A stretch of 50,317 nt of DNA from a virus, in IMG/VR virus record IMGVR_UViG_3300025112_002310, positions 1 to 50,317 of that record. One strand, 5' to 3'. The position numbers and the translations under genes are program-made. Of this stretch, positions 1-50,317 are shown piece after piece (position 1 is the stretch's first letter; every line of letters begins with the position of its first letter). A model generated the notes under the pieces. That model worked only from the letters and a program-made list of their open reading frames with translations, did not search any database and had not been told where the DNA came from.

Positions 1-1722
1 TCCTTATCTACTGACCATAACTCACCTGAGGGTAAAAAAAGAAGAAAGCATAGTGTAGTAATAAGAAGAAGTGATAGATCAAATAAGAAACACGCTGATG
101 ACGTTGCTAGAGGAAGAGAAGAAAAGAGACAACGAGATCAAGCAGCAATAGACAAAGCCAACAAAGCGGAAAAGAAAAGAAAGGATGAAATAACAATGCC
201 AAAACAAACTAAACCTTCTAAAGGGATGAAAAGCACTTACTTGACAAGGAAGCTTAAGAGTGGAGAGTACAATAGAGCAGGTAAAGGGGGAGGTCCACGC
301 ATAAGTAGGGTTGGAATCAAGCAAAAAGAGACTGATGATAAGCGAGAGCACGGTAGCATCAGAGATCATAAGTTCTTAGCTTATAAGGACTTAGCTTATC
401 GAATGGATGAAATTCTAGGAGCATTAGCTACTGGGGCTGTTGCGGCTGTTGGAGGGATGGCTGCTAAAAAAGTTCTAGGTAAGTCCGAAAAGAAGAAAGC
501 AGAAGAGAAGCGTAAAGCAGAACTTGCAGCAAAGCAGAATATTACAGACGTTGACGAATCCCTTGCTAAAAAATTAATTCAGAAAGCAGACAAAACTAAA
601 CTAGGTCGAAAGGTTTTAGGTGGAACTAAAGAAGTTGCCAGAGTAGCAGGAATGGTTCCAGGGGTTGGAGCCGCAGGAGACGCTGCTGCACTAGGGATTG
701 CGGGAACACAGAGAAGTGGTGAAAAAGACCCAGAAAGAAGAAAGGAGCTTGGTAAGGAAATGGCAGGTGATGCAGCCGCTCTAGTCCCTGGAGCAGGTTT
801 AGGTACTAGGGGAGCACAATATGCTGCTAAAGCAGGGAAGGCTGTTAGAGGCACGAAAGCTGCTAGAAAGGGTAGTAAGTTAGGCAAGCTGAGAGGTAGA
901 GCAGGAGCCGCAGTTAGGAAACACGGAGCTACAGCAGCCAAGGCTGGTGAAGCTGCTATTGCTCAAAAATTAAAAGATAAATCCATGGAGGACGAAACAC
1001 AAATGAACTACACAAATGCATATGTTAACAAGTTAGTTGAAACAAGAAGCCCTGAAAGCCGTGCTAGGACCAGAGGCAGAAAGTTTCATGGAACTAAAGG
1101 CAGACAGGGAGAAGCTCAAAAGAGACAGAAAGCAGGTCAATCAATAAGTGCACATGGTCACGGACAAAGAGCAGCCAAAGATATTGCAAGTGCTAAGGTT
1201 TACCGAAAAGCTGCTTCCGATATTGAGTCTCATTCAAAGAAAAACCCAGGACCTGACCCCAAAAGGAGAAAGGATGTTACTGCTACAGCAACTACCGCTT
1301 TAAGGGACACCGCTTCTCGAAAAGAACAATCGGGTCGTAACCAAATTAAAGCAGGAAAACAAGCTGCTGGTAATAAAAGGGCTCTGAATAGGACCCTAAA
1401 GAGAGACGAGACTAAGGGAAACCTAGCGAAGCTCAGTATACGGTCCCATACTGAGTACCGTAATATTGGAAAGCTTTTTGTTGAGATGTGTCAAGCTTGC
1501 AAAGACGATGGTACGGAAGCAGCGAAGGCTGAAAAAGACCCCAGGAAAAAACAAGGAGCTTACAATAAAGCTAGGCGTGAAGCAGAGCATAAGAGGCATG
1601 GCACGAAAGGAGAAACTTCTAGACAAACGCAAACCCGTAGACATGGGCAAGGTGGAGTACCTAGTGCTAAGTTAAAACGAAGCGAGCAAAGAGCTTTAGC
1701 GGATCGAGAAGAACCTAAGTAG
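1..1722 (+). CDS. Very basic Lys/Arg/Ala-rich protein, 5' end outside window
   Basis: The reading frame is open from base 1 with no stop and joins in frame to an ATG at 196, so at least 573 residues are seen and the true start lies upstream. The ATG at 196 has no clear ribosome site and the sequence before it is equally Lys/Arg-rich, so I extend the gene to the edge. The protein is highly basic. It contains Gly/Ala hydrophobic stretches at window codons ~137-160, ~214-240 and ~255-285, two of which share an AGDAAAL motif. No enzyme motif is recognised. Its place directly before neck and tail genes suggests a virion or internal DNA-associated protein, but that is inference. Confidence 0.6.
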   Translation, partial: SLSTDHNSPEGKKRRKHSVVIRRSDRSNKKHADDVARGREEKRQRDQAAIDKANKAEKKRKDEITMPKQTKPSKGMKSTYLTRKLKSGEYNRAGKGGGPRISRVGIKQKETDDKREHGSIRDHKFLAYKDLAYRMDEILGALATGAVAAVGGMAAKKVLGKSEKKKAEEKRKAELAAKQNITDVDESLAKKLIQKADKTKLGRKVLGGTKEVARVAGMVPGVGAAGDAAALGIAGTQRSGEKDPERRKELGKEMAGDAAALVPGAGLGTRGAQYAAKAGKAVRGTKAARKGSKLGKLRGRAGAAVRKHGATAAKAGEAAIAQKLKDKSMEDETQMNYTNAYVNKLVETRSPESRARTRGRKFHGTKGRQGEAQKRQKAGQSISAHGHGQRAAKDIASAKVYRKAASDIESHSKKNPGPDPKRRKDVTATATTALRDTASRKEQSGRNQIKAGKQAAGNKRALNRTLKRDETKGNLAKLSIRSHTEYRNIGKLFVEMCQACKDDGTEAAKAEKDPRKKQGAYNKARREAEHKRHGTKGETSRQTQTRRHGQGGVPSAKLKRSEQRALADREEPK

Positions 1723-2300
1723 TGAAAAATAATTTCAAAGCAACAACTGATATACCTCAGTTGCCTGACCTCGATGGTGAGGACAGTTTACTCAGCTTAT
1801 TTGATCAGAATAATGCTGATATAAATCTGTTTAATTTGGTTGATGATGAAATGATTCGTCTTGCAGGATCAAAATTTTATCTTTATAAGTATTATCAAAA
1901 TGATGATTTTGATCCTGTTTATATGGAGTCTCGTAATAAGCCTATCGCTACAGAACCTCTAATTGTTCACGGGTATTATGAACCTATTGCAATGAGTGAG
2001 AACTTAACTCAGTTTGGTATTGAATTAACCAATGATCAAGTGTTTACCTTTAATAAAAGTTATGTTGAGCGTAAACTGGGGAGACCATTAATCTCTGGGG
2101 ACGTTATAAAACCTGCTTTTCAAGATCAACGGTATGAGATCTTTGAAGTTGTTGAAGATAGCTTTGAGGTTTATGGCGTTTATCATTTAGTGTGTTCCGC
2201 TAGGCTTCTCCGTGATGCTCCTGAGATTCAAGAAGAGCCTCTGTTAGATATGAGTGATCCTTTAGGAGGCTATGCAGGAGGAAACTTAAGTAATGGTTGA
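1722..2300 (+). CDS. Putative neck/head-closure protein (T4 gp14-like position)
   Basis: This 192-residue protein starts at a GTG overlapping the previous stop (TAGTG). The C-terminal half carries a GDVIKP segment followed by RYEIFEVVEDSFEVYGVYH, which I associate with myovirus neck proteins joining head and tail. The acidic N-terminus and Gly-rich tail look flexible. It is followed with an 8-nt overlap by the tail-completion candidate, then PAAR, sheath and tube, the usual order for connector genes. Assignment rests on remembered family resemblance plus synteny; another connector role is possible. Confidence 0.5.
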   Translation: MKNNFKATTDIPQLPDLDGEDSLLSLFDQNNADINLFNLVDDEMIRLAGSKFYLYKYYQNDDFDPVYMESRNKPIATEPLIVHGYYEPIAMSENLTQFGIELTNDQVFTFNKSYVERKLGRPLISGDVIKPAFQDQRYEIFEVVEDSFEVYGVYHLVCSARLLRDAPEIQEEPLLDMSDPLGGYAGGNLSNG

Positions 2301-3066
2301 TTTAGATCTTTATGCCTCTTCTTTGAATGCGGGCTATACGAATAATTTACTTCCCGAGTTAGATCTAAGTGCTTTTAATAATATAGAAAGCCACAGCTAC
2401 AAATGGGGAAATAGAGAAGCGTGGGTAAGAAAAGAATTATTTAAACTAACAAAGCCTGAACTTAATATTTCAAATACGTACAAAGAGACTCTACGAACAA
2501 TGATCTCATCTTTTAATGATGTAGGGTACATAAACGCAGAAGATAAATTTAAAAATATTCTATGTATCCATGCTAATGCAGAACGGGCAATAGCAAAATT
2601 AAAACAAGATAACAATATTATTCTACCTATTTTATCAATTGCTCAAACTATTAGTGATAATGATTTAAAAAGACGAAGATATGATTCGTTAATTGTTAGC
2701 GAAAAATGGTGGGACAATGATAAGAATAGGGCCTTTAGAGTAGTAAGTCTTGCTCCTAGAGCAGTAACTATTAAGTATGCCCTACATATTTGGACTAAGT
2801 ACAATGCGGATATGGATCAAATATTAGAGCAGGTTAGGTTAAAGTTTAACCCCTGTATGGAAGTCCCCACCTCTCAAGGAACTATTACAAAAGCGTACAT
2901 AGAAAGTGAAGAGGATGTAGGAGAGATGACGGCAGGGGATAAGGAAGATAGAGTTCTTAAGAAAACTATTACAATCCATGTGCAAACCTATATTCCTAAT
3001 CCTAAGTTCTTAATTACCTCCACAGGAAGACTTGAAAAAGTCAAAATACAGGCCAATCAAATATGA
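2293..3066 (+). CDS. Putative tail completion/sheath stabiliser (gp15/gp3-like)
   Basis: A 257-residue protein overlapping both neighbours by a few bases. The central part (about residues 95-200) has the pattern LPILSIAQT, RRRYD, then RVVSLAPRAVTIKY and LKFNPCMEVPT, resembling tail-terminator or sheath-stabiliser proteins of T4-like phages. The position between neck candidate and PAAR/sheath genes fits a cap at the proximal end of the tail. No catalytic motif is visible. The choice between gp15-like and gp3-like cannot be made by eye. Confidence 0.42.
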   Translation: MVDLDLYASSLNAGYTNNLLPELDLSAFNNIESHSYKWGNREAWVRKELFKLTKPELNISNTYKETLRTMISSFNDVGYINAEDKFKNILCIHANAERAIAKLKQDNNIILPILSIAQTISDNDLKRRRYDSLIVSEKWWDNDKNRAFRVVSLAPRAVTIKYALHIWTKYNADMDQILEQVRLKFNPCMEVPTSQGTITKAYIESEEDVGEMTAGDKEDRVLKKTITIHVQTYIPNPKFLITSTGRLEKVKIQANQI

Positions 3067-3350
3067 AACCTATAGAAACACTAAGTCTTGCTGCCACTTG
3101 TGGACATTCCCAGACAGGGAGCAGTAAAGTAATAGTTAATGGAAAGGGAGCAAGCAGGGTAGGCGTTGACACTGCCTTAGGTATTATTAAGGGGCCTGGA
3201 TCCAGCACAGTTTTTGTGGAAGGGTCTAAGGCTTCTTTAACTGGAGACGGGGTAGCTCCTCACACTTGCTGTGGCTCACCTGGATGTGGTCCCCACTGTG
3301 TTGCTAAAACAAACCCTGCAGGAGAACCTATTGTTATGGTAGGGGAATGA
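3063..3350 (+). CDS. PAAR-repeat spike tip protein
   Basis: A 95-residue Gly/Ser/Cys/His-rich protein of the size of T4 gp5.4. It shows the PAAR-type layout: a short N-terminus with CGHS, repeated G-S-x-x-V-x-V-x-G strands (residues ~18-60), and a His/Cys cluster HTCCGSPGCGPHC near residues 67-80 that could bind the metal at the tip. PAAR proteins sharpen the central spike of contractile tails and type VI secretion systems. The ATG overlaps the preceding stop, indicating translational coupling. Confidence 0.75.
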   Translation: MKPIETLSLAATCGHSQTGSSKVIVNGKGASRVGVDTALGIIKGPGSSTVFVEGSKASLTGDGVAPHTCCGSPGCGPHCVAKTNPAGEPIVMVGE

Positions 3351-3412
3351 TATACAAAAAAAAGTTTCACTAAAACCACTTAGGGTGGGTAGATAATAAG
3401 GAGATTAAGAAT

Positions 3413-3589
3413 ATGAAAAAAGTAAAGAATGATTGTCTTCAATCCATTACGATTTATTTTAGCACAGAAAAAGGATGCCAAGAGCACTGGTTAAGACCAG
3501 GAGAAAGTATAGTGGTTCCTGATTCTTACATTTCAGAACAAATTTTAACACTGCATCGAAATAAGATGTTTAAAATTTCCAATACTTAG
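3413..3589 (+). CDS. Small protein of unknown function (58 aa)
   Basis: The ATG at 3413 follows a good ribosome site (AAGGAG, 8 nt upstream) and the 58-codon frame ends just before the sheath gene. The product starts MKKVKNDCLQSITIYF and includes a LRPGESIVVPDSYIS segment, which looks like a small beta-rich fold. Its position between PAAR and sheath suggests a minor tail protein. I do not recognise a family. Confidence 0.6.
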   Translation: MKKVKNDCLQSITIYFSTEKGCQEHWLRPGESIVVPDSYISEQILTLHRNKMFKISNT

Positions 3590-3598
3590 GAGTAAATT

Positions 3599-5815
3599 AT
3601 GGCAAATTTTGTTAGCCCTGGCGTTTATGTAATTGAAAAGGACATTTCTGATTATGCACCTTCTATTAATACCTCAGTTGTAGGTATTGTTGGTTTTGCT
3701 AATAAAGGTCCTACTAACAAAGCAACCCTTATCACTAGCCAAAACAATCTTATTGATACTTTTGGAAGACCTGGGGAAGGTGTTTACGGGCAAGGATTGG
3801 AAGGCGCTGTTGAAATTTTAGAGCAAACAAATGCAGTGTACTTTGTACGAGCAGCTACCTCAGCAGCAGCAAATGCGTCTGGAACAGTCTCTTTCGGGTC
3901 ATGTCCTGCCGTTATTGTTTCTGGCTGTGCCCTCACTGCCAATATTGATACTGACGCTTTTGGTGTTGGAAGCTCCATTTACTTTAAGATTCAAGCGTAC
4001 AACAATAGTGGTACTGCTTACTGGGATAACGGTCCAAAAGCTTTTGCCGTTCCAGCAGGAACAATTACTGCAGGCTCCACTGGAGCATCCCAAGCAAAAG
4101 CACTAAAGAAAGTTATTGGTGGAAATTTAGATGCGGACCCTGTGGGAGTGTTCTCAGACGGTCAGGATCAGGCAGGGCTGGATATGTCGGGAGCCATTGT
4201 CGGATCCTGGGCTGGATCAGGAGCCTCCATCGGCGTATCTGCATACCAAGATAGTTCATATACTGTAGGTTTAAGTGCTTTGGTACCTGTTAGTGCTACA
4301 AGTGGAATTAATAACTATGGTGCAACACAAGATATTCCCATGCTTTGTTCCTCAGTTAGAGCATATGGTTGTACATATCTTGCAGGTTCTGGTGAGGCTA
4401 GTGGTGCTTCTTACTTAGCGAACTCTTTCTACCCTGGAGCAGGCTACAATAAAGGAACCACTACAGGTGGATCGGTAAGCGGAAACCAAGTTACTATTAC
4501 TAGTTTTGGTGCTGATAACTTTGCAGTAAACATCTATCAAGATGGGGTTATTGCAGAGCAGTTTAAGGCAAGTATGGTCGCTTCAGGAAGCTTCATTGAA
4601 GATGTGATTAATACAGGAGCTTCTGACCCTAAATCGGCAATCATTAAAGGAAATGTACAAAGAGGTGGAGAAGACGCGACTCCTACAAAATTAAATCAAT
4701 TCTCCGATCAGATTACAGATCTTTACGCAGGGGGATATACAGCGAAGACACAATGGCTAGAGCCAGCAGCTAACCCCACTGGACAAGGAACTGCTACCGA
4801 AAACTACACAGATGCGGGATCAGACGCTACTGGTAGGTGGATTAAAATGGTTGACGGAACCTATAACATGGCAGGAGGGGATGACGGAACAGGAACAGCG
4901 GCAACTAATAACACCGCTCTTATTGGAGACGCTACTGTAACTCCTAAAACGGGGATGCAAGCCCTAGATGATGACGTTCTCAACATCGGTATTGCGTTAG
5001 TCCCAGGAGTGTACAACCAGAGTGTGCAGAACAATCTAATCACTTTGGCTGAGAAAACTCAAAATTTCCTCGCTCTTATCTCTCCTCCTTACGGAATTGG
5101 AACTCCTCAAGATGCAATTGATTGGACCAACGGTAGATCAGCCTCTACTGCTGGGTCACGGACTGCTGCTGTTAATAGTTCCTACGCTGCGGTATACTAC
5201 CCCCATGTTAAAGTCTTTAGTGTATTTGATTCTAAAGATAGGTGGTATGATCCCACGATTTATGCTGCTAGACAGATGGCATTCACAGACACGGTCGCTG
5301 ACAGTTGGTTCGCTCCCGCAGGGTTCCGCAGAGGTCGCTTAACTAAGCCTACGGAGGTTGAAGTTAAACTTAATCAAGGCGATAGAGATAGTCTCTATAG
5401 CGGAGGCAACGTTGTTAATCCCATAGTAGCATTCCCTCAACGAGGTATTACTATCTTCGGACAACGAACTGCACAACGTAGTCCTACTGCCTTGGATAGA
5501 ATTAACATTCGTCGCCTTATGATCTATATAAGAAAGGTAATCCTTGCTGCTACTCAACGGTTTGTCTTTGAACCAAATGATGCATTCACTTGGTCTCAGA
5601 TTGAAGGTGTTCTTAACCCCTTCCTAGATGACATCCGCAGAAGAAGAGGGATCACCGAATTCCGTGTGGTGTGTGACGATACCGTTAACACTCCCATCAG
5701 AATTGATAGAAACGAAATGTGGACAAAGGTGCTTGTTAAGCCTACTAAGACTGCTGAGATCTTAGTCTTTGAGGTTAACCTTACAAATCAATCAGCAGAC
5801 TTAGGAAAATTATAA
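3599..5815 (+). CDS. Contractile tail sheath protein (gp18-like)
   Basis: A 738-residue protein beginning MANFVSPGVYVIEKDIS, the standard sheath N-terminus, followed by the TSVVGIVGFANKGPTN segment. The C-terminal part (about 560-738) holds the conserved sheath domain, with QRGITIFGQRTAQ, a RRLMIYIRKVI helix and a TEFRVVCDDTVNTP strand. The middle is a long Gly/Ser/Thr-rich variable insertion, probably surface-exposed. The gene has an AGGAG site and is followed after 11 nt by the tube gene. This is the strongest evidence that the phage is a myovirus. Confidence 0.96.
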   Translation: MANFVSPGVYVIEKDISDYAPSINTSVVGIVGFANKGPTNKATLITSQNNLIDTFGRPGEGVYGQGLEGAVEILEQTNAVYFVRAATSAAANASGTVSFGSCPAVIVSGCALTANIDTDAFGVGSSIYFKIQAYNNSGTAYWDNGPKAFAVPAGTITAGSTGASQAKALKKVIGGNLDADPVGVFSDGQDQAGLDMSGAIVGSWAGSGASIGVSAYQDSSYTVGLSALVPVSATSGINNYGATQDIPMLCSSVRAYGCTYLAGSGEASGASYLANSFYPGAGYNKGTTTGGSVSGNQVTITSFGADNFAVNIYQDGVIAEQFKASMVASGSFIEDVINTGASDPKSAIIKGNVQRGGEDATPTKLNQFSDQITDLYAGGYTAKTQWLEPAANPTGQGTATENYTDAGSDATGRWIKMVDGTYNMAGGDDGTGTAATNNTALIGDATVTPKTGMQALDDDVLNIGIALVPGVYNQSVQNNLITLAEKTQNFLALISPPYGIGTPQDAIDWTNGRSASTAGSRTAAVNSSYAAVYYPHVKVFSVFDSKDRWYDPTIYAARQMAFTDTVADSWFAPAGFRRGRLTKPTEVEVKLNQGDRDSLYSGGNVVNPIVAFPQRGITIFGQRTAQRSPTALDRINIRRLMIYIRKVILAATQRFVFEPNDAFTWSQIEGVLNPFLDDIRRRRGITEFRVVCDDTVNTPIRIDRNEMWTKVLVKPTKTAEILVFEVNLTNQSADLGKL

Positions 5816-5826
5816 GGAGATAATAT

Positions 5827-6420
5827 ATGACATACTCATACTATAAGGAAGATTACAAAAGAACTATTACACCAGGACAGGGACTCCCTGTAGTTTCAAC
5901 TGAACTTGATTCAGTAAGATCCTATCAGTTTGAAATCCACTTTCATGGACTTCCAGACACGGTAACCAACACACGAGATCTTACTCTTGCTGCTACAAAA
6001 GTTAATGGAATTGGAATCAAATCCACTTACCTCCCCATCGATAGGGTAAACGATAAGCTGTACTATCCTGGAAAGGTTCAAACAGAAGACCTTAAAGTTA
6101 CATTCGATAACTTATACTTAAGAGAAACTTCCAGTGATCTTTGGAGATACTTCAAATCTATTTACGATCCTATTACGGGAGAAATGACTCAAGACTCTAG
6201 GCCAGGAGGAGCAAATCCTGGGTTTAAAGCGGAGAGAATGGAGATTGTTCAACTTGATAATACTATGACACCTCACTCAACCGTAGAGCTTATGGGCGTT
6301 TGGCCTATCCAATGGAAGGCAGCAGAATTTAACTATTCAACTAACGAGTTTCATAAACTAGAAGTAGATTTTAAATACGATTTCATTCACCAATATGACT
6401 ACGCAAACCCACCTGCATAA
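5827..6420 (+). CDS. Tail tube protein (gp19-like)
   Basis: A 197-residue protein directly after the sheath gene with an AAGGAG ribosome site 7 nt before ATG. It has features of T4 gp19-type tubes: SYQFEIHFHGLP near the N-terminus, a central YYPGKVQTEDLKVTFDNLY strand pair, and a C-terminal ELMGVWPIQWKAAEFNYSTNEFHKLEVDFKYD segment (given here by its ends; positions about 155-188). It polymerises into the inner tube. A strong terminator follows 20 nt downstream. Confidence 0.92.
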   Translation: MTYSYYKEDYKRTITPGQGLPVVSTELDSVRSYQFEIHFHGLPDTVTNTRDLTLAATKVNGIGIKSTYLPIDRVNDKLYYPGKVQTEDLKVTFDNLYLRETSSDLWRYFKSIYDPITGEMTQDSRPGGANPGFKAERMEIVQLDNTMTPHSTVELMGVWPIQWKAAEFNYSTNEFHKLEVDFKYDFIHQYDYANPPA

Positions 6421-6440
6421 GTAGTTGATATATTGTTTAC

Positions 6441-6476
6441 AAGCCCAGTCTAGTTGTACTATATTAGACTGGGCTT
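6441..6476 (+). terminator. Rho-independent terminator after tail module
   Basis: A perfect 12-bp stem (6441-6452 with 6465-6476, starting AAGCCCAGTC) with a 12-nt loop is followed by a pyrimidine-rich CTTTCTCTCTG tail. It closes the structural operon just before a new promoter box at 6490. Confidence 0.85.
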
Positions 6477-6489
6477 CTTTCTCTCTGCC

Positions 6490-6495
6490 TATAAT
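6490..6495 (+). promoter_or_regulatory. TATAAT box, leaderless promoter for the 854-aa gene
   Basis: The context is CTATAATAATGT followed directly by the ATG at 6501. Five bases separate the box from the start codon, so transcription would begin at or next to the ATG. No clear -35 element and no ribosome site are seen. Confidence 0.6.
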
Positions 6496-6500
6496 AATGT

Positions 6501-9065
6501 ATGGATTATTTTAATGAACTTCTAGCAAGCTACTCTCTTCTAAAGAAGAGGACATTTAAACTTAGGTATTTAACTGAGCAGGAAGAGGAGCAGGTTAATG
6601 CGAACGCACTAGAAGCAGCTAGATCCTTAGTAATGCATCCTCAAGGTGTTTCAACAGGAGCGGCTCCTCTCGATCAAAATGCTTTTAAAAGCACAAAGAA
6701 GAAAGTAACAGCCGAGCAGGTTCCTTTCGCTTATAAAAATGAAGATGGGGAGACCGTTGTTCTGTGGACTGGGTTCGGTAGAAACACTCGTGTAATGGTT
6801 CCCAATGGCAACTTTGATGAGATGCCTGAGCCTCAGAAAAGCCAGTTAATAGGGTACTTTTCCGATGGAGCGGCTGCTAATGCAGCAGGAGAGGCCCCAG
6901 ATAGCCCAGAACGTTTTGCTCAGGCTGAGTTGGCAGGGACTAAGTTTGATTTAGGTGATATAAAGCAGCGGTTGCATAAGATTTACTTGCATTATGTAAA
7001 GTTTTGCGAGACAACTCTGCGAGATAACTATCAAGATGATAACCCTAATGTTCCTATTCCTGATAGCAATGCCGAGGATATCGAAAGGAGTTGTTATAAA
7101 AGTGCATTTTCTAAAGTATACGGAAAGACTAGGGGAGGTTTAGCTGCGCTCTTAAGTGCTACCAAAATACAGCAGCAGTTTGTGGACCCTCAAAAAGAGG
7201 GAGATGATCCTTCGTTAGAAATTACTTTAACTGAGGAGGCTGCTCCTGGTTTAGTTATAGATACATTAGCAACTATAGAGCGTTTATTCGATTTCGCTAA
7301 TGATCCAGCTAAGTTCAAGAATGACCCTGATATTTGTGATACATTTTCTAAATCAATAGCCTTAAGTACTGAGACAGTAAGCAATAGTGGGAAGAAGATC
7401 GGTAAGGGAGGAAATAAGAGAGTAGTATTTTATGGAGCCACAAGTGGGGAAGGAATAGTTATTCCTGCTCAATCTCCTGAGTTTAAAGAAGCTATGGCGA
7501 AGGCTGAGGCAAGGTGTGAAAATGAGCCTAAGTATTCAGCGGGATTATTTGACACTATAGATCTTAGAGAGGGAGGGACGGCAGGGCTCAACGCTAAAAA
7601 GGGTACTCTTCATGAAAGGCTTTCAGGTCTTATGGTGGCTATGCATAACCTAGTAGGGACAGGAACCAAAAAACAAAAGTCTGCTGTGCTACAGGCGTTC
7701 TTAGCAGAGTTACAAAAGGCGGGGGAGATTGCTAAGTACTTAAAGGAAGCTATCGTAGAGGATGATGTGAAGAGGGTTGCTAGTATAGATGAAGCGTTAG
7801 CTAACGACTTAGGATTAGAGGAAGACGCTTTATTCCAAGCTCACGCAAAAGGAGATCCTCTTCTTCGAAAATTCTTGATTGATTATTACAAAGGCATGAA
7901 GCCCTTCCTCGATAAAGTCAACCCTGCTGCCTACGTCCACAACGGACTAGCCAGCACGACAGGAGGCAGGGCAGATCAGTTCATGGTGTTTAGGGACGCA
8001 GCCCACGCGAAGAAGGCTTCGAAGGCTATAAATACAAAGACTTATGCAGTAGACCGAGAAGAGTTTATAAATAATTCTGAAAATCCAGAGAAAACAAAGG
8101 CATCACTTGACGCTGCTGGGGTTAAAGCAAACAAGAAGGGGGAGATTCACATCATGGAGATGGGGCAGAAGCTTTACAGTCATGCTAAGACAGCAAAGGT
8201 GGGGGAGATTGGTAGGATTACTAGGCTGATGCAGTTAATGCTAGGTAAGCTTAACAAGCAGGAGCAAGAAAAGGATAAACATCTAGATGATGCGTTTATG
8301 GATGAAGTAGATAGACGATTCCCACTCAAAGGTAAAGCTAAAGCAGCGATAAAAAAGCTGGATGAAGATTTACAAATCATTGAAACTTATATTAATGGAG
8401 ATCAAAAGTGGACTGACGAACACGGTGTAGAGCATAGTATGGGCTCGCAAGCTGACGCTACTGTAAAACATATGATAGGATCGTTAGGATGGGATACTAT
8501 ATCTGATTCTGAAATAGGAGACCTTCTCAAAAATTGGAAGTTTCCTAAGGGAACTCACAGGGATAGGCAAAAACTTACTGTAGAACTTCATAGATTGAAG
8601 ATGGCAAGTACCATGAAGGAGTTATCGACAACAAAGGATGGTAAAAAAGCCTTGTGTCGGATGGCTTTTATTTGTGGAGGTAATGCTAGGGATTTAGTTC
8701 AAAGTATTTTTATTGAAAATGGAAGAAAACATTACGCAGTACGGCAGAATGAGATCTTCGACAAGTTTGAAGAAGCTATTACTAATAATCATTTAACGAT
8801 AACAGTTAAAGGCTTTAGTATGACCATTGATGACGGGAATGGTTTTGTAGGTTCCGTAAAGACTACAGGTGATGATGATTCGGAGAAAGTTATGAGAAAT
8901 GTAAGAACTGAGTTTGATATTACAAAAAGTACTTTAGAGGTTGACCAAGTTGGAGGAGGTAAAAAAGGGGAAGACCCAGACGGGATCCCAGATAATCTCC
9001 ACGCTCATACTCTTCATAAATTTATGAAAGGACAGATGGAACTATTAGAAACTCTTCTTAATTAA
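6501..9065 (+). CDS. Large orphan protein, unknown function (854 aa)
   Basis: A single-gene unit with its own terminator-promoter boundary upstream and a convergent gene downstream (8-nt overlap). The 854-residue product is hydrophilic and mostly helical in appearance, begins MDYFNELLASYSLLKKRTF, and has no signal peptide or membrane segment. I see no Walker, nuclease or protease motif. The region around residues 475-560 holds a TTGGRADQFMVFRDAAHAKKA segment (given by its ends) that could be a domain core. It lies between tail and replication genes, so a virion-associated or early host-takeover role cannot be separated. Confidence 0.85.
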   Translation: MDYFNELLASYSLLKKRTFKLRYLTEQEEEQVNANALEAARSLVMHPQGVSTGAAPLDQNAFKSTKKKVTAEQVPFAYKNEDGETVVLWTGFGRNTRVMVPNGNFDEMPEPQKSQLIGYFSDGAAANAAGEAPDSPERFAQAELAGTKFDLGDIKQRLHKIYLHYVKFCETTLRDNYQDDNPNVPIPDSNAEDIERSCYKSAFSKVYGKTRGGLAALLSATKIQQQFVDPQKEGDDPSLEITLTEEAAPGLVIDTLATIERLFDFANDPAKFKNDPDICDTFSKSIALSTETVSNSGKKIGKGGNKRVVFYGATSGEGIVIPAQSPEFKEAMAKAEARCENEPKYSAGLFDTIDLREGGTAGLNAKKGTLHERLSGLMVAMHNLVGTGTKKQKSAVLQAFLAELQKAGEIAKYLKEAIVEDDVKRVASIDEALANDLGLEEDALFQAHAKGDPLLRKFLIDYYKGMKPFLDKVNPAAYVHNGLASTTGGRADQFMVFRDAAHAKKASKAINTKTYAVDREEFINNSENPEKTKASLDAAGVKANKKGEIHIMEMGQKLYSHAKTAKVGEIGRITRLMQLMLGKLNKQEQEKDKHLDDAFMDEVDRRFPLKGKAKAAIKKLDEDLQIIETYINGDQKWTDEHGVEHSMGSQADATVKHMIGSLGWDTISDSEIGDLLKNWKFPKGTHRDRQKLTVELHRLKMASTMKELSTTKDGKKALCRMAFICGGNARDLVQSIFIENGRKHYAVRQNEIFDKFEEAITNNHLTITVKGFSMTIDDGNGFVGSVKTTGDDDSEKVMRNVRTEFDITKSTLEVDQVGGGKKGEDPDGIPDNLHAHTLHKFMKGQMELLETLLN

Positions 9066-9588
9066 GCCAGAACGAATCGTAATCTTTTAGTAAATCTTCA
9101 AACTTATATATTCTATAGACTCGTTTAGTACATGGAGGCTCTTCTTTACTTATTTCTATGTATTGTTGTAACTTATTTGTTGGTACATGGTTAGGGATAA
9201 TGGCTAGTGTAGGTTGTCTATCTTGTTTAAAGATAACCATTGGAATTTTATCACACTTACCTGAATCTTTTTCACATTGTTCTAGAAAACCCCAGAAATC
9301 ACTGCTATAATTATATAAGCTATATAAGTTTTCCTTATTGTATCCTTTCTTGCATTCTATACAGTATTTAAAGTTCTCTGGTGTAATTAAGTCCCCATAA
9401 ATTTTAAGGTGCTCTGGCAGAGTGTGGGTGGTAGCGAAGGCACCAGATCCAGGACTTCTCGAAAATTCTGAGGTGTTGAACCTATCATTGAGTGTCTGGC
9501 TGATCTTGCGTTCAAATGTGCTACCCTTAGTCCTACTGTTCACACGCTTTTTTTTCTTCAGCTTAGAAATATCGTAATTGTCTTCCAT
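9058..9588 (-). CDS. PD-(D/E)XK nuclease, Holliday-junction-resolvase-like
   Basis: A 176-residue minus-strand protein. The basic N-terminus leads to KGSTFERKISQTLNDRF, then RSPGSGAF (~residues 43-50), GDLITPENF (~65-73) and IECKKG (~77-82). This Glu / Arg-Ser-Gly-Ser-Gly / Asp / Glu-x-Lys series is the order of the PD-(D/E)XK active site in Hjc-like resolvases and related nucleases. A GAGGT ribosome site lies before ATG. It may process branched replication intermediates, which would suit the adjacent replication genes. A repair or restriction-type nuclease is the alternative. Confidence 0.65.
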   Translation of the reverse strand: MEDNYDISKLKKKKRVNSRTKGSTFERKISQTLNDRFNTSEFSRSPGSGAFATTHTLPEHLKIYGDLITPENFKYCIECKKGYNKENLYSLYNYSSDFWGFLEQCEKDSGKCDKIPMVIFKQDRQPTLAIIPNHVPTNKLQQYIEISKEEPPCTKRVYRIYKFEDLLKDYDSFWLN

Positions 9589-9604
9589 AATTTAACCTCT
9601 ACAC

Positions 9605-9610
9605 TATAAT
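9605..9610 (+). promoter_or_regulatory. TATAAT box between divergent genes
   Basis: CTATAATAGG lies in the 30-bp gap between the minus-strand nuclease (start 9588) and the plus-strand gene at 9619. On the plus strand the box is 8 nt from ATG (leaderless). Read on the minus strand it is CTATTATAG with a 17-nt leader containing GAGGT. It could serve both directions. Confidence 0.55.
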
Positions 9611-9618
9611 AGGATACC

Positions 9619-10026
9619 ATGACCCAGACTACGACTGAAGGGATCAAATTTGATTTTAATTCTTGGAAAATAAAGGTCCGAGAGAGGAGAAACGACAGAA
9701 TGAGACTACAAATTAACTTAGATAAAGATGAGGCTCTTGCCTATAAAAATTTCGCTGAAGTGTGCAAGCCTGATGAGGTTACTGACTCAGACTTTATGAA
9801 GACAATCTTCTTAACGGGAGTAGAGTCTATGAATAAACAGCTTGCAGATATGGTCCGCAAGTATGCGGAAGAGAACCGAGAAGAGCTTGCGAGTTCAGGC
9901 ATCACGGTCTTAGAAGGTGAAGATGGCAGGATCCAACTAGCAGAGACAGAAAAATTAGAAGCCGAACTTTCAGGTGCGCCTGTGACTGAAGAAGGCGTTA
10001 GGCAATTAGGTCTTAAAGATAAGTAG
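9619..10026 (+). CDS. Hypothetical acidic protein (135 aa)
   Basis: A hydrophilic, helical-looking protein with a middle segment DKDEALAYKNFAEVCKPDEV and an acidic Glu-rich C-terminus. It starts 8 nt after a TATAAT box, with no ribosome site. No family is recognised. It is placed with replication and transcription genes. Confidence 0.7.
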   Translation: MTQTTTEGIKFDFNSWKIKVRERRNDRMRLQINLDKDEALAYKNFAEVCKPDEVTDSDFMKTIFLTGVESMNKQLADMVRKYAEENREELASSGITVLEGEDGRIQLAETEKLEAELSGAPVTEEGVRQLGLKDK

Positions 10027-10027
10027 T

Positions 10028-10354
10028 ATGTATAACTTAGTGTTTCTCCAAAAGGAGAACGATTTAAATAAGGTTCTTAGGAAGTTTAAACGAGATCCTA
10101 AGAGGTGCAGCATCCTGTTTGTGTCCTTGTGGGACAAGTGGTGTGAAAAACTCTTGTCCAAACTAAAGGAGAAATATACTGGGTCTGAAGGAGAGACTCT
10201 TTATATTGTTGATAGTTTAAATATGCCCCATAGCTTTGTTATCTATAACACAAATAAGACTCCTCACTTAATTCAACTTCGTAGAGACCAAACGTTCTCA
10301 GAGGATTACCTTCCCCATGTTTATAAAATGCTTAAACTTAATCAAGTTTCTTAG
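10028..10354 (+). CDS. Thioredoxin-fold-like small protein (108 aa)
   Basis: The arrangement ILFVSLWDKWCEKLLSKLK (residues ~29-47) followed by TLYIVDSLNMPHSFVIYN (~60-77) recalls a thioredoxin strand, WC active-site helix, and cis-proline loop. Only one cysteine of the usual CxxC is present (WCEK), so disulfide reductase activity is unlikely. It starts 1 nt after the previous stop and overlaps the convergent sigma gene by 17 bp. The fold is inferred from pattern only; function unknown. Confidence 0.5.
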   Translation: MYNLVFLQKENDLNKVLRKFKRDPKRCSILFVSLWDKWCEKLLSKLKEKYTGSEGETLYIVDSLNMPHSFVIYNTNKTPHLIQLRRDQTFSEDYLPHVYKMLKLNQVS

Positions 10355-10685
10355 ATTGCATCTCTATAAACTTTTCAATCTTTAGTTTATATTTTTTTTC
10401 TTTAGTATACAAGAGCTTGAGATTATTAACTATGATTGTTGTAAAGTAATTAAAAGCAGTCCCCTTCTTAGGTGTGAAGTTTTTAATGATTTTTAAAATG
10501 AGTGCAAAGCAATCTTGCTTAGCATCGTCAGGATCAATTTTAAAGTTGAATGATCCGATGATATTAGTTATTAGAAGGTCGAACATTTTTACCAACTCAT
10601 CCTCATTTTCTTTTGGATTTTCTTTATAAGCTAAGAGGAGTGCCTCGAACTCCTTATTGTCTATATAATATTTTTTATTTCCCAT
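10338..10685 (-). CDS. Sigma-70 region 2-like late sigma factor (gp55-like)
   Basis: A 115-residue minus-strand protein whose C-terminal two thirds match the sigma region 2 pattern: DDAKQDCFALILKIIKNF, then TPKKGTAFNYFTTIIVNNLK, like the core-binding and -10 recognition helices (EDL-QD-G-L-KA--F-P-KG--F-TYA). Region 4 is absent, as in T4 gp55, the late sigma that reads only a -10 box. A CTATAATA box lies 6 nt before its own ATG, so it may be transcribed leaderless. It probably redirects host RNA polymerase to phage promoters carrying this box. Confidence 0.7.
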   Translation of the reverse strand: MGNKKYYIDNKEFEALLLAYKENPKENEDELVKMFDLLITNIIGSFNFKIDPDDAKQDCFALILKIIKNFTPKKGTAFNYFTTIIVNNLKLLYTKEKKYKLKIEKFIEMQSKKLD

Positions 10686-10698
10686 ATACTTATTATAG
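10685..10698. promoter_or_regulatory. Overlapping divergent promoter boxes
   Basis: Only 13 bp separate the sigma gene (start 10685, minus) from the polymerase gene (start 10699, plus). On the minus strand CTATAATA spans 10698-10691, 6 nt before ATG. On the plus strand TATACT at 10685-10690 lies 8 nt before ATG. Neither gene has a ribosome site, so both would be leaderless and might compete for polymerase. Confidence 0.55.
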
Positions 10699-11721
10699 AT
10701 GTTTGATTTAGATAGTATCTATTCTGACCATAAAATTGAACCTGAAAATCCCTTATGTGATGGGTGTTCTATTTTAAGTAAGAATAAACCATGCCATTCG
10801 GTCATGGATTATAAAAGACTTGGACAGTCTGATGTACTGTTTCTGTCTGATTCTCTTAAGAATTCTTATGGAAAAACATTTCCATTTACGAAGCCAGAGT
10901 TTGCTGTACTTAAGGAATCATATAAAGAGAACTTCGCTTGTGCTGCTTCAGTGAAGTGCCCTAGTGTTAAGGAAGCAGATATGTCTCCTGATAATATGAA
11001 CTTATGTCGCGTTCATTTGCAGGCAACAATTGATAAAATTAAACCTAAGCTGATTCTTCCTTGCGGCAACTTAGCTATGAAAATGCTAATTAAGAAGAGC
11101 GGCATTACAGATAAACGAGGTAAATCTTTTGAGTATACAACTGACAGTGGGCATTCTAGTATCGTTGTTCCTATTTTTCACCCTTACTTTGTGGCTAAAG
11201 AGCCTAGACACAGGTTCCTCTTCGAAACGGATATCCGAAACGCGCATGAGAAATATGTACTTGGCAAAACGCACGAAGGAAAGCTCGAATACAAAGTCCT
11301 CACAGAAATCGAAGAGGTGGAAGTACTGGGGAAGATGCTGAAGGATACTGATGAGACTTTAGCTGTTGATATTGAAACGACTGGCCTCAATTTCTTGACA
11401 GATAACATTCAGACTATTGCCTTCTCTTCTCATGAAACCAATTGGGTTATTCCCTTAGATCATAAGGACAGTCCCTTCAAGAAGGGGAGTTGTTTTTATA
11501 AGGGCGTTTGGAGTAACTTAAGAAAGATCCTAGAGAACCCGCGCAGCAAGAAAGTATTCCATAACGCTAAGTTTGATTTGAAGTTCCTAATCAATCATGG
11601 AATCTACACTAAGAATGTGTGGGATACTAAGATCATGCATCACCTTCTAGATGAGAACCTACCTAAGAGTTTGATGGATTTGGTTAAGCTTTACTTTCCG
11701 ACTGAGCTTGAGAGTCTTTAA
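10699..11721 (+). CDS. polA: Split DNA polymerase I, part A: UDG-like domain + 3'-5' exonuclease N-part
   Basis: Residues 1-~180 resemble family-4 uracil-DNA glycosylase. The four Fe-S cysteine positions are kept (C20, C23, C87, C103 with the 15-residue spacing), as are ILPCGNLA and PIFHPYFV, but the GEAPG catalytic loop is replaced by LSDSLKN, so glycosylase activity is doubtful. Residues ~200-340 begin a Pol I proofreading domain with Exo I (D224, E226 in DIETTGL) and Exo II (HNAKFD, D293). The ORF stops at LYFPTELESL before Exo III, which is in the next plus-strand ORF at 12264. The 3' end overlaps the minus-strand lipoprotein gene by 38 bp. Confidence 0.8.
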   Translation: MFDLDSIYSDHKIEPENPLCDGCSILSKNKPCHSVMDYKRLGQSDVLFLSDSLKNSYGKTFPFTKPEFAVLKESYKENFACAASVKCPSVKEADMSPDNMNLCRVHLQATIDKIKPKLILPCGNLAMKMLIKKSGITDKRGKSFEYTTDSGHSSIVVPIFHPYFVAKEPRHRFLFETDIRNAHEKYVLGKTHEGKLEYKVLTEIEEVEVLGKMLKDTDETLAVDIETTGLNFLTDNIQTIAFSSHETNWVIPLDHKDSPFKKGSCFYKGVWSNLRKILENPRSKKVFHNAKFDLKFLINHGIYTKNVWDTKIMHHLLDENLPKSLMDLVKLYFPTELESL

Positions 11722-12229
11722 GTAAAGCTTCTAGTGCAAGAATCCTACTCTCGTTATGCTTCATAATTACATCTTGTTCATCGTCCCTTGCATCAATATC
11801 TGCTTGGGATACGGTGTTATGAATCTGTCCAAACTTCTTAAACCAGTTTCTACCATTCTTTCTGAAGAGTGGAAGGAATACGAAAAGGATTAACCACCAG
11901 TAACCTAATGTTTTAATGAGCCCACCCGTCTCATGTAAAGTAGAAGCGGTGCTGCCCTGAACGGGTCCTGCGCCTGCTACCTGCCCTACGATTGCCGCAG
12001 GGCTTTGAGAGGGGAATATCATCTCTGTAACCATAACCCCTCCCGCTGCCCCTGCTGCAACGGCTGCTGGCTCAGGTATAAAGGCTGCAACAGCACCTCC
12101 TCCAACTGCACCTCCAATAGCGTGTTTGATTGTACTACAGCTAGTTATAAATAACATTAAGCTGATAAGAAGAAGTTTTTTCATTGGTCTCCCGATCTGG
12201 CTTCCGTATGTTCTTGGTCCTGTTGGCAT
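11684..12229 (-). CDS. Lipoprotein with glycine zipper and membrane segment, inserted within polymerase gene
   Basis: Start chosen at 12229, which has a strong AAGGAG site 6 nt upstream; an internal ATG at 12184 (MKKLLLISLMLF) is the alternative. The product has a lipoprotein signal with lipobox ITSC, a Gly/Ala zipper (GGAVGGGAVAAF... VAAGAAGGV), a second hydrophobic segment YWWLILFVFLPLF, and a charged C-terminal helix. This suits an envelope protein of a Gram-negative host, for example lysis or superinfection exclusion; neither is proven. It lies between the two halves of the exonuclease domain on the opposite strand and has its own divergent promoter region. Confidence 0.72.
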   Translation of the reverse strand: MPTGPRTYGSQIGRPMKKLLLISLMLFITSCSTIKHAIGGAVGGGAVAAFIPEPAAVAAGAAGGVMVTEMIFPSQSPAAIVGQVAGAGPVQGSTASTLHETGGLIKTLGYWWLILFVFLPLFRKNGRNWFKKFGQIHNTVSQADIDARDDEQDVIMKHNESRILALEALLKDSQAQSESKA

Positions 12230-12248
12230 AAAAATTCTCCTTCTACGT

Positions 12249-12261
12249 CTATAATATATAG
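12249..12261. promoter_or_regulatory. Near-palindromic TATA box serving two divergent genes
   Basis: CTATAATATATAG reads almost the same on both strands. On the plus strand TATAAT (12250-12255) is 8 nt before the ATG of polymerase part B. On the minus strand it is ~20 nt upstream of the lipoprotein ATG, with an AAGGAG site between. Confidence 0.55.
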
Positions 12262-12263
12262 TA

Positions 12264-12743
12264 ATGCTCACCATAAACAATCCGAATACTTTTGATTGGT
12301 CCAGCATAAGTCTTTCCGATTGTGCGGAAGGAAATGCTATGGATACTTATTTTACCCTTAAGTTATTCGACCTAATCTGTGAGAAATTAGGGGACAGCCC
12401 TATGATGAAGCTCATTGAGCAGGTAATCATGCCCTCCCTTGAAGTATTTTCAGAGATGGAATATGAAGGTCTTGACGTAGATTTAGATACCTTAACCAAA
12501 GTAGGCAGAACTTTAACCTCTAAGAACATGGACGAGGAGGACCTTTTGTACTCATGTAAGGGGGTTCAGAAAACAGACAACCTCTCTTCCAATAATCATC
12601 TTATTGAGGTGCTTTATACACGGGAGGGAGGGATGGAATTATACCCTCCTGATAAGACTGCTAGTGGGAAGCCTTCTGTGTCTGCGCCCACACTTAAATT
12701 ACTTTTAGAACACATAGATGAGGAGCTAAAGAAGCGTGAGTAA
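12264..12743 (+). CDS. polA: Split DNA polymerase I, part B: Exo III + thumb N-part
   Basis: This 159-residue ORF starts where part A stops in the Pol I fold. NAMDTYFTLKL (D27, T31) is the Exo III motif, although the usual motif tyrosine four residues before the Asp is Gly23. Residues ~95-155 match the thumb pattern NLSSNNHLIEVLYTREGG ... KTASGKPSVSAPTLKLLLEH. It has its own TATAAT box and no ribosome site. It ends with an 8-nt overlap (GTGAGTAA) with part C, which is in the +1 frame. Parts A and B would have to associate to form a working exonuclease. Confidence 0.8.
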   Translation: MLTINNPNTFDWSSISLSDCAEGNAMDTYFTLKLFDLICEKLGDSPMMKLIEQVIMPSLEVFSEMEYEGLDVDLDTLTKVGRTLTSKNMDEEDLLYSCKGVQKTDNLSSNNHLIEVLYTREGGMELYPPDKTASGKPSVSAPTLKLLLEHIDEELKKRE

Positions 12744-13851
12744 GTGGCAGCATAGAGATGAAGGTAAAAAGATTAGCAAGTCTGTGGTCTCTTCCAAAAC
12801 TACGGAAGAGTTACTACAGTCTAAGAAATTTTTAAAAGGGCTCCTTGATTTAAGGAAGTCTGAGAAATTAGCTAAGACATATATCCAAGGGACTAAGAAA
12901 GCAATTGAGTATAATGAGAAAGATAAAGTTTTTGTAGACTTTAGATTTGATGGTACTACTACGGGCAGGCTTTCTTGCGCAGCATACACCGCTAAGAAAG
13001 CTATGGGGGTCTCTTTCCACACTCTCCCCAGAGACACAGAGACCAACATCAGAAGCATTTTCAAAGCTCCGAAGGGACAAGCATTCATTACTATTGATTA
13101 TGCCGCTATGGAGCTTCGTGTGCTGTCTCACATAGCTAGGGAGGGGAATATGCAGACCGCATTCAATCAGGGCGCAGATCTCCACACTTACACGGCTCAA
13201 CTGCTGTTCAATAAGAAAAAAGTAACTAAACAAGAACGCCAGATAGCCAAAACGGTATCCTTTCTTATCGTATACGGAGGAGGACCTTTCAATCTCAGTG
13301 AGACAATGGGCATTCCTATGAAACGAGCGGAAGCTATAATAGATAATTATAAAAATGTGTATCCTGGAATCTTTGAGTATATGGAATTTGTTAATGAATA
13401 TATTAAGCGTAATGGGTATGCTTATACTATATTTGGGAGGCGCAGGAATTTGCCTGATGTTTATTCCCGTGATAGATCAGTGGTTAATCGCGCTCTTCGA
13501 CAAGGACTTAACTTTACAATCCAGAGTACAGCGTCTGATATTTTACTCACTTCTCTTTTGGGTATTGCTAAAGCTTTTACTTTGCGCGGCCTTACGGCTC
13601 GCCCAGTAGCAACTGTTCATGATAGTGTAGAAATAATTTGTGAGCAAGAAGAAATTTCTGAGGTACTAAAGATAGTCTATAATGAGATGGTAAACTACCC
13701 CTCAATTAGATCAATTTTTAATATCCATTTTGATGTACCATTAAAAATTGATGCTGAAGTAGGAAGATCTTTTGGGGACGGAGTTTCCGTAGAGTTTAAT
13801 GCTGCAGGAGAGGCGTTAAATATGGACGAAATCTCTACATATTTCAGATGA
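12736..13851 (+). CDS. polA: Split DNA polymerase I, part C: polymerase palm and fingers
   Basis: A 371-residue polymerase core. It shows the TTGRLS thumb-palm motif (residues ~75-80), motif A DYAAMELRVLSH with D121, motif B with R168, K172, F176 and Y180 (equivalent to E. coli R754, K758, F762, Y766), and motif C VHDSVE with H295-D296. All catalytic residues seem present, and Phe at position 762 is the ancestral state. It starts at GTG, 10 nt after a GGAG, overlapping the stop of part B. Coupled re-initiation is more likely than a +1 frameshift, but both are possible. Confidence 0.9.
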   Translation: MSKWQHRDEGKKISKSVVSSKTTEELLQSKKFLKGLLDLRKSEKLAKTYIQGTKKAIEYNEKDKVFVDFRFDGTTTGRLSCAAYTAKKAMGVSFHTLPRDTETNIRSIFKAPKGQAFITIDYAAMELRVLSHIAREGNMQTAFNQGADLHTYTAQLLFNKKKVTKQERQIAKTVSFLIVYGGGPFNLSETMGIPMKRAEAIIDNYKNVYPGIFEYMEFVNEYIKRNGYAYTIFGRRRNLPDVYSRDRSVVNRALRQGLNFTIQSTASDILLTSLLGIAKAFTLRGLTARPVATVHDSVEIICEQEEISEVLKIVYNEMVNYPSIRSIFNIHFDVPLKIDAEVGRSFGDGVSVEFNAAGEALNMDEISTYFR

Positions 13852-14102
13852 ATATAAAAGAAAAATTAAAATATATATACTACACTTTAAGATACCTTAA
13901 GCTTTCTCAAGTCAGACAATTTTTTTACTCCCTTTATAGGTGGGTCAGAAGTGGTTTTAAAGTTTCAAAAGTTGCAGAAGAAAGGTTGGATATTTGTAAG
14001 GAATGTCCTCACTATAAAGAAGACAGGTGTTCTTTGTGTGGATGTCATACTCCCACAAAGACAAGATGGTTCACAGAAGAGTGTCCTATAGAAAAATGGT
14101 AG
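13848..14102 (+). CDS. Small zinc-finger-like protein (84 aa)
   Basis: The ATGA overlap couples it to polymerase part C. The basic N-terminal half may be helical; the C-terminal half has CKECPHY, CSLCGCH and EECP, a Cys-rich cluster likely to bind zinc. Such short zinc proteins are common beside phage replication genes. Function unknown. Confidence 0.75.
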   Translation: MNIKEKLKYIYYTLRYLKLSQVRQFFYSLYRWVRSGFKVSKVAEERLDICKECPHYKEDRCSLCGCHTPTKTRWFTEECPIEKW

Positions 14103-14103
14103 T

Positions 14104-15108
14104 ATGAAAACATTAGTAATCGGAGATCTCCACTTCGACAACAAACCTCATGGACTTCTTCATGCCCAACAGGAGAGTATTAAATTCCTGATTGCTGAGC
14201 ACTCCGACGTAGATGATGTAATCTTTTTGGGGGATCTGATGATGCATAGGAAGCCTTACCCTCGCGTCCTCCTTGCATTAAAAGAGGTTATTGATTTCGC
14301 AGTGGCTCAAGGGAAGAGGGTTACTATAATAAGAGGGAATCATGATAGCGAAAATAAGTCTGACGATGGCGTTACTGCCCTCAGTCTTTTAGAAGGCAAG
14401 TCTGTGGATGTAGTAACTCATACATGGTATGATTACAAAACGAAGAGAGCATTTATTCCTCACTATGAAGACGAATCTAAAATTAAAGAAGCCCTGGTTA
14501 ACACTCCTAAAGGGTATACTGTATTCGGTCACTTCGGTTATTGCGGTTCCCTTAATTCTGCTGGGGATGCTGATTTCAGTCTTTCTCTTGATGATTTTAA
14601 CAACCCTACTTTTCTTGGGCATATTCACAGATTCGGCAGCAGTGGCTTTGTCACGCTATTAGGGACTCCTTACTCCACTAATTTCACGGAGCATTTGAAG
14701 GAGAATTATTATGCTATCCTTGAGGATGGAGAGGTAACATTAAAGTCTGTGGATTGGGGGCCTCGTCATATTGTAATTAATTGTGATACGATTGAAGAAA
14801 ATTTAGAGTGGATTAATGACGATTCATACTTCACATTGTTAAGAATTATGGTTAATACTATCCACGAAGATCAAAGTAGTTTGTCTGATCTTACAGACAA
14901 ACTAAAAGTAGGTTATACGGAAATAAAATACAAGCCGCTCTTAGATGATAAACTCCCAATGAGCAGCTTGGATCCTGATAATCCTGTTATGGAAATTAGT
15001 GAGCATCTTATAGAGGAGTACATTAATGCGAGCCCTACTATGTTAGGGAAGGATAAACTTTACGAAGGGCTGCAATTTATTTATGAAAATCAACAAGGTA
15101 GAGATTAA
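14104..15108 (+). CDS. Mre11/SbcD-like nuclease subunit (T4 gp47-like)
   Basis: A 334-residue metallophosphoesterase with the full motif series: GDLHFD (7-12), FLGDLMMHR (~42-50), RGNHDSE (~78-84), FGHFGY (~141-146) and LGHIHRFG (~172-179). These histidines and aspartates bind two metals. With the Rad50-like partner it forms the recombination nuclease gp46/47 that resects DNA ends. The partner gene overlaps its 3' end by 26 nt. Confidence 0.93.
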   Translation: MKTLVIGDLHFDNKPHGLLHAQQESIKFLIAEHSDVDDVIFLGDLMMHRKPYPRVLLALKEVIDFAVAQGKRVTIIRGNHDSENKSDDGVTALSLLEGKSVDVVTHTWYDYKTKRAFIPHYEDESKIKEALVNTPKGYTVFGHFGYCGSLNSAGDADFSLSLDDFNNPTFLGHIHRFGSSGFVTLLGTPYSTNFTEHLKENYYAILEDGEVTLKSVDWGPRHIVINCDTIEENLEWINDDSYFTLLRIMVNTIHEDQSSLSDLTDKLKVGYTEIKYKPLLDDKLPMSSLDPDNPVMEISEHLIEEYINASPTMLGKDKLYEGLQFIYENQQGRD

Positions 15109-16666
15109 GAATTTTTATTCTGTTAAAAATATTGTTTTAAATTTTGATAAGTTTAAAGGAGTTATTCTTGTAGAAGGGAAGAATAAAGATACGGGTGGCT
15201 CGAATGGCTCAGGAAAGAGCGTCCTAATTGAAGCAGTTGTGTGGGGTATCTTTGGTCGCACTATACGGAAGTCCACAGAAGAAGCTCTAGTGAATTCGCA
15301 AAACAAGAGGGAGTGTGTGGTGAGGATAACCGTTAATAATGATATGGTTATTGAGCGAGGAAAGAAGCCTACACATTTAAGGTTTATTGTAGGGGGAGAG
15401 GATAGGAGCCAAGCGAACGCACTAGAGACACAGAAACTTATTGATGAGACCCTTAATACTAATTACAAGGTGTTCTTAGCGTCCACTGTATTTGGACAGC
15501 AGAACACTATGGGATTCGTCAACGCTACGCCTGATGACAAAAGAACGATCATAAAGAATTTTCTAAATCTTGATGATCTTTTTGCTCTTAGAGAATCTGT
15601 TAAATATTTAAAGTCTCAGTACTCTCAGACCATTAAGAAGCAGAACGCTATTGTCGCAGAGCATGAGATCAGTATCGCTTCCTTCGATAAAAAATTAAAA
15701 GATCTCTCTAAATTAAGAGAAGAGGTAGAGGGTAAGTATGACGAGGCTGCGCTTTCTATGTCTCTTCAAGAGGTAATCAGCCTAGAGACAAGTAACAAAT
15801 CTAACCGAGACAACATAGCGGCTGCAAAAAAGAAGATACATAATTCTACTGTTGATGTTGAGACGCTACGAATCAAACTAAAAAACCCCAAGAAATTAGA
15901 CTACTGCACAGAATGCGGCCAACCTGTAGAGAAGAGAGCCTCCCCCGAGCAACTCGAAAGGGATTTAGATTACGCAAAGCAGATTGTGGCAGAGCAAGAA
16001 GAGGAGATCACCAGCAGCGAGGCTCAGATCACGCCTCTTCCTATCAGTTCCTCAGAGTATCACAAGGTTATTGATTACAACCAACTCAAGAAGGAGTCGG
16101 ACACCTTTGAAGGGTTGAGAGAAGAAACCAAAGAAAAAATTCAGAGGGCTCATGATATAAAACAGGACTACAATAATAAGTACGAGATTATGAGGTTTTG
16201 GGAAAAGGCTTTTTCCGAAGCAGGATTGGTCAAGTATATTATTAGAAATATTTTAAATTATCTGAATGGAAAAGTAAATTTTTACTTGTCGCATCTCTCT
16301 AAAGGAAAGTTCTTTATAGAATTTAACGAAGAATTAAAAGAAACTATCACACACGCAGGACGAGAAGTGCATTATATATCTTTGTCAGGAGGAGAGAAGC
16401 GAAAGATTGATTTAGCTGTGCTATTAGGCTTGCAAAAACTGTTAGCCCTCTCATCAAAAGACGAAAGCAACTTAATGTTCTTTGATGAGATTGCTGAGAA
16501 TTTGGATCAAGACGGGTTAGACGGGCTCTATATATTATTGTCTGAATTAAAGAAAGAGAAGACTTTGTTTGTTATTACACATAATAATTATCTTAAATCT
16601 TTAATGGATAATGTTAAGACGCTGACTATAACAAAGAGCAAAGGTACATCAACACTAGGTAAATAA
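15083..16666 (+). CDS. Rad50/SbcC-like ATPase subunit (T4 gp46-like)
   Basis: A 527-residue SMC-type ATPase. Walker A is in GSNGSGKSVLIEA (~35-47). A coiled coil carries a CTECGQPV zinc hook (~274-281). The LSGGEKRKIDLA signature (~431-442) and Walker B MFFDEIAENLD (~467-477) follow. The short coiled coil is typical for phage versions. It works with the upstream Mre11-like subunit in end resection and recombination-dependent replication. Confidence 0.94.
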   Translation: MKINKVEIKNFYSVKNIVLNFDKFKGVILVEGKNKDTGGSNGSGKSVLIEAVVWGIFGRTIRKSTEEALVNSQNKRECVVRITVNNDMVIERGKKPTHLRFIVGGEDRSQANALETQKLIDETLNTNYKVFLASTVFGQQNTMGFVNATPDDKRTIIKNFLNLDDLFALRESVKYLKSQYSQTIKKQNAIVAEHEISIASFDKKLKDLSKLREEVEGKYDEAALSMSLQEVISLETSNKSNRDNIAAAKKKIHNSTVDVETLRIKLKNPKKLDYCTECGQPVEKRASPEQLERDLDYAKQIVAEQEEEITSSEAQITPLPISSSEYHKVIDYNQLKKESDTFEGLREETKEKIQRAHDIKQDYNNKYEIMRFWEKAFSEAGLVKYIIRNILNYLNGKVNFYLSHLSKGKFFIEFNEELKETITHAGREVHYISLSGGEKRKIDLAVLLGLQKLLALSSKDESNLMFFDEIAENLDQDGLDGLYILLSELKKEKTLFVITHNNYLKSLMDNVKTLTITKSKGTSTLGK

Positions 16667-18565
16667 ATGGCAAACACACAACTAAACGAACTCGGACAAG
16701 AGATCTTTGAATCACGGTATGCCTATCCAGGCGAGACAAAATATGCAGAAAGAGCCAAAGTTGTGGCGCGAACAGTCGCCTCCGCAGAACGAGATGAAGA
16801 TAAAGAACGAGTCGAAAAATCCTTTTATGAAGCTATTGGGTCTGGGGACTTTATTCCGGGTGGTAGAATCCTCTATGGTGCTGGTCGCAACCGTGGGAAT
16901 CATAATTTGCTTAATTGCTATGTTATTATTCCAGAAGACAGTGTGGACTCCATTGGAAAAACTGTACAGGATATGTATAAAATCTCCTGTGCAGGTGGAG
17001 GAGTAGGGTTTAATGTTTCTAAGATTCGTCCCCGTGGGGACCACATTGGGAGCGTAAAGAATTCAGCCCCAGGTGCAGTCTCTGTACTGCAAATGATTAA
17101 TGAAGTAGGTGAACATGTACGAGCAGGAAAAAATCGTAGAACGGCTCTTATGGGTATACTTAATATCACTCACCCTGATCTTCTTGAGTTCCTATCTGTC
17201 AAACTAGATCAAGGGCAGCTAAATAACTTCAACATTTCGGTAGCGATTACGGACAGGTTCCTTGAGGCTGTTGAATTGGAGGAAGATTGGTATTTCACTT
17301 TTAATAATAAGGAGTACCATTCCTACGAAATGCTTCGCAACAATGATGATGTTACTTATGTCATTGGCCTAGATGAGGAGGATGCTCTTGCTCGCGCTGA
17401 GAATTTTTATAAAAAAGATTGGAAAGATACGTTTGTTTGTCTTGGTCGTAAGGATATTAAAGCCAGGGACTTATGGGATATGATCTGGAAAAACTCGGTA
17501 GAATCTGGAGATCCTGGTATCTTTAATATAGATTTGGCGAATAAATATACTAATGTTTCTTACTTTGAAAGATTAGATGCCACAAATCCATGTGGAGAAA
17601 TCTCTCTTCCTTCCTACGGTAACTGTTGCCTAGGTAACATAAACCTAAGCAACATGGTCCTAGAGGATGGTAGCAACGTGGATTGGAAAAGATTAGCCAA
17701 GACTGTACGAACAGGAATTAGGTTTCTTGACAATGTGCTAACTGTTAACAAGTTCCCTACGGATACTTGCAGGCGAGTGGGAGAGAGGTCAAGGCGAGTT
17801 GGATTAGGTGTAACAGGTCTACATTATATGCTTATTAAATTAGGGATTAAGTACGGTGGCGAAAAGTGCCTAGAGTTTTTAGACCGACTCTTTGCTACCA
17901 TACGAGATGAGGCTTATAAACAGTCTATCTATCTCGCACGGGATAAGAAGCCCTTCCCTGAGTTCGACTACAAAAAATATTTAAATGAAGATTTCGCAAG
18001 AACTTTACCCGCCAGAATACGAATGCTCGTTAAGCGTCACGGAATTAGAAATGCTGTCATGCTCACCATCCCTCCTTGCGGAACAATTTCTATGCTGCAC
18101 GGTATATCCAGCGGGATTGAGCCTATCTTTGCAGCCATGTATAACCGAAGATACCGTAACAATAACATTTGGAAGGAGCAGTTAATTGTCGATCCGTTAT
18201 TCCAAGAGTATTACGACAAAGGAAAAGCATTGGATCCGTTTGTCGGAGCCTATGACGTTCCCCCCTCCGATCACATTAAAGTACAGGCGACGATTCAGAA
18301 GTACATCGACTCCTGCATTTCAAAAACAATTAACCTCCCATCCAATGCTACGCCTGAAAGCTTTTCTCAAGCAGCGTTGGATTATGCTCCGTACCTCAAA
18401 GGTCTTACTGTATACCGTGCAGGTTCTAAGGGTAATGAGCCTTTAGAAGCTATTACCCTTACGGAAGAGAATATAGCTAAATATATGGAGGATGGGAAAA
18501 GCAAAATACAAGAGGTTCAAGCAGGAGACGTTTGTTCCTTAGCAGGAGGAGATTGCGGTGGGTAA
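16667..18565 (+). CDS. nrdJ: Adenosylcobalamin-dependent (class II) ribonucleotide reductase
   Basis: A 632-residue reductase. It has a thiyl/redox cysteine in NHNLLNCYVI (~85-94), SCAGGGVGFNVS (~108-119), the active-site NPCGEISLPSYGNC (~310-323) and a C-terminal redox pair in GDVCSLAGGDCGG. There is no glycyl-radical motif and no small-subunit gene nearby, which fits the B12-dependent class II enzyme. It makes dNTPs for phage replication. The stop overlaps the GTG of a small membrane protein. Confidence 0.93.
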   Translation: MANTQLNELGQEIFESRYAYPGETKYAERAKVVARTVASAERDEDKERVEKSFYEAIGSGDFIPGGRILYGAGRNRGNHNLLNCYVIIPEDSVDSIGKTVQDMYKISCAGGGVGFNVSKIRPRGDHIGSVKNSAPGAVSVLQMINEVGEHVRAGKNRRTALMGILNITHPDLLEFLSVKLDQGQLNNFNISVAITDRFLEAVELEEDWYFTFNNKEYHSYEMLRNNDDVTYVIGLDEEDALARAENFYKKDWKDTFVCLGRKDIKARDLWDMIWKNSVESGDPGIFNIDLANKYTNVSYFERLDATNPCGEISLPSYGNCCLGNINLSNMVLEDGSNVDWKRLAKTVRTGIRFLDNVLTVNKFPTDTCRRVGERSRRVGLGVTGLHYMLIKLGIKYGGEKCLEFLDRLFATIRDEAYKQSIYLARDKKPFPEFDYKKYLNEDFARTLPARIRMLVKRHGIRNAVMLTIPPCGTISMLHGISSGIEPIFAAMYNRRYRNNNIWKEQLIVDPLFQEYYDKGKALDPFVGAYDVPPSDHIKVQATIQKYIDSCISKTINLPSNATPESFSQAALDYAPYLKGLTVYRAGSKGNEPLEAITLTEENIAKYMEDGKSKIQEVQAGDVCSLAGGDCGG

Positions 18566-18701
18566 TCAATTTAATTCTGGAGGGAGACCCCCGTTTAAAA
18601 GAAGGAATGACCAAGTAACCCGAGAAACTATCGCACTGGCTATATTATACGCCTGTTTGTTTTCCTGCGCGATATATGGGTTACTTGAATGGAGAGGATA
18701 A
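18558..18701 (+). CDS. Small single-pass membrane protein (47 aa)
   Basis: A GTG start inside the last codons of nrdJ is preceded by a very strong AGGAGGA ribosome site. The product has a polar N-terminus with GGRPPFKRRND and one hydrophobic segment TIALAILYACLFSCAIYGLL. It ends just before the next ATG. Function unknown; membrane location is inferred. Confidence 0.6.
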   Translation: MGNQFNSGGRPPFKRRNDQVTRETIALAILYACLFSCAIYGLLEWRG

Positions 18702-18704
18702 GAA

Positions 18705-19205
18705 ATGCCAAGATTTGAATACGCCTGTAAAGAATGTAATGTTTCGTGGGAAATAGAAGAAGCCGTAGGGCACGCCCCTAAGACTAACGATTGCCCCCTC
18801 TGTGAGGAGGATTGTAGTAGGTATTTCGGAAATCAGATCCCCGCTATATCTTTTGGGGATAATGGGTGTGGGAACTACGGCAAAACGAAAGGAGCCAGGG
18901 ATTTCCACACCGTCAGACAGCGGTACAAGAAGTTTGAAGAGAAGGGATACGATAAAACCTCAGCCGACAAATTTCTTAGGAGATCAATCAAAGAGACTGG
19001 TGAAAGAATTTTAGATGACCGACACTACAAGGCTATGAACTTTAATTATGATGCTTTAGCCAGGGACGGTCTTGTAAAGAAATTGACAGACAAAGAGAGC
19101 GCAGAAAAAGTAAAGAGGTGCGACAAATTGACCCAAGATGCCTATAATAAAGCAAACAAACAGGGCTACGACCTAGACATTACCAAGAACCCCAAGCAAG
19201 GTTAA
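18705..19205 (+). CDS. Zinc-ribbon protein, FmdB-like N-terminus (166 aa)
   Basis: It starts MPRFEYACKECNVSWE and has a second CPLCEEDC pair at ~37-44, the FmdB-type zinc ribbon. The remaining ~120 residues are charged and helical with no known motif. It precedes the helicase gene. Such proteins are frequent in phages; the role is unknown. Confidence 0.75.
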   Translation: MPRFEYACKECNVSWEIEEAVGHAPKTNDCPLCEEDCSRYFGNQIPAISFGDNGCGNYGKTKGARDFHTVRQRYKKFEEKGYDKTSADKFLRRSIKETGERILDDRHYKAMNFNYDALARDGLVKKLTDKESAEKVKRCDKLTQDAYNKANKQGYDLDITKNPKQG

Positions 19206-19211
19206 TATACC

Positions 19212-20519
19212 ATGGCATACGACTTCAGTGAGAATATCCAACGAGGTATTCTTTACTTTCTTAAGTCCAATAAAGATTTTTACCTCCAGATCGTTAACCT
19301 AGTTAACCCTGATTACTTTGAATTTCCTAGTCATCAGAAGATTTTTTCGGTAGTTAAGGAGCATTACGATAAGTATCACAAACTCCCTACTGATGATTTC
19401 ATCCTACAGGATGTAAAAGGTAAGCTTACAGCACGAGAGAACGTCTCTGATTATCAGGATGAGTTAGCTTACATCAACAACCTCGATACTTCTACGGTTA
19501 GCAACCAAGATTATATGCTAGACCTAGTAGAAGGTTTTGCGAAGAAGGAGGCGATGAAGTCTGCAATCTCCAAAAGCATCAGCTTGATTCAAGAGGATCG
19601 CGTTGAGGAGGTTGAGGAGTTAGTAAAGAAGGCTCTTCTGATTAATAGAGATGTTGATACAGGACAAGAGTACTTTTCTGATTTTACTGACCGATGGGAT
19701 AGAGTATTCAATAAGAAGACAGAGGAGAAGTATCGAACTTTTCTGCCCTCTATCAACCAGTCCTTAGAGGGAGGATTGGGGTCTAAAGAGATGGCTATGG
19801 TGGTAGCTCCTCCAGGGGTAGGAAAGTCTCTCTTTCTAGTTAATCAGGGAGTTCACTCCATGATGGAGGGACGTAAGGTTCTTTACGTTTCCTTAGAAAT
19901 GAGTGAGGATAAGATCGCTCAGAGATTCGACTCTGTAATGACTCTCATTCCTCAAGGAAAGTTAAAGGACTCGGCTGCTCACCTAAGCGTGAAAGAACGC
20001 CTAACGATTTTCCAAAAGCAATTCCCTGGAAGTGAGTTAGTTATCAAGGAGTTCCCCACAAGCCAAGCTTCAATTAATACGGTGCGGAATCTTTTAGTGC
20101 AACTCCAGAACTACGATGAGTTTGTTCCTGATCTTGTAATTGTAGATTATTTAGAGCTTATGCGTCCTACCCGAGACATACAGCAAGAGTACCATGCACA
20201 GCAAAAGATCGCAGAAGAGCTACGTGGAATAGCTATGGAGTATAACCTCCTTATCTGGACCGCTACACAAACCAACCGTCAAGGAAGGATGGTGAAGATT
20301 ATTACAGACGCCGAGCTTGGGGATTCTTATGGCAAAATTCGTACTTGTGATTTTGCCTTATCTTTAAATCAAACTGAGGAGGAGTTTGATAATGGCTCGA
20401 TGCGAGGGTATGTGATTAAGTCTAGAAATGGTCGCCCCAGATTCATCGTCCCTATGGAGATTGATTACTCGGTTCTTCGTATGACCGAAGGAGAAGCTCC
20501 GCTTAATTCGGTGGAGTAG
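19212..20519 (+). CDS. dnaB: DnaB-type replicative helicase
   Basis: A 435-residue protein with a DnaB-like N-terminal helical domain (FLKSNKDFYLQIVNLVNPDYF region) and a RecA-type core. Walker A APPGVGKS is at ~199-206, Walker B VIVDYLELM at ~313-321 and the H3 motif IWTATQTNRQG at ~354-364. It would unwind the replication fork as a hexamer. No separate or fused primase is seen in the window. Confidence 0.93.
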   Translation: MAYDFSENIQRGILYFLKSNKDFYLQIVNLVNPDYFEFPSHQKIFSVVKEHYDKYHKLPTDDFILQDVKGKLTARENVSDYQDELAYINNLDTSTVSNQDYMLDLVEGFAKKEAMKSAISKSISLIQEDRVEEVEELVKKALLINRDVDTGQEYFSDFTDRWDRVFNKKTEEKYRTFLPSINQSLEGGLGSKEMAMVVAPPGVGKSLFLVNQGVHSMMEGRKVLYVSLEMSEDKIAQRFDSVMTLIPQGKLKDSAAHLSVKERLTIFQKQFPGSELVIKEFPTSQASINTVRNLLVQLQNYDEFVPDLVIVDYLELMRPTRDIQQEYHAQQKIAEELRGIAMEYNLLIWTATQTNRQGRMVKIITDAELGDSYGKIRTCDFALSLNQTEEEFDNGSMRGYVIKSRNGRPRFIVPMEIDYSVLRMTEGEAPLNSVE

Positions 20520-20542
20520 CTATATATTAAAAGAGGTGATGC

Positions 20543-20908
20543 ATGAAAGACTTAGCACTTATAGATATATTTCCCCGCTACCCTAGCAGGCCAACGAGAG
20601 TAGTAGTTCTCCAAAACGGGCACTGGACTTTTACAAACACAAACTTTAACAGTGGGATGCACCGAGACGATGGAGCTACGTATTTTTATTACTCCATTCC
20701 TTTTGGAATTGTTTTAGGGACACAGCCCAATCCTAGAAGATTGTATAAGCGTGGAAATCCTGGAGATTATCTCGTATATAATCCAGGAGGCTTCTATGAT
20801 ATATTAGACAAAGAGGAGTACCTTGCACTTTTCCCTCACCTGAGAGCAGGCCAAGGGACGGGTACTCCAGTAGCAGGATTTACAGGCTCCACATCTATGG
20901 GTTATTAA
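20543..20908 (+). CDS. Hypothetical protein (121 aa)
   Basis: It has an AGAGGTGAT ribosome site and lies between helicase and the UvsY-like gene. The protein is rich in aromatic residues, Gly and Pro, with GDYLVYNPGGFYDIL near residue 75 and a Gly/Thr-rich tail. It is probably a small beta fold. No family recognised. Confidence 0.75.
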   Translation: MKDLALIDIFPRYPSRPTRVVVLQNGHWTFTNTNFNSGMHRDDGATYFYYSIPFGIVLGTQPNPRRLYKRGNPGDYLVYNPGGFYDILDKEEYLALFPHLRAGQGTGTPVAGFTGSTSMGY

Positions 20909-20911
20909 AAT

Positions 20912-21343
20912 ATGCATGAACTAATTGAGTCCCTTGAAGACTTTACTTGGGAGAACTACAAAGATATCAGTGATGCTCTCGTTCAGTTCAACGAGTACGA
21001 AGTAGAAAATGAGATGTTTCGACAAGCATCCATTTACTCCTACTATTATGGATTGATGAGCATGGCTAAGAAGATGGTAGGAGAACGCAACGTCCAACTA
21101 ACTCGATTCATGTCTAAGCTTCGCAAGGAGGCCAAGCGTGAGTCCCGTGTCAAGCTCACCGCAAAAGACTTAGATGATCGAGTTTTCACAAACGACCAGT
21201 ACCTAGCAAGACAGACTGCTGTGGATGACGCTGTCTTCAAATACGAACTCCTCAAGGGCCTCGTTCGGGCTCTTGAGCAGAAAAAAGATATGCTGCAACA
21301 GGTGTCAGCAAATAAACGAGAAGAAACCAAATTATACAAGTGA
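20912..21343 (+). CDS. UvsY-like recombination mediator (tentative)
   Basis: A 143-residue, almost entirely helical, charged protein (T4 UvsY is 137). The N-terminal part has the pattern acidic-YE-EN-MF--AS-YSYYYGLMSMAKKM, then a basic stretch FMSKLRKEAKRESR. The C-terminus has a VDDAVFKYELLKGLVRALEQKK helix (ends given). It sits directly before the gp32-like SSB gene, the protein UvsY would act with when loading UvsX (37536). Call based on layout, size and neighbourhood, not close identity. Confidence 0.5.
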   Translation: MHELIESLEDFTWENYKDISDALVQFNEYEVENEMFRQASIYSYYYGLMSMAKKMVGERNVQLTRFMSKLRKEAKRESRVKLTAKDLDDRVFTNDQYLARQTAVDDAVFKYELLKGLVRALEQKKDMLQQVSANKREETKLYK

Positions 21344-21383
21344 TATCACTATCATTAACTAACCACTAACTAAAGGAAAAACT
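21344..21383 (+). promoter_or_regulatory. G-poor unstructured leader of the SSB gene
   Basis: The 40 nt before the SSB ATG contain almost no G outside the AAAGG ribosome site and include a repeated CTAAC(C/T). A GTGATATCAC palindrome (21340-21349) spans the upstream stop. An unstructured A/U/C-rich leader is what T4 gp32 binds to repress its own translation. Confidence 0.4.
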
Positions 21384-22124
21384 ATGGCTATTGATCTCAA
21401 TAAACTTCGTGCCAAGCACGAGCAACTTAACAACCCCCAAGCGGGTAACTCAAACTCGGACTTCCTTAAGAAGTTCTATCAAATTCCCGAAGGGAGTAAC
21501 GCTGTTCGGATTCTTCCTTGGAAGGACGAGGATAGGGAATTCTATGCGGAGACTAAAATCCACCGTATCACTGGGCCTGATGGGAATGTGAAAAATCATC
21601 ACTGCCGTAAGGTTCACGGGGAGCCCTGCCCCATTTGTGATGTGTATTTTGGCTTGTGGAAAACGGGCAGAAAAGAGGATGAAGATTTGGCCCGTCAAAT
21701 CAAGCCCCGTGCTCGCTACTACATGAACGTTCTAGATCGTGACAGTGGTGATGTGAAGATCCTTTCGGTCGGAGTGATTCTTTTCAAGAAAATCGTTGGA
21801 GCTATGCTTGATGAAGATTTTGGAGATATTACCGATCCTCAAGAGGGCCATGATTTTAAAATCGTTAAGGAGATGGATGGACAGTGGCCGAAGTACGACC
21901 AGTCCCAGCCTCGTCCCAAGGCATCTCCTTTGGGGTCTAACTCAGAAGTGGCAGAGATTATGGACAGTCTCCATGAGATCCACGATCTAGTTAAGTTGGA
22001 GGAATATGAGGCATTTAAGCAAGTAGCGGAAAGCCTCATTACCCCTACGCAGGGTGTATCACAGACCGTACCTGAGTCAGAGGAGGTTTCAGACGGCGAT
22101 TACCTTAGTAAACTTCAAAGCTAA
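21384..22124 (+). CDS. Single-stranded DNA-binding protein (T4 gp32-like)
   Basis: A 246-residue protein with a basic N-terminus, FLKKFYQIPEGSNAVRILPW core entry, and a zinc motif NHHCRKVHGEPCPICDVY (~71-88). The OB-fold strands VKILSVGVILFKKIVGAM follow (~131-148). The acidic C-terminal tail ends SEEVSDGDYLSKLQS, as expected for interaction with replication partners. It coats ssDNA during replication and recombination. Confidence 0.88.
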   Translation: MAIDLNKLRAKHEQLNNPQAGNSNSDFLKKFYQIPEGSNAVRILPWKDEDREFYAETKIHRITGPDGNVKNHHCRKVHGEPCPICDVYFGLWKTGRKEDEDLARQIKPRARYYMNVLDRDSGDVKILSVGVILFKKIVGAMLDEDFGDITDPQEGHDFKIVKEMDGQWPKYDQSQPRPKASPLGSNSEVAEIMDSLHEIHDLVKLEEYEAFKQVAESLITPTQGVSQTVPESEEVSDGDYLSKLQS

Positions 22125-22141
22125 GTTCTTACATAGTCCTT

Positions 22142-22184
22142 CTATAATAAGGAGACATCTTATTCAGGTGTCTCCTATATTTTT
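22142..22184 (+). promoter_or_regulatory. Promoter box followed at once by a terminator-like hairpin
   Basis: TATAAT (22143-22148, in CTATAATAAGGAG) is followed by an 8-bp hairpin (22150-22157 with 22169-22176, AGGAGACA/TGTCTCCT, 11-nt loop) and ATATTTTT. The hairpin can end the SSB transcript. It would also lie at the very 5' end of transcripts starting at this box, with the only Shine-Dalgarno-like AAGGAG inside its stem, 33 nt before the next ATG. Confidence 0.65.
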
Positions 22185-22187
22185 ACC

Positions 22188-23333
22188 ATGAGTGATAAAT
22201 TAAAAATACTGGCTGCTCCCGCCAATGAGGGAGGATGTGCATACTATAGAATTATCGCACCGTATAGAAAGCTGGAAGAACTGTATCCTGACCAAGTAGA
22301 GGTGCGCTGGGATAAGAACCCTTTAGGAATAGACGAGAAGACTGGTCGCTGGCAAGAGGGTTGGGACTATGAAAATCTAAAGTGGTGTGATGTTGTTGTT
22401 ACTGGTAACTTGAGCAACTTCGGAGGAAACTACACGGCAAGGATTGTAGGAAAGGCCAAGGAGTTTGATAAGTTTGTCCATTATGATACGGATGACCTAC
22501 TGACAGATCTGTACGAAGGGCACAGGCTTTACGGAGTTTATAAAGAAAAAGGTCTTAGTGAAATCACTAAGTTTATTTATAATAACTCTGATCTAGTTAC
22601 CGTCACCCAGAGGAAGTTTGCAGAAAGGATAAAGCCTTTTTGCCGACACACTTTAGCTGTGATTAAGAACTGTGTGGATTATAACCTGCCTGCCTGGAAT
22701 ATGCAGCGACTAATGACTAAGAAGAATTATTGTCGCTTTGGTTGGGCAGGAGGAATCCACCATGAGCAGGACGTAAAGTACTTTGCAGGTGTCCCTCAAA
22801 TGGTTAATCAGCGAGCAGGGAGAGAGAATGTAAGGTGGGATTTTTATGGGGCACCTCCTCCTAACACCCCAGAAGATGATTGGCAAATAGAGGTTTGGAA
22901 GAACTATAAAAACATTATCATGAGGGGCTTTAAAGGCCAACCAAATTTCACTATTAATTATGCTCTTCCTGCTGACAGGTATGGACAATTCTTTACGAAT
23001 ATGGATATTGCTGTGGCTCCTCTCGAAATGAATCCCTTTAATGATTCTAAGTCGGAGATTAAAGTTGCGGAGTGTGGGAGATATGCCATTCCGTTAGTTG
23101 CTTCAAATGTAGGGTGCTATGACGAGTGGATTGTGAATGGGGAGACTGGCTTTTTGATAGATCCTGATAAGGGAACCAAAGAGTGGGTTAAGATTTTGAC
23201 GAAATTAGCTAAGGATAAAAAGTTGCGAGAAAGGATGGGCCGCAATCTTAAAAAGATAACAGATGAGAATTTTGATATGAATAAAAATGTCAAGGACCGC
23301 TTAGATCTGTACAAAAAATTAATAAATGAGTAG
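22188..23333 (+). CDS. Glycosyltransferase, GT4 family (GT-B fold)
   Basis: A 381-residue protein opening the sugar gene cluster. The N-terminal domain begins LKILAAPANEGGCAYYRI. The C-terminal nucleotide-sugar domain has ECGRYAIPLVASNVGCYDEW and NGETGFLIDP (~285-325), the GT4 signature. The ATG has no good ribosome site (TTTTACC before it), and expression may depend on the upstream hairpin region. Sugar and acceptor unknown. Confidence 0.9.
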   Translation: MSDKLKILAAPANEGGCAYYRIIAPYRKLEELYPDQVEVRWDKNPLGIDEKTGRWQEGWDYENLKWCDVVVTGNLSNFGGNYTARIVGKAKEFDKFVHYDTDDLLTDLYEGHRLYGVYKEKGLSEITKFIYNNSDLVTVTQRKFAERIKPFCRHTLAVIKNCVDYNLPAWNMQRLMTKKNYCRFGWAGGIHHEQDVKYFAGVPQMVNQRAGRENVRWDFYGAPPPNTPEDDWQIEVWKNYKNIIMRGFKGQPNFTINYALPADRYGQFFTNMDIAVAPLEMNPFNDSKSEIKVAECGRYAIPLVASNVGCYDEWIVNGETGFLIDPDKGTKEWVKILTKLAKDKKLRERMGRNLKKITDENFDMNKNVKDRLDLYKKLINE

Positions 23334-24114
23334 TGTTAAGATTTTGAGTGGGTGGTCGAACCCTGGTGGCTCGACGGTACACCACATAGCTCTAACGAAT
23401 TTGTTAAATTCTAAAGGGGTAAATTGTACTTTTTACGGACCTCAGGATTATCATTTAGATAAATGCAAGGGGGAGAAGATTGACAAAATCCTTATTACTC
23501 CTGAGGATATCTTAATATCCCATTTTTTGAATGTACCTAATACTCCAGGTGGGTGGAGACAACATATTCTTAGTTGTCATGAAACCAATTTATTTCCGTT
23601 GTCTGACCTAACCTCAGATCAAATTACCACATATGACACTATCCAGTATGTGAGTGAGTTGCAAAAAGAGTGGCACGGTGTTGAGCATAATTCGGTAATT
23701 ATTCCTCCGATGGTAGAGCACATAAAGTGGAAGGATCCTGAAAACAATAAAGCAGGAGTGATAGGGAGTATTGATTTTCACAAACAACCCCACCTTTCTA
23801 TTCAGGCTGCATTAGATGATGGCTATAAAAAAGTATTTCTTTTTGGTGACATCACAGACTTGCCTTATTTTGATAAAGAGGTCAAGCCCTATGTAGAACG
23901 AGGAGAGGCTGTTCTCATGGGTCATGAGAGCGACCGTAACGCTCTGTACGGGAAGATCTCCTGTGTCTACCACTCCTCCCTTAGAGAGACTTACGGGCTC
24001 GTAGAGGCTGAGTGTAAGCTTGCTGGGATCCCCTTTCGAGGAGCCTCTAACAAACAGCCCATCCTTACAAAAGATGAAATATGGGAGAGGTGGGAAGAAT
24101 GTCTGGATCTGTAA
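23326..24114 (+). CDS. Glycosyltransferase, GT-B like, shortened (262 aa)
   Basis: It begins VKILSGWSNPGGSTVHHIALTN, the usual GT-B opening. The second half has GVIGSIDFHKQP, FLFGDITDLPYF and a YHSSLRETYGLVEAECKLAG segment with the E-x7-E type nucleotide-sugar site. At 262 residues it is shorter than most GT4 enzymes (350-400). It overlaps both neighbours, indicating coupled translation. Confidence 0.8.
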   Translation: MSSVKILSGWSNPGGSTVHHIALTNLLNSKGVNCTFYGPQDYHLDKCKGEKIDKILITPEDILISHFLNVPNTPGGWRQHILSCHETNLFPLSDLTSDQITTYDTIQYVSELQKEWHGVEHNSVIIPPMVEHIKWKDPENNKAGVIGSIDFHKQPHLSIQAALDDGYKKVFLFGDITDLPYFDKEVKPYVERGEAVLMGHESDRNALYGKISCVYHSSLRETYGLVEAECKLAGIPFRGASNKQPILTKDEIWERWEECLDL

Positions 24115-24842
24115 CAGTAATCCTAAATTGCTATAAGAGACCAGAGTATCTGGAAGAGCAAATAAAGGCTATTCGAGCACAAAGTATTCCTCCTGAGAGT
24201 ATATGGTTGTGGGTTAACAGTACGAAGGAGAATAGAAAAACTAAATTTTATAATCTTGGACTAGACAAGGTCTTTAAGTCTGATACAAACTGTAAGTACC
24301 ATGCTAGGTTTGCAATAGGGCTTATCGCTCAAACTGATTATGTTGCTTTTTTTGATGACGATACTATTCCTGGGAAAAAGTGGTTTGAAAATTGCCTAAA
24401 TACAATGGAGGAAACTCCTGGTATTTTAGGTGGGGCTGGTTGCGTCCTTCAAAGCAGGAGTTATGTGCAGCATCGCAGGATGGGTTGGCCTACTCAAAAC
24501 GAGTTTACTGAGCCCGTGGATCTTGTAGGTCACGCATGGTTTATGAGACGAGATGATTTAAATCATATGTGGAGCGAGACTCCCCTTACCTTAGAGAACG
24601 GAGAGGATATACAGTTGGGGTATTTGGCTAAAAAGAACGGAGGGGTCCAATGTTATTGTCCTCCTCATCCTGTTGATAAGCCCGAACTGCATAGCTCTTT
24701 AAAGCCAGAGCAATACGGAAATGATGCTAAAGCTTCCTCGAATGGGGGGTTAATGTCTATCCCTCAATTTTATGAACAGAGAGATCAGTGCATAGCTCAT
24801 GGAATAGCCAACGGCTGGGAAACGGTGTTAGGTGTCAAATGA
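24099..24842 (+). CDS. Glycosyltransferase, GT2-like (GT-A fold)
   Basis: The start is set at the ATG at 24099 (GGGAAGA before it), overlapping the previous gene by 16 nt. VTVILNCYKRPEYLEEQI opens a GT-A fold and DYVAFFDDDTIPG supplies the DxD metal site (~80-92). A second acidic motif, ENGEDIQLGYL, lies near residue 165. It transfers a sugar from a nucleotide donor to an unknown acceptor. Confidence 0.85.
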   Translation: MSGSVTVILNCYKRPEYLEEQIKAIRAQSIPPESIWLWVNSTKENRKTKFYNLGLDKVFKSDTNCKYHARFAIGLIAQTDYVAFFDDDTIPGKKWFENCLNTMEETPGILGGAGCVLQSRSYVQHRRMGWPTQNEFTEPVDLVGHAWFMRRDDLNHMWSETPLTLENGEDIQLGYLAKKNGGVQCYCPPHPVDKPELHSSLKPEQYGNDAKASSNGGLMSIPQFYEQRDQCIAHGIANGWETVLGVK

Positions 24843-25828
24843 TTTTATTAAGCTATGGAACTAGGCCCGAATATATTAAGCTTTTACCTCTTATAAAAGA
24901 GCTAAAAAAAGAAAATTTACCCGTTAAGATAGTTCAGATTGGACAACACACTAGTTTATTAAACGACGATTATGATGATCGGTTACAAGTTTTTAAGAGA
25001 GAAAATAGACTAGATTCGATTGTGACCTCCGTGCTTGCTCATGGGAACCATTTATATAAAGGAATTTCGCATGTGGTAGTTCAAGGAGATACAACAAGTG
25101 CTATGGCAGTAGGCTTAGGAGCTTTTCATAGGGAAATCCCAGTGTACCATATAGAAGCTGGATTGCGGACGGGAGATAAACAGAACCCCTATCCTGAAGA
25201 GGCAAATAGGCGAATTTTATCAGCTATAGCTTCTACTCATTTTTGTCCTACTAAAAAGGATAAAATAAATTTGATAGTAGAGGGGTTTGAAAAAGATAAA
25301 ATTGTAGTTACTGGAAATACAGCAATTGATAATTTGAAGGGAATTAAAAGTGGAAGTAGTCAAGAGATTTTGGTTACGATGCATAGGAGAGAAAACTTAG
25401 ACAGTTTAGATTCTTGGTTTTCTTCTATTGAGGAGTTAGCAGAGAAGTATCCTCAGTACAAGTTTGTATGCCCTGCTCACCCTAATCCCCTAGTCCAGCA
25501 TCACGCGAGGGACATTTTTAAAAAGGTGCGTGTTATTAAACCTTTAGAGCATTTAGAAATGGTCAGACGTATTGCAAAGTGTAAGCTTGTAATCACTGAT
25601 AGCGGAGGAATTCAGGAAGAATGTAGTTGGTTCAAAAAGCTATGTTTTGTTTGTCGAATGGCTACTGAGAGGCCCTCTCAATCAGGAGTTCTCTGTAGAC
25701 ACCCTCACATCCTTGTTGATAATTTTAAATTAAATCATAATCGAGTGATAACACAAACCTGCCCTTTTGGAGATGGAAATGCAGCAAGAAAAATCGCAGA
25801 ACAAATCTGCCAAGACGTTCTCAAGTGA
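24839..25828 (+). CDS. wecB: UDP-N-acetylglucosamine 2-epimerase (WecB-like)
   Basis: The start is the ATGA overlap at 24839. Motifs: SYGTRPEYIKLLPL at the N-terminus, VVQGDTTSAMAVGLGAF (~80-96), HIEAGLRTGD (~104-113), PEEANRRILSAIA (~119-131), TMHRREN (~181-187), and ITDSGGIQEEC (~260-270). These match the non-hydrolysing epimerase making UDP-ManNAc. It points to an aminosugar in the phage-directed glycan. At 329 aa it is slightly short. Confidence 0.92.
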   Translation: MILLSYGTRPEYIKLLPLIKELKKENLPVKIVQIGQHTSLLNDDYDDRLQVFKRENRLDSIVTSVLAHGNHLYKGISHVVVQGDTTSAMAVGLGAFHREIPVYHIEAGLRTGDKQNPYPEEANRRILSAIASTHFCPTKKDKINLIVEGFEKDKIVVTGNTAIDNLKGIKSGSSQEILVTMHRRENLDSLDSWFSSIEELAEKYPQYKFVCPAHPNPLVQHHARDIFKKVRVIKPLEHLEMVRRIAKCKLVITDSGGIQEECSWFKKLCFVCRMATERPSQSGVLCRHPHILVDNFKLNHNRVITQTCPFGDGNAARKIAEQICQDVLK

Positions 25829-26609
25829 GTTTGATAAGCTATTTCAGAAGCTGAAGGATAATGAGCCCTTTGCTTTTAGCCGATTTTCAGATGGAGAGGT
25901 TTACATCCTTAAAGGAGAGAAGTTAGTTCTAGCTCCCGACCATTACATTACAGGGGAAAGGTCAGGAGGAGGGGTTTATACTAAAGAGGAGCATAAAAGC
26001 TTCGACCCCGAGAAGGACTCGTTCTTCCAGGAAAAACTTATAGAAGCTTTACAGCATAGGCAGCACAACTACTTTAAAGGGTTAACTGGTGTAGCTGATG
26101 AGGATATTGCAGGGAAGGATGCTTTTCAGTTTCAGTTAGATCTATGTGGGGAAGGAGACGAAGACCACCTTACTTTTTCTAACCTGTTTATTAACAATAA
26201 TTACCCCCGATTCATGCAGGAGATGCTTCCTGTAATTTGTGAAAAGGAAATAGTTGTTATAGCTAATGAAGCTGTTAACTTGGATGAGTTACCTCTAAAA
26301 GTTATTAAGCGTTTCAATGTTGGAAGCAATTGTATCATTAATGATTACCATTTAGTTGAAGAGATTAAGAACTGGATTGCCTCAAACCATATTGATGATA
26401 CGATATTCCTATTCTCCGCTTCTACCTTGAGTAATTACATTATTCATGAATGTTTTAAAGAGCATAGTAATAATACTTATTTAGATATAGGTAGTTGTTT
26501 AAATCCGTGGATGGGCTTGGAAGGATGGAAACACAGCCGAGCATACTTACAGCATTGGATATTAAAAATGCCTAACAAGTATGGAACCCAAGTTGACACA
26601 TGGATTTAG
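25779..26609 (+). CDS. GT-D-like glycosyltransferase (DUF1792-type), tentative
   Basis: The ATG at 25779 is preceded by GGAG at 6 nt; TTG/ATG codons further 5' are alternatives. FAFSRFSDGEVYILKGEK (about 26-43) resembles the R-F-x-DGE motif of the GT-D glycosyltransferase fold, and GSNCIINDYHLVEEI could be a second core strand. It overlaps wecB by 50 nt. The family call rests mainly on the DGE motif and context. Confidence 0.55.
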   Translation: MQQEKSQNKSAKTFSSEFDKLFQKLKDNEPFAFSRFSDGEVYILKGEKLVLAPDHYITGERSGGGVYTKEEHKSFDPEKDSFFQEKLIEALQHRQHNYFKGLTGVADEDIAGKDAFQFQLDLCGEGDEDHLTFSNLFINNNYPRFMQEMLPVICEKEIVVIANEAVNLDELPLKVIKRFNVGSNCIINDYHLVEEIKNWIASNHIDDTIFLFSASTLSNYIIHECFKEHSNNTYLDIGSCLNPWMGLEGWKHSRAYLQHWILKMPNKYGTQVDTWI

Positions 26610-26968
26610 TTTTAATAACGCCCGACTACTACGAGTTTGTTAGGGAACTGCGACTGCATCCTGAAACTAAGAGTGGATTCTTAGAGGAGGCAACCATTAC
26701 ACCTGAGCAGCAAATCAAATATATGGAAAGGCATAGGTATAATTATTATATCTGTCTATTATATGGTAGCCCTGTGGGGTATGTGGGGGTCATAAATAGT
26801 GATATACGGTTCTGCACAGACCCCGATTTTCAGGGTACGGGAGTGGGGTCATTTATGCTCTCGAAAATTAAAAAACTATACCCTGAAGCCACAGGACGGA
26901 TTCTTAAGGACAATATTGGGAGCCAGAGAGTGTTCGATAAGTGTGGCATAGACTATAAGATTATATGA
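26600..26968 (+). CDS. GNAT-family N-acetyltransferase
   Basis: A 122-residue protein with the acetyl-CoA loop DPDFQGTGVGSFMLSKI (~74-90) and a late NIGSQRVFDKCG motif (~107-118) typical of GNAT enzymes. Lying between wecB and the DegT-like aminotransferase, it may acylate an aminosugar made by them; the substrate is inferred. Confidence 0.85.
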   Translation: MDLVLITPDYYEFVRELRLHPETKSGFLEEATITPEQQIKYMERHRYNYYICLLYGSPVGYVGVINSDIRFCTDPDFQGTGVGSFMLSKIKKLYPEATGRILKDNIGSQRVFDKCGIDYKII

Positions 26969-27585
26969 AGAGAATCGTCCATAATCCGTACAAAATCGTA
27001 AAGATGTTTGAGGAAGAGGTAGCTGAATACACAGGGGCTCCTTACGCTGTCTCTGTAGATAGTTGTACAAATGCTATCTTTCTGTGCTGTAAGTATTTGA
27101 ATGTAACACAAGTTATTATTCCAAAGCACACTTACTTGTCTGTACCAATGTCTATCATCCACTCTGGAGCGGAGGTAGTCTTTGAGGATAGAGATTGGTC
27201 AGGTATGTACAAGCTTAAACCCTACCCTATATTTGATGCTGCTAAACGGTTTACCTCCGATATGTATGTTCCAGGCTCTTATATGTGCCTCTCGTTTCAC
27301 ATTAAAAAACTTCTTCCACTAGGCAAAGGTGGCATCATTCTTACGGACAATAAGTATGCTGCTGAGTGGTTTAGAAAAGCACGATACGAGGGTAGGAGCG
27401 AGAAGAACTATCATGAGGATGATATTGATATGTTAGGGTGGAATATGTATATGACCCCGCAACAGGCGTCTCATGGGTTAGCTCTCATGCAGAATTACCC
27501 AGAGCATGTAGAAGATCTCGGAGAGAATAATGGCTACCGAGATCTAACCACTAACACAGTATTTAAGGACTGCAAAGTATTATGA
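26965..27585 (+). CDS. Short DegT/DnrJ/EryC1-type sugar aminotransferase
   Basis: It has PLP-fold features of DegT sugar aminotransferases: EYTGAPYAVSVDSCTNAIFL near the N-terminus, PKHTYLSVP, IFDAAKRF (PLP Asp) and SFHIKKLLPLGKGG with the Schiff-base lysine (~113-126). It is only 206 residues against about 370 usually, lacking most of the C-terminal domain. Catalytic positions are kept, so it may be a trimmed active enzyme, or a decayed one. It overlaps both neighbours by 4 nt. Confidence 0.82.
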   Translation: MKRIVHNPYKIVKMFEEEVAEYTGAPYAVSVDSCTNAIFLCCKYLNVTQVIIPKHTYLSVPMSIIHSGAEVVFEDRDWSGMYKLKPYPIFDAAKRFTSDMYVPGSYMCLSFHIKKLLPLGKGGIILTDNKYAAEWFRKARYEGRSEKNYHEDDIDMLGWNMYMTPQQASHGLALMQNYPEHVEDLGENNGYRDLTTNTVFKDCKVL

Positions 27586-28478
27586 TTCACATAGTAACAC
27601 TACATTTTGGAACACAGGCTTGGTTTGATATTCAGAAAAGATATATCACTAAGTACACTACGGGCGATTATAAAGTATGGATCGGCACATATAGAAACGA
27701 AATCCCTGAAGACTTTGATTTGCCTGACAACTGGCAGCACATGGATTTAGATAAAGACTACCCTTCAGATGGTATTAATGAGCATTATGCTCAGACAGAG
27801 TTTATGTACTCTAATTATTTAAGGGATGAGATGAAGGATGACGATGTGCTTATTTTTATGGATAGTGATGCATTTCCAGTCACGGACAAATGGACACAGA
27901 AGATTCAAAATCTTTTTGAGAGTGGATCAGAGGACGGTCCTTGCGATGTATTAGGGATAGCTCAGCCAGAGAATAAAGGAATAGCGGCAACTGACGATTA
28001 CGATCCATACCCTGACCTATGTTTTTTCGCAACCACTAAAAAGGTTTGGGAAGATAATAATTTAGAGTGGGGCCTATTCTTACCCAAACACCAGAACCCT
28101 GGCTTCGGAATGCTAGACCGTATTAAAGCTGCAGACCTTGCATTAATGTATATTCAAAGAACAAATAGCTTCGAAGCTAACAGTGTCATGTTTGGTGTAT
28201 ATGGTGATATGATTTACCACCAGCATTGTGGTTCAAGAGCGATTATAGGACGACCCCTGGCAACTAACAAAGCCAAAGCCATGAATAAAAGACAATGCTA
28301 TACAGGTCGTGACCTTTCTTACCGACTGTCCCTAGGTAATTTCTTTGAAGTAGAGTTCGAAGACGTATGCCCTGATATCATTGAGACGAATACGGCTATC
28401 TTTGATATAATTTATGAAAGACTGGTAAAAGATGCAGACGCTAATTTTGTACCTCGTTATTTCTTAGGAAGACCATGA
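27582..28478 (+). CDS. Putative GT-A glycosyltransferase (298 aa)
   Basis: The N-terminus IHIVTLHFGTQAWFDIQ and the VLIFMDSDAFPVTDKW motif (~87-102) give a GT-A fold with a DSD metal site. CDVLGIAQPEN and the later YHQHCGSRA look like acceptor-side loops. No exact family recognised; context supports sugar transfer. Confidence 0.65.
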   Translation: MIHIVTLHFGTQAWFDIQKRYITKYTTGDYKVWIGTYRNEIPEDFDLPDNWQHMDLDKDYPSDGINEHYAQTEFMYSNYLRDEMKDDDVLIFMDSDAFPVTDKWTQKIQNLFESGSEDGPCDVLGIAQPENKGIAATDDYDPYPDLCFFATTKKVWEDNNLEWGLFLPKHQNPGFGMLDRIKAADLALMYIQRTNSFEANSVMFGVYGDMIYHQHCGSRAIIGRPLATNKAKAMNKRQCYTGRDLSYRLSLGNFFEVEFEDVCPDIIETNTAIFDIIYERLVKDADANFVPRYFLGRP

Positions 28479-29206
28479 TTAAGGAACTTGCTATCATAAC
28501 AAACACTCACTCTAAAAATAGTGATTTATGGGAAGCGTACATTGGACAGATACAGAAGTACATGGATGAACCTTTGTACTTTTTTACAGATCAACATCCT
28601 CCCTTTGATACTTCGGGGGTGGAGTCTCTGCTATATGACGCAACTTTCAACTTTAGAACACAGTTTCTACAGGGTCTAGTTCATGTTAATCATGAGTTTT
28701 GTTTGTACATGAATGAGGATTATCTTTTATATGACAACCCAGATAAGAAAAAATTGTCTGAGTACATTCAAGTTCTACGAGACAACCCCCAACTCTCTTT
28801 TATTAGATTAGGAAAGGGCATAGATCACTTTAACTATCCAGTGACAAAGACGCTCAATTATTTGGATGTTAGGAACCCCTATTTTTATTCACAAACTGCG
28901 ACTCTTTGGAAAACAAATCATCTAAAAGCAGTTCACGTTCATGGGCCTGATTTGCACATAGGAGGGGAGGATATGTCCCAACAGTTTGAAGTTGCTGCCC
29001 ATAAAACCTGTTATGATTTGGGAATTCAGGGAATGTATCATTATGACGGTGAATCCAAGCGTGGAGAACATCACTATGATTCAAATGTATTCCCGTATAC
29101 TGCCTCTGCCTTAGTTAAGGGTAAGTGGTGTTCGGAGTACAAAAAAGAACTTCTTCCTATTTTTGAAGAGTACGGAATTGATAAAGACAGTAGAGAGTGG
29201 ACATAA
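28475..29206 (+). CDS. Putative glycosyltransferase-like protein (243 aa)
   Basis: It opens with KELAIITNTHSKNSDLWEAY and carries CLYMNEDYLLYDNPDK (~79-94), a plausible metal-binding acidic loop in a GT-A-like fold, then SFIRLGKGIDHF. It shares this style with phage and bacterial proteins annotated as capsular glycosyltransferases. Assignment is by pattern and neighbours only. Confidence 0.5.
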   Translation: MIKELAIITNTHSKNSDLWEAYIGQIQKYMDEPLYFFTDQHPPFDTSGVESLLYDATFNFRTQFLQGLVHVNHEFCLYMNEDYLLYDNPDKKKLSEYIQVLRDNPQLSFIRLGKGIDHFNYPVTKTLNYLDVRNPYFYSQTATLWKTNHLKAVHVHGPDLHIGGEDMSQQFEVAAHKTCYDLGIQGMYHYDGESKRGEHHYDSNVFPYTASALVKGKWCSEYKKELLPIFEEYGIDKDSREWT

Positions 29207-29931
29207 TGAAACTGATACAAAATAATAAAGATAATATCACGGGGTTCTCTGTGGTAGAGGGTACTGATTTTGGAGTTGACGAAGACAATAAAAAGGCTAT
29301 GGGATACCAGCACCATGACGCATTATGGTGGGGTGGGGTAGACAAGGTTGAAGCTTCTAGACCTAAGACGATGGATTTCGACCAGACTATGAACTGGTTT
29401 AAATCCATGTTTGCTTATGTCGCTAGACAAACTTTAGATGTTTACAACCCAGACTCATTGTTAGAGTTAGGTTGCGGTAGTGGTTTAATGTCTAGGATTT
29501 TTAAGCGTTACAAACCCGACATGGTTGTGGCTACTGTGGACGCAAATCAAGTGGTGAAAGAGAAGAGTCCTTATGTTGGAGAGAATCATTTCCTAGCTAG
29601 ATCTGATAAGAAATTAGATATTACAGACGAGGACGGCAAGAGAAAGTTCTTTGATGTGGTTATATCTCTAGAACATTTCGAGCACATCCCCCCAGAAACT
29701 TGTGATACTATGATGGAGAACATTAGAGATCATACGCAGCCAGGAGCACACCTCATATTTACTGCTGCTGAATGGGAGTATGAGGACGATCAGAACCATA
29801 TACATTGTAATGCACAGACGGAGGAGTACTGGCAGGATTATGTGGTCAAGTTTGGGTTTGAGGTTATTGAGAATCCTTTTACAATCGGTAGAGCGGGAGA
29901 CACCTGGGAAGTTTTCGCTAGGAGAGTGTAA
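29206..29931 (+). CDS. SAM-dependent methyltransferase
   Basis: The start is the ATG at 29206 (TAATG overlap with the previous stop). LLELGCGSGLMSRIF (~89-103) is SAM motif I, VVATVDANQ is the acidic strand and FFDVVISLEHFEHIPPE is the post-core motif typical of class I methyltransferases. It probably methylates a sugar or glycan of the pathway; substrate unknown. Confidence 0.85.
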   Translation: MKLIQNNKDNITGFSVVEGTDFGVDEDNKKAMGYQHHDALWWGGVDKVEASRPKTMDFDQTMNWFKSMFAYVARQTLDVYNPDSLLELGCGSGLMSRIFKRYKPDMVVATVDANQVVKEKSPYVGENHFLARSDKKLDITDEDGKRKFFDVVISLEHFEHIPPETCDTMMENIRDHTQPGAHLIFTAAEWEYEDDQNHIHCNAQTEEYWQDYVVKFGFEVIENPFTIGRAGDTWEVFARRV

Positions 29932-30902
29932 TGTTTGTTTGTACGGATCTAAGAGCAGAGGTGCCCGACACTAATGCCCACTCTTTTGGTTTAGAAAAGC
30001 ATCATGATGAGGAGTCTTTTGATAACTTGTATTACGGTTATGATGCAACCGTTCTAGCGTACAGATCAGGAAATAGACAAGTGATGATAAATCAGTGGGC
30101 ACCTACTGAATTTGCTCAAGTTAAAGATCATCACGGATTAACTCCATTAGAGCATAGCGCATCCTCAACTGAAGTTTATTCAATCTGTCCATATACAGTG
30201 GATTGGTTAAATAAAGTTGATTCTCCAAAGTACAAGTATATCTTTTACCCCTTCAATAAAAAAGATATACCTTTCGCAACAGAGAAGGAATATGATGTAT
30301 GTTACTTTGGGGGGATTCATTCTGTTATGCATCAAGAGTGTATGGCGGTTATGCGTCTTTTTAAGTATTGCTACATGACTATGGATCACGGCATTGGCCC
30401 ACTAACTCAAGCTTATCTTCCTATGGCTACTCACATTAATCTCTCCCATAGAGAGAAGATCGTTCAAGTTGGGAAATGTAAGGTTTCTGTTTGTTATCAT
30501 ATCGTACCCTTATACGAGTTTCACATAAAAAATATAAAGAGCTATCCAGAGTGGGAAAAGAACGAAGCATTTTCTCGTCTCGATCAGGCTATCCTGCCTC
30601 AATTCAAATCCAGAATGCATGAAGCTGCTATGGCAAGGACGCTTAATTTAGTCTATAGAGATCCGTGGGGAATCTCAGAGGACTATTACACTCCTGACGT
30701 TGATTTTGTTTACTTTGATTCTAATGAAGAGTTAGAGGAGAAACTACAGCACATTCTAAATAACTGGGAAGACTACGAGAAAATGATTGAAAACGCCTAT
30801 AATAAAGCGTTGAACTATACTACTGATAGAATGTTCGATGTCATCAAAAAAGGAAAATTATGGAAACCAAAGAATGCAGATCGTGCGGATCTGATAGCTT
30901 AA
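29931..30902 (+). CDS. Putative GT-B glycosyltransferase-like protein (323 aa)
   Basis: The YDVCYFGGIHSVMHQECM segment (~123-140) and the C-terminal pattern SRMHEAAMARTLNLVYRDPWG ... FVYFDSNEELEEKLQHIL (separate stretches) resemble the C-terminal half of glycosyltransferases with a terminal helix. It overlaps the C-methyltransferase by 43 nt. The GT call is tentative. Confidence 0.5.
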   Translation: MFVCTDLRAEVPDTNAHSFGLEKHHDEESFDNLYYGYDATVLAYRSGNRQVMINQWAPTEFAQVKDHHGLTPLEHSASSTEVYSICPYTVDWLNKVDSPKYKYIFYPFNKKDIPFATEKEYDVCYFGGIHSVMHQECMAVMRLFKYCYMTMDHGIGPLTQAYLPMATHINLSHREKIVQVGKCKVSVCYHIVPLYEFHIKNIKSYPEWEKNEAFSRLDQAILPQFKSRMHEAAMARTLNLVYRDPWGISEDYYTPDVDFVYFDSNEELEEKLQHILNNWEDYEKMIENAYNKALNYTTDRMFDVIKKGKLWKPKNADRADLIA

Positions 30903-32077
30903 TCTCTATCTTAGACTTAGGCGATCAACCTTGGTGTAACGATCTAATTACTGCTAGGTACAGCAGTGATGAAACAAAGGTATATCCTCTGCATTTAGTT
31001 TCTTGCAGAGACTGCGATCTACTTCAATTAGATTATACGGTCCCTAAAGAGGTTATGTTTACAAAACACGGGTATTTGTCAGGTATGACTCAAACTCTCA
31101 CAGACCATTTCTACGAAATTGCAAAAGAGAACGTAGAGCAGTTCAGCGTAGATTCCAAGGATTTGGTAGTAGACATTGGGGGAAATGACGGCACCCAGTT
31201 GTTCCAGTACATAAAGCTTGGCATCACCAATGTAGCCAATGTAGAGTCTGCAAAGAATATTGCTGAGATCTCATCCCAAAGAGGTATTTTCACTATTAAC
31301 CGATTCTTTAATGAGGAGACCGTTAAGAAGTCTTTTGCGGAAGGCGCAGCCAAAATTATTAATGCTGCGGGGGTTTTCTTTCATTTAGAGGAGTTGCATA
31401 GTGTGATTAAAGGTGTGAAGTATCTCCTCGCAGATGATGGTGTGTTTACTGTACAATGTATGTATGCGGGTGAGTTGGTCAAAAATGAAAGCTTTGATAT
31501 GATCTATCATGAGCATCTCTGCTACTACACCCTTAAGAGCTTAATGTCTCTTTTGCAACCCTATGGTTTGAATGTGTTTGATGCTTATCACTCCCCCATC
31601 CACAGTGGCTCTTTGATTGTTAAGGTGTGTCATGGTAAAAAGTACCCCTCCACTCCTCGAATGATGGAGACTTTGGAGATGGACAGTGAATTTAATTTAA
31701 GTAGCTTTCTTCGTTTTGGTGATAAGATGAGAAAAAAACGTGGACAACTGAAAGAGCGTCTGGAAAAGCTAAAGGAGAAGGGAAAAACCGTGTGGGCTTA
31801 CGGGGCTCCTGCCAAGGGGAATACGCTTTTATGTTATGAAGGAATCGACTCCACTTTAGTAGACCGCGCCGTGGAGATCAATGAGTTAAAAATAGGTAAG
31901 TTACTGCCTGTCTCTAACATTCCTATCCACCGTGAAGATTCATCGGAGTATCCTGATTATTATTTGCTCCTTTCCCATAATTTTGAGGAAGAGATTTTGG
32001 AAAGAAATAAAGATTTATTAGATAAGGGAGTTAAGTTTATTATTCCTTTTCCTGAAGTGCATGAGGTAAGTGCATGA
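30860..32077 (+). CDS. NDP-hexose C-methyltransferase-like protein
   Basis: A 405-residue three-domain protein. The N-terminal zinc module has CRSCGS and CRDCDLLQLDY. The SAM domain has VVDIGGNDGTQLF (~96-108) and IYHEHLCYYTL (~213-223), and the C-terminal Rossmann-like domain has VWAYGAPAKGNTLL (~307-320). This order is that of TylCIII/NovU-type enzymes that add a methyl branch to 4-keto sugars. The AAAGGAAAATT site precedes ATG. Confidence 0.9.
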   Translation: METKECRSCGSDSLISILDLGDQPWCNDLITARYSSDETKVYPLHLVSCRDCDLLQLDYTVPKEVMFTKHGYLSGMTQTLTDHFYEIAKENVEQFSVDSKDLVVDIGGNDGTQLFQYIKLGITNVANVESAKNIAEISSQRGIFTINRFFNEETVKKSFAEGAAKIINAAGVFFHLEELHSVIKGVKYLLADDGVFTVQCMYAGELVKNESFDMIYHEHLCYYTLKSLMSLLQPYGLNVFDAYHSPIHSGSLIVKVCHGKKYPSTPRMMETLEMDSEFNLSSFLRFGDKMRKKRGQLKERLEKLKEKGKTVWAYGAPAKGNTLLCYEGIDSTLVDRAVEINELKIGKLLPVSNIPIHREDSSEYPDYYLLLSHNFEEEILERNKDLLDKGVKFIIPFPEVHEVSA

Positions 32078-33015
32078 ATGTTTTAGTTACAGGAGCCACA
32101 GGATTTCTAGGAAGAGTCTTAGTAAAGAAGTTGCGCTCTTTAGATATGAAGGTTTTTGAGTGTAATACGAAAAACGCTAACTTATTAAACTACAAGAACT
32201 TAGAAGTATTTGACCATGATACTGATGTTAAGTTTGATATGATTTTTCACCTTGCTGCTAATACTAAGGCGGGGGATTGGTGTGTGTATAATTCGGGAAC
32301 CCAATGGATTACCAACCAGCTAATTAATACTAACATTTTAAAGTTCTGGGCAGAGAGGCATCCCTTCGCTAAGTTGGTAGCTATTGGAACCAGTTGTAGT
32401 TATGATCCTGATTTGCCTTTGCGCGAGGATCAGTACGAAGAGGGCTCGCCCGAAGCTAACCTGTATTATTATGCCCACACTAAGAGAATGCTTTTGACGG
32501 GCCTGAAAGCCTTGCATAAGCAGTATCACGCTGACTGGCTGTATGTTGTGCCTTCTACACTTTACGGACCAGGGTACGATAGGAGCGACAATCATTTCAT
32601 TTTTGATCTCGTCAGAAAGATCTATAAAGGAAAGTACGAAGGTGAGGAGGTAGAGTTGTGGGGTAATGGCGAACAGAAGCGCGAATTGATCCACGTTAAC
32701 GATTTCGTAGAACTGCTGATGAAGGTTCTTTATAGGAAGAATGAAGTTATAAATATAGGAAGAGGGGAGGAGTTACCTATTTCGGTTTATGCTAAAGGAA
32801 TATCTAACATCTTAAACTACGATGCTACTCAAATAGTCTATAATACTAACAAGTTCGTCGGTGTTAAGTCTAAGTGTCTCGATACGACTAAACTTAAAAC
32901 CTATGTTCCTGATTTTAAATACACTCCATTAGAGGAAGGACTCAAAGAATTAATTGAATGGGAGGATCAACAATATGGAAAGAAAATATTTACCAACGCT
33001 GTCGGAATTGATTGA
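32074..33015 (+). CDS. NAD-dependent epimerase/dehydratase (extended SDR)
   Basis: VLVTGATGFLGRVLV supplies the GxxGxxG dinucleotide site. FHLAANTKAGDW follows, and YYYAHTKRM gives the YxxxK catalytic pair (~129-137), with PSTLYGPG after. RELIHVNDFVELLM is a sugar-epimerase feature. It most resembles GDP-fucose-synthase-type and related 4-keto-sugar epimerases/reductases. Confidence 0.9.
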   Translation: MNVLVTGATGFLGRVLVKKLRSLDMKVFECNTKNANLLNYKNLEVFDHDTDVKFDMIFHLAANTKAGDWCVYNSGTQWITNQLINTNILKFWAERHPFAKLVAIGTSCSYDPDLPLREDQYEEGSPEANLYYYAHTKRMLLTGLKALHKQYHADWLYVVPSTLYGPGYDRSDNHFIFDLVRKIYKGKYEGEEVELWGNGEQKRELIHVNDFVELLMKVLYRKNEVINIGRGEELPISVYAKGISNILNYDATQIVYNTNKFVGVKSKCLDTTKLKTYVPDFKYTPLEEGLKELIEWEDQQYGKKIFTNAVGID

Positions 33016-33358
33016 TAGGCTGTCTATTGCACAGCTAAAAGAGGTATTCATTCCTGAACACAAAGAGGAATATGCTGAAGAGATTAAAGATATTATGCAT
33101 GATATATCCTCCTGTGGTCTTGATGGAGAATTGGTTAGAGCTATAGTGGTTCTTGCTCAAATGAATTTACACATTTGGCACAATGAATCTAATTACAGGA
33201 ACGGAATAAAAGATGGAAACAACCTAGAGCTTACGCACGGCATTAATGGAATTAGAAACACAGCTAAGAATAAGGTGCAGGAGAAGTTTGGGGGTAGGAA
33301 GGATTACAAGATCGACTGTCTAGCAGCAGACTTTAAGGACTGGGAGGTTAGCTGGTGA
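32975..33358 (+). CDS. Conserved-looking hypothetical protein (127 aa)
   Basis: The ATG at 32975 has a good GGGAGGA site 8 nt upstream, preferred over a TTG seven codons earlier. It has a PTLSELIDRLSIAQLKEVFI helix and AQMNLHIWHNESNYRNG (~74-90) with possible metal or acidic contacts. I have seen similar small proteins in sugar clusters but cannot name a function. Confidence 0.7.
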   Translation: MERKYLPTLSELIDRLSIAQLKEVFIPEHKEEYAEEIKDIMHDISSCGLDGELVRAIVVLAQMNLHIWHNESNYRNGIKDGNNLELTHGINGIRNTAKNKVQEKFGGRKDYKIDCLAADFKDWEVSW

Positions 33359-34461
33359 GTATATCACAGGATTCAGACACGAAGCCAGGGTATAGGGATC
33401 TTCGGGAGGACAATTGGAATGATTGTCCCTTTCCTAAGATTTTAATTACGGGAGGTGCTGGGTACATCGGGACAGTCTTAGTTCAGAAATTAATGGAGTC
33501 AGCAAAAATGTGGACCCAGAAGAGCGTTTCCAAAAAGGATACGAAGGGTCGCTGGTATAAGGATTGTGGATCTACTATCCAAGGGTTTAAGAAAATAACC
33601 GTTTACGACAACCTAATGTATCAACAAACGCCCCTCACTCAGTATTGTTATAGACCTGAATTTGAGTTTGTAAGAGGGGATGTGCGTGACCAAGAAAAGC
33701 TGAGAAAGTATGTAGAAGAAGCAGATGTTATTATCCCTCTCGCAGCAATTGTTGGGGCTCCTGCGTGTGAAAGGGATAAAGAGTTAGCCACTGCTGTAAA
33801 CTATGAACACGTTAAATTTATTTGTGAGAATGCAAAGCCTCTCGCTAAAATCATTTATCCAAATACTAATAGCGGCTACGGAATAGGAGAGGCAGGGGTA
33901 CCTTGTACGGAGGATATGCCTCTCACTCCTATTAGTCACTACGGTAGAACAAAGTGTGATGCGGAGAGAGTTGTTTTAGACCATGGTGGGATCGTTTTTA
34001 GGCTGGCAACGGTGTTCGGCGTATCCCCTCGACAACGCTTAGACCTTTTAGTTAATGATTTTACATACAAAGCCTATAAGCAAGGGTATATTGTTTTGTT
34101 TGAACATAATTTTGTAAGGAATTATATTCATGTACAAGACGTTGCGTTAGCCTTTATGAGAGCTATGTATTATTACAGAAACCCGAACCGTAAGATGTGG
34201 GGGGTTTATAATGTGGGGCTTTCGTCGGCCAACCTTACTAAGTTAGAGTTAGCGGAAAAGATTAGGGAGCAGGTGCCAGGATTCTCCATTCAATGCGACG
34301 AGATTGCCGAAGACCCTGACAAGAGAGACTATGTTGTATCGAATGCGCGATTCGAGAAACAAGGATGGAGACCTCGATACACTTTAGAGAGGGGAATTGA
34401 GGAACTTCTTAAAGCTTTTGAAATACTTGGACCCTCTTTAAATCAATACACGAATTTATAA
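33355..34461 (+). CDS. NAD-dependent epimerase/dehydratase (extended SDR)
   Basis: A GTG start overlaps the previous TGA. ILITGGAGYIGTVLVQKL gives the nucleotide loop (~31-48), IIPLAAIVGAPACERD follows, and SHYGRTKCDAERV has the YxxxK pair (~197-209). YIHVQDVALAFMRAM and YNVGLSS complete the SDR sugar fold. An ~18-residue insertion after the first helix (residues ~50-70) is unusual. It is likely a UDP- or GDP-sugar epimerase or dehydratase. Confidence 0.9.
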   Translation: MSISQDSDTKPGYRDLREDNWNDCPFPKILITGGAGYIGTVLVQKLMESAKMWTQKSVSKKDTKGRWYKDCGSTIQGFKKITVYDNLMYQQTPLTQYCYRPEFEFVRGDVRDQEKLRKYVEEADVIIPLAAIVGAPACERDKELATAVNYEHVKFICENAKPLAKIIYPNTNSGYGIGEAGVPCTEDMPLTPISHYGRTKCDAERVVLDHGGIVFRLATVFGVSPRQRLDLLVNDFTYKAYKQGYIVLFEHNFVRNYIHVQDVALAFMRAMYYYRNPNRKMWGVYNVGLSSANLTKLELAEKIREQVPGFSIQCDEIAEDPDKRDYVVSNARFEKQGWRPRYTLERGIEELLKAFEILGPSLNQYTNL

Positions 34462-34462
34462 T

Positions 34463-35632
34463 ATGAAGCAGACTATTTGTTTAACTATGATTGTTAAGAA
34501 CGAAATTGATGTTCTTAAAAACGCTTTTGATAGCGTAGCCCATTTAATTGATTATTGGGTAATTGCGGATACGGGCTCTGACGATGGAACTCAGGACTTT
34601 ATTAAAACGTATTTTAAAGAGAAGGGAATTGAGGGAGAATTGTACGAAGATGAGTGGGTTAACTTTGCTCACAATCGTCAATTAGTCTCTGAGAGGGCCA
34701 AAAATAAAGCCGATTACCATCTCACGATAGATGCTGATGAAGTTCTTGTTCCGCTCAAGAAAGACGTACCTAGTCTTAAAGAGAAGATTAAGAAGCTCCC
34801 TAAGTTTAAAGAGGATCTAGTGAGAGTGTATACCCACTTAAATCCGTGGGTATATAAGAGAGCCCAACTCTTTAGAGGGTCTCTAGATTGGAAGTGGGCA
34901 GAAGGACTGCACGAGTATCCTTATTGTGAGCAGGCTACCTCCGAAGAGTTTTTTGATTCTTTTTGTATTTACACAGAGGGAGGAGGATCAAGAGGAAAAG
35001 AGGATAACCGTCTAGAAGCAGATGTTCGAGAACTAGAAAAGATGCTAGAAGAACAGCCCTCTGGTAGAAATTACTATAATCTAGGAATGACGCACCAATC
35101 TCGAACAGACTATGGCCCAGCGATTGATGCTTATACCAAATGCATTGAACTAACTAGTTGGGATGAGGAGAAGTATTTGGCCTATCTCTCTAAAGCAGCG
35201 TGTATGCATTATAGTGGAAGGATGGATGGAGCAGTTCGTGAGTATTCCAAAGCTACTACTATTATTCCTTATCGGTCTGAAGCATATTATTACCTAGCCG
35301 AGATGTATTTCCACAAGAATGAGTATATGATAAGTAAGGTTCTTTTGGAGTACGCTTCTAAATTGCCTTTTCCTAAAGGAGAGCTTAGTTTAGTAGATAA
35401 AGAAGTAACGGAGTGGAAGATTCAGGATGTATTATCCTTATGTTACTATGAAGAAGGTAAATATAAAGAAGCCTATAAACTACTCAAATCAGTGCTTAGG
35501 AGTAAGACGGTAAAAATATTTGATAAAGCCCAGAGACATAGGTTGGAAAATAATTTTGCCTTATTTAAGAGAGTGCATGGGTATCCTCGAAAAGTGCAAA
35601 AAGAGATTAGAGAAAAAAAGGAGAAAGAATAA
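34463..35632 (+). CDS. GT2 glycosyltransferase with C-terminal TPR helices
   Basis: Residues 1-~190 form a GT2 domain: LTMIVKNEIDVLKNAFDS, VIADTGSDDGTQDF and HLTIDADEVLVPL with the DAD metal site (~88-100). Residues ~200-370 contain TPR-like repeats (RNYYNLGMTHQSRTDYGPAIDAY and later YYYLAEMYFHKNEYMISK; ends given). This GT2-TPR layout is common in glycan modification enzymes. It closes the main sugar cluster. Confidence 0.87.
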   Translation: MKQTICLTMIVKNEIDVLKNAFDSVAHLIDYWVIADTGSDDGTQDFIKTYFKEKGIEGELYEDEWVNFAHNRQLVSERAKNKADYHLTIDADEVLVPLKKDVPSLKEKIKKLPKFKEDLVRVYTHLNPWVYKRAQLFRGSLDWKWAEGLHEYPYCEQATSEEFFDSFCIYTEGGGSRGKEDNRLEADVRELEKMLEEQPSGRNYYNLGMTHQSRTDYGPAIDAYTKCIELTSWDEEKYLAYLSKAACMHYSGRMDGAVREYSKATTIIPYRSEAYYYLAEMYFHKNEYMISKVLLEYASKLPFPKGELSLVDKEVTEWKIQDVLSLCYYEEGKYKEAYKLLKSVLRSKTVKIFDKAQRHRLENNFALFKRVHGYPRKVQKEIREKKEKE

Positions 35633-35847
35633 TGCCTGTATATAATTGGGAATGTACTGAGTGCGGAACTGTTTGGGAGATTTTTCAGTCGATGACTGAG
35701 CGTGATGAAGAACCTCCTAAGTATTGTAAGAAATGTAACCCTGATTTTGTGGGAGAGGGAACCTTAAAGCAGGTTCACTACCCTGGGAGCTTACCTAAGT
35801 TTAAGATTACAGGAGAAGGGGCATACTACCCTGATAAGTGGCAGTGA
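35632..35847 (+). CDS. FmdB-type zinc-ribbon protein (71 aa)
   Basis: It begins MPVYNWECTECGTVWE with a second CKKCN pair near residue 34, the FmdB zinc ribbon. AAGGAGAAAGAATA precedes the ATG. Similar to the N-terminus of the gene at 18705. Role unknown; possibly regulatory. Confidence 0.75.
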   Translation: MPVYNWECTECGTVWEIFQSMTERDEEPPKYCKKCNPDFVGEGTLKQVHYPGSLPKFKITGEGAYYPDKWQ

Positions 35848-36188
35848 ACGACAAATTAAATCATTTTGATGTGTATCAGGACGCAGCCGAGGCTACTGCA
35901 ATCTATCCTGCTAAAGGGGATAACTTATACTACCCTGCACTTGGACTCGCTGGAGAGGCAGGAGAGGTTTGTGAGAAGATTAAGAAGATCATGCGTGACC
36001 AGAAGGGTTATTGCACAGAAGAGGATGCAGAAGAAATAAGTAAAGAGCTTGGAGATGTTCTATGGTATCTCTCCACTCTTGCAACTGAAATTAATATTTC
36101 TTTATCCACTATTGCGGAGGACAACTTAAAGAAGCTGGCAGACCGTAAAGAGCGCAATATGCTTAGTGGATCAGGAGACAACAGGTAA
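35838..36188 (+). CDS. mazG: MazG-like nucleotide pyrophosphohydrolase
   Basis: The start is GTG at 35838 or 35844, overlapping the previous stop. ALGLAGEAGEVCEKIKKIMRD (given by its ends) and EISKELGDVLWYLSTLA contain the EExx12-ExxD metal-binding helices of all-alpha NTP pyrophosphatases. It may remove non-canonical nucleotides or lower ppGpp; substrate unknown. It neighbours a deaminase, consistent with nucleotide metabolism. Confidence 0.9.
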   Translation: MAVNDKLNHFDVYQDAAEATAIYPAKGDNLYYPALGLAGEAGEVCEKIKKIMRDQKGYCTEEDAEEISKELGDVLWYLSTLATEINISLSTIAEDNLKKLADRKERNMLSGSGDNR

Positions 36189-36556
36189 TGTTGGATTTAG
36201 ATGACCCGTTCCCGCCGATGAGGGCAGCTATTAATGAGTCCAAAAAGTCAAAACATAGGTTTCAAATAGGTGCTGCCATTGCCAAAGGTAAAAGAATCTT
36301 AGCTAAGGCTCATAATAGCCGCAAGACTCATCCTATATTTGGATCGGGAGATTACTCGACCCTCCATGCTGAGAGCTATGCCATATACAAAGCAGTTCGT
36401 CAAGGGATAGACTTAGTGGGGACCACTATTTATATCTATCGTCACAATAATAACTTAGCGAAACCTTGCCCTTGTTGCATGGGCCTCATTCATAAATATG
36501 GTATAAAAGAGGTCGTTTATAGTGGTAAAGAACTTAGGTCCAAGAGTGTCTGTTAA
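36188..36556 (+). CDS. Cytidine/deoxycytidylate deaminase-like protein
   Basis: A 122-residue zinc deaminase: STLHAESYAIYKAV carries the HAE catalytic motif (~59-72) and KPCPCCMGLIHKYGIKEVVYS has the PCxxC zinc pair (~93-113, ends given). The TAATG overlap couples it to mazG. The exact substrate (cytidine, dCMP or other) is not decided by the sequence. Its 3' end overlaps a minus-strand gene by 23 bp. Confidence 0.85.
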   Translation: MLDLDDPFPPMRAAINESKKSKHRFQIGAAIAKGKRILAKAHNSRKTHPIFGSGDYSTLHAESYAIYKAVRQGIDLVGTTIYIYRHNNNLAKPCPCCMGLIHKYGIKEVVYSGKELRSKSVC

Positions 36557-37406
36557 CACTATATTCTGCAAAGCCTTCATCTTTGCTTGGGACGCTACCT
36601 TGTTCATCAAAATCAGGCACCCAGTACTCTATATTTGTAACAGCGTGCCCTAAACCGTCAATATAATTGGCTATATTAGTGGGGTTTTCTTGACTGGTAA
36701 TATATTGGTAAAATAGGGTATAATCCTGATCTCCGAAGTTGAAAAACTCAGCGTGATCTAAAAATGTGTTTGCGTTAGTGGACCCCAGCATATTCTTAAA
36801 TTCCCCAAAGTTATTTATACCCCCTCGATACCTAGGTGTGGTCGCTGTTCCTTGGTAACGGTACTGTACTTCAAAATGCCTTAGTCCATGCATCTGCTTA
36901 AGTGTCTCAGTATCTGTTGCCTGCCATAGTCTCCTGTGATACCATTTTTGTTTTGTCTGAACATTACCTTGGGGACCGAGAGCAGAAACCCCTACAGCCC
37001 CGTAAGTATTGCCATAAGAATCAGCACTAGCAGGATACCATTCAAAGGTTTGTGGTTGCGTAAATGCTGAAGTGGAATAATTATCATATGATTTTTCTAT
37101 TTGGTAATGTGCCGTTACTAAAGATTGCAGTACGGTGCGTCCAACTCTGTACTCACAAGTTGGCTCAGTCAAGCTAAATGTAGTTGCTGAGGGGCCATAG
37201 ACTGGAACTCTTACATATTGTATTCCCAGATCTTGTGTTTCTATCATCCATGGACCAGAGCATTGATAACCTTGTCCGCTGGGAAAGGAGGGGCACCCCG
37301 AAACTCCAGAAGCAGCCCATGTACTCCCTCCTCCTGATAAGGATAGTCCAGGGACATTTCCTGTGGGATCTACTGGCGTAACTGGTGATGGGCTTACTGC
37401 GGGCAT
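36534..37406 (-). CDS. Virion-like protein, possible fibre/adhesin component (290 aa)
   Basis: It is rich in Gly, Ser, Thr, Tyr and Trp with a Pro/Gly-rich start (MPAVSPSPVTPVDPTGN), a beta-strand look, and no enzyme motif. A GGAG site lies 8 nt before ATG and a TATAAT box ~18 nt before it. The composition suggests a secreted or virion surface protein. It is isolated on the minus strand among metabolic genes. Function inferred only. Confidence 0.65.
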   Translation of the reverse strand: MPAVSPSPVTPVDPTGNVPGLSLSGGGSTWAASGVSGCPSFPSGQGYQCSGPWMIETQDLGIQYVRVPVYGPSATTFSLTEPTCEYRVGRTVLQSLVTAHYQIEKSYDNYSTSAFTQPQTFEWYPASADSYGNTYGAVGVSALGPQGNVQTKQKWYHRRLWQATDTETLKQMHGLRHFEVQYRYQGTATTPRYRGGINNFGEFKNMLGSTNANTFLDHAEFFNFGDQDYTLFYQYITSQENPTNIANYIDGLGHAVTNIEYWVPDFDEQGSVPSKDEGFAEYSVNRHSWT

Positions 37407-37535
37407 AATTTATTCTCCGTTTATATTATATAGTAAAACTAAAAAAGAATAACCCCTAAAATATTACCAAGAAATAAAAAAAAATCATTATATAGAAATA
37501 ATACCTCCAAAAAGTCAAATTGTCTATAATAAGGT
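37407..37535. promoter_or_regulatory. AT-rich divergent promoter region
   Basis: It separates the minus-strand virion-like gene from uvsX. On the minus strand a TATAAT box lies near 37426-37431. On the plus strand CTATAATAAGGT places TATAAT at 37525-37530, 5 nt before the uvsX ATG (leaderless). A-rich runs fill the middle (AAATAAAAAAAAATC), possibly an UP element. Confidence 0.55.
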
Positions 37536-38522
37536 ATGGAACAAGCTGTATTAAAACGATTAAAGAACGCTGGATTACTCTCTGAACAGATCCCTGACTT
37601 GGGGTTTGTTTCTACTGGAAGCTACTCTCTCAACAAGGTAATCTCAGGTGATTACTCCAAAGGCATTCCTGTTGGGATGATTACTCAATTTCATGGGGAG
37701 GCTTCTACTGCAAAGACTGTATTTGCCACTCATGTTCTTAAAGAGGCTCAAGCTCAAGGTTACTATTCAATGCTTGTGGATTCAGAGAATGCTTACAACG
37801 CTCAATTCGCACAGCATTTAGGATTAGATCCCAAGAAGCTAATCTATGCTGCTCCTGAAACTTTGGAAGACTGTTTTCAAGTTATAGAGGACACTATCCT
37901 AGCCATTAGAGAGAGCGACGCAGATACTCCGATTGTTGTAGCATACGACAGTATTGCAGTCTCCCCCTCTAAAGCAGAGTACGAGGCAGAGAACTACGAA
38001 GGAAACAATATGCAGGGAGCTATTCGAGCTAAGTCTACGGGAGCTTGTTTGAGAAAGATCAACCCTCTGATGCGTAAGTATAAAGTTGCTCTTGTAATCA
38101 TCAACCAAATTAGGAATAAAGTGGGCGTCATGTACGGGAGTCCAGAGACTATGGCAGCAGGAGGAAAATCATTAGAGTATTACCTTGGCGTAAATCTAAA
38201 GTGTATTTCAAATAAAACTAGCGACCTCCTTCGTGATGAGCATAAAAGTGTGATTGGGATTAAGGGTACAGTACGAAACACAAAGAACAAAGTCTCTGTT
38301 CCCTTTAGGGAATGCGAATTTGAGTTGATGTATAACGAGGGCCTTAAGCCTTTTGCGGGAGTCCTGAAACAGCTAGAAGCTGATGATATTATTCAGAGAA
38401 GTGGTGCATGGTATTCGGTGGATGGAACGGAAAAGAAGTTTCAATCGAAAGACTTTCTAGGACTACTTCAAGACACTACGGAAGCGGGATTCGACCCAAT
38501 TAGAAAATTTTTAGGATTTTAA
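37536..38522 (+). CDS. uvsX: RecA/UvsX-family recombinase
   Basis: A 328-residue protein with a RecA core: FVSTGSYSLNKVISGDYSKGIP, Walker A GEASTAKT (54-61, K60), VDSENAYNAQFA (~89-100), Walker B VVAYDSIAV (~131-139), and LVIINQIRNKVGVMYGSPE with loop L2 (~187-205). It promotes strand exchange in recombination-dependent replication with the UvsY-like and SSB proteins. The ATG follows a TATAAT box by 5 nt and has only AAGG as a partial ribosome site. Confidence 0.93.
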   Translation: MEQAVLKRLKNAGLLSEQIPDLGFVSTGSYSLNKVISGDYSKGIPVGMITQFHGEASTAKTVFATHVLKEAQAQGYYSMLVDSENAYNAQFAQHLGLDPKKLIYAAPETLEDCFQVIEDTILAIRESDADTPIVVAYDSIAVSPSKAEYEAENYEGNNMQGAIRAKSTGACLRKINPLMRKYKVALVIINQIRNKVGVMYGSPETMAAGGKSLEYYLGVNLKCISNKTSDLLRDEHKSVIGIKGTVRNTKNKVSVPFRECEFELMYNEGLKPFAGVLKQLEADDIIQRSGAWYSVDGTEKKFQSKDFLGLLQDTTEAGFDPIRKFLGF

Positions 38523-38524
38523 TC

Positions 38525-38552
38525 TTGCATTCTCTAACGGATCTGCTATAAT
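38525..38552 (+). promoter_or_regulatory. Sigma70-type promoter (TTGCAT-16-TATAAT)
   Basis: TTGCAT at 38525-38530, a 16-bp spacer and TATAAT at 38547-38552. The leader before the ATG at 38576 has AGAGGAGAA, so this transcript has an ordinary ribosome site, unlike the leaderless set. It could be an early promoter read by the host sigma factor. Confidence 0.65.
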
Positions 38553-38575
38553 AGGCGCACAAGAGGAGAATACCT

Positions 38576-38833
38576 ATGACTGATGATTCAACACTCGACG
38601 AACTTGCTGATCTTATTGATGAGGCTTTTGCTAAAGCCTTCGGAAGATCGACAGACAAGTCTGAAAAAACCTACGCTCCTAAAGAGGAGCTAACACCAAC
38701 AACCCCTGCTCTCTATGAATCTATTGAGGACTATACTGCTAAGACTGGTAAGCGATTCCGCATGACCAAAAGGCAGAAAGAACTTGGGATGACTAGAGAA
38801 GAAGCATTTACCCTTACTTATGGAGAATACTAG
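38576..38833 (+). CDS. Small acidic protein (85 aa), unknown
   Basis: A strong AGGAGAA site precedes ATG, 23 nt after the promoter box. The N-terminus is acidic (LDELADLIDEAFAKAFG); the C-terminus has a TKRQKELGMTREEAFTLTYG helix. First gene of a unit including the DUF932-like protein. No family recognised. Confidence 0.75.
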   Translation: MTDDSTLDELADLIDEAFAKAFGRSTDKSEKTYAPKEELTPTTPALYESIEDYTAKTGKRFRMTKRQKELGMTREEAFTLTYGEY

Positions 38834-38834
38834 A

Positions 38835-39620
38835 ATGATTAAAAACGAAGAACTACTGCGTACTTATGCCCCTGCTGCTTTTGCAACCGAACCCGAAAAA
38901 GGACAGGTATCTAGCCGATACTCTTTCCTTCCCACTACGGATATTCTTGAGATCCTTCAAGATGAGGGCTGGACGGCATGGAAGGCCCAGCAAGTGAAAC
39001 CGCGCCTGTGGAGTACAGGTCATGCTAAGCACATTATTCGCCTTCGCCATGAAGACCTTGATATGGATTCTTTTGGTGTTGGTGATTCCTTTCCTGAGAT
39101 GCTTCTTATGAATGCACACAACGGGACTGGTGCCTACGATCTTATGGGAGGTATCTTCCGTATGGTCTGCTCTAATGGCATGGTGATCTCTGAGAGCGAC
39201 TTTGGGAAGATCCACATCCGACACATCGGCTTTGAGCCTAAGCAGGTTGTAGAGGCTTCTAGGGCTCTCATTATGAACGCTACCAAAGTGGCTGATAAGA
39301 TCGACACTTGGCAGAATACTGAGCTTAGTGAGCGTTCTCGTCTGGACTTCTTTACGGATGCTGCTAAGATTCGTTTCGAGAACCCTGATGAGGGTCTGAT
39401 CCGAGACATGGCTACTGTTCGCAGAGAAGAAGACCGTGGGACTGATCTCTGGAGGACTTTTAATGTCGCTCAAGAGAACCTCATTCGAGGTGGTTTCCTT
39501 AACGGTTCTACCCGTCGCAGAGTGCGCCCTCTTACTTCTATTCAAAAAGATGTGAAATTCAACTCACAACTTTGGGATTTGGCGAGTACATATAGTGGAG
39601 AGAACGTTTCCCTCAACTAG
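38835..39620 (+). CDS. DUF932-like protein
   Basis: The ATG at 38835 comes 1 nt after the previous stop with GGAG 9 nt upstream. The motif series RYSFLPTTDILEIL, LMNAHNGTGAYDLMGGIFRMVCSNGM (ends given; ~100-125) and ALIMNATKV matches the phage/plasmid DUF932 family. Its molecular role is not established. Well-placed promoter and ribosome sites suggest good expression. Confidence 0.85.
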   Translation: MIKNEELLRTYAPAAFATEPEKGQVSSRYSFLPTTDILEILQDEGWTAWKAQQVKPRLWSTGHAKHIIRLRHEDLDMDSFGVGDSFPEMLLMNAHNGTGAYDLMGGIFRMVCSNGMVISESDFGKIHIRHIGFEPKQVVEASRALIMNATKVADKIDTWQNTELSERSRLDFFTDAAKIRFENPDEGLIRDMATVRREEDRGTDLWRTFNVAQENLIRGGFLNGSTRRRVRPLTSIQKDVKFNSQLWDLASTYSGENVSLN

Positions 39621-39634
39621 CCGAAGGAGATAGG

Positions 39635-40024
39635 GTGGGGAGGGAAATACGTATTTCCCTCCCTATTCGTATATCCATGAAAAATCCTGAATTTAGAGAG
39701 CCTTTGGCTAGTGATAGTGAAGGCTTATTCATAACCGTTGCTCAAATGCAGTTCTTCCTTAATCGCCCTTATGGGGCTGAGAAGTTTAAAGCGGGAGATT
39801 CGGACTTTATGCGGTACTATAAAAACTGCAAATTATACAATCTAATCTATGAAATGATGGAAGAGGATCCTGATTGTGCGATGATGTACTGGGATGCTAA
39901 GGCTGGAGGGGTAGCGATTACCTTCCCAGTTCAAGGGAAAGTAGCTAAGTCTTTAGATGAGTATTCTTTCTTAGCGAGTTTCGATGATGAAGATGACGAT
40001 GATGAAGATTCTTATATATTTTAA
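39635..40024 (+). CDS. Hypothetical protein with acidic tail (129 aa)
   Basis: GTG at 39635 is 5 nt from an AGGAG ribosome site and is the annotated start; the ATG at 39677 (MKNPEFREPLAS) is an alternative without a ribosome site. The body has LFITVAQMQFFLNRPYG and the C-terminus is strongly acidic (SFDDEDDDDEDSYIF). If GTG is used, a perfect hairpin lies within the first codons. Function unknown. Confidence 0.7.
   Translation: MGREIRISLPIRISMKNPEFREPLASDSEGLFITVAQMQFFLNRPYGAEKFKAGDSDFMRYYKNCKLYNLIYEMMEEDPDCAMMYWDAKAGGVAITFPVQGKVAKSLDEYSFLASFDDEDDDDEDSYIF
39636..39665 (+). repeat. Perfect inverted repeat at a gene start
   Basis: A 13+13-nt perfect palindrome (39638-39663, starting GGGAGGGAAATAC) extends by a T-A and G-T pair on each side. 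No T-tract follows. It overlaps the first codons after the GTG at 39635 and lies between an AAGGAGA site (39624-39630) and the ATG at 39677. Confidence 0.7.
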
Positions 40025-40026
40025 AA

Positions 40027-40206
40027 ATGGGAAGAACTTATAGATTTAACAAAAAAGATGGGTCAGGGAAACGAAAGCATAAGGCGAAGGCTTCTCGACA
40101 AAAAAAGAAGCGTAATTTAGGACGAAGAATAGCATCCAGGGACTATGATATAAGTGAGGATCGTTTTGAACGATTTACCAATCATGGAAAACCTAGTAAA
40201 TCATAA
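40027..40206 (+). CDS. Small basic protein (59 aa)
   Basis: It starts 2 nt after the previous stop: MGRTYRFNKKDGSGKRKHK, with a KASRQKKKR-type basic stretch and RDYDISEDRFERF tail. The very basic N-terminal half suggests nucleic acid binding. It overlaps the next gene by up to 53 nt. No clear ribosome site. Confidence 0.5.
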   Translation: MGRTYRFNKKDGSGKRKHKAKASRQKKKRNLGRRIASRDYDISEDRFERFTNHGKPSKS

Positions 40207-40768
40207 CCCTAATCCTAACTACATTACAGCTACGGACGCTATTTCTCCCGAAGCGGCATCTGCGTTATGCTCTTTAGTAGACGAGCGCGGGACAAAATCT
40301 GGATGGTTTTACAACCCAGACTGCTTAGAATATCAAATAGCGAACCCATTTTCTAAAGTTCAGCGCAAGAATGATGAGGAGATTGTCTCCGTTCTTCCTG
40401 AACTTTTTTCATTAGCTGAATCATGTATGCGTCACATGAATCGGGAGTTTACAAATACAGCTTGTGAAACAATTACTGGGTATCATGGTTTTTGGATTTT
40501 AAAGTATACGCAGGGAGGAGGTTTTGATTGGCACTGTGATTGGGACTCAGGACCAAACGGTATACGACCTCCCATTGTTGCGACAGCATGTATCATGTTA
40601 AATGATGATTTCACAGGAGGCGAGACCTGCCTTTCTAATGTAGGGATTTTAAATCGAGAAAAACTATCCTTAGTAATGTGGGATGGCTTCACACAGCATA
40701 GAGTATCACCAGTTATCGAAGGCTCACGCTACGCCTTAGTTATGCACTATACGGGGACTTTCAAGTAA
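40154..40768 (+). CDS. 2OG-Fe(II) oxygenase, prolyl-4-hydroxylase-like, copy 1
   Basis: GTG at 40154 or ATG at 40184 may be the start. FDWHCDWDSG gives the HxD iron motif (~125-134). TACIMLNDDFTGGETCL follows, and WDGFTQHRVSPVIEGSRYALVMHY provides the distal His and the 2OG-binding Arg (~177-200, parts quoted). This is the P4H-type double-stranded beta-helix. It would hydroxylate a protein or small molecule; the target is unknown. The next gene is a paralogue. Confidence 0.82.
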   Translation: MRIVLNDLPIMENLVNHNPNPNYITATDAISPEAASALCSLVDERGTKSGWFYNPDCLEYQIANPFSKVQRKNDEEIVSVLPELFSLAESCMRHMNREFTNTACETITGYHGFWILKYTQGGGFDWHCDWDSGPNGIRPPIVATACIMLNDDFTGGETCLSNVGILNREKLSLVMWDGFTQHRVSPVIEGSRYALVMHYTGTFK

Positions 40769-41391
40769 TGCTTGCCGCACCCTCAGTCCACAATTTGGCC
40801 CCTACTTATTTGATGTATCAAGATGTTATGTCGAAAGAGATGGCACAAACATTGATGGATTTAGTTGATGAGAAAGGAAAAGAGACTATCTGGGATGATA
40901 ATCCTAATTGCATAGAACTTCAGATCTCTAATCCCTTTTCTGAAGACGCATATTGGGATGAAGCATCTAAGGATCCTAGAGTAGTTTCTCTGCTTCCTAA
41001 CCTTATGGATTTAGGACAAACTTTTTTGCGCGAAGCGAACAAACATTTTAATAATAATGTTTGCCACACAATTACGGGGAATCATGGTTTTTGGGTGATG
41101 AGATATGACGCTCCTGGGGGAATGTTTGGTATGCATTGTGATGCGGATTTAGGACCGACAGGAGTTCACCCTCCTATTGTTGCGACAGCGGCTATCCTAC
41201 TTAATGATGATTACGAAGGAGGAGAGACTATCGTATTGGATGGTAAGAAGCACGGGAGTTATTTAGAGCGTAAGAAGCGTTCTGCTGTATCGTGGGATGG
41301 ATGGGCACAACATCAAGTGTGTCCTGTTACGAAAGGATCACGTTATGTGTGTATTGTTCACATGGTAGGGTCCCTAAGAGGAACTATATGA
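40768..41391 (+). CDS. 2OG-Fe(II) oxygenase, prolyl-4-hydroxylase-like, copy 2
   Basis: The TAATG overlap follows copy 1. The order is the same: MFGMHCDADLGPTGVHPPIV (HxD near residues 129-131), AAILLNDDYEGGETI, then WDGWAQHQVCPVTKGSRYV with distal His and Arg. The pair shares the layout SPEAASALCSLVDERG / SKEMAQTLMDLVDEKG at the N-terminus, showing an old tandem duplication. Substrate unknown. Confidence 0.82.
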   Translation: MLAAPSVHNLAPTYLMYQDVMSKEMAQTLMDLVDEKGKETIWDDNPNCIELQISNPFSEDAYWDEASKDPRVVSLLPNLMDLGQTFLREANKHFNNNVCHTITGNHGFWVMRYDAPGGMFGMHCDADLGPTGVHPPIVATAAILLNDDYEGGETIVLDGKKHGSYLERKKRSAVSWDGWAQHQVCPVTKGSRYVCIVHMVGSLRGTI

Positions 41392-41624
41392 TGAGTTGGA
41401 TTTGGGGAGAAAAACAGGAAAAGATACCTATGAAGTTTACAGCCAAGACGAAGGCTGCAAATACAGAGGATAAAATTCTCGTTGTTAAATTAGAATTAAA
41501 AATGGATGTGCCAGAGGGACTGGACTTAGTTAAGGCTCTCAGGGATGCAAGCGTAAATGTGGAGTTTCCTAAGGGGATCGACCTGCGTGACGTTCATTTA
41601 GCTCATGTGGAGATTAGAAAGTAG
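41388..41624 (+). CDS. Small hypothetical protein (78 aa)
   Basis: ATG at 41388 overlaps the previous TGA, with GAGGAAC before it. The body is a possible beta-alpha fold: KILVVKLELKMDVPEGLDLVK, then VEFPKGIDLRDVHLAHVEI (parts quoted). No family known. Confidence 0.65.
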   Translation: MMSWIWGEKQEKIPMKFTAKTKAANTEDKILVVKLELKMDVPEGLDLVKALRDASVNVEFPKGIDLRDVHLAHVEIRK

Positions 41625-41785
41625 TGGACCCAAATTTTGAAGTGGAGGGGTTCCCTTTCCCATTTGTCGTAACTTATGCGGGATTGTTGCGAATGTGTGA
41701 ATACTTTACTCAAAGTCTTCTAGCTTCTTCCCTAGATATTAATAAGGAGGGTAATAATGGTTACAACTTATATCCCAAAAAATAA
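41624..41785 (+). CDS. Possible small protein (53 aa)
   Basis: A GTG overlaps the previous TAG (TAGTG), and the frame runs into the next gene. The product starts VDPNFEVEGFPFPFVVTYAG and has a CEYFTQSLLAS helix. The ribosome site is weak, so this may not be translated. Confidence 0.4.
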   Translation: MDPNFEVEGFPFPFVVTYAGLLRMCEYFTQSLLASSLDINKEGNNGYNLYPKK

Positions 41786-42092
41786 CCCGTTAGGGGGCAC
41801 AAGGTTACAGAAAATTGCAAAAAAGCTGATTGATGAGTCTAATGAAGACAGGTCTTTAGCCTTGGATACTCATAGATTTTTTCGTCAGATGGTAGACGAA
41901 AACCCACAAGACGCAGCCGCAAAAAATTTAATGGTAGACTGCTTAAAGGTTGCCCAAGCGTCTAAGAATAATGTGGTTAAAATTATTGGATTGATGATTA
42001 AAATGGAAGAGTCCACTAGTGAAAAAACAAAAGGATCGGCCCATTCCCCTGCGTCCGTTTTTTCTGAACTCGACACTTTGAGTAATGACTAA
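41757..42092 (+). CDS. Helical hypothetical protein (111 aa)
   Basis: AAGGAGGGTAATA gives a strong ribosome site. The body is alpha-helical, with RLQKIAKKLIDESNEDRSLAL and AAKNLMVDCLKVAQASKNNVVK (parts quoted), and a Ser/Thr-rich tail. It overlaps the AAA+ ATPase gene by 8 nt, so the two may act together. No family recognised. Confidence 0.75.
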   Translation: MVTTYIPKNNPLGGTRLQKIAKKLIDESNEDRSLALDTHRFFRQMVDENPQDAAAKNLMVDCLKVAQASKNNVVKIIGLMIKMEESTSEKTKGSAHSPASVFSELDTLSND

Positions 42093-43425
42093 AAAAGCTA
42101 AAAACACCTACAAGGTGGTTTGTGATGAATTAAGTCTGGTGCTCTTCGTAAAGGGGTTTCCCTTAGAAGAAGAGAGAGACTTGTATCATAAAATCCGCAC
42201 TAAGATTGAAAAGGCTGCATCTCCTGTAAGTGTTGAAGAGTATAAACAGTTTATCGTGGGACAATTCCTACAAGATTCTAAAAAGTTTCTCGATTCTCTA
42301 CCTAATGATTTAGAAGAGTCTGCGGACGTATTAGACTCGGCGTATCAGTCTATTGTGGGAGTATATCCTCCTTTCGCTTTAGAGTTTATTTGTAATGATT
42401 TGAATGCTGATACCTTCTTTAAGGGAGTGGATGGAGCAGTTCTACGTCATTTGCATGGTGTTGCTGCGGAGGCTGGTACGCCTGTTCCTATTCAGCTATC
42501 CTCTATAGAAGATATCAAATCCCTAGAGGAACATCTGTGTGATAATATTGTGGGACAGCAGCATTCGATTGAAGCTCTTGTGCGCTCCTTGAAGCTCTTA
42601 GCTTCGGGCCTGTCGCAGCATTCAGCGTTCCTCTTTGTTGGCCCTACAGGCGTAGGCAAGAGCCAGTTGGGGAAATTGTTAGGAGAGCAGTACAGTGGGA
42701 ATTTCTATAAAATAAATTGTTCTGAGTATGCTAACGCCCATGAGTATGCTAAGTTAATCGGAGCCCCTCCAGGGTACGTAGGACACTCAGAGAAGAGTTT
42801 GTTAGGTGAGAAGGCAGAAGAGTCTAATCGTTGGGTCTTTCTTTTTGATGAAATCGAGAAGGGACATCACAAACTTTATGATTTCCTGTTATCCCTTTTG
42901 GATGATGGGACATGTACTGATAATTTAGGGAACATCCTAGACTTTAGTGAATCTATCTTTATTTTCACCTCTAACCAAGGTATCTCTGAGATTAAGAGAA
43001 ATCCTATGGGGTTTGGGCGAACTGCTGCGGGAGAGCCTACGAAGGCTGTTGCGAGGGAGGTTATAGAGACTTCTTTAAAGAAGAACTTTAGCCCAGAGTT
43101 TTTAAATAGACTTGATGAAATCATATACTTTAATTCATTGAGAAAAGAGGATGTTAAGGAGATCGCTAGGCTTCAATTAGAGAAGCTCCCTTTGCAAATC
43201 ACTGATCCTCTTTTGAATTTTGTTGTGGAGGGCGGTTACTCGGCTGAGTATGGGGCTAGGAATATCGCTCGCTTCATTAAGAATAATGTTTCTATAAAAG
43301 TAGCAGATGCGATTTTAAACAAACAGATCCCCAAGCAGGGAGAAGATGCCCTCTACAAGCCCAGAATTATAGACAACGAGATGCAGATTGTGGGTACAAA
43401 AAAATATCAATCATCTTCTCTATAA
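42085..43425 (+). CDS. ClpB/ClpA-type single AAA+ ATPase with phage-specific N-terminus
   Basis: Residues ~1-130 form an unfamiliar helical N-domain. Residues ~150-430 are a ClpB D2-like module: NIVGQQHSIEALVRSLK, Walker A GPTGVGKS (186-193, K192), APPGYVGHS pore loop (~231-239), Walker B LFDEIEK (D255, E256), sensor FIFTSNQG (~293-300), RLDEIIYFNSL (~342-352) with a candidate Arg finger just before it, and the small domain AEYGARNIARFI. It is probably a hexameric unfoldase or remodeller. No ClpP partner is visible here. Confidence 0.88.
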   Translation: MTKKAKNTYKVVCDELSLVLFVKGFPLEEERDLYHKIRTKIEKAASPVSVEEYKQFIVGQFLQDSKKFLDSLPNDLEESADVLDSAYQSIVGVYPPFALEFICNDLNADTFFKGVDGAVLRHLHGVAAEAGTPVPIQLSSIEDIKSLEEHLCDNIVGQQHSIEALVRSLKLLASGLSQHSAFLFVGPTGVGKSQLGKLLGEQYSGNFYKINCSEYANAHEYAKLIGAPPGYVGHSEKSLLGEKAEESNRWVFLFDEIEKGHHKLYDFLLSLLDDGTCTDNLGNILDFSESIFIFTSNQGISEIKRNPMGFGRTAAGEPTKAVAREVIETSLKKNFSPEFLNRLDEIIYFNSLRKEDVKEIARLQLEKLPLQITDPLLNFVVEGGYSAEYGARNIARFIKNNVSIKVADAILNKQIPKQGEDALYKPRIIDNEMQIVGTKKYQSSSL

Positions 43426-43441
43426 AACTAGGAGCCGCGCC

Positions 43442-43447
43442 TATAAT
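43442..43447 (+). promoter_or_regulatory. TATAAT box before tRNA-Ile
   Basis: CTATAATGTATGCAGA lies 9 nt before the tRNA 5' end, so the primary transcript would have only 2-3 extra nucleotides. Confidence 0.55.
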
Positions 43448-43456
43448 GTATGCAGA

Positions 43457-43533
43457 GGACCAGTAGCTCAGTCGGTTAGAGCGCAGTCCTTATAAGGCTG
43501 TAGTCATTGGTTCAAGTCCAATCTGGTCTACCA
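43457..43533 (+). tRNA. tRNA-Ile(UAU)
   Basis: A complete cloverleaf of 77 nt: acceptor GGACCAG/CTGGTCT, D stem GCTC/GAGC, anticodon stem CAGTC/GGCTG with loop CTTATAA (anticodon TAT), T arm ATTGG-TTCAAGT-CCAAT, and encoded ACCA. It reads AUA isoleucine codons without needing lysidine modification of a CAU anticodon. Confidence 0.9.
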
Positions 43534-43554
43534 ACATAAAAAAAGGAAATTATT

Positions 43555-43776
43555 ATGGATGAAACAACTGAAAAATACCTCTCACAACTTCTTGAAGGTT
43601 GTGAGAAAAACATAGGGCCTCTCAAGGCAGCAATTAACCAAATGGAGGGCCAATTAGCAGATATGCTCTCTCAAGAAGAGGCGATGCAAGAAGCGGTTAC
43701 TGAGCTTAAAGAGCTTTTGGGTCTGGAAGAGGAAGAGGATAGTTCGGAGGATGACACTGATGACGAAGAAGGATGA
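43555..43776 (+). CDS. Small acidic helical protein (73 aa)
   Basis: AAGGAAA precedes ATG, just after tRNA-Ile. It has a long helix with IGPLKAAINQMEGQLADML (likely coiled coil) and a strongly acidic tail EEEEDSSEDDTDDEEG. Function unknown. Confidence 0.75.
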   Translation: MDETTEKYLSQLLEGCEKNIGPLKAAINQMEGQLADMLSQEEAMQEAVTELKELLGLEEEEDSSEDDTDDEEG

Positions 43777-43888
43777 TTTTCCTATCGACATGGAGCGCGG
43801 AATCCGAAGAGCATTGAAGAATACTATCTTCGCGCATCCTGACGATATTAAAGTAGATAAGAAGAGAAAGATCGCACCTAAAAAGTAG
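43760..43888 (+). CDS. Small basic protein (42 aa)
   Basis: ATG at 43760 lies inside the end of the acidic gene, with GGAGG 9 nt upstream. MTKKDDFPIDMERGIRRALK leads to a lysine-rich tail. Short, so uncertain. Confidence 0.45.
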   Translation: MTKKDDFPIDMERGIRRALKNTIFAHPDDIKVDKKRKIAPKK

Positions 43889-43935
43889 TGCGCAGTCACC
43901 TTTTTCGCAATAGAAATAGGCTGCATATTATATAT

Positions 43936-44012
43936 GGGATGGTAGCCCAATCGGCAGAGGCATCAGACTTAAAATCTGTTCAGTATGGGTTCGAGTCCCA
44001 TCCATCTTACCA
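43936..44012 (+). tRNA. tRNA with UAA anticodon (Leu-type), short variable loop
   Basis: Cloverleaf of 77 nt: acceptor GGGATGG/CCATCTT (two G-U pairs), D arm GCC/GGC, anticodon stem CAGA/TCTG with loop CTTAAAA (anticodon TAA), T arm ATGGG-TTCGAGT-CCCAT, ACCA encoded. The anticodon reads UUA leucine, but the variable region is only about 5 nt instead of the long arm of bacterial tRNA-Leu. Confidence 0.8.
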
Positions 44013-44031
44013 CTACAGTAGAAATTAAACG

Positions 44032-44379
44032 ATGAAACCTAAGTATTACCCTAAAGGGTGGGGATATGAATTGTGGATCCACAACGACGAACAGTATTGC
44101 GGAAAGCTCTTATTCTTTAAAGAGGGGAAGAAATGCTCACTTCATTATCATGAGAAGAAGCACGAAACCTTTTATTTGCAGTCGGGTAAGATGCTCTTGC
44201 GTTATGGGTCGTTCCCGATAGAGACAGGAATTAAAGAAAGACTACTAACTCCAGGGGATAGCTTTGAAATATACAGAGGACTAATCCATCAAATGATTGC
44301 ATTGGAAGATAGTGAGTTGTTTGAGTTCTCAACTGAACACTTTGAAGATGATAGTTATAGGATAGAGAGGGGGGATTAG
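44032..44379 (+). CDS. Cupin, mannose-6-phosphate isomerase-like
   Basis: A 115-residue single cupin: PKGWGYELWIHNDEQYCGKL, then CSLHYHEKKHETFYLQSGKM with the HxH...E metal set (~37-56) and GDSFEIYRGLIHQMIAL with the second His (~83-99). This resembles type II mannose-6-P isomerase/GDP-mannose pyrophosphorylase cupin domains. It may belong to the sugar pathway although outside the cluster. tRNA-Arg begins on the next base after its stop. Confidence 0.85.
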   Translation: MKPKYYPKGWGYELWIHNDEQYCGKLLFFKEGKKCSLHYHEKKHETFYLQSGKMLLRYGSFPIETGIKERLLTPGDSFEIYRGLIHQMIALEDSELFEFSTEHFEDDSYRIERGD

Positions 44380-44456
44380 GCTCCCGTAGCATAATTGGAT
44401 AATGCAACGGACTTCTAATCCGTAGATTTCAGGTTCGAGTCCTGACGGGAGTACCA
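44380..44456 (+). tRNA. tRNA-Arg(UCU)
   Basis: Complete 77-nt cloverleaf: acceptor GCTCCCG/CGGGAGT, D arm GCAT/ATGC, anticodon stem ACGGA/TCCGT with loop CTTCTAA (anticodon TCT), T arm TCAGG-TTCGAGT-CCTGA, ACCA encoded. It reads AGA arginine codons, which are rare in many hosts. Confidence 0.92.
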
Positions 44457-44464
44457 TTAAGAAA

Positions 44465-44959
44465 ATGCCTTATTCGTACTCAGAAGGTAAGGAATTCGCA
44501 CAAGGGTTTATCTTAGCGAACGTTCCTATTAATGCTAAGATATTAGATGTAGGCCCTGGAGCAGGATGGTATGTCGAGTTACTAGCTCCACATGGGTATC
44601 ATTTAGATTGTGTGGAGATTTTTGAACCGTATGTTACTCAGTTCTCTCTGAGAGAGAGGTATCAAACAGTATTTATACAAGATGTCCGTAATTTTGATGT
44701 AGCTTCTTATGATTTTATTATTTTTGGAGATGTCTTAGAACATTTGACGGTATTGGACGCTCAAGACTTAGTCGCTGCGTCTAAAAATTGTTTGGTTGCG
44801 GTTCCTTTTAATTATCCACAAGGGTCAGTAGGAGGAAATGATGCCGAAATTCATATTCAGGATGATTTAACTCCTACTAACGTAAAAGAAAGGTACCCAG
44901 CCCTCAGTCTTCTGTGGGCTGATGAGAAGTATGGTTATTACTATAAGTTGGAAGCGTAA
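44465..44959 (+). CDS. SAM-dependent methyltransferase (164 aa)
   Basis: It begins 8 nt after tRNA-Arg with no ribosome site. AKILDVGPGAGWYVELLAP (~24-42) is SAM motif I, LDCVEIFEPY the acidic strand and YDFIIFGDVLEHLTVLDA (~78-95) the post-core motif. It is compact, with no substrate domain. A glycan or small-molecule substrate is possible. Confidence 0.83.
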   Translation: MPYSYSEGKEFAQGFILANVPINAKILDVGPGAGWYVELLAPHGYHLDCVEIFEPYVTQFSLRERYQTVFIQDVRNFDVASYDFIIFGDVLEHLTVLDAQDLVAASKNCLVAVPFNYPQGSVGGNDAEIHIQDDLTPTNVKERYPALSLLWADEKYGYYYKLEA

Positions 44960-45387
44960 TGAAACAGAGTAAGTTAGATAAAACTTATATGCGTATGGCG
45001 CAAGAGTTGTCTACTCTTTCACACGCGCAGAGGAGAAAGGTTGGATGTTTAATCGTCAAAGATACGCATATTATAGCAGAGGGCATTAATGGAACTCCTA
45101 GGGGTTTTGATAATAATTGTGAATATGTTGACCATGTTGACCACTACTACACCAAGCCAGAAGTGCTTCACGCAGAGTCCAATGCAATCACTAAACTTGC
45201 TTGCTCTACTAATTCATCCAAAGACGCAACAGTATATATTACTTGTAGTCCTTGTTATGAGTGTTCTAAGTTAATGATTCAATCAGGGATAAAAAGGGTA
45301 GTTTATTTTGAAAAATACAGAGATGAAAGTGGGTTAGCTCTGCTAAATAAAGCAGGTGTAGAAACTACACAGATCAAGGAGAATTGA
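44959..45387 (+). CDS. Deoxycytidylate (dCMP) deaminase
   Basis: A 142-residue zinc deaminase: RRKVGCLIVKDTHIIAEGIN (~25-44), VLHAESNAITKLA with HAE (~72-84) and YITCSPCYECSKLMIQSGI with the PCxxC pair (~96-114). The GFDNNCEY loop is typical of the phage and bacterial dCMP deaminases supplying dUMP for dTTP synthesis. The TAATG overlap couples it to the methyltransferase. Confidence 0.88.
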   Translation: MKQSKLDKTYMRMAQELSTLSHAQRRKVGCLIVKDTHIIAEGINGTPRGFDNNCEYVDHVDHYYTKPEVLHAESNAITKLACSTNSSKDATVYITCSPCYECSKLMIQSGIKRVVYFEKYRDESGLALLNKAGVETTQIKEN

Positions 45388-45388
45388 T

Positions 45389-45667
45389 ATGAAAAAATAT
45401 TTAACTGAAAAAAACCTTATGTGGGCCGCTATTGTTGCGGCTGCAGTAGTTGCCTTTACCTCGTGCTCTTCGGAGTGCTGCGGCTTTGAGAGTGCTCGTA
45501 GAAGCACAACGCAGCGAGGAGGACTCATGCAGCAGCATATGAAGCGCATGGGCTCTAAAGGTGACACAGGACGAGGTTTATGGGTTAAGGAAGCTAAAGA
45601 AGGCAAGAAGGGTAAGCGTCAGCGTCCCGCAAAGCCAGCTAGGCGTCCCGCAAAACCAACTAAGTAA
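45389..45667 (+). CDS. Small lipoprotein with basic repeat tail (92 aa)
   Basis: AAGGAGAA precedes ATG. The N-terminus has a signal segment with MWAAIVAAAVVAFTSC, ending in a lipobox cysteine. The mature part is very basic and ends in two 7-residue repeats (RPAKPAR/RPAKPTK). It is probably anchored in the host envelope; a spanin or exclusion role is speculative. Confidence 0.75.
   Translation: MKKYLTEKNLMWAAIVAAAVVAFTSCSSECCGFESARRSTTQRGGLMQQHMKRMGSKGDTGRGLWVKEAKEGKKGKRQRPAKPARRPAKPTK
45621..45662 (+). repeat. Two-copy 21-bp tandem repeat
   Basis: GCGTCCCGCAAA(G/A)CCA(G/A)CTA starts at 45621 and 45642. A third copy of the GCGTCCCGC core lies in the next gene near 45678. The repeats encode the Arg-Pro-Ala-Lys-Pro units of the lipoprotein tail. 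Confidence 0.75.
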
Positions 45668-46149
45668 TGTTCTTAGAAGCGTCCCGCTTCCCCTCTGTCT
45701 TAGCTTTGGAGGATAATTGGAAGAGTATTCGTGAGGAATATGATAGTATTTCAAACGCATCTATTCCTTATCAGGAAGAAGATTTGTACAGAGGGGAGTG
45801 GGATGTATTCCCATTTAGATTTTTTGATAGAGAGTTTAAAGAGAACCAAAAGCGTTGTCCAAAGACATGGGATCTTGTGAAAGGAATTCCTAACTTGGTT
45901 AACGTTGCCTTCTCTATCCTGCGACATGATACGGATATTCACCCTCATACTGGTTTCACAAAAGAAGTCCTGCGTTGTCACCTTGGGCTTTACACTCCTT
46001 CTCGTTGCCTTCTAGTAGTGGGTGATGAGCCTAGACGATGGGCCGAGGGAAAAACCTTAGTATTTGACGATACTTTAGAACACTATGCCTATAATCATAG
46101 TGACGTAGATCGTGTTGTTCTGCTTTTAGATTTTAAAAAAGATGAGTGA
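45667..46149 (+). CDS. 2OG-Fe(II) oxygenase, Asp/Asn beta-hydroxylase-like, copy 1
   Basis: A 160-residue protein with DIHPHTGFTKEVLRCHLGLY (~96-115) and EGKTLVFDDTLEHYAYNHSDVDRVVLLLD (parts; ~128-156). This is the aspartyl/asparaginyl beta-hydroxylase core: the first His, the RxH 2OG contacts, the second His and the final Arg. The YRGEWDVFPFRFFD stretch matches copy 2 at 46370. ATG overlaps the lipoprotein stop. Target unknown. Confidence 0.85.
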   Translation: MFLEASRFPSVLALEDNWKSIREEYDSISNASIPYQEEDLYRGEWDVFPFRFFDREFKENQKRCPKTWDLVKGIPNLVNVAFSILRHDTDIHPHTGFTKEVLRCHLGLYTPSRCLLVVGDEPRRWAEGKTLVFDDTLEHYAYNHSDVDRVVLLLDFKKDE

Positions 46150-46360
46150 GCTAATCATATATCTACGAGAGCAGCAAGAGCGCTGGTTAAGAATTCTTAA
46201 TTCGGAGTATAGAACGGATGGAGGCACATCCTTGCAAGAGTACGCAAAGGGCCGCTTGTCTGCTTATACTGAACTCTTGGCTTATTTGGAGGAGGATCAC
46301 TACGATGAAGTTGCAGAAGAAACGAGAAGAGCTACAAAAGAAATAGGTGGGGGACTATAA
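46142..46360 (+). CDS. Small helical protein (72 aa)
   Basis: It overlaps the oxygenase stop by 8 nt and ends just before the promoter box of the second oxygenase. Charged, helical: REQQERWLRILNSEY, then GRLSAYTELLAYLEEDHYDE. No family recognised. Confidence 0.65.
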   Translation: MSELIIYLREQQERWLRILNSEYRTDGGTSLQEYAKGRLSAYTELLAYLEEDHYDEVAEETRRATKEIGGGL

Positions 46361-46361
46361 T
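46356..46361 (+). promoter_or_regulatory. TATAAT box, near-leaderless promoter
   Basis: CTATAATAAGGTACC then ATG at 46370; 8 nt separate the box from the start codon. Same CTATAATAAGGT as before uvsX. Confidence 0.55.
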
Positions 46362-46369
46362 AAGGTACC

Positions 46370-47023
46370 ATGTTTTATGAAACGTCGTGCTTTCCGTTTG
46401 TTAGGAGTCTAGAACGTCATTGGGAAGATATACTTGAGGAATATGATAGGGTCTCAAGCCACTTCACTCATAGCGAAGAGGATGTGTATGCAGGAGAGGT
46501 AGAGCTTTCTGCCGTTAAAGAGGCAGCAAAAAGCCTCTCAGGTTTCCTTCCTTATGTTGAGGAGGATATGTATAATGGAGATTGGGAGGTTTTTCCGTTT
46601 ATGTTCTTTCATGAAAAGGTTGAAAGGAATTGTAAAGCCTGTCCTAAGACCTGGAAACTGCTGAAAGACATCCCAGGACTATCGAGTGCAAGTTTCTCCG
46701 TAATGAAACCTTCAACTGAAATTCTTCCCCATACAGGCTTTACTAATTCGGTGGTAAGATTTCAATTACCTTTAATAATTCCAAAACAACAAGACCGCGC
46801 TGCTTTAATAGTTGGTGATATTATTAAACGGTGGGATCGGGGACAATGTTTTTCTTTTGATGATACAGTATGGCATTCATGTCATAATAGAAGTGATGAA
46901 ACTCGCGTTGTGCTAATTATAGATGTAGAAAGGACAGCATACGACCACATTAACCAAGGAACTCCTCCAGGAACTTTCTCCTACGGAGGTGGTCTTCCCG
47001 TTTTAACGGACCAACCCCTTTAA
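46370..47023 (+). CDS. 2OG-Fe(II) oxygenase, Asp/Asn beta-hydroxylase-like, copy 2 with insertion
   Basis: A 217-residue paralogue of the gene at 45667, with FPFVRSLERHWEDILEEYD and EILPHTGFTNSVVRFQLPL matching it. It has an extra ~40 residues (about 30-70) in which the EED-Y-G element occurs twice (EEDVYAGE and EEDMYNGD), suggesting internal duplication. The His of the RxH 2OG contact in copy 1 is Gln here (RFQ), while both iron histidines are kept. Own promoter box; function unknown. Confidence 0.82.
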   Translation: MFYETSCFPFVRSLERHWEDILEEYDRVSSHFTHSEEDVYAGEVELSAVKEAAKSLSGFLPYVEEDMYNGDWEVFPFMFFHEKVERNCKACPKTWKLLKDIPGLSSASFSVMKPSTEILPHTGFTNSVVRFQLPLIIPKQQDRAALIVGDIIKRWDRGQCFSFDDTVWHSCHNRSDETRVVLIIDVERTAYDHINQGTPPGTFSYGGGLPVLTDQPL

Positions 47024-47024
47024 C

Positions 47025-47030
47025 TATACT
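47025..47030 (+). promoter_or_regulatory. TATACT box, near-leaderless promoter
   Basis: CTATACTTTAAAAAA then ATG at 47039; the 8-nt spacing equals that of TATACT before polymerase part A. Confidence 0.45.
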
Positions 47031-47038
47031 TTAAAAAA

Positions 47039-47236
47039 ATGAAAAACCTACAACAAGAAAGAGATGAACTAAAAAAGAAGTACGACCGCACGTTTGCGGC
47101 TCATACAACGAAGTATAATAAGCATATTGCAAGTGAGGGGGAGTACAGAGATTCCGCACAAAAAGTGATGAATATCTACGATGAGCTTTTTAAAGTTTCA
47201 GAGGAGTTAGGGGAACCCATCCCTATGTGGTTTTGA
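47039..47236 (+). CDS. Small coiled-coil-like protein (65 aa)
   Basis: A charged helix from MKNLQQERDELKKKYDR onward, no cysteine or motif. It starts 8 nt after a TATACT box. Function unknown. Confidence 0.65.
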   Translation: MKNLQQERDELKKKYDRTFAAHTTKYNKHIASEGEYRDSAQKVMNIYDELFKVSEELGEPIPMWF

Positions 47237-47466
47237 TGGCTGTTCAAGCATTTATTCATGATTGTGCTTGTAAGATGCTGAGGGTAAAAGAGTTACCTTT
47301 GGATTTGCGTAATTACTTAGATGAAGTAGAGATGTATGCCAATCTAGTGGCTGGATCTATTTCTTCAAGACAGATAGTGGCTATGGCTTTAGTAAATTAT
47401 ATGGATCGCAGAGCGTTCCTCAACAAAATAGATGAATTAGAAGAGAAATTAAAATATGACGAATAA
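47236..47466 (+). CDS. Small hypothetical protein (76 aa)
   Basis: Start at the TGATG overlap, giving MAVQAFIHDCACKM. The rest is helical (LRNYLDEVEMYANLVAGSIS). It overlaps the next gene by 11 nt. No family recognised. Confidence 0.65.
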   Translation: MAVQAFIHDCACKMLRVKELPLDLRNYLDEVEMYANLVAGSISSRQIVAMALVNYMDRRAFLNKIDELEEKLKYDE

Positions 47467-47803
47467 CATTTTTTCACAGTTAGGTGACGCAGTTGGAGAT
47501 CTTGTACACGATAAGCAACGGGCTTATGGCGATTCTTTTGGTAGGAGTGGTGAGTGCTTACGCCAGATGTTCCCAGAAGGCATCGACCTCAATCAATATG
47601 ACGATCTCCTTACTATTGCTAGGATCCTTGATAAACTTTTTAGGTTGGCAAACGATCCTAGTGCTTTTGATGAGAATCCCTATCGAGATATTGTGGGATA
47701 CGCCCTGCTCGGAATGAATCGGCATCTAGAGCAACGACCAGAGGATAGTGAGGAGGATTCTCTGCCTCCTGATGACTGGCAACTCATTGAGGGAAGTGCG
47801 TAA
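47456..47803 (+). CDS. DUF1599-like (nucleotide modification associated) protein
   Basis: HDKQRAYGDSFGRSGECLRQMF, then DDLLTIARILDKLFRLAND and YRDIVGYALLGM (separate stretches) follow the helical DUF1599 pattern seen in many phages. The family is linked by context to nucleotide modification, but no reaction is established. It ends 2 nt before a convergent gene. Confidence 0.7.
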   Translation: MTNNIFSQLGDAVGDLVHDKQRAYGDSFGRSGECLRQMFPEGIDLNQYDDLLTIARILDKLFRLANDPSAFDENPYRDIVGYALLGMNRHLEQRPEDSEEDSLPPDDWQLIEGSA

Positions 47804-47805
47804 GT

Positions 47806-48222
47806 TTATCCTCTTCCTCTACCAAAACGAGAAGCATTTGCGAATGCTGTCCCTCCTGATAGAGTGGGCGCGGTGGAAAAAGTCCCCACAACCGTACAAT
47901 TGAGGAGAGGGCCTAACTTAGCGTTCCCTGCAATTCCCGCAGGCATATTAACCATTCCAGTTGTAACCGTTTTTTGTGAAACTACCGAACCATCTGCATT
48001 AAATAGTTTAAAGTTAAACCTATTGCTTCCAGTCGCATAGAGTGTAGCGCGGTACCCATTGTTGCGGCTTCCTCCTCTTTTAAAAGTAAATACTGCGTAT
48101 TTTGTTTTGCTTTCATAAAATACTAAAGAAGATTGAGTAGCGTTTCCGCTGGCTCTTTGGAGAGCTACAGGACTAAATCTTGGGCGTATTTCTTTCCCTG
48201 GCTTAAATCTTGCGAAGAGCAT
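47806..48222 (-). CDS. Small virion-like beta-rich protein (138 aa)
   Basis: Gly/Ser/Thr/Asn-rich with alternating strands (YAVFTFKRGG, FNFKLFNADGSVVS) and a GRGRG tail. Three bases separate it from the upstream minus-strand gene, so they form a pair. Composition suggests a virion surface or fibre component; inferred only. Confidence 0.6.
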   Translation of the reverse strand: MLFARFKPGKEIRPRFSPVALQRASGNATQSSLVFYESKTKYAVFTFKRGGSRNNGYRATLYATGSNRFNFKLFNADGSVVSQKTVTTGMVNMPAGIAGNAKLGPLLNCTVVGTFSTAPTLSGGTAFANASRFGRGRG

Positions 48223-48225
48223 TTA

Positions 48226-48645
48226 TTATGATCCAGAAGGATAGTCTTCATTTCTGTTGGGGTTGGTAGGACCTTTTACGTACCCATAGGATATAAAATA
48301 TATGGTATCATCAGCTTGCTGTTGGCGTATGTTTACCGCACTCGCAACATCCGTAGGAAGCAAAACAAAGTCTACAGCCCCATTAGCCGTGCTTGCAAAT
48401 TGGCAAGGGGCAGCGCTTGTGGTAACGTCGATTGCCCCATCCACTGTGGGCCATGAGGCTAGGGGAGTTGTTAAGCCTGTAACGTCTATAGCTGCTCTAT
48501 AAAACCCTCCATCTTCACCAGACGCCTGGATTGATATATAATTACACTTTAGGGCTGTGCCTGCTGAATCTACTAACGTAATAGAGGAGGCATCGGTATC
48601 GTCACCTCTAACAACTAATGAATATGGTCTGAAAACATCTTGCAT
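48226..48645 (-). CDS. Small virion-like protein (139 aa)
   Basis: GAGGT lies 5 nt before ATG, and a TATACT box on the minus strand lies ~13 nt further up. The sequence is strand-rich, with SLVVRGDDTDASSITLVD near the start and DFVLLPTDVASAVNIRQQQ in the middle. It resembles small phage decoration or tail-associated proteins; no firm family. Confidence 0.6.
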   Translation of the reverse strand: MQDVFRPYSLVVRGDDTDASSITLVDSAGTALKCNYISIQASGEDGGFYRAAIDVTGLTTPLASWPTVDGAIDVTTSAAPCQFASTANGAVDFVLLPTDVASAVNIRQQQADDTIYFISYGYVKGPTNPNRNEDYPSGS

Positions 48646-48706
48646 GATTTACCTCTAAAGTATATAGAGAGGCCCCTAACTCTTTTCGATAAATTTCGTT
48701 TTTGTG

Positions 48707-48734
48707 TTGACTGAGGCTCAGATTATGGTATAAT
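48707..48734 (+). promoter_or_regulatory. Sigma70-type promoter, leaderless (TTGACT-16-TATAAT)
   Basis: TTGACT at 48707-48712, 16-bp spacer, TATAAT at 48729-48734, then AGGCGC and ATG at 48741. The best -35 element in the window. Transcription would start at or next to the ATG. Confidence 0.72.
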
Positions 48735-48740
48735 AGGCGC

Positions 48741-49208
48741 ATGAAACGACACTCTACTACACAATATCACAGAACTGCGGGTCAGCGCAGCAAGCCGAGT
48801 TCTCCTTCACGCTGGTTATATAACAACACCGACATACAAGGGCCAGTCCTAGACTATGGTTGTGGGAGAGGGGCTGATGTAAATCATTTTAAGATTGACG
48901 GGTATGACCCCAGTGGTCCTGATTATCAACACCTTCCTCATAAATATTACCGCACTATTTTGTGTACCTATGTTTTGAATGTTATTCCCACTTCTTATGA
49001 ACGGGAAGAGGTTATCAAGCAGGTTAAAAGTTTGCTGACTGAGGATGGAGTGGCTTACTTCTCGGTTAGAGCAGACAAAAGTAAGTTACAAGGGTGGACT
49101 ACTACAGGAACTTACCAAACTTTTGTTGAGTTGGACTACCCTATCATTCACAGAACTTCTGGTTATATTATTTACAAAGTTGAGGAAACTAATTATGCCT
49201 CCCTCTAA
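48741..49208 (+). CDS. SAM-dependent methyltransferase-like protein (155 aa)
   Basis: GPVLDYGCGRGADVNHF (~33-49) is a clear SAM motif I, IDGYDPSGPDY the acidic strand and YRTILCTYVLNVIP (~76-89) the post-core motif, as in small methyltransferases that follow VLDYGCGRG. The N-terminus TQYHRTAGQRSKPSSPSRW is basic. Substrate unknown; overlaps the next gene by 14 nt. Confidence 0.8.
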   Translation: MKRHSTTQYHRTAGQRSKPSSPSRWLYNNTDIQGPVLDYGCGRGADVNHFKIDGYDPSGPDYQHLPHKYYRTILCTYVLNVIPTSYEREEVIKQVKSLLTEDGVAYFSVRADKSKLQGWTTTGTYQTFVELDYPIIHRTSGYIIYKVEETNYASL

Positions 49209-49473
49209 TACACCCACTAGAACCCTACTAGAAAGAGAGAAGTCTCGCCTTCATGATAAGATGCAGGAAGCATGGCACGATCTGTCTAAGGCTGTGAGTA
49301 AATTTCATTCACTAGAAGATCACTACGACCTAGATGATCTTACTATTGAGAGAGTTGATGGCTGGGTCTATAGAATTGAGAAGAGCTTGGATGATGCCAA
49401 CTATCTTATTGATGAGTTAGAGGACTGGGCATTCGATGGAGATAGTTATCGTCTTATGGAGGACGCAGAATGA
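49195..49473 (+). CDS. Hypothetical acidic helical protein (92 aa)
   Basis: The ATG at 49195 has GAGGAA 8 nt upstream, so the long upstream extension of the frame is rejected. Content: LEREKSRLHDKMQEAWHDLSK and IEKSLDDANYLIDELEDWAF (parts). Function unknown. Confidence 0.7.
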   Translation: MPPSNTPTRTLLEREKSRLHDKMQEAWHDLSKAVSKFHSLEDHYDLDDLTIERVDGWVYRIEKSLDDANYLIDELEDWAFDGDSYRLMEDAE

Positions 49474-49787
49474 AGATTAATAATTGTATTCAACTCTTAG
49501 ATGAGTGGAGTGGAGGAGGTCAAGCTGATGCTGAGTGGCACGCTAAACAAATCATGGAAAAGTATATCTTCAAGTATACTGAGTGTGGTTGTGTTTTTGA
49601 TGCTGACGAGAACGGAGTGTATGTCGCTGGATATGCAGAAGGCTCTGACGGTGAACTCCTTACGCATTCTTTGAACTGGGGATTTACTGTTGAAGAATTT
49701 AATGATGTCCTCAATGATGCAGATGCAGAGGGTGTAGAAGAATGGGAACGAGTAAACAACGAGGAAGAAGAGGAAGAATGGGAATGA
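49470..49787 (+). CDS. Hypothetical acidic protein (105 aa)
   Basis: ATGA overlap with the previous gene. A WSGGGQADAEWHAKQIMEKY N-terminus, a TECGCVFDADENGVYVAGYA strand pair and a Glu-rich tail (NNEEEEEEWE). No family recognised. Confidence 0.7.
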   Translation: MKINNCIQLLDEWSGGGQADAEWHAKQIMEKYIFKYTECGCVFDADENGVYVAGYAEGSDGELLTHSLNWGFTVEEFNDVLNDADAEGVEEWERVNNEEEEEEWE

Positions 49788-50008
49788 GTAGACCGAAAAT
49801 TAACGCCACACTATTTAATGTGGGCACAGACAACGATGATTACCAAATATTGCGTGAGCAAATGGTTACTGATCTTACAGCAGATGAGTTGGATCAACCT
49901 GCCGCTATTTTGCGGGATCTGCTAGAGGACTATATTGCGCGTATGTTTGCAGACATGGAAGATGATGTTTTGCAGGATACTTATGATAACTTGATGGAGG
50001 ATAAATAA
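49784..50008 (+). CDS. Hypothetical acidic protein (74 aa)
   Basis: ATG at 49784 overlaps the previous TGA and has a GGAAGAATGGG site; ATGs at 49742 and 49778 are alternatives. Product MSRPKINATLFNVGTDNDD then an acidic helical C-terminus. Unknown. Confidence 0.6.
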   Translation: MSRPKINATLFNVGTDNDDYQILREQMVTDLTADELDQPAAILRDLLEDYIARMFADMEDDVLQDTYDNLMEDK

Positions 50009-50010
50009 TT

Positions 50011-50142
50011 ATGAAACTAGAAATTACTAATAATATGTTACAGAGAGCCATGTGCCTCTTTTTCGTTCTTGGAGCCGCATCACATGGATGCATCTTCGTC
50101 ACCTATGTTCTTTGGTTCATGGGTGTAATTGAGGGCAAGTAA
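50011..50142 (+). CDS. Small membrane protein (43 aa)
   Basis: It starts 2 nt after the previous stop. MKLEITNNMLQRAMCLFFVL opens a single long hydrophobic segment up to YVLWFMGVIEGK. Probably membrane-spanning; function unknown. Confidence 0.5.
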   Translation: MKLEITNNMLQRAMCLFFVLGAASHGCIFVTYVLWFMGVIEGK

Positions 50143-50317
50143 TGGGACTATTTAGTTGGCAATGTAAGAAGTGTGACCACTCAATCAAATCACCCTACAA
50201 TATTCCCGCAGGTTGGGAGTACATGACTGAGGCTGTTGTTCTCCGAGAAGGGAAGGAGCCTGTGATTGGTGAATATGATGGCTACGGTCGCATTGATGCG
50301 TATGAAATAAACTGGGG
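50142..50317 (+). CDS. Zinc-knuckle-like protein, 3' end outside window
   Basis: TAATG overlap. MGLFSWQCKKCDHSIKSPYN has one CxxC pair near the start, and the frame runs open to the window edge (58 codons seen). A partner CxxC may lie beyond. Unknown. Confidence 0.6.
   Translation, partial: MGLFSWQCKKCDHSIKSPYNIPAGWEYMTEAVVLREGKEPVIGEYDGYGRIDAYEINW

Follow-up and report, generated by a model that had tools for sequence, protein, structure and literature searches.

How can a replicative family-A DNA polymerase be encoded in three open reading frames, with an opposite-strand lipoprotein gene between the first two, and what becomes of its proofreading domain? The question arises at positions 10699-13851 of the window, which is the whole stretch of 50,317 nt that was analysed. 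The answer favoured here, with a probability of about 0.82, is that the three parts A, B and C would be non-covalently assembled subunits of one enzyme, encoded, in the insert-free layout, by a translationally coupled operon with a hotspot for gene insertion at the A/B joint, and that B would have a separate transcript in this genome. The coordinates of the three open reading frames and of the minus-strand lipoprotein gene between A and B were confirmed as the first-pass annotation had given them. Its placement of Exo I and Exo II in A, Exo III in B and the polymerase motifs in C was borne out by sequence alignment.

10699..11721, plus strand: part A (340 aa), family-4-UDG-like domain and most of the 3'-5' exonuclease domain (Pfam, AF2/Foldseek)
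10834..11259, plus strand: UDG-like domain of A, residues ~46-187
11368..11376, plus strand: Exo I in A, D224-x-E226 (DIETTGL), invariant in 51 sequences
11563..11577, plus strand: Exo II in A, N289..D293, D293 invariant and N289 nearly so (51 sequences)
12264..12743, plus strand: part B (159 aa), Exo III helix and first portion of the thumb (phrog_17, Klenow profile)
12330..12344, plus strand: Exo III in B, G23-N-A-M-D27, Gly at the Tyr497 and Asp at the Asp501 position of Klenow
12736..13851, plus strand: part C (371 aa, GTG start), remaining thumb, palm and fingers (Pfam, PDB matches)
13096..13119, plus strand: polymerase motif A in C, DYAAMELR (D121), D121 invariant
13249..13275, plus strand: polymerase motif B in C, K172 to Y180, invariant
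13618..13623, plus strand: polymerase motif C in C, H295-D296, invariant

Part A matched the Pfam families UDG (28 bits) and DNA_pol_A_exo1 (positions 3-131 of 173). Part C matched DNA_pol_A (259 bits, E=1e-76) and PolA structures in the PDB at E~4e-40, and the profile of B matched Klenow residues 484-615 (E=1.1e-5). PHROG 17 (phage DNA polymerase) was matched co-linearly by A (482-785), B (797-930) and C (926-1243). The motif residues of family-A polymerases (D121, K172, Y180, H295 and D296) were all present, and both the exonuclease carboxylates and polymerase motifs A, B and C were invariant in alignments of 45-51 sequences. The AF2 model of A has a pLDDT of 81.5 and keeps each of the five strands that make up the exonuclease fold, the Exo III helix being the sole exonuclease element left to B; Foldseek matched this model to 4zby (UDG family 4, E=3.6e-8), 1kln (Klenow) and the exonuclease of apPol (apicoplast polymerase). 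The model of B alone had a pLDDT of 67 and a pTM of 0.37, with no PDB match below E=0.07; so poor a prediction of the lone chain is compatible with an obligate subunit, short of proof. The family 4 UDG fold is present in A together with four invariant cysteines (C20, C23, C87 and C103), which may ligate an Fe-S cluster. The GEAPG-type active-site motif of UDG, seen as GEAPGEQE in an intact relative, is absent from A and replaced by an LSDSL-type sequence, hence A was not classed as an active glycosylase.

The first cut lies inside the proofreading domain, between Exo II and Exo III, and the second in the thumb. At the A/B joint, A327 corresponds to Klenow residue 459 and B10 to residue 484, with 22 bridging residues compared to 24 in Klenow. 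At the B/C joint, B145 aligns with residue 615 and C19 with residue 610, and ~37 residues have been gained in the thumb. When five intact phage enzymes were aligned, both breaks fell in length-variable loops, in agreement with the Klenow mapping. No core residues were lost at either joint when A+B+C was aligned to the intact phage enzymes, in line with the initial impression that little of the fold is missing. Single-chain phage PolA proteins (MW202455, OP947159, MW202777, Vibrio phage D505 and Lysinibacillus phage LysYB1; L241-L245) are co-linear with A+B+C, but lack the ~37-45 extra residues at the thumb joint and have Tyr instead of Gly in Exo III. One polypeptide is the usual form of a family-A polymerase with 3'-5' exonuclease but does not define it, and the present enzyme departs from that form.

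Host thioredoxin clamps T7 DNA polymerase. A correspondence of the B/C break to the thioredoxin-binding position of T7 was rejected: the Klenow mapping places the break after PSxSxxTL (~residue 615), past the H1 region, and hence not at the T7 insertion point. An improbable extension of the assembly would be a replicase in which four or more chains, namely A, B, C and the protein encoded at 10028-10354, form an obligate complex; this protein would act as a clamp on the re-cut thumb where the B/C break has gained ~37-45 residues, a role like that of host thioredoxin but for a phage-encoded protein. It is a small thioredoxin-fold-like protein without the CxxC pair and is found beside the polymerase in 67/67 loci tested; its family aligned co-linearly with E. 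coli TrxA in hhalign, below significance.

None of 101 distinct A/B junctions in IMG/VR was fused (54 without and 47 with an insert). Among 97 distinct B/C junctions 96 were split, and the sole fused one (L405) differs from L409 by one base. The most distant split member, L440, has 43% identity in A, 32% in B and 44% in C. Relatives at about 36% identity and below are single ORFs, and in the phage record collection the closest relative of C was found at 36%, with nothing nearer. Judged from these comparisons, the split arose long ago and has become fixed in a large, deep clade of uncultured marine phages. Where dS was unsaturated, dN/dS was 0.03-0.11 for A, 0-0.07 for B and 0.01-0.08 for C, values that point to strong purifying selection on each of the three parts.

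Three open reading frames in place of the one in relatives, with A and B sharing out a single domain, could suggest that A and/or B are decaying remnants and that C acts alone. This is highly improbable given a dN/dS far under 1 for both A and B, the equal constraint on B and C, the conservation of the split over very deep divergence and the confinement of frameshifts to single contigs (L011/L257); the substitution pattern thus contradicts, clade-wide, the decay considered in the first-pass annotation. An assembly error at 11.7-12.3 kb, also considered there and conceivable for DNA of metagenomic origin, has a negligible probability. It is contradicted by independent contigs, as the layout and its junction are the same in four contigs from four metagenomes (L001-L004, at least 99.7% identity), and more distant relatives carry homologous cargo at the same site. 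A second DNA polymerase was searched for in 12 larger records (48-131 kb), which are metagenomic fragments and not complete genomes: no PolB, no PolC and exactly one PolA was found in each. The sliding clamp profile PF02916 matched neither the records nor the controls.

The DNA between A and B contains the following features:

11722..12263, no strand: insert between the stop codon of A and the start of B, 542 nt, absent in 54/101 distinct relatives
11684..12184, minus strand: lipoprotein cargo gene, 166 aa from start 12184 (ORF, lipobox, homologues)

The full lipoprotein ORF spans 11684-12307 on the minus strand; its true start is likely 12184 (MKKLLLISLMLFITSC, with the lipobox) or 12229 (with a Shine-Dalgarno sequence), and its final 38 nt are antisense to the last 38 nt of A. 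Homologues occupy the same A/B site in L005, L013, L018 and others. In two 130-kb records (L466/L467) the lipoprotein is encoded elsewhere, among capsid-targeting-like genes, and the A/B joint holds other cargo. The original reading, in which the lipoprotein gene splits the proofreading domain, was not upheld: 54 of the 101 junctions are without any insert, A stop and B start overlapping as TAATG or TGATG, and others contain unrelated cargo. The pattern across relatives argues that the lipoprotein gene is not the cause of the split and that the split predates the insert.

Among relatives, A/B inserts measure 184-2287 nt. Besides the lipoprotein, the cargo comprises short minus-strand basic proteins with N-termini resembling capsid-targeting sequences, a plus-strand 62-63-aa coiled-coil-like protein, a 91-aa membrane protein, a 2OG-oxygenase-like protein and a glycosyltransferase-like protein, these names other than lipoprotein being assigned by inspection only. 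On a quick tree of 65 A+B+C sets, with SH-aLRT support only, there are at least 10 changes in the presence of an insert, of which well-supported branches force 7, and 17 changes in cargo class. The outgroup side is without an insert, and the insert-free layout is probably ancestral. As far as gene content and phylogeny indicate, the A/B joint is a hotspot for gene gain and loss without wrecking the enzyme. Plus-strand genes would be coupled into the operon and minus-strand late genes would bring their own promoter; both would insert, move and leave. The B/C joint also takes inserts, rarely (L156/L317, L410).

Phage polymerase genes are known to carry introns and split inteins (PMC10580990, PMC6892783), so the parts might be joined via RNA splicing, a split intein or programmed frameshifting; for this locus, such joining is very unlikely. 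No Rfam intron was detected in the whole window, and even in insert-free relatives a stop codon separates A from B; on these grounds a group I intron gene was rejected. A ends and B begins only a few residues from homologous sequence, which leaves no space for intein halves; a split-intein gene was rejected, as there are no extra residues at the C-terminus of A or the N-terminus of B. B and C overlap by 1, 4, 5, 8 or 23 nt, hence the frame of C relative to B varies by lineage, as would be expected of re-initiation but not of a conserved frameshift.

The following signals bear on the expression of the lipoprotein gene, B and C:

12250..12261, minus strand: late-promoter-like element CTATATATTATA for the lipoprotein gene, at a fixed position in minus-strand-cargo loci
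12250..12255, plus strand: -10-like TATAAT 8 nt before the ATG of B, candidate leaderless promoter of B
12721..12725, plus strand: Shine-Dalgarno AGGAG of C inside B, 10 nt before the GTG; one is found in 33/35 insert-free relatives

In insert-free loci, a Shine-Dalgarno sequence for B lies within the tail of A in 29/35 cases, mostly 7-8 nt before the AUG. Since such sequences occur both in the tail of A and inside B, re-initiation along one mRNA is likely for this layout, and A, B and C would form a translationally coupled operon (TAATG at A/B; GTG/ATG overlap for C). The Shine-Dalgarno sequence in the tail of A is retained in 6/6 plus-strand-cargo loci, and one before B was found in 0/23 minus-strand-cargo loci. 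There, CTATATA is present on the minus strand, two bases from the ATG of B, in 26/27 loci (counted before near-copies were collapsed). At the start of B it was found in 0/6 plus-strand-cargo and 0/35 insert-free loci; its background is 0.034 per kb per strand in the coding sequence of A, B and C. Read on the plus strand, the element gives TATAAT or a sequence one change off, ending 6-8 nt before the ATG. In the window, TATAATA precedes the ATG of seven genes by 4-7 nt (6501, 9619, 10685 minus, 12264, 37536, 46370 and 48741) and occurs 8 times within 25 nt of starts compared to 0.37 expected, and CTATATA lies 15-20 nt before 20543, 37406 minus and 48645 minus; these motifs were picked by eye and the statistics are post hoc on the same window.

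In T4 late promoters the TATA box precedes the start by about one turn, and a -35 element is absent (PMC2988020). A weak match to a late sigma family was found at 10338-10685, adjoining A; with the window's own late-sigma-like gene as tblastn query, hits were obtained in 67/67 loci, and with the phrog_234 profile in 2/12 records. From the motif positions, the T4-like form of the late promoter and the sigma match, we infer late expression of the lipoprotein gene and, back to back with it, an early and possibly leaderless promoter for B. The divergent promoter region of the first-pass annotation is thereby supported at the level of sequence motifs, and B appears to have a promoter of its own in this genome. 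The late-promoter-like element of the lipoprotein gene abuts the start of B, and the same AT-rich near-palindrome would supply the -10 box of B; B and the coupled C would then be made from their own, possibly leaderless, transcript. The plus-strand box may also be a mere by-product of the near-palindromic late element.

Exo III bears on whether the assembled enzyme can proofread. Gly23 of B stands at exactly the position of Klenow Tyr497. It is Gly in every split member aligned and Tyr in the aligned intact relatives. The substitution noted at the outset is thus real, but it is a trait of the clade and not peculiar to this genome, and damage in this genome was rejected as its explanation. It bears on the strength of the exonuclease, not on membership of family A, and could leave the exonuclease weak or lost. 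The parts might accordingly assemble with proofreading lost, A and B being kept for structure (thumb, UDG-like scaffold); the cut between Exo II and Exo III would agree with this, as would the AF2 confidence of ~50-55 over the last 30 residues of A (311-340), which are poorly defined when A is modelled alone. This reading is nevertheless unlikely. Invariance of D224, E226 and D293 in A and of D27 in B over 51 sequences is unexpected of a dead site, and the model of A retains the five strands of the fold, with only the Exo III helix in B. Because the carboxylates are invariant and dN/dS is ~0.1 or less in A and B, loss is the less likely outcome and proofreading probably survives, the Exo III Asp being supplied to the site by B. 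Of the two outcomes first envisaged, reassembly or loss of proofreading, reassembly is the likeliest reading: selection, co-linearity and the lack of any other detected polymerase support the inference that A, B and C come together as three subunits of one replicative family-A DNA polymerase.

Split phage polymerases are already known. The gp43 of the T4-related Aeromonas phages 44RR and 25, a family B enzyme, is encoded by cistrons 43A and 43B, and in phage 25 the two products co-purify and are active as a polymerase (PMC2988022, citing Petrov et al. 2010). The likeness is a replicative polymerase in separate cistrons with DNA between them (an untranslated spacer or a homing endonuclease gene), and the difference is two parts of family B compared to three parts of family A; in the present locus, the cargo is not an endonuclease, unrelated genes are swapped and it is Exo II and Exo III that the first cut separates. 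The layout is hence analogous but in another polymerase family and not of the same class. The OM43 phages MEP401/MEP402 and relatives have a two-ORF PolA, for which an intron was suspected by the authors (PMC10580990). They resemble the present case in being marine phages with a family-A enzyme and a small ORF between the parts, conserved in most of the group, but there the exonuclease domain and the N-terminal portion of the polymerase are in the first ORF and the C-terminal portion is in the other, whereas the present enzyme has three parts and one of its cuts runs through the exonuclease domain itself. An intein-containing split PolB has been described as well (PMC6892783). NrdA of Aeromonas phage Aeh1, a ribonucleotide reductase and not a polymerase, still works as two chains after being cut by the homing endonuclease gene mobE (PMC2988022). 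The activity of split gp43 of phage 25 and of split NrdA shows that cut enzymes can assemble in this way. Among the open-licence papers searched, none described a family-A enzyme in three parts, a cut that is fixed between the Exo II and Exo III motifs, or cargo exchanged at the cut along with a switch in expression mode.

The locus would thus represent a natural three-chain family-A polymerase, in which the proofreading site is built from two chains and which is stably inherited by a marine clade. Two questions become testable with it: how a proofreading domain bears being severed between Exo II and Exo III, and what makes phages retain enzymes in pieces. The A/B joint may serve as a natural experiment, as the same gene pair is found either coupled or, after insertion, with an apparently separate promoter, and this comparison would allow one to ask how the balance of the subunits is kept.

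Two small genes lie directly upstream of A, the first of the three polymerase ORFs, and both are present at all 67 of the 67 loci:

10028-10354, plus strand, 108-aa protein, just 5' of A
10338-10685, minus strand, late sigma factor-like gene, weak match to phrog_234 (E = 2.4e-4)

The profile of the 108-aa protein family weakly matched a thioredoxin-like 2.1 structure (5nyk, E = 0.0026), and some members of the family matched Pfam thioredoxins (E about 0.01). The 108-aa protein lacks a CxxC pair. It may be a redox-dead thioredoxin-fold partner of the polymerase. The late sigma factor-like gene and A share a gap of 13 bp, which contains CTATAATAAGTAT; thus, these two genes also start back to back. 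Over the whole window, two promoter-like classes were distinguished, namely TATAATA located 4-7 nt before the ATG (leaderless-like) and CTATATA located 15-20 nt before the ATG (late-like).

In the UDG-like domain of A (10699-11260), four invariant cysteines are retained, but the GEAPG active-site motif seen in the intact, single-chain relatives is gone. It is probably a structural domain.

Short basic proteins are encoded on the minus strand in the inserts at the A/B joint of L006, L007, L010, L011, L024, L037, L041, L091 and L202, and also in L466 and L467 (all relatives). Their N-termini, e.g. MNDKDYELIGESIWDTYR or MNSYERIYNLLTEA, resemble capsid-targeting sequences that terminate in a prohead-protease-like LxE site. 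The proteins probably belong to the interior of the phage head and are encoded at a variable locus. The lipoprotein gene was found at a second genomic site, with 83% identity to the window's copy and within a late-looking operon:

L466, 1492-1974, lipoprotein gene
L467, 1498-1980, lipoprotein gene

Inserts of several hundred bases occur at the B/C joint, too (L156/L317 and L410). In L405 (6277-7123), B and C form a single ORF, which differs from L409 by one base at the joint; this is either a re-fusion or a sequencing error.

Elsewhere in the window, a long stretch (22188-35632) carries probable glycosyltransferase, epimerase and methyltransferase genes, assigned by their appearance.

A phage contig of this clade (L320, QCKN01000003.1, 130,604 bases) lies inside the Prochlorococcus single-cell genome AG-409-P03, which gives a lead to a possible host.
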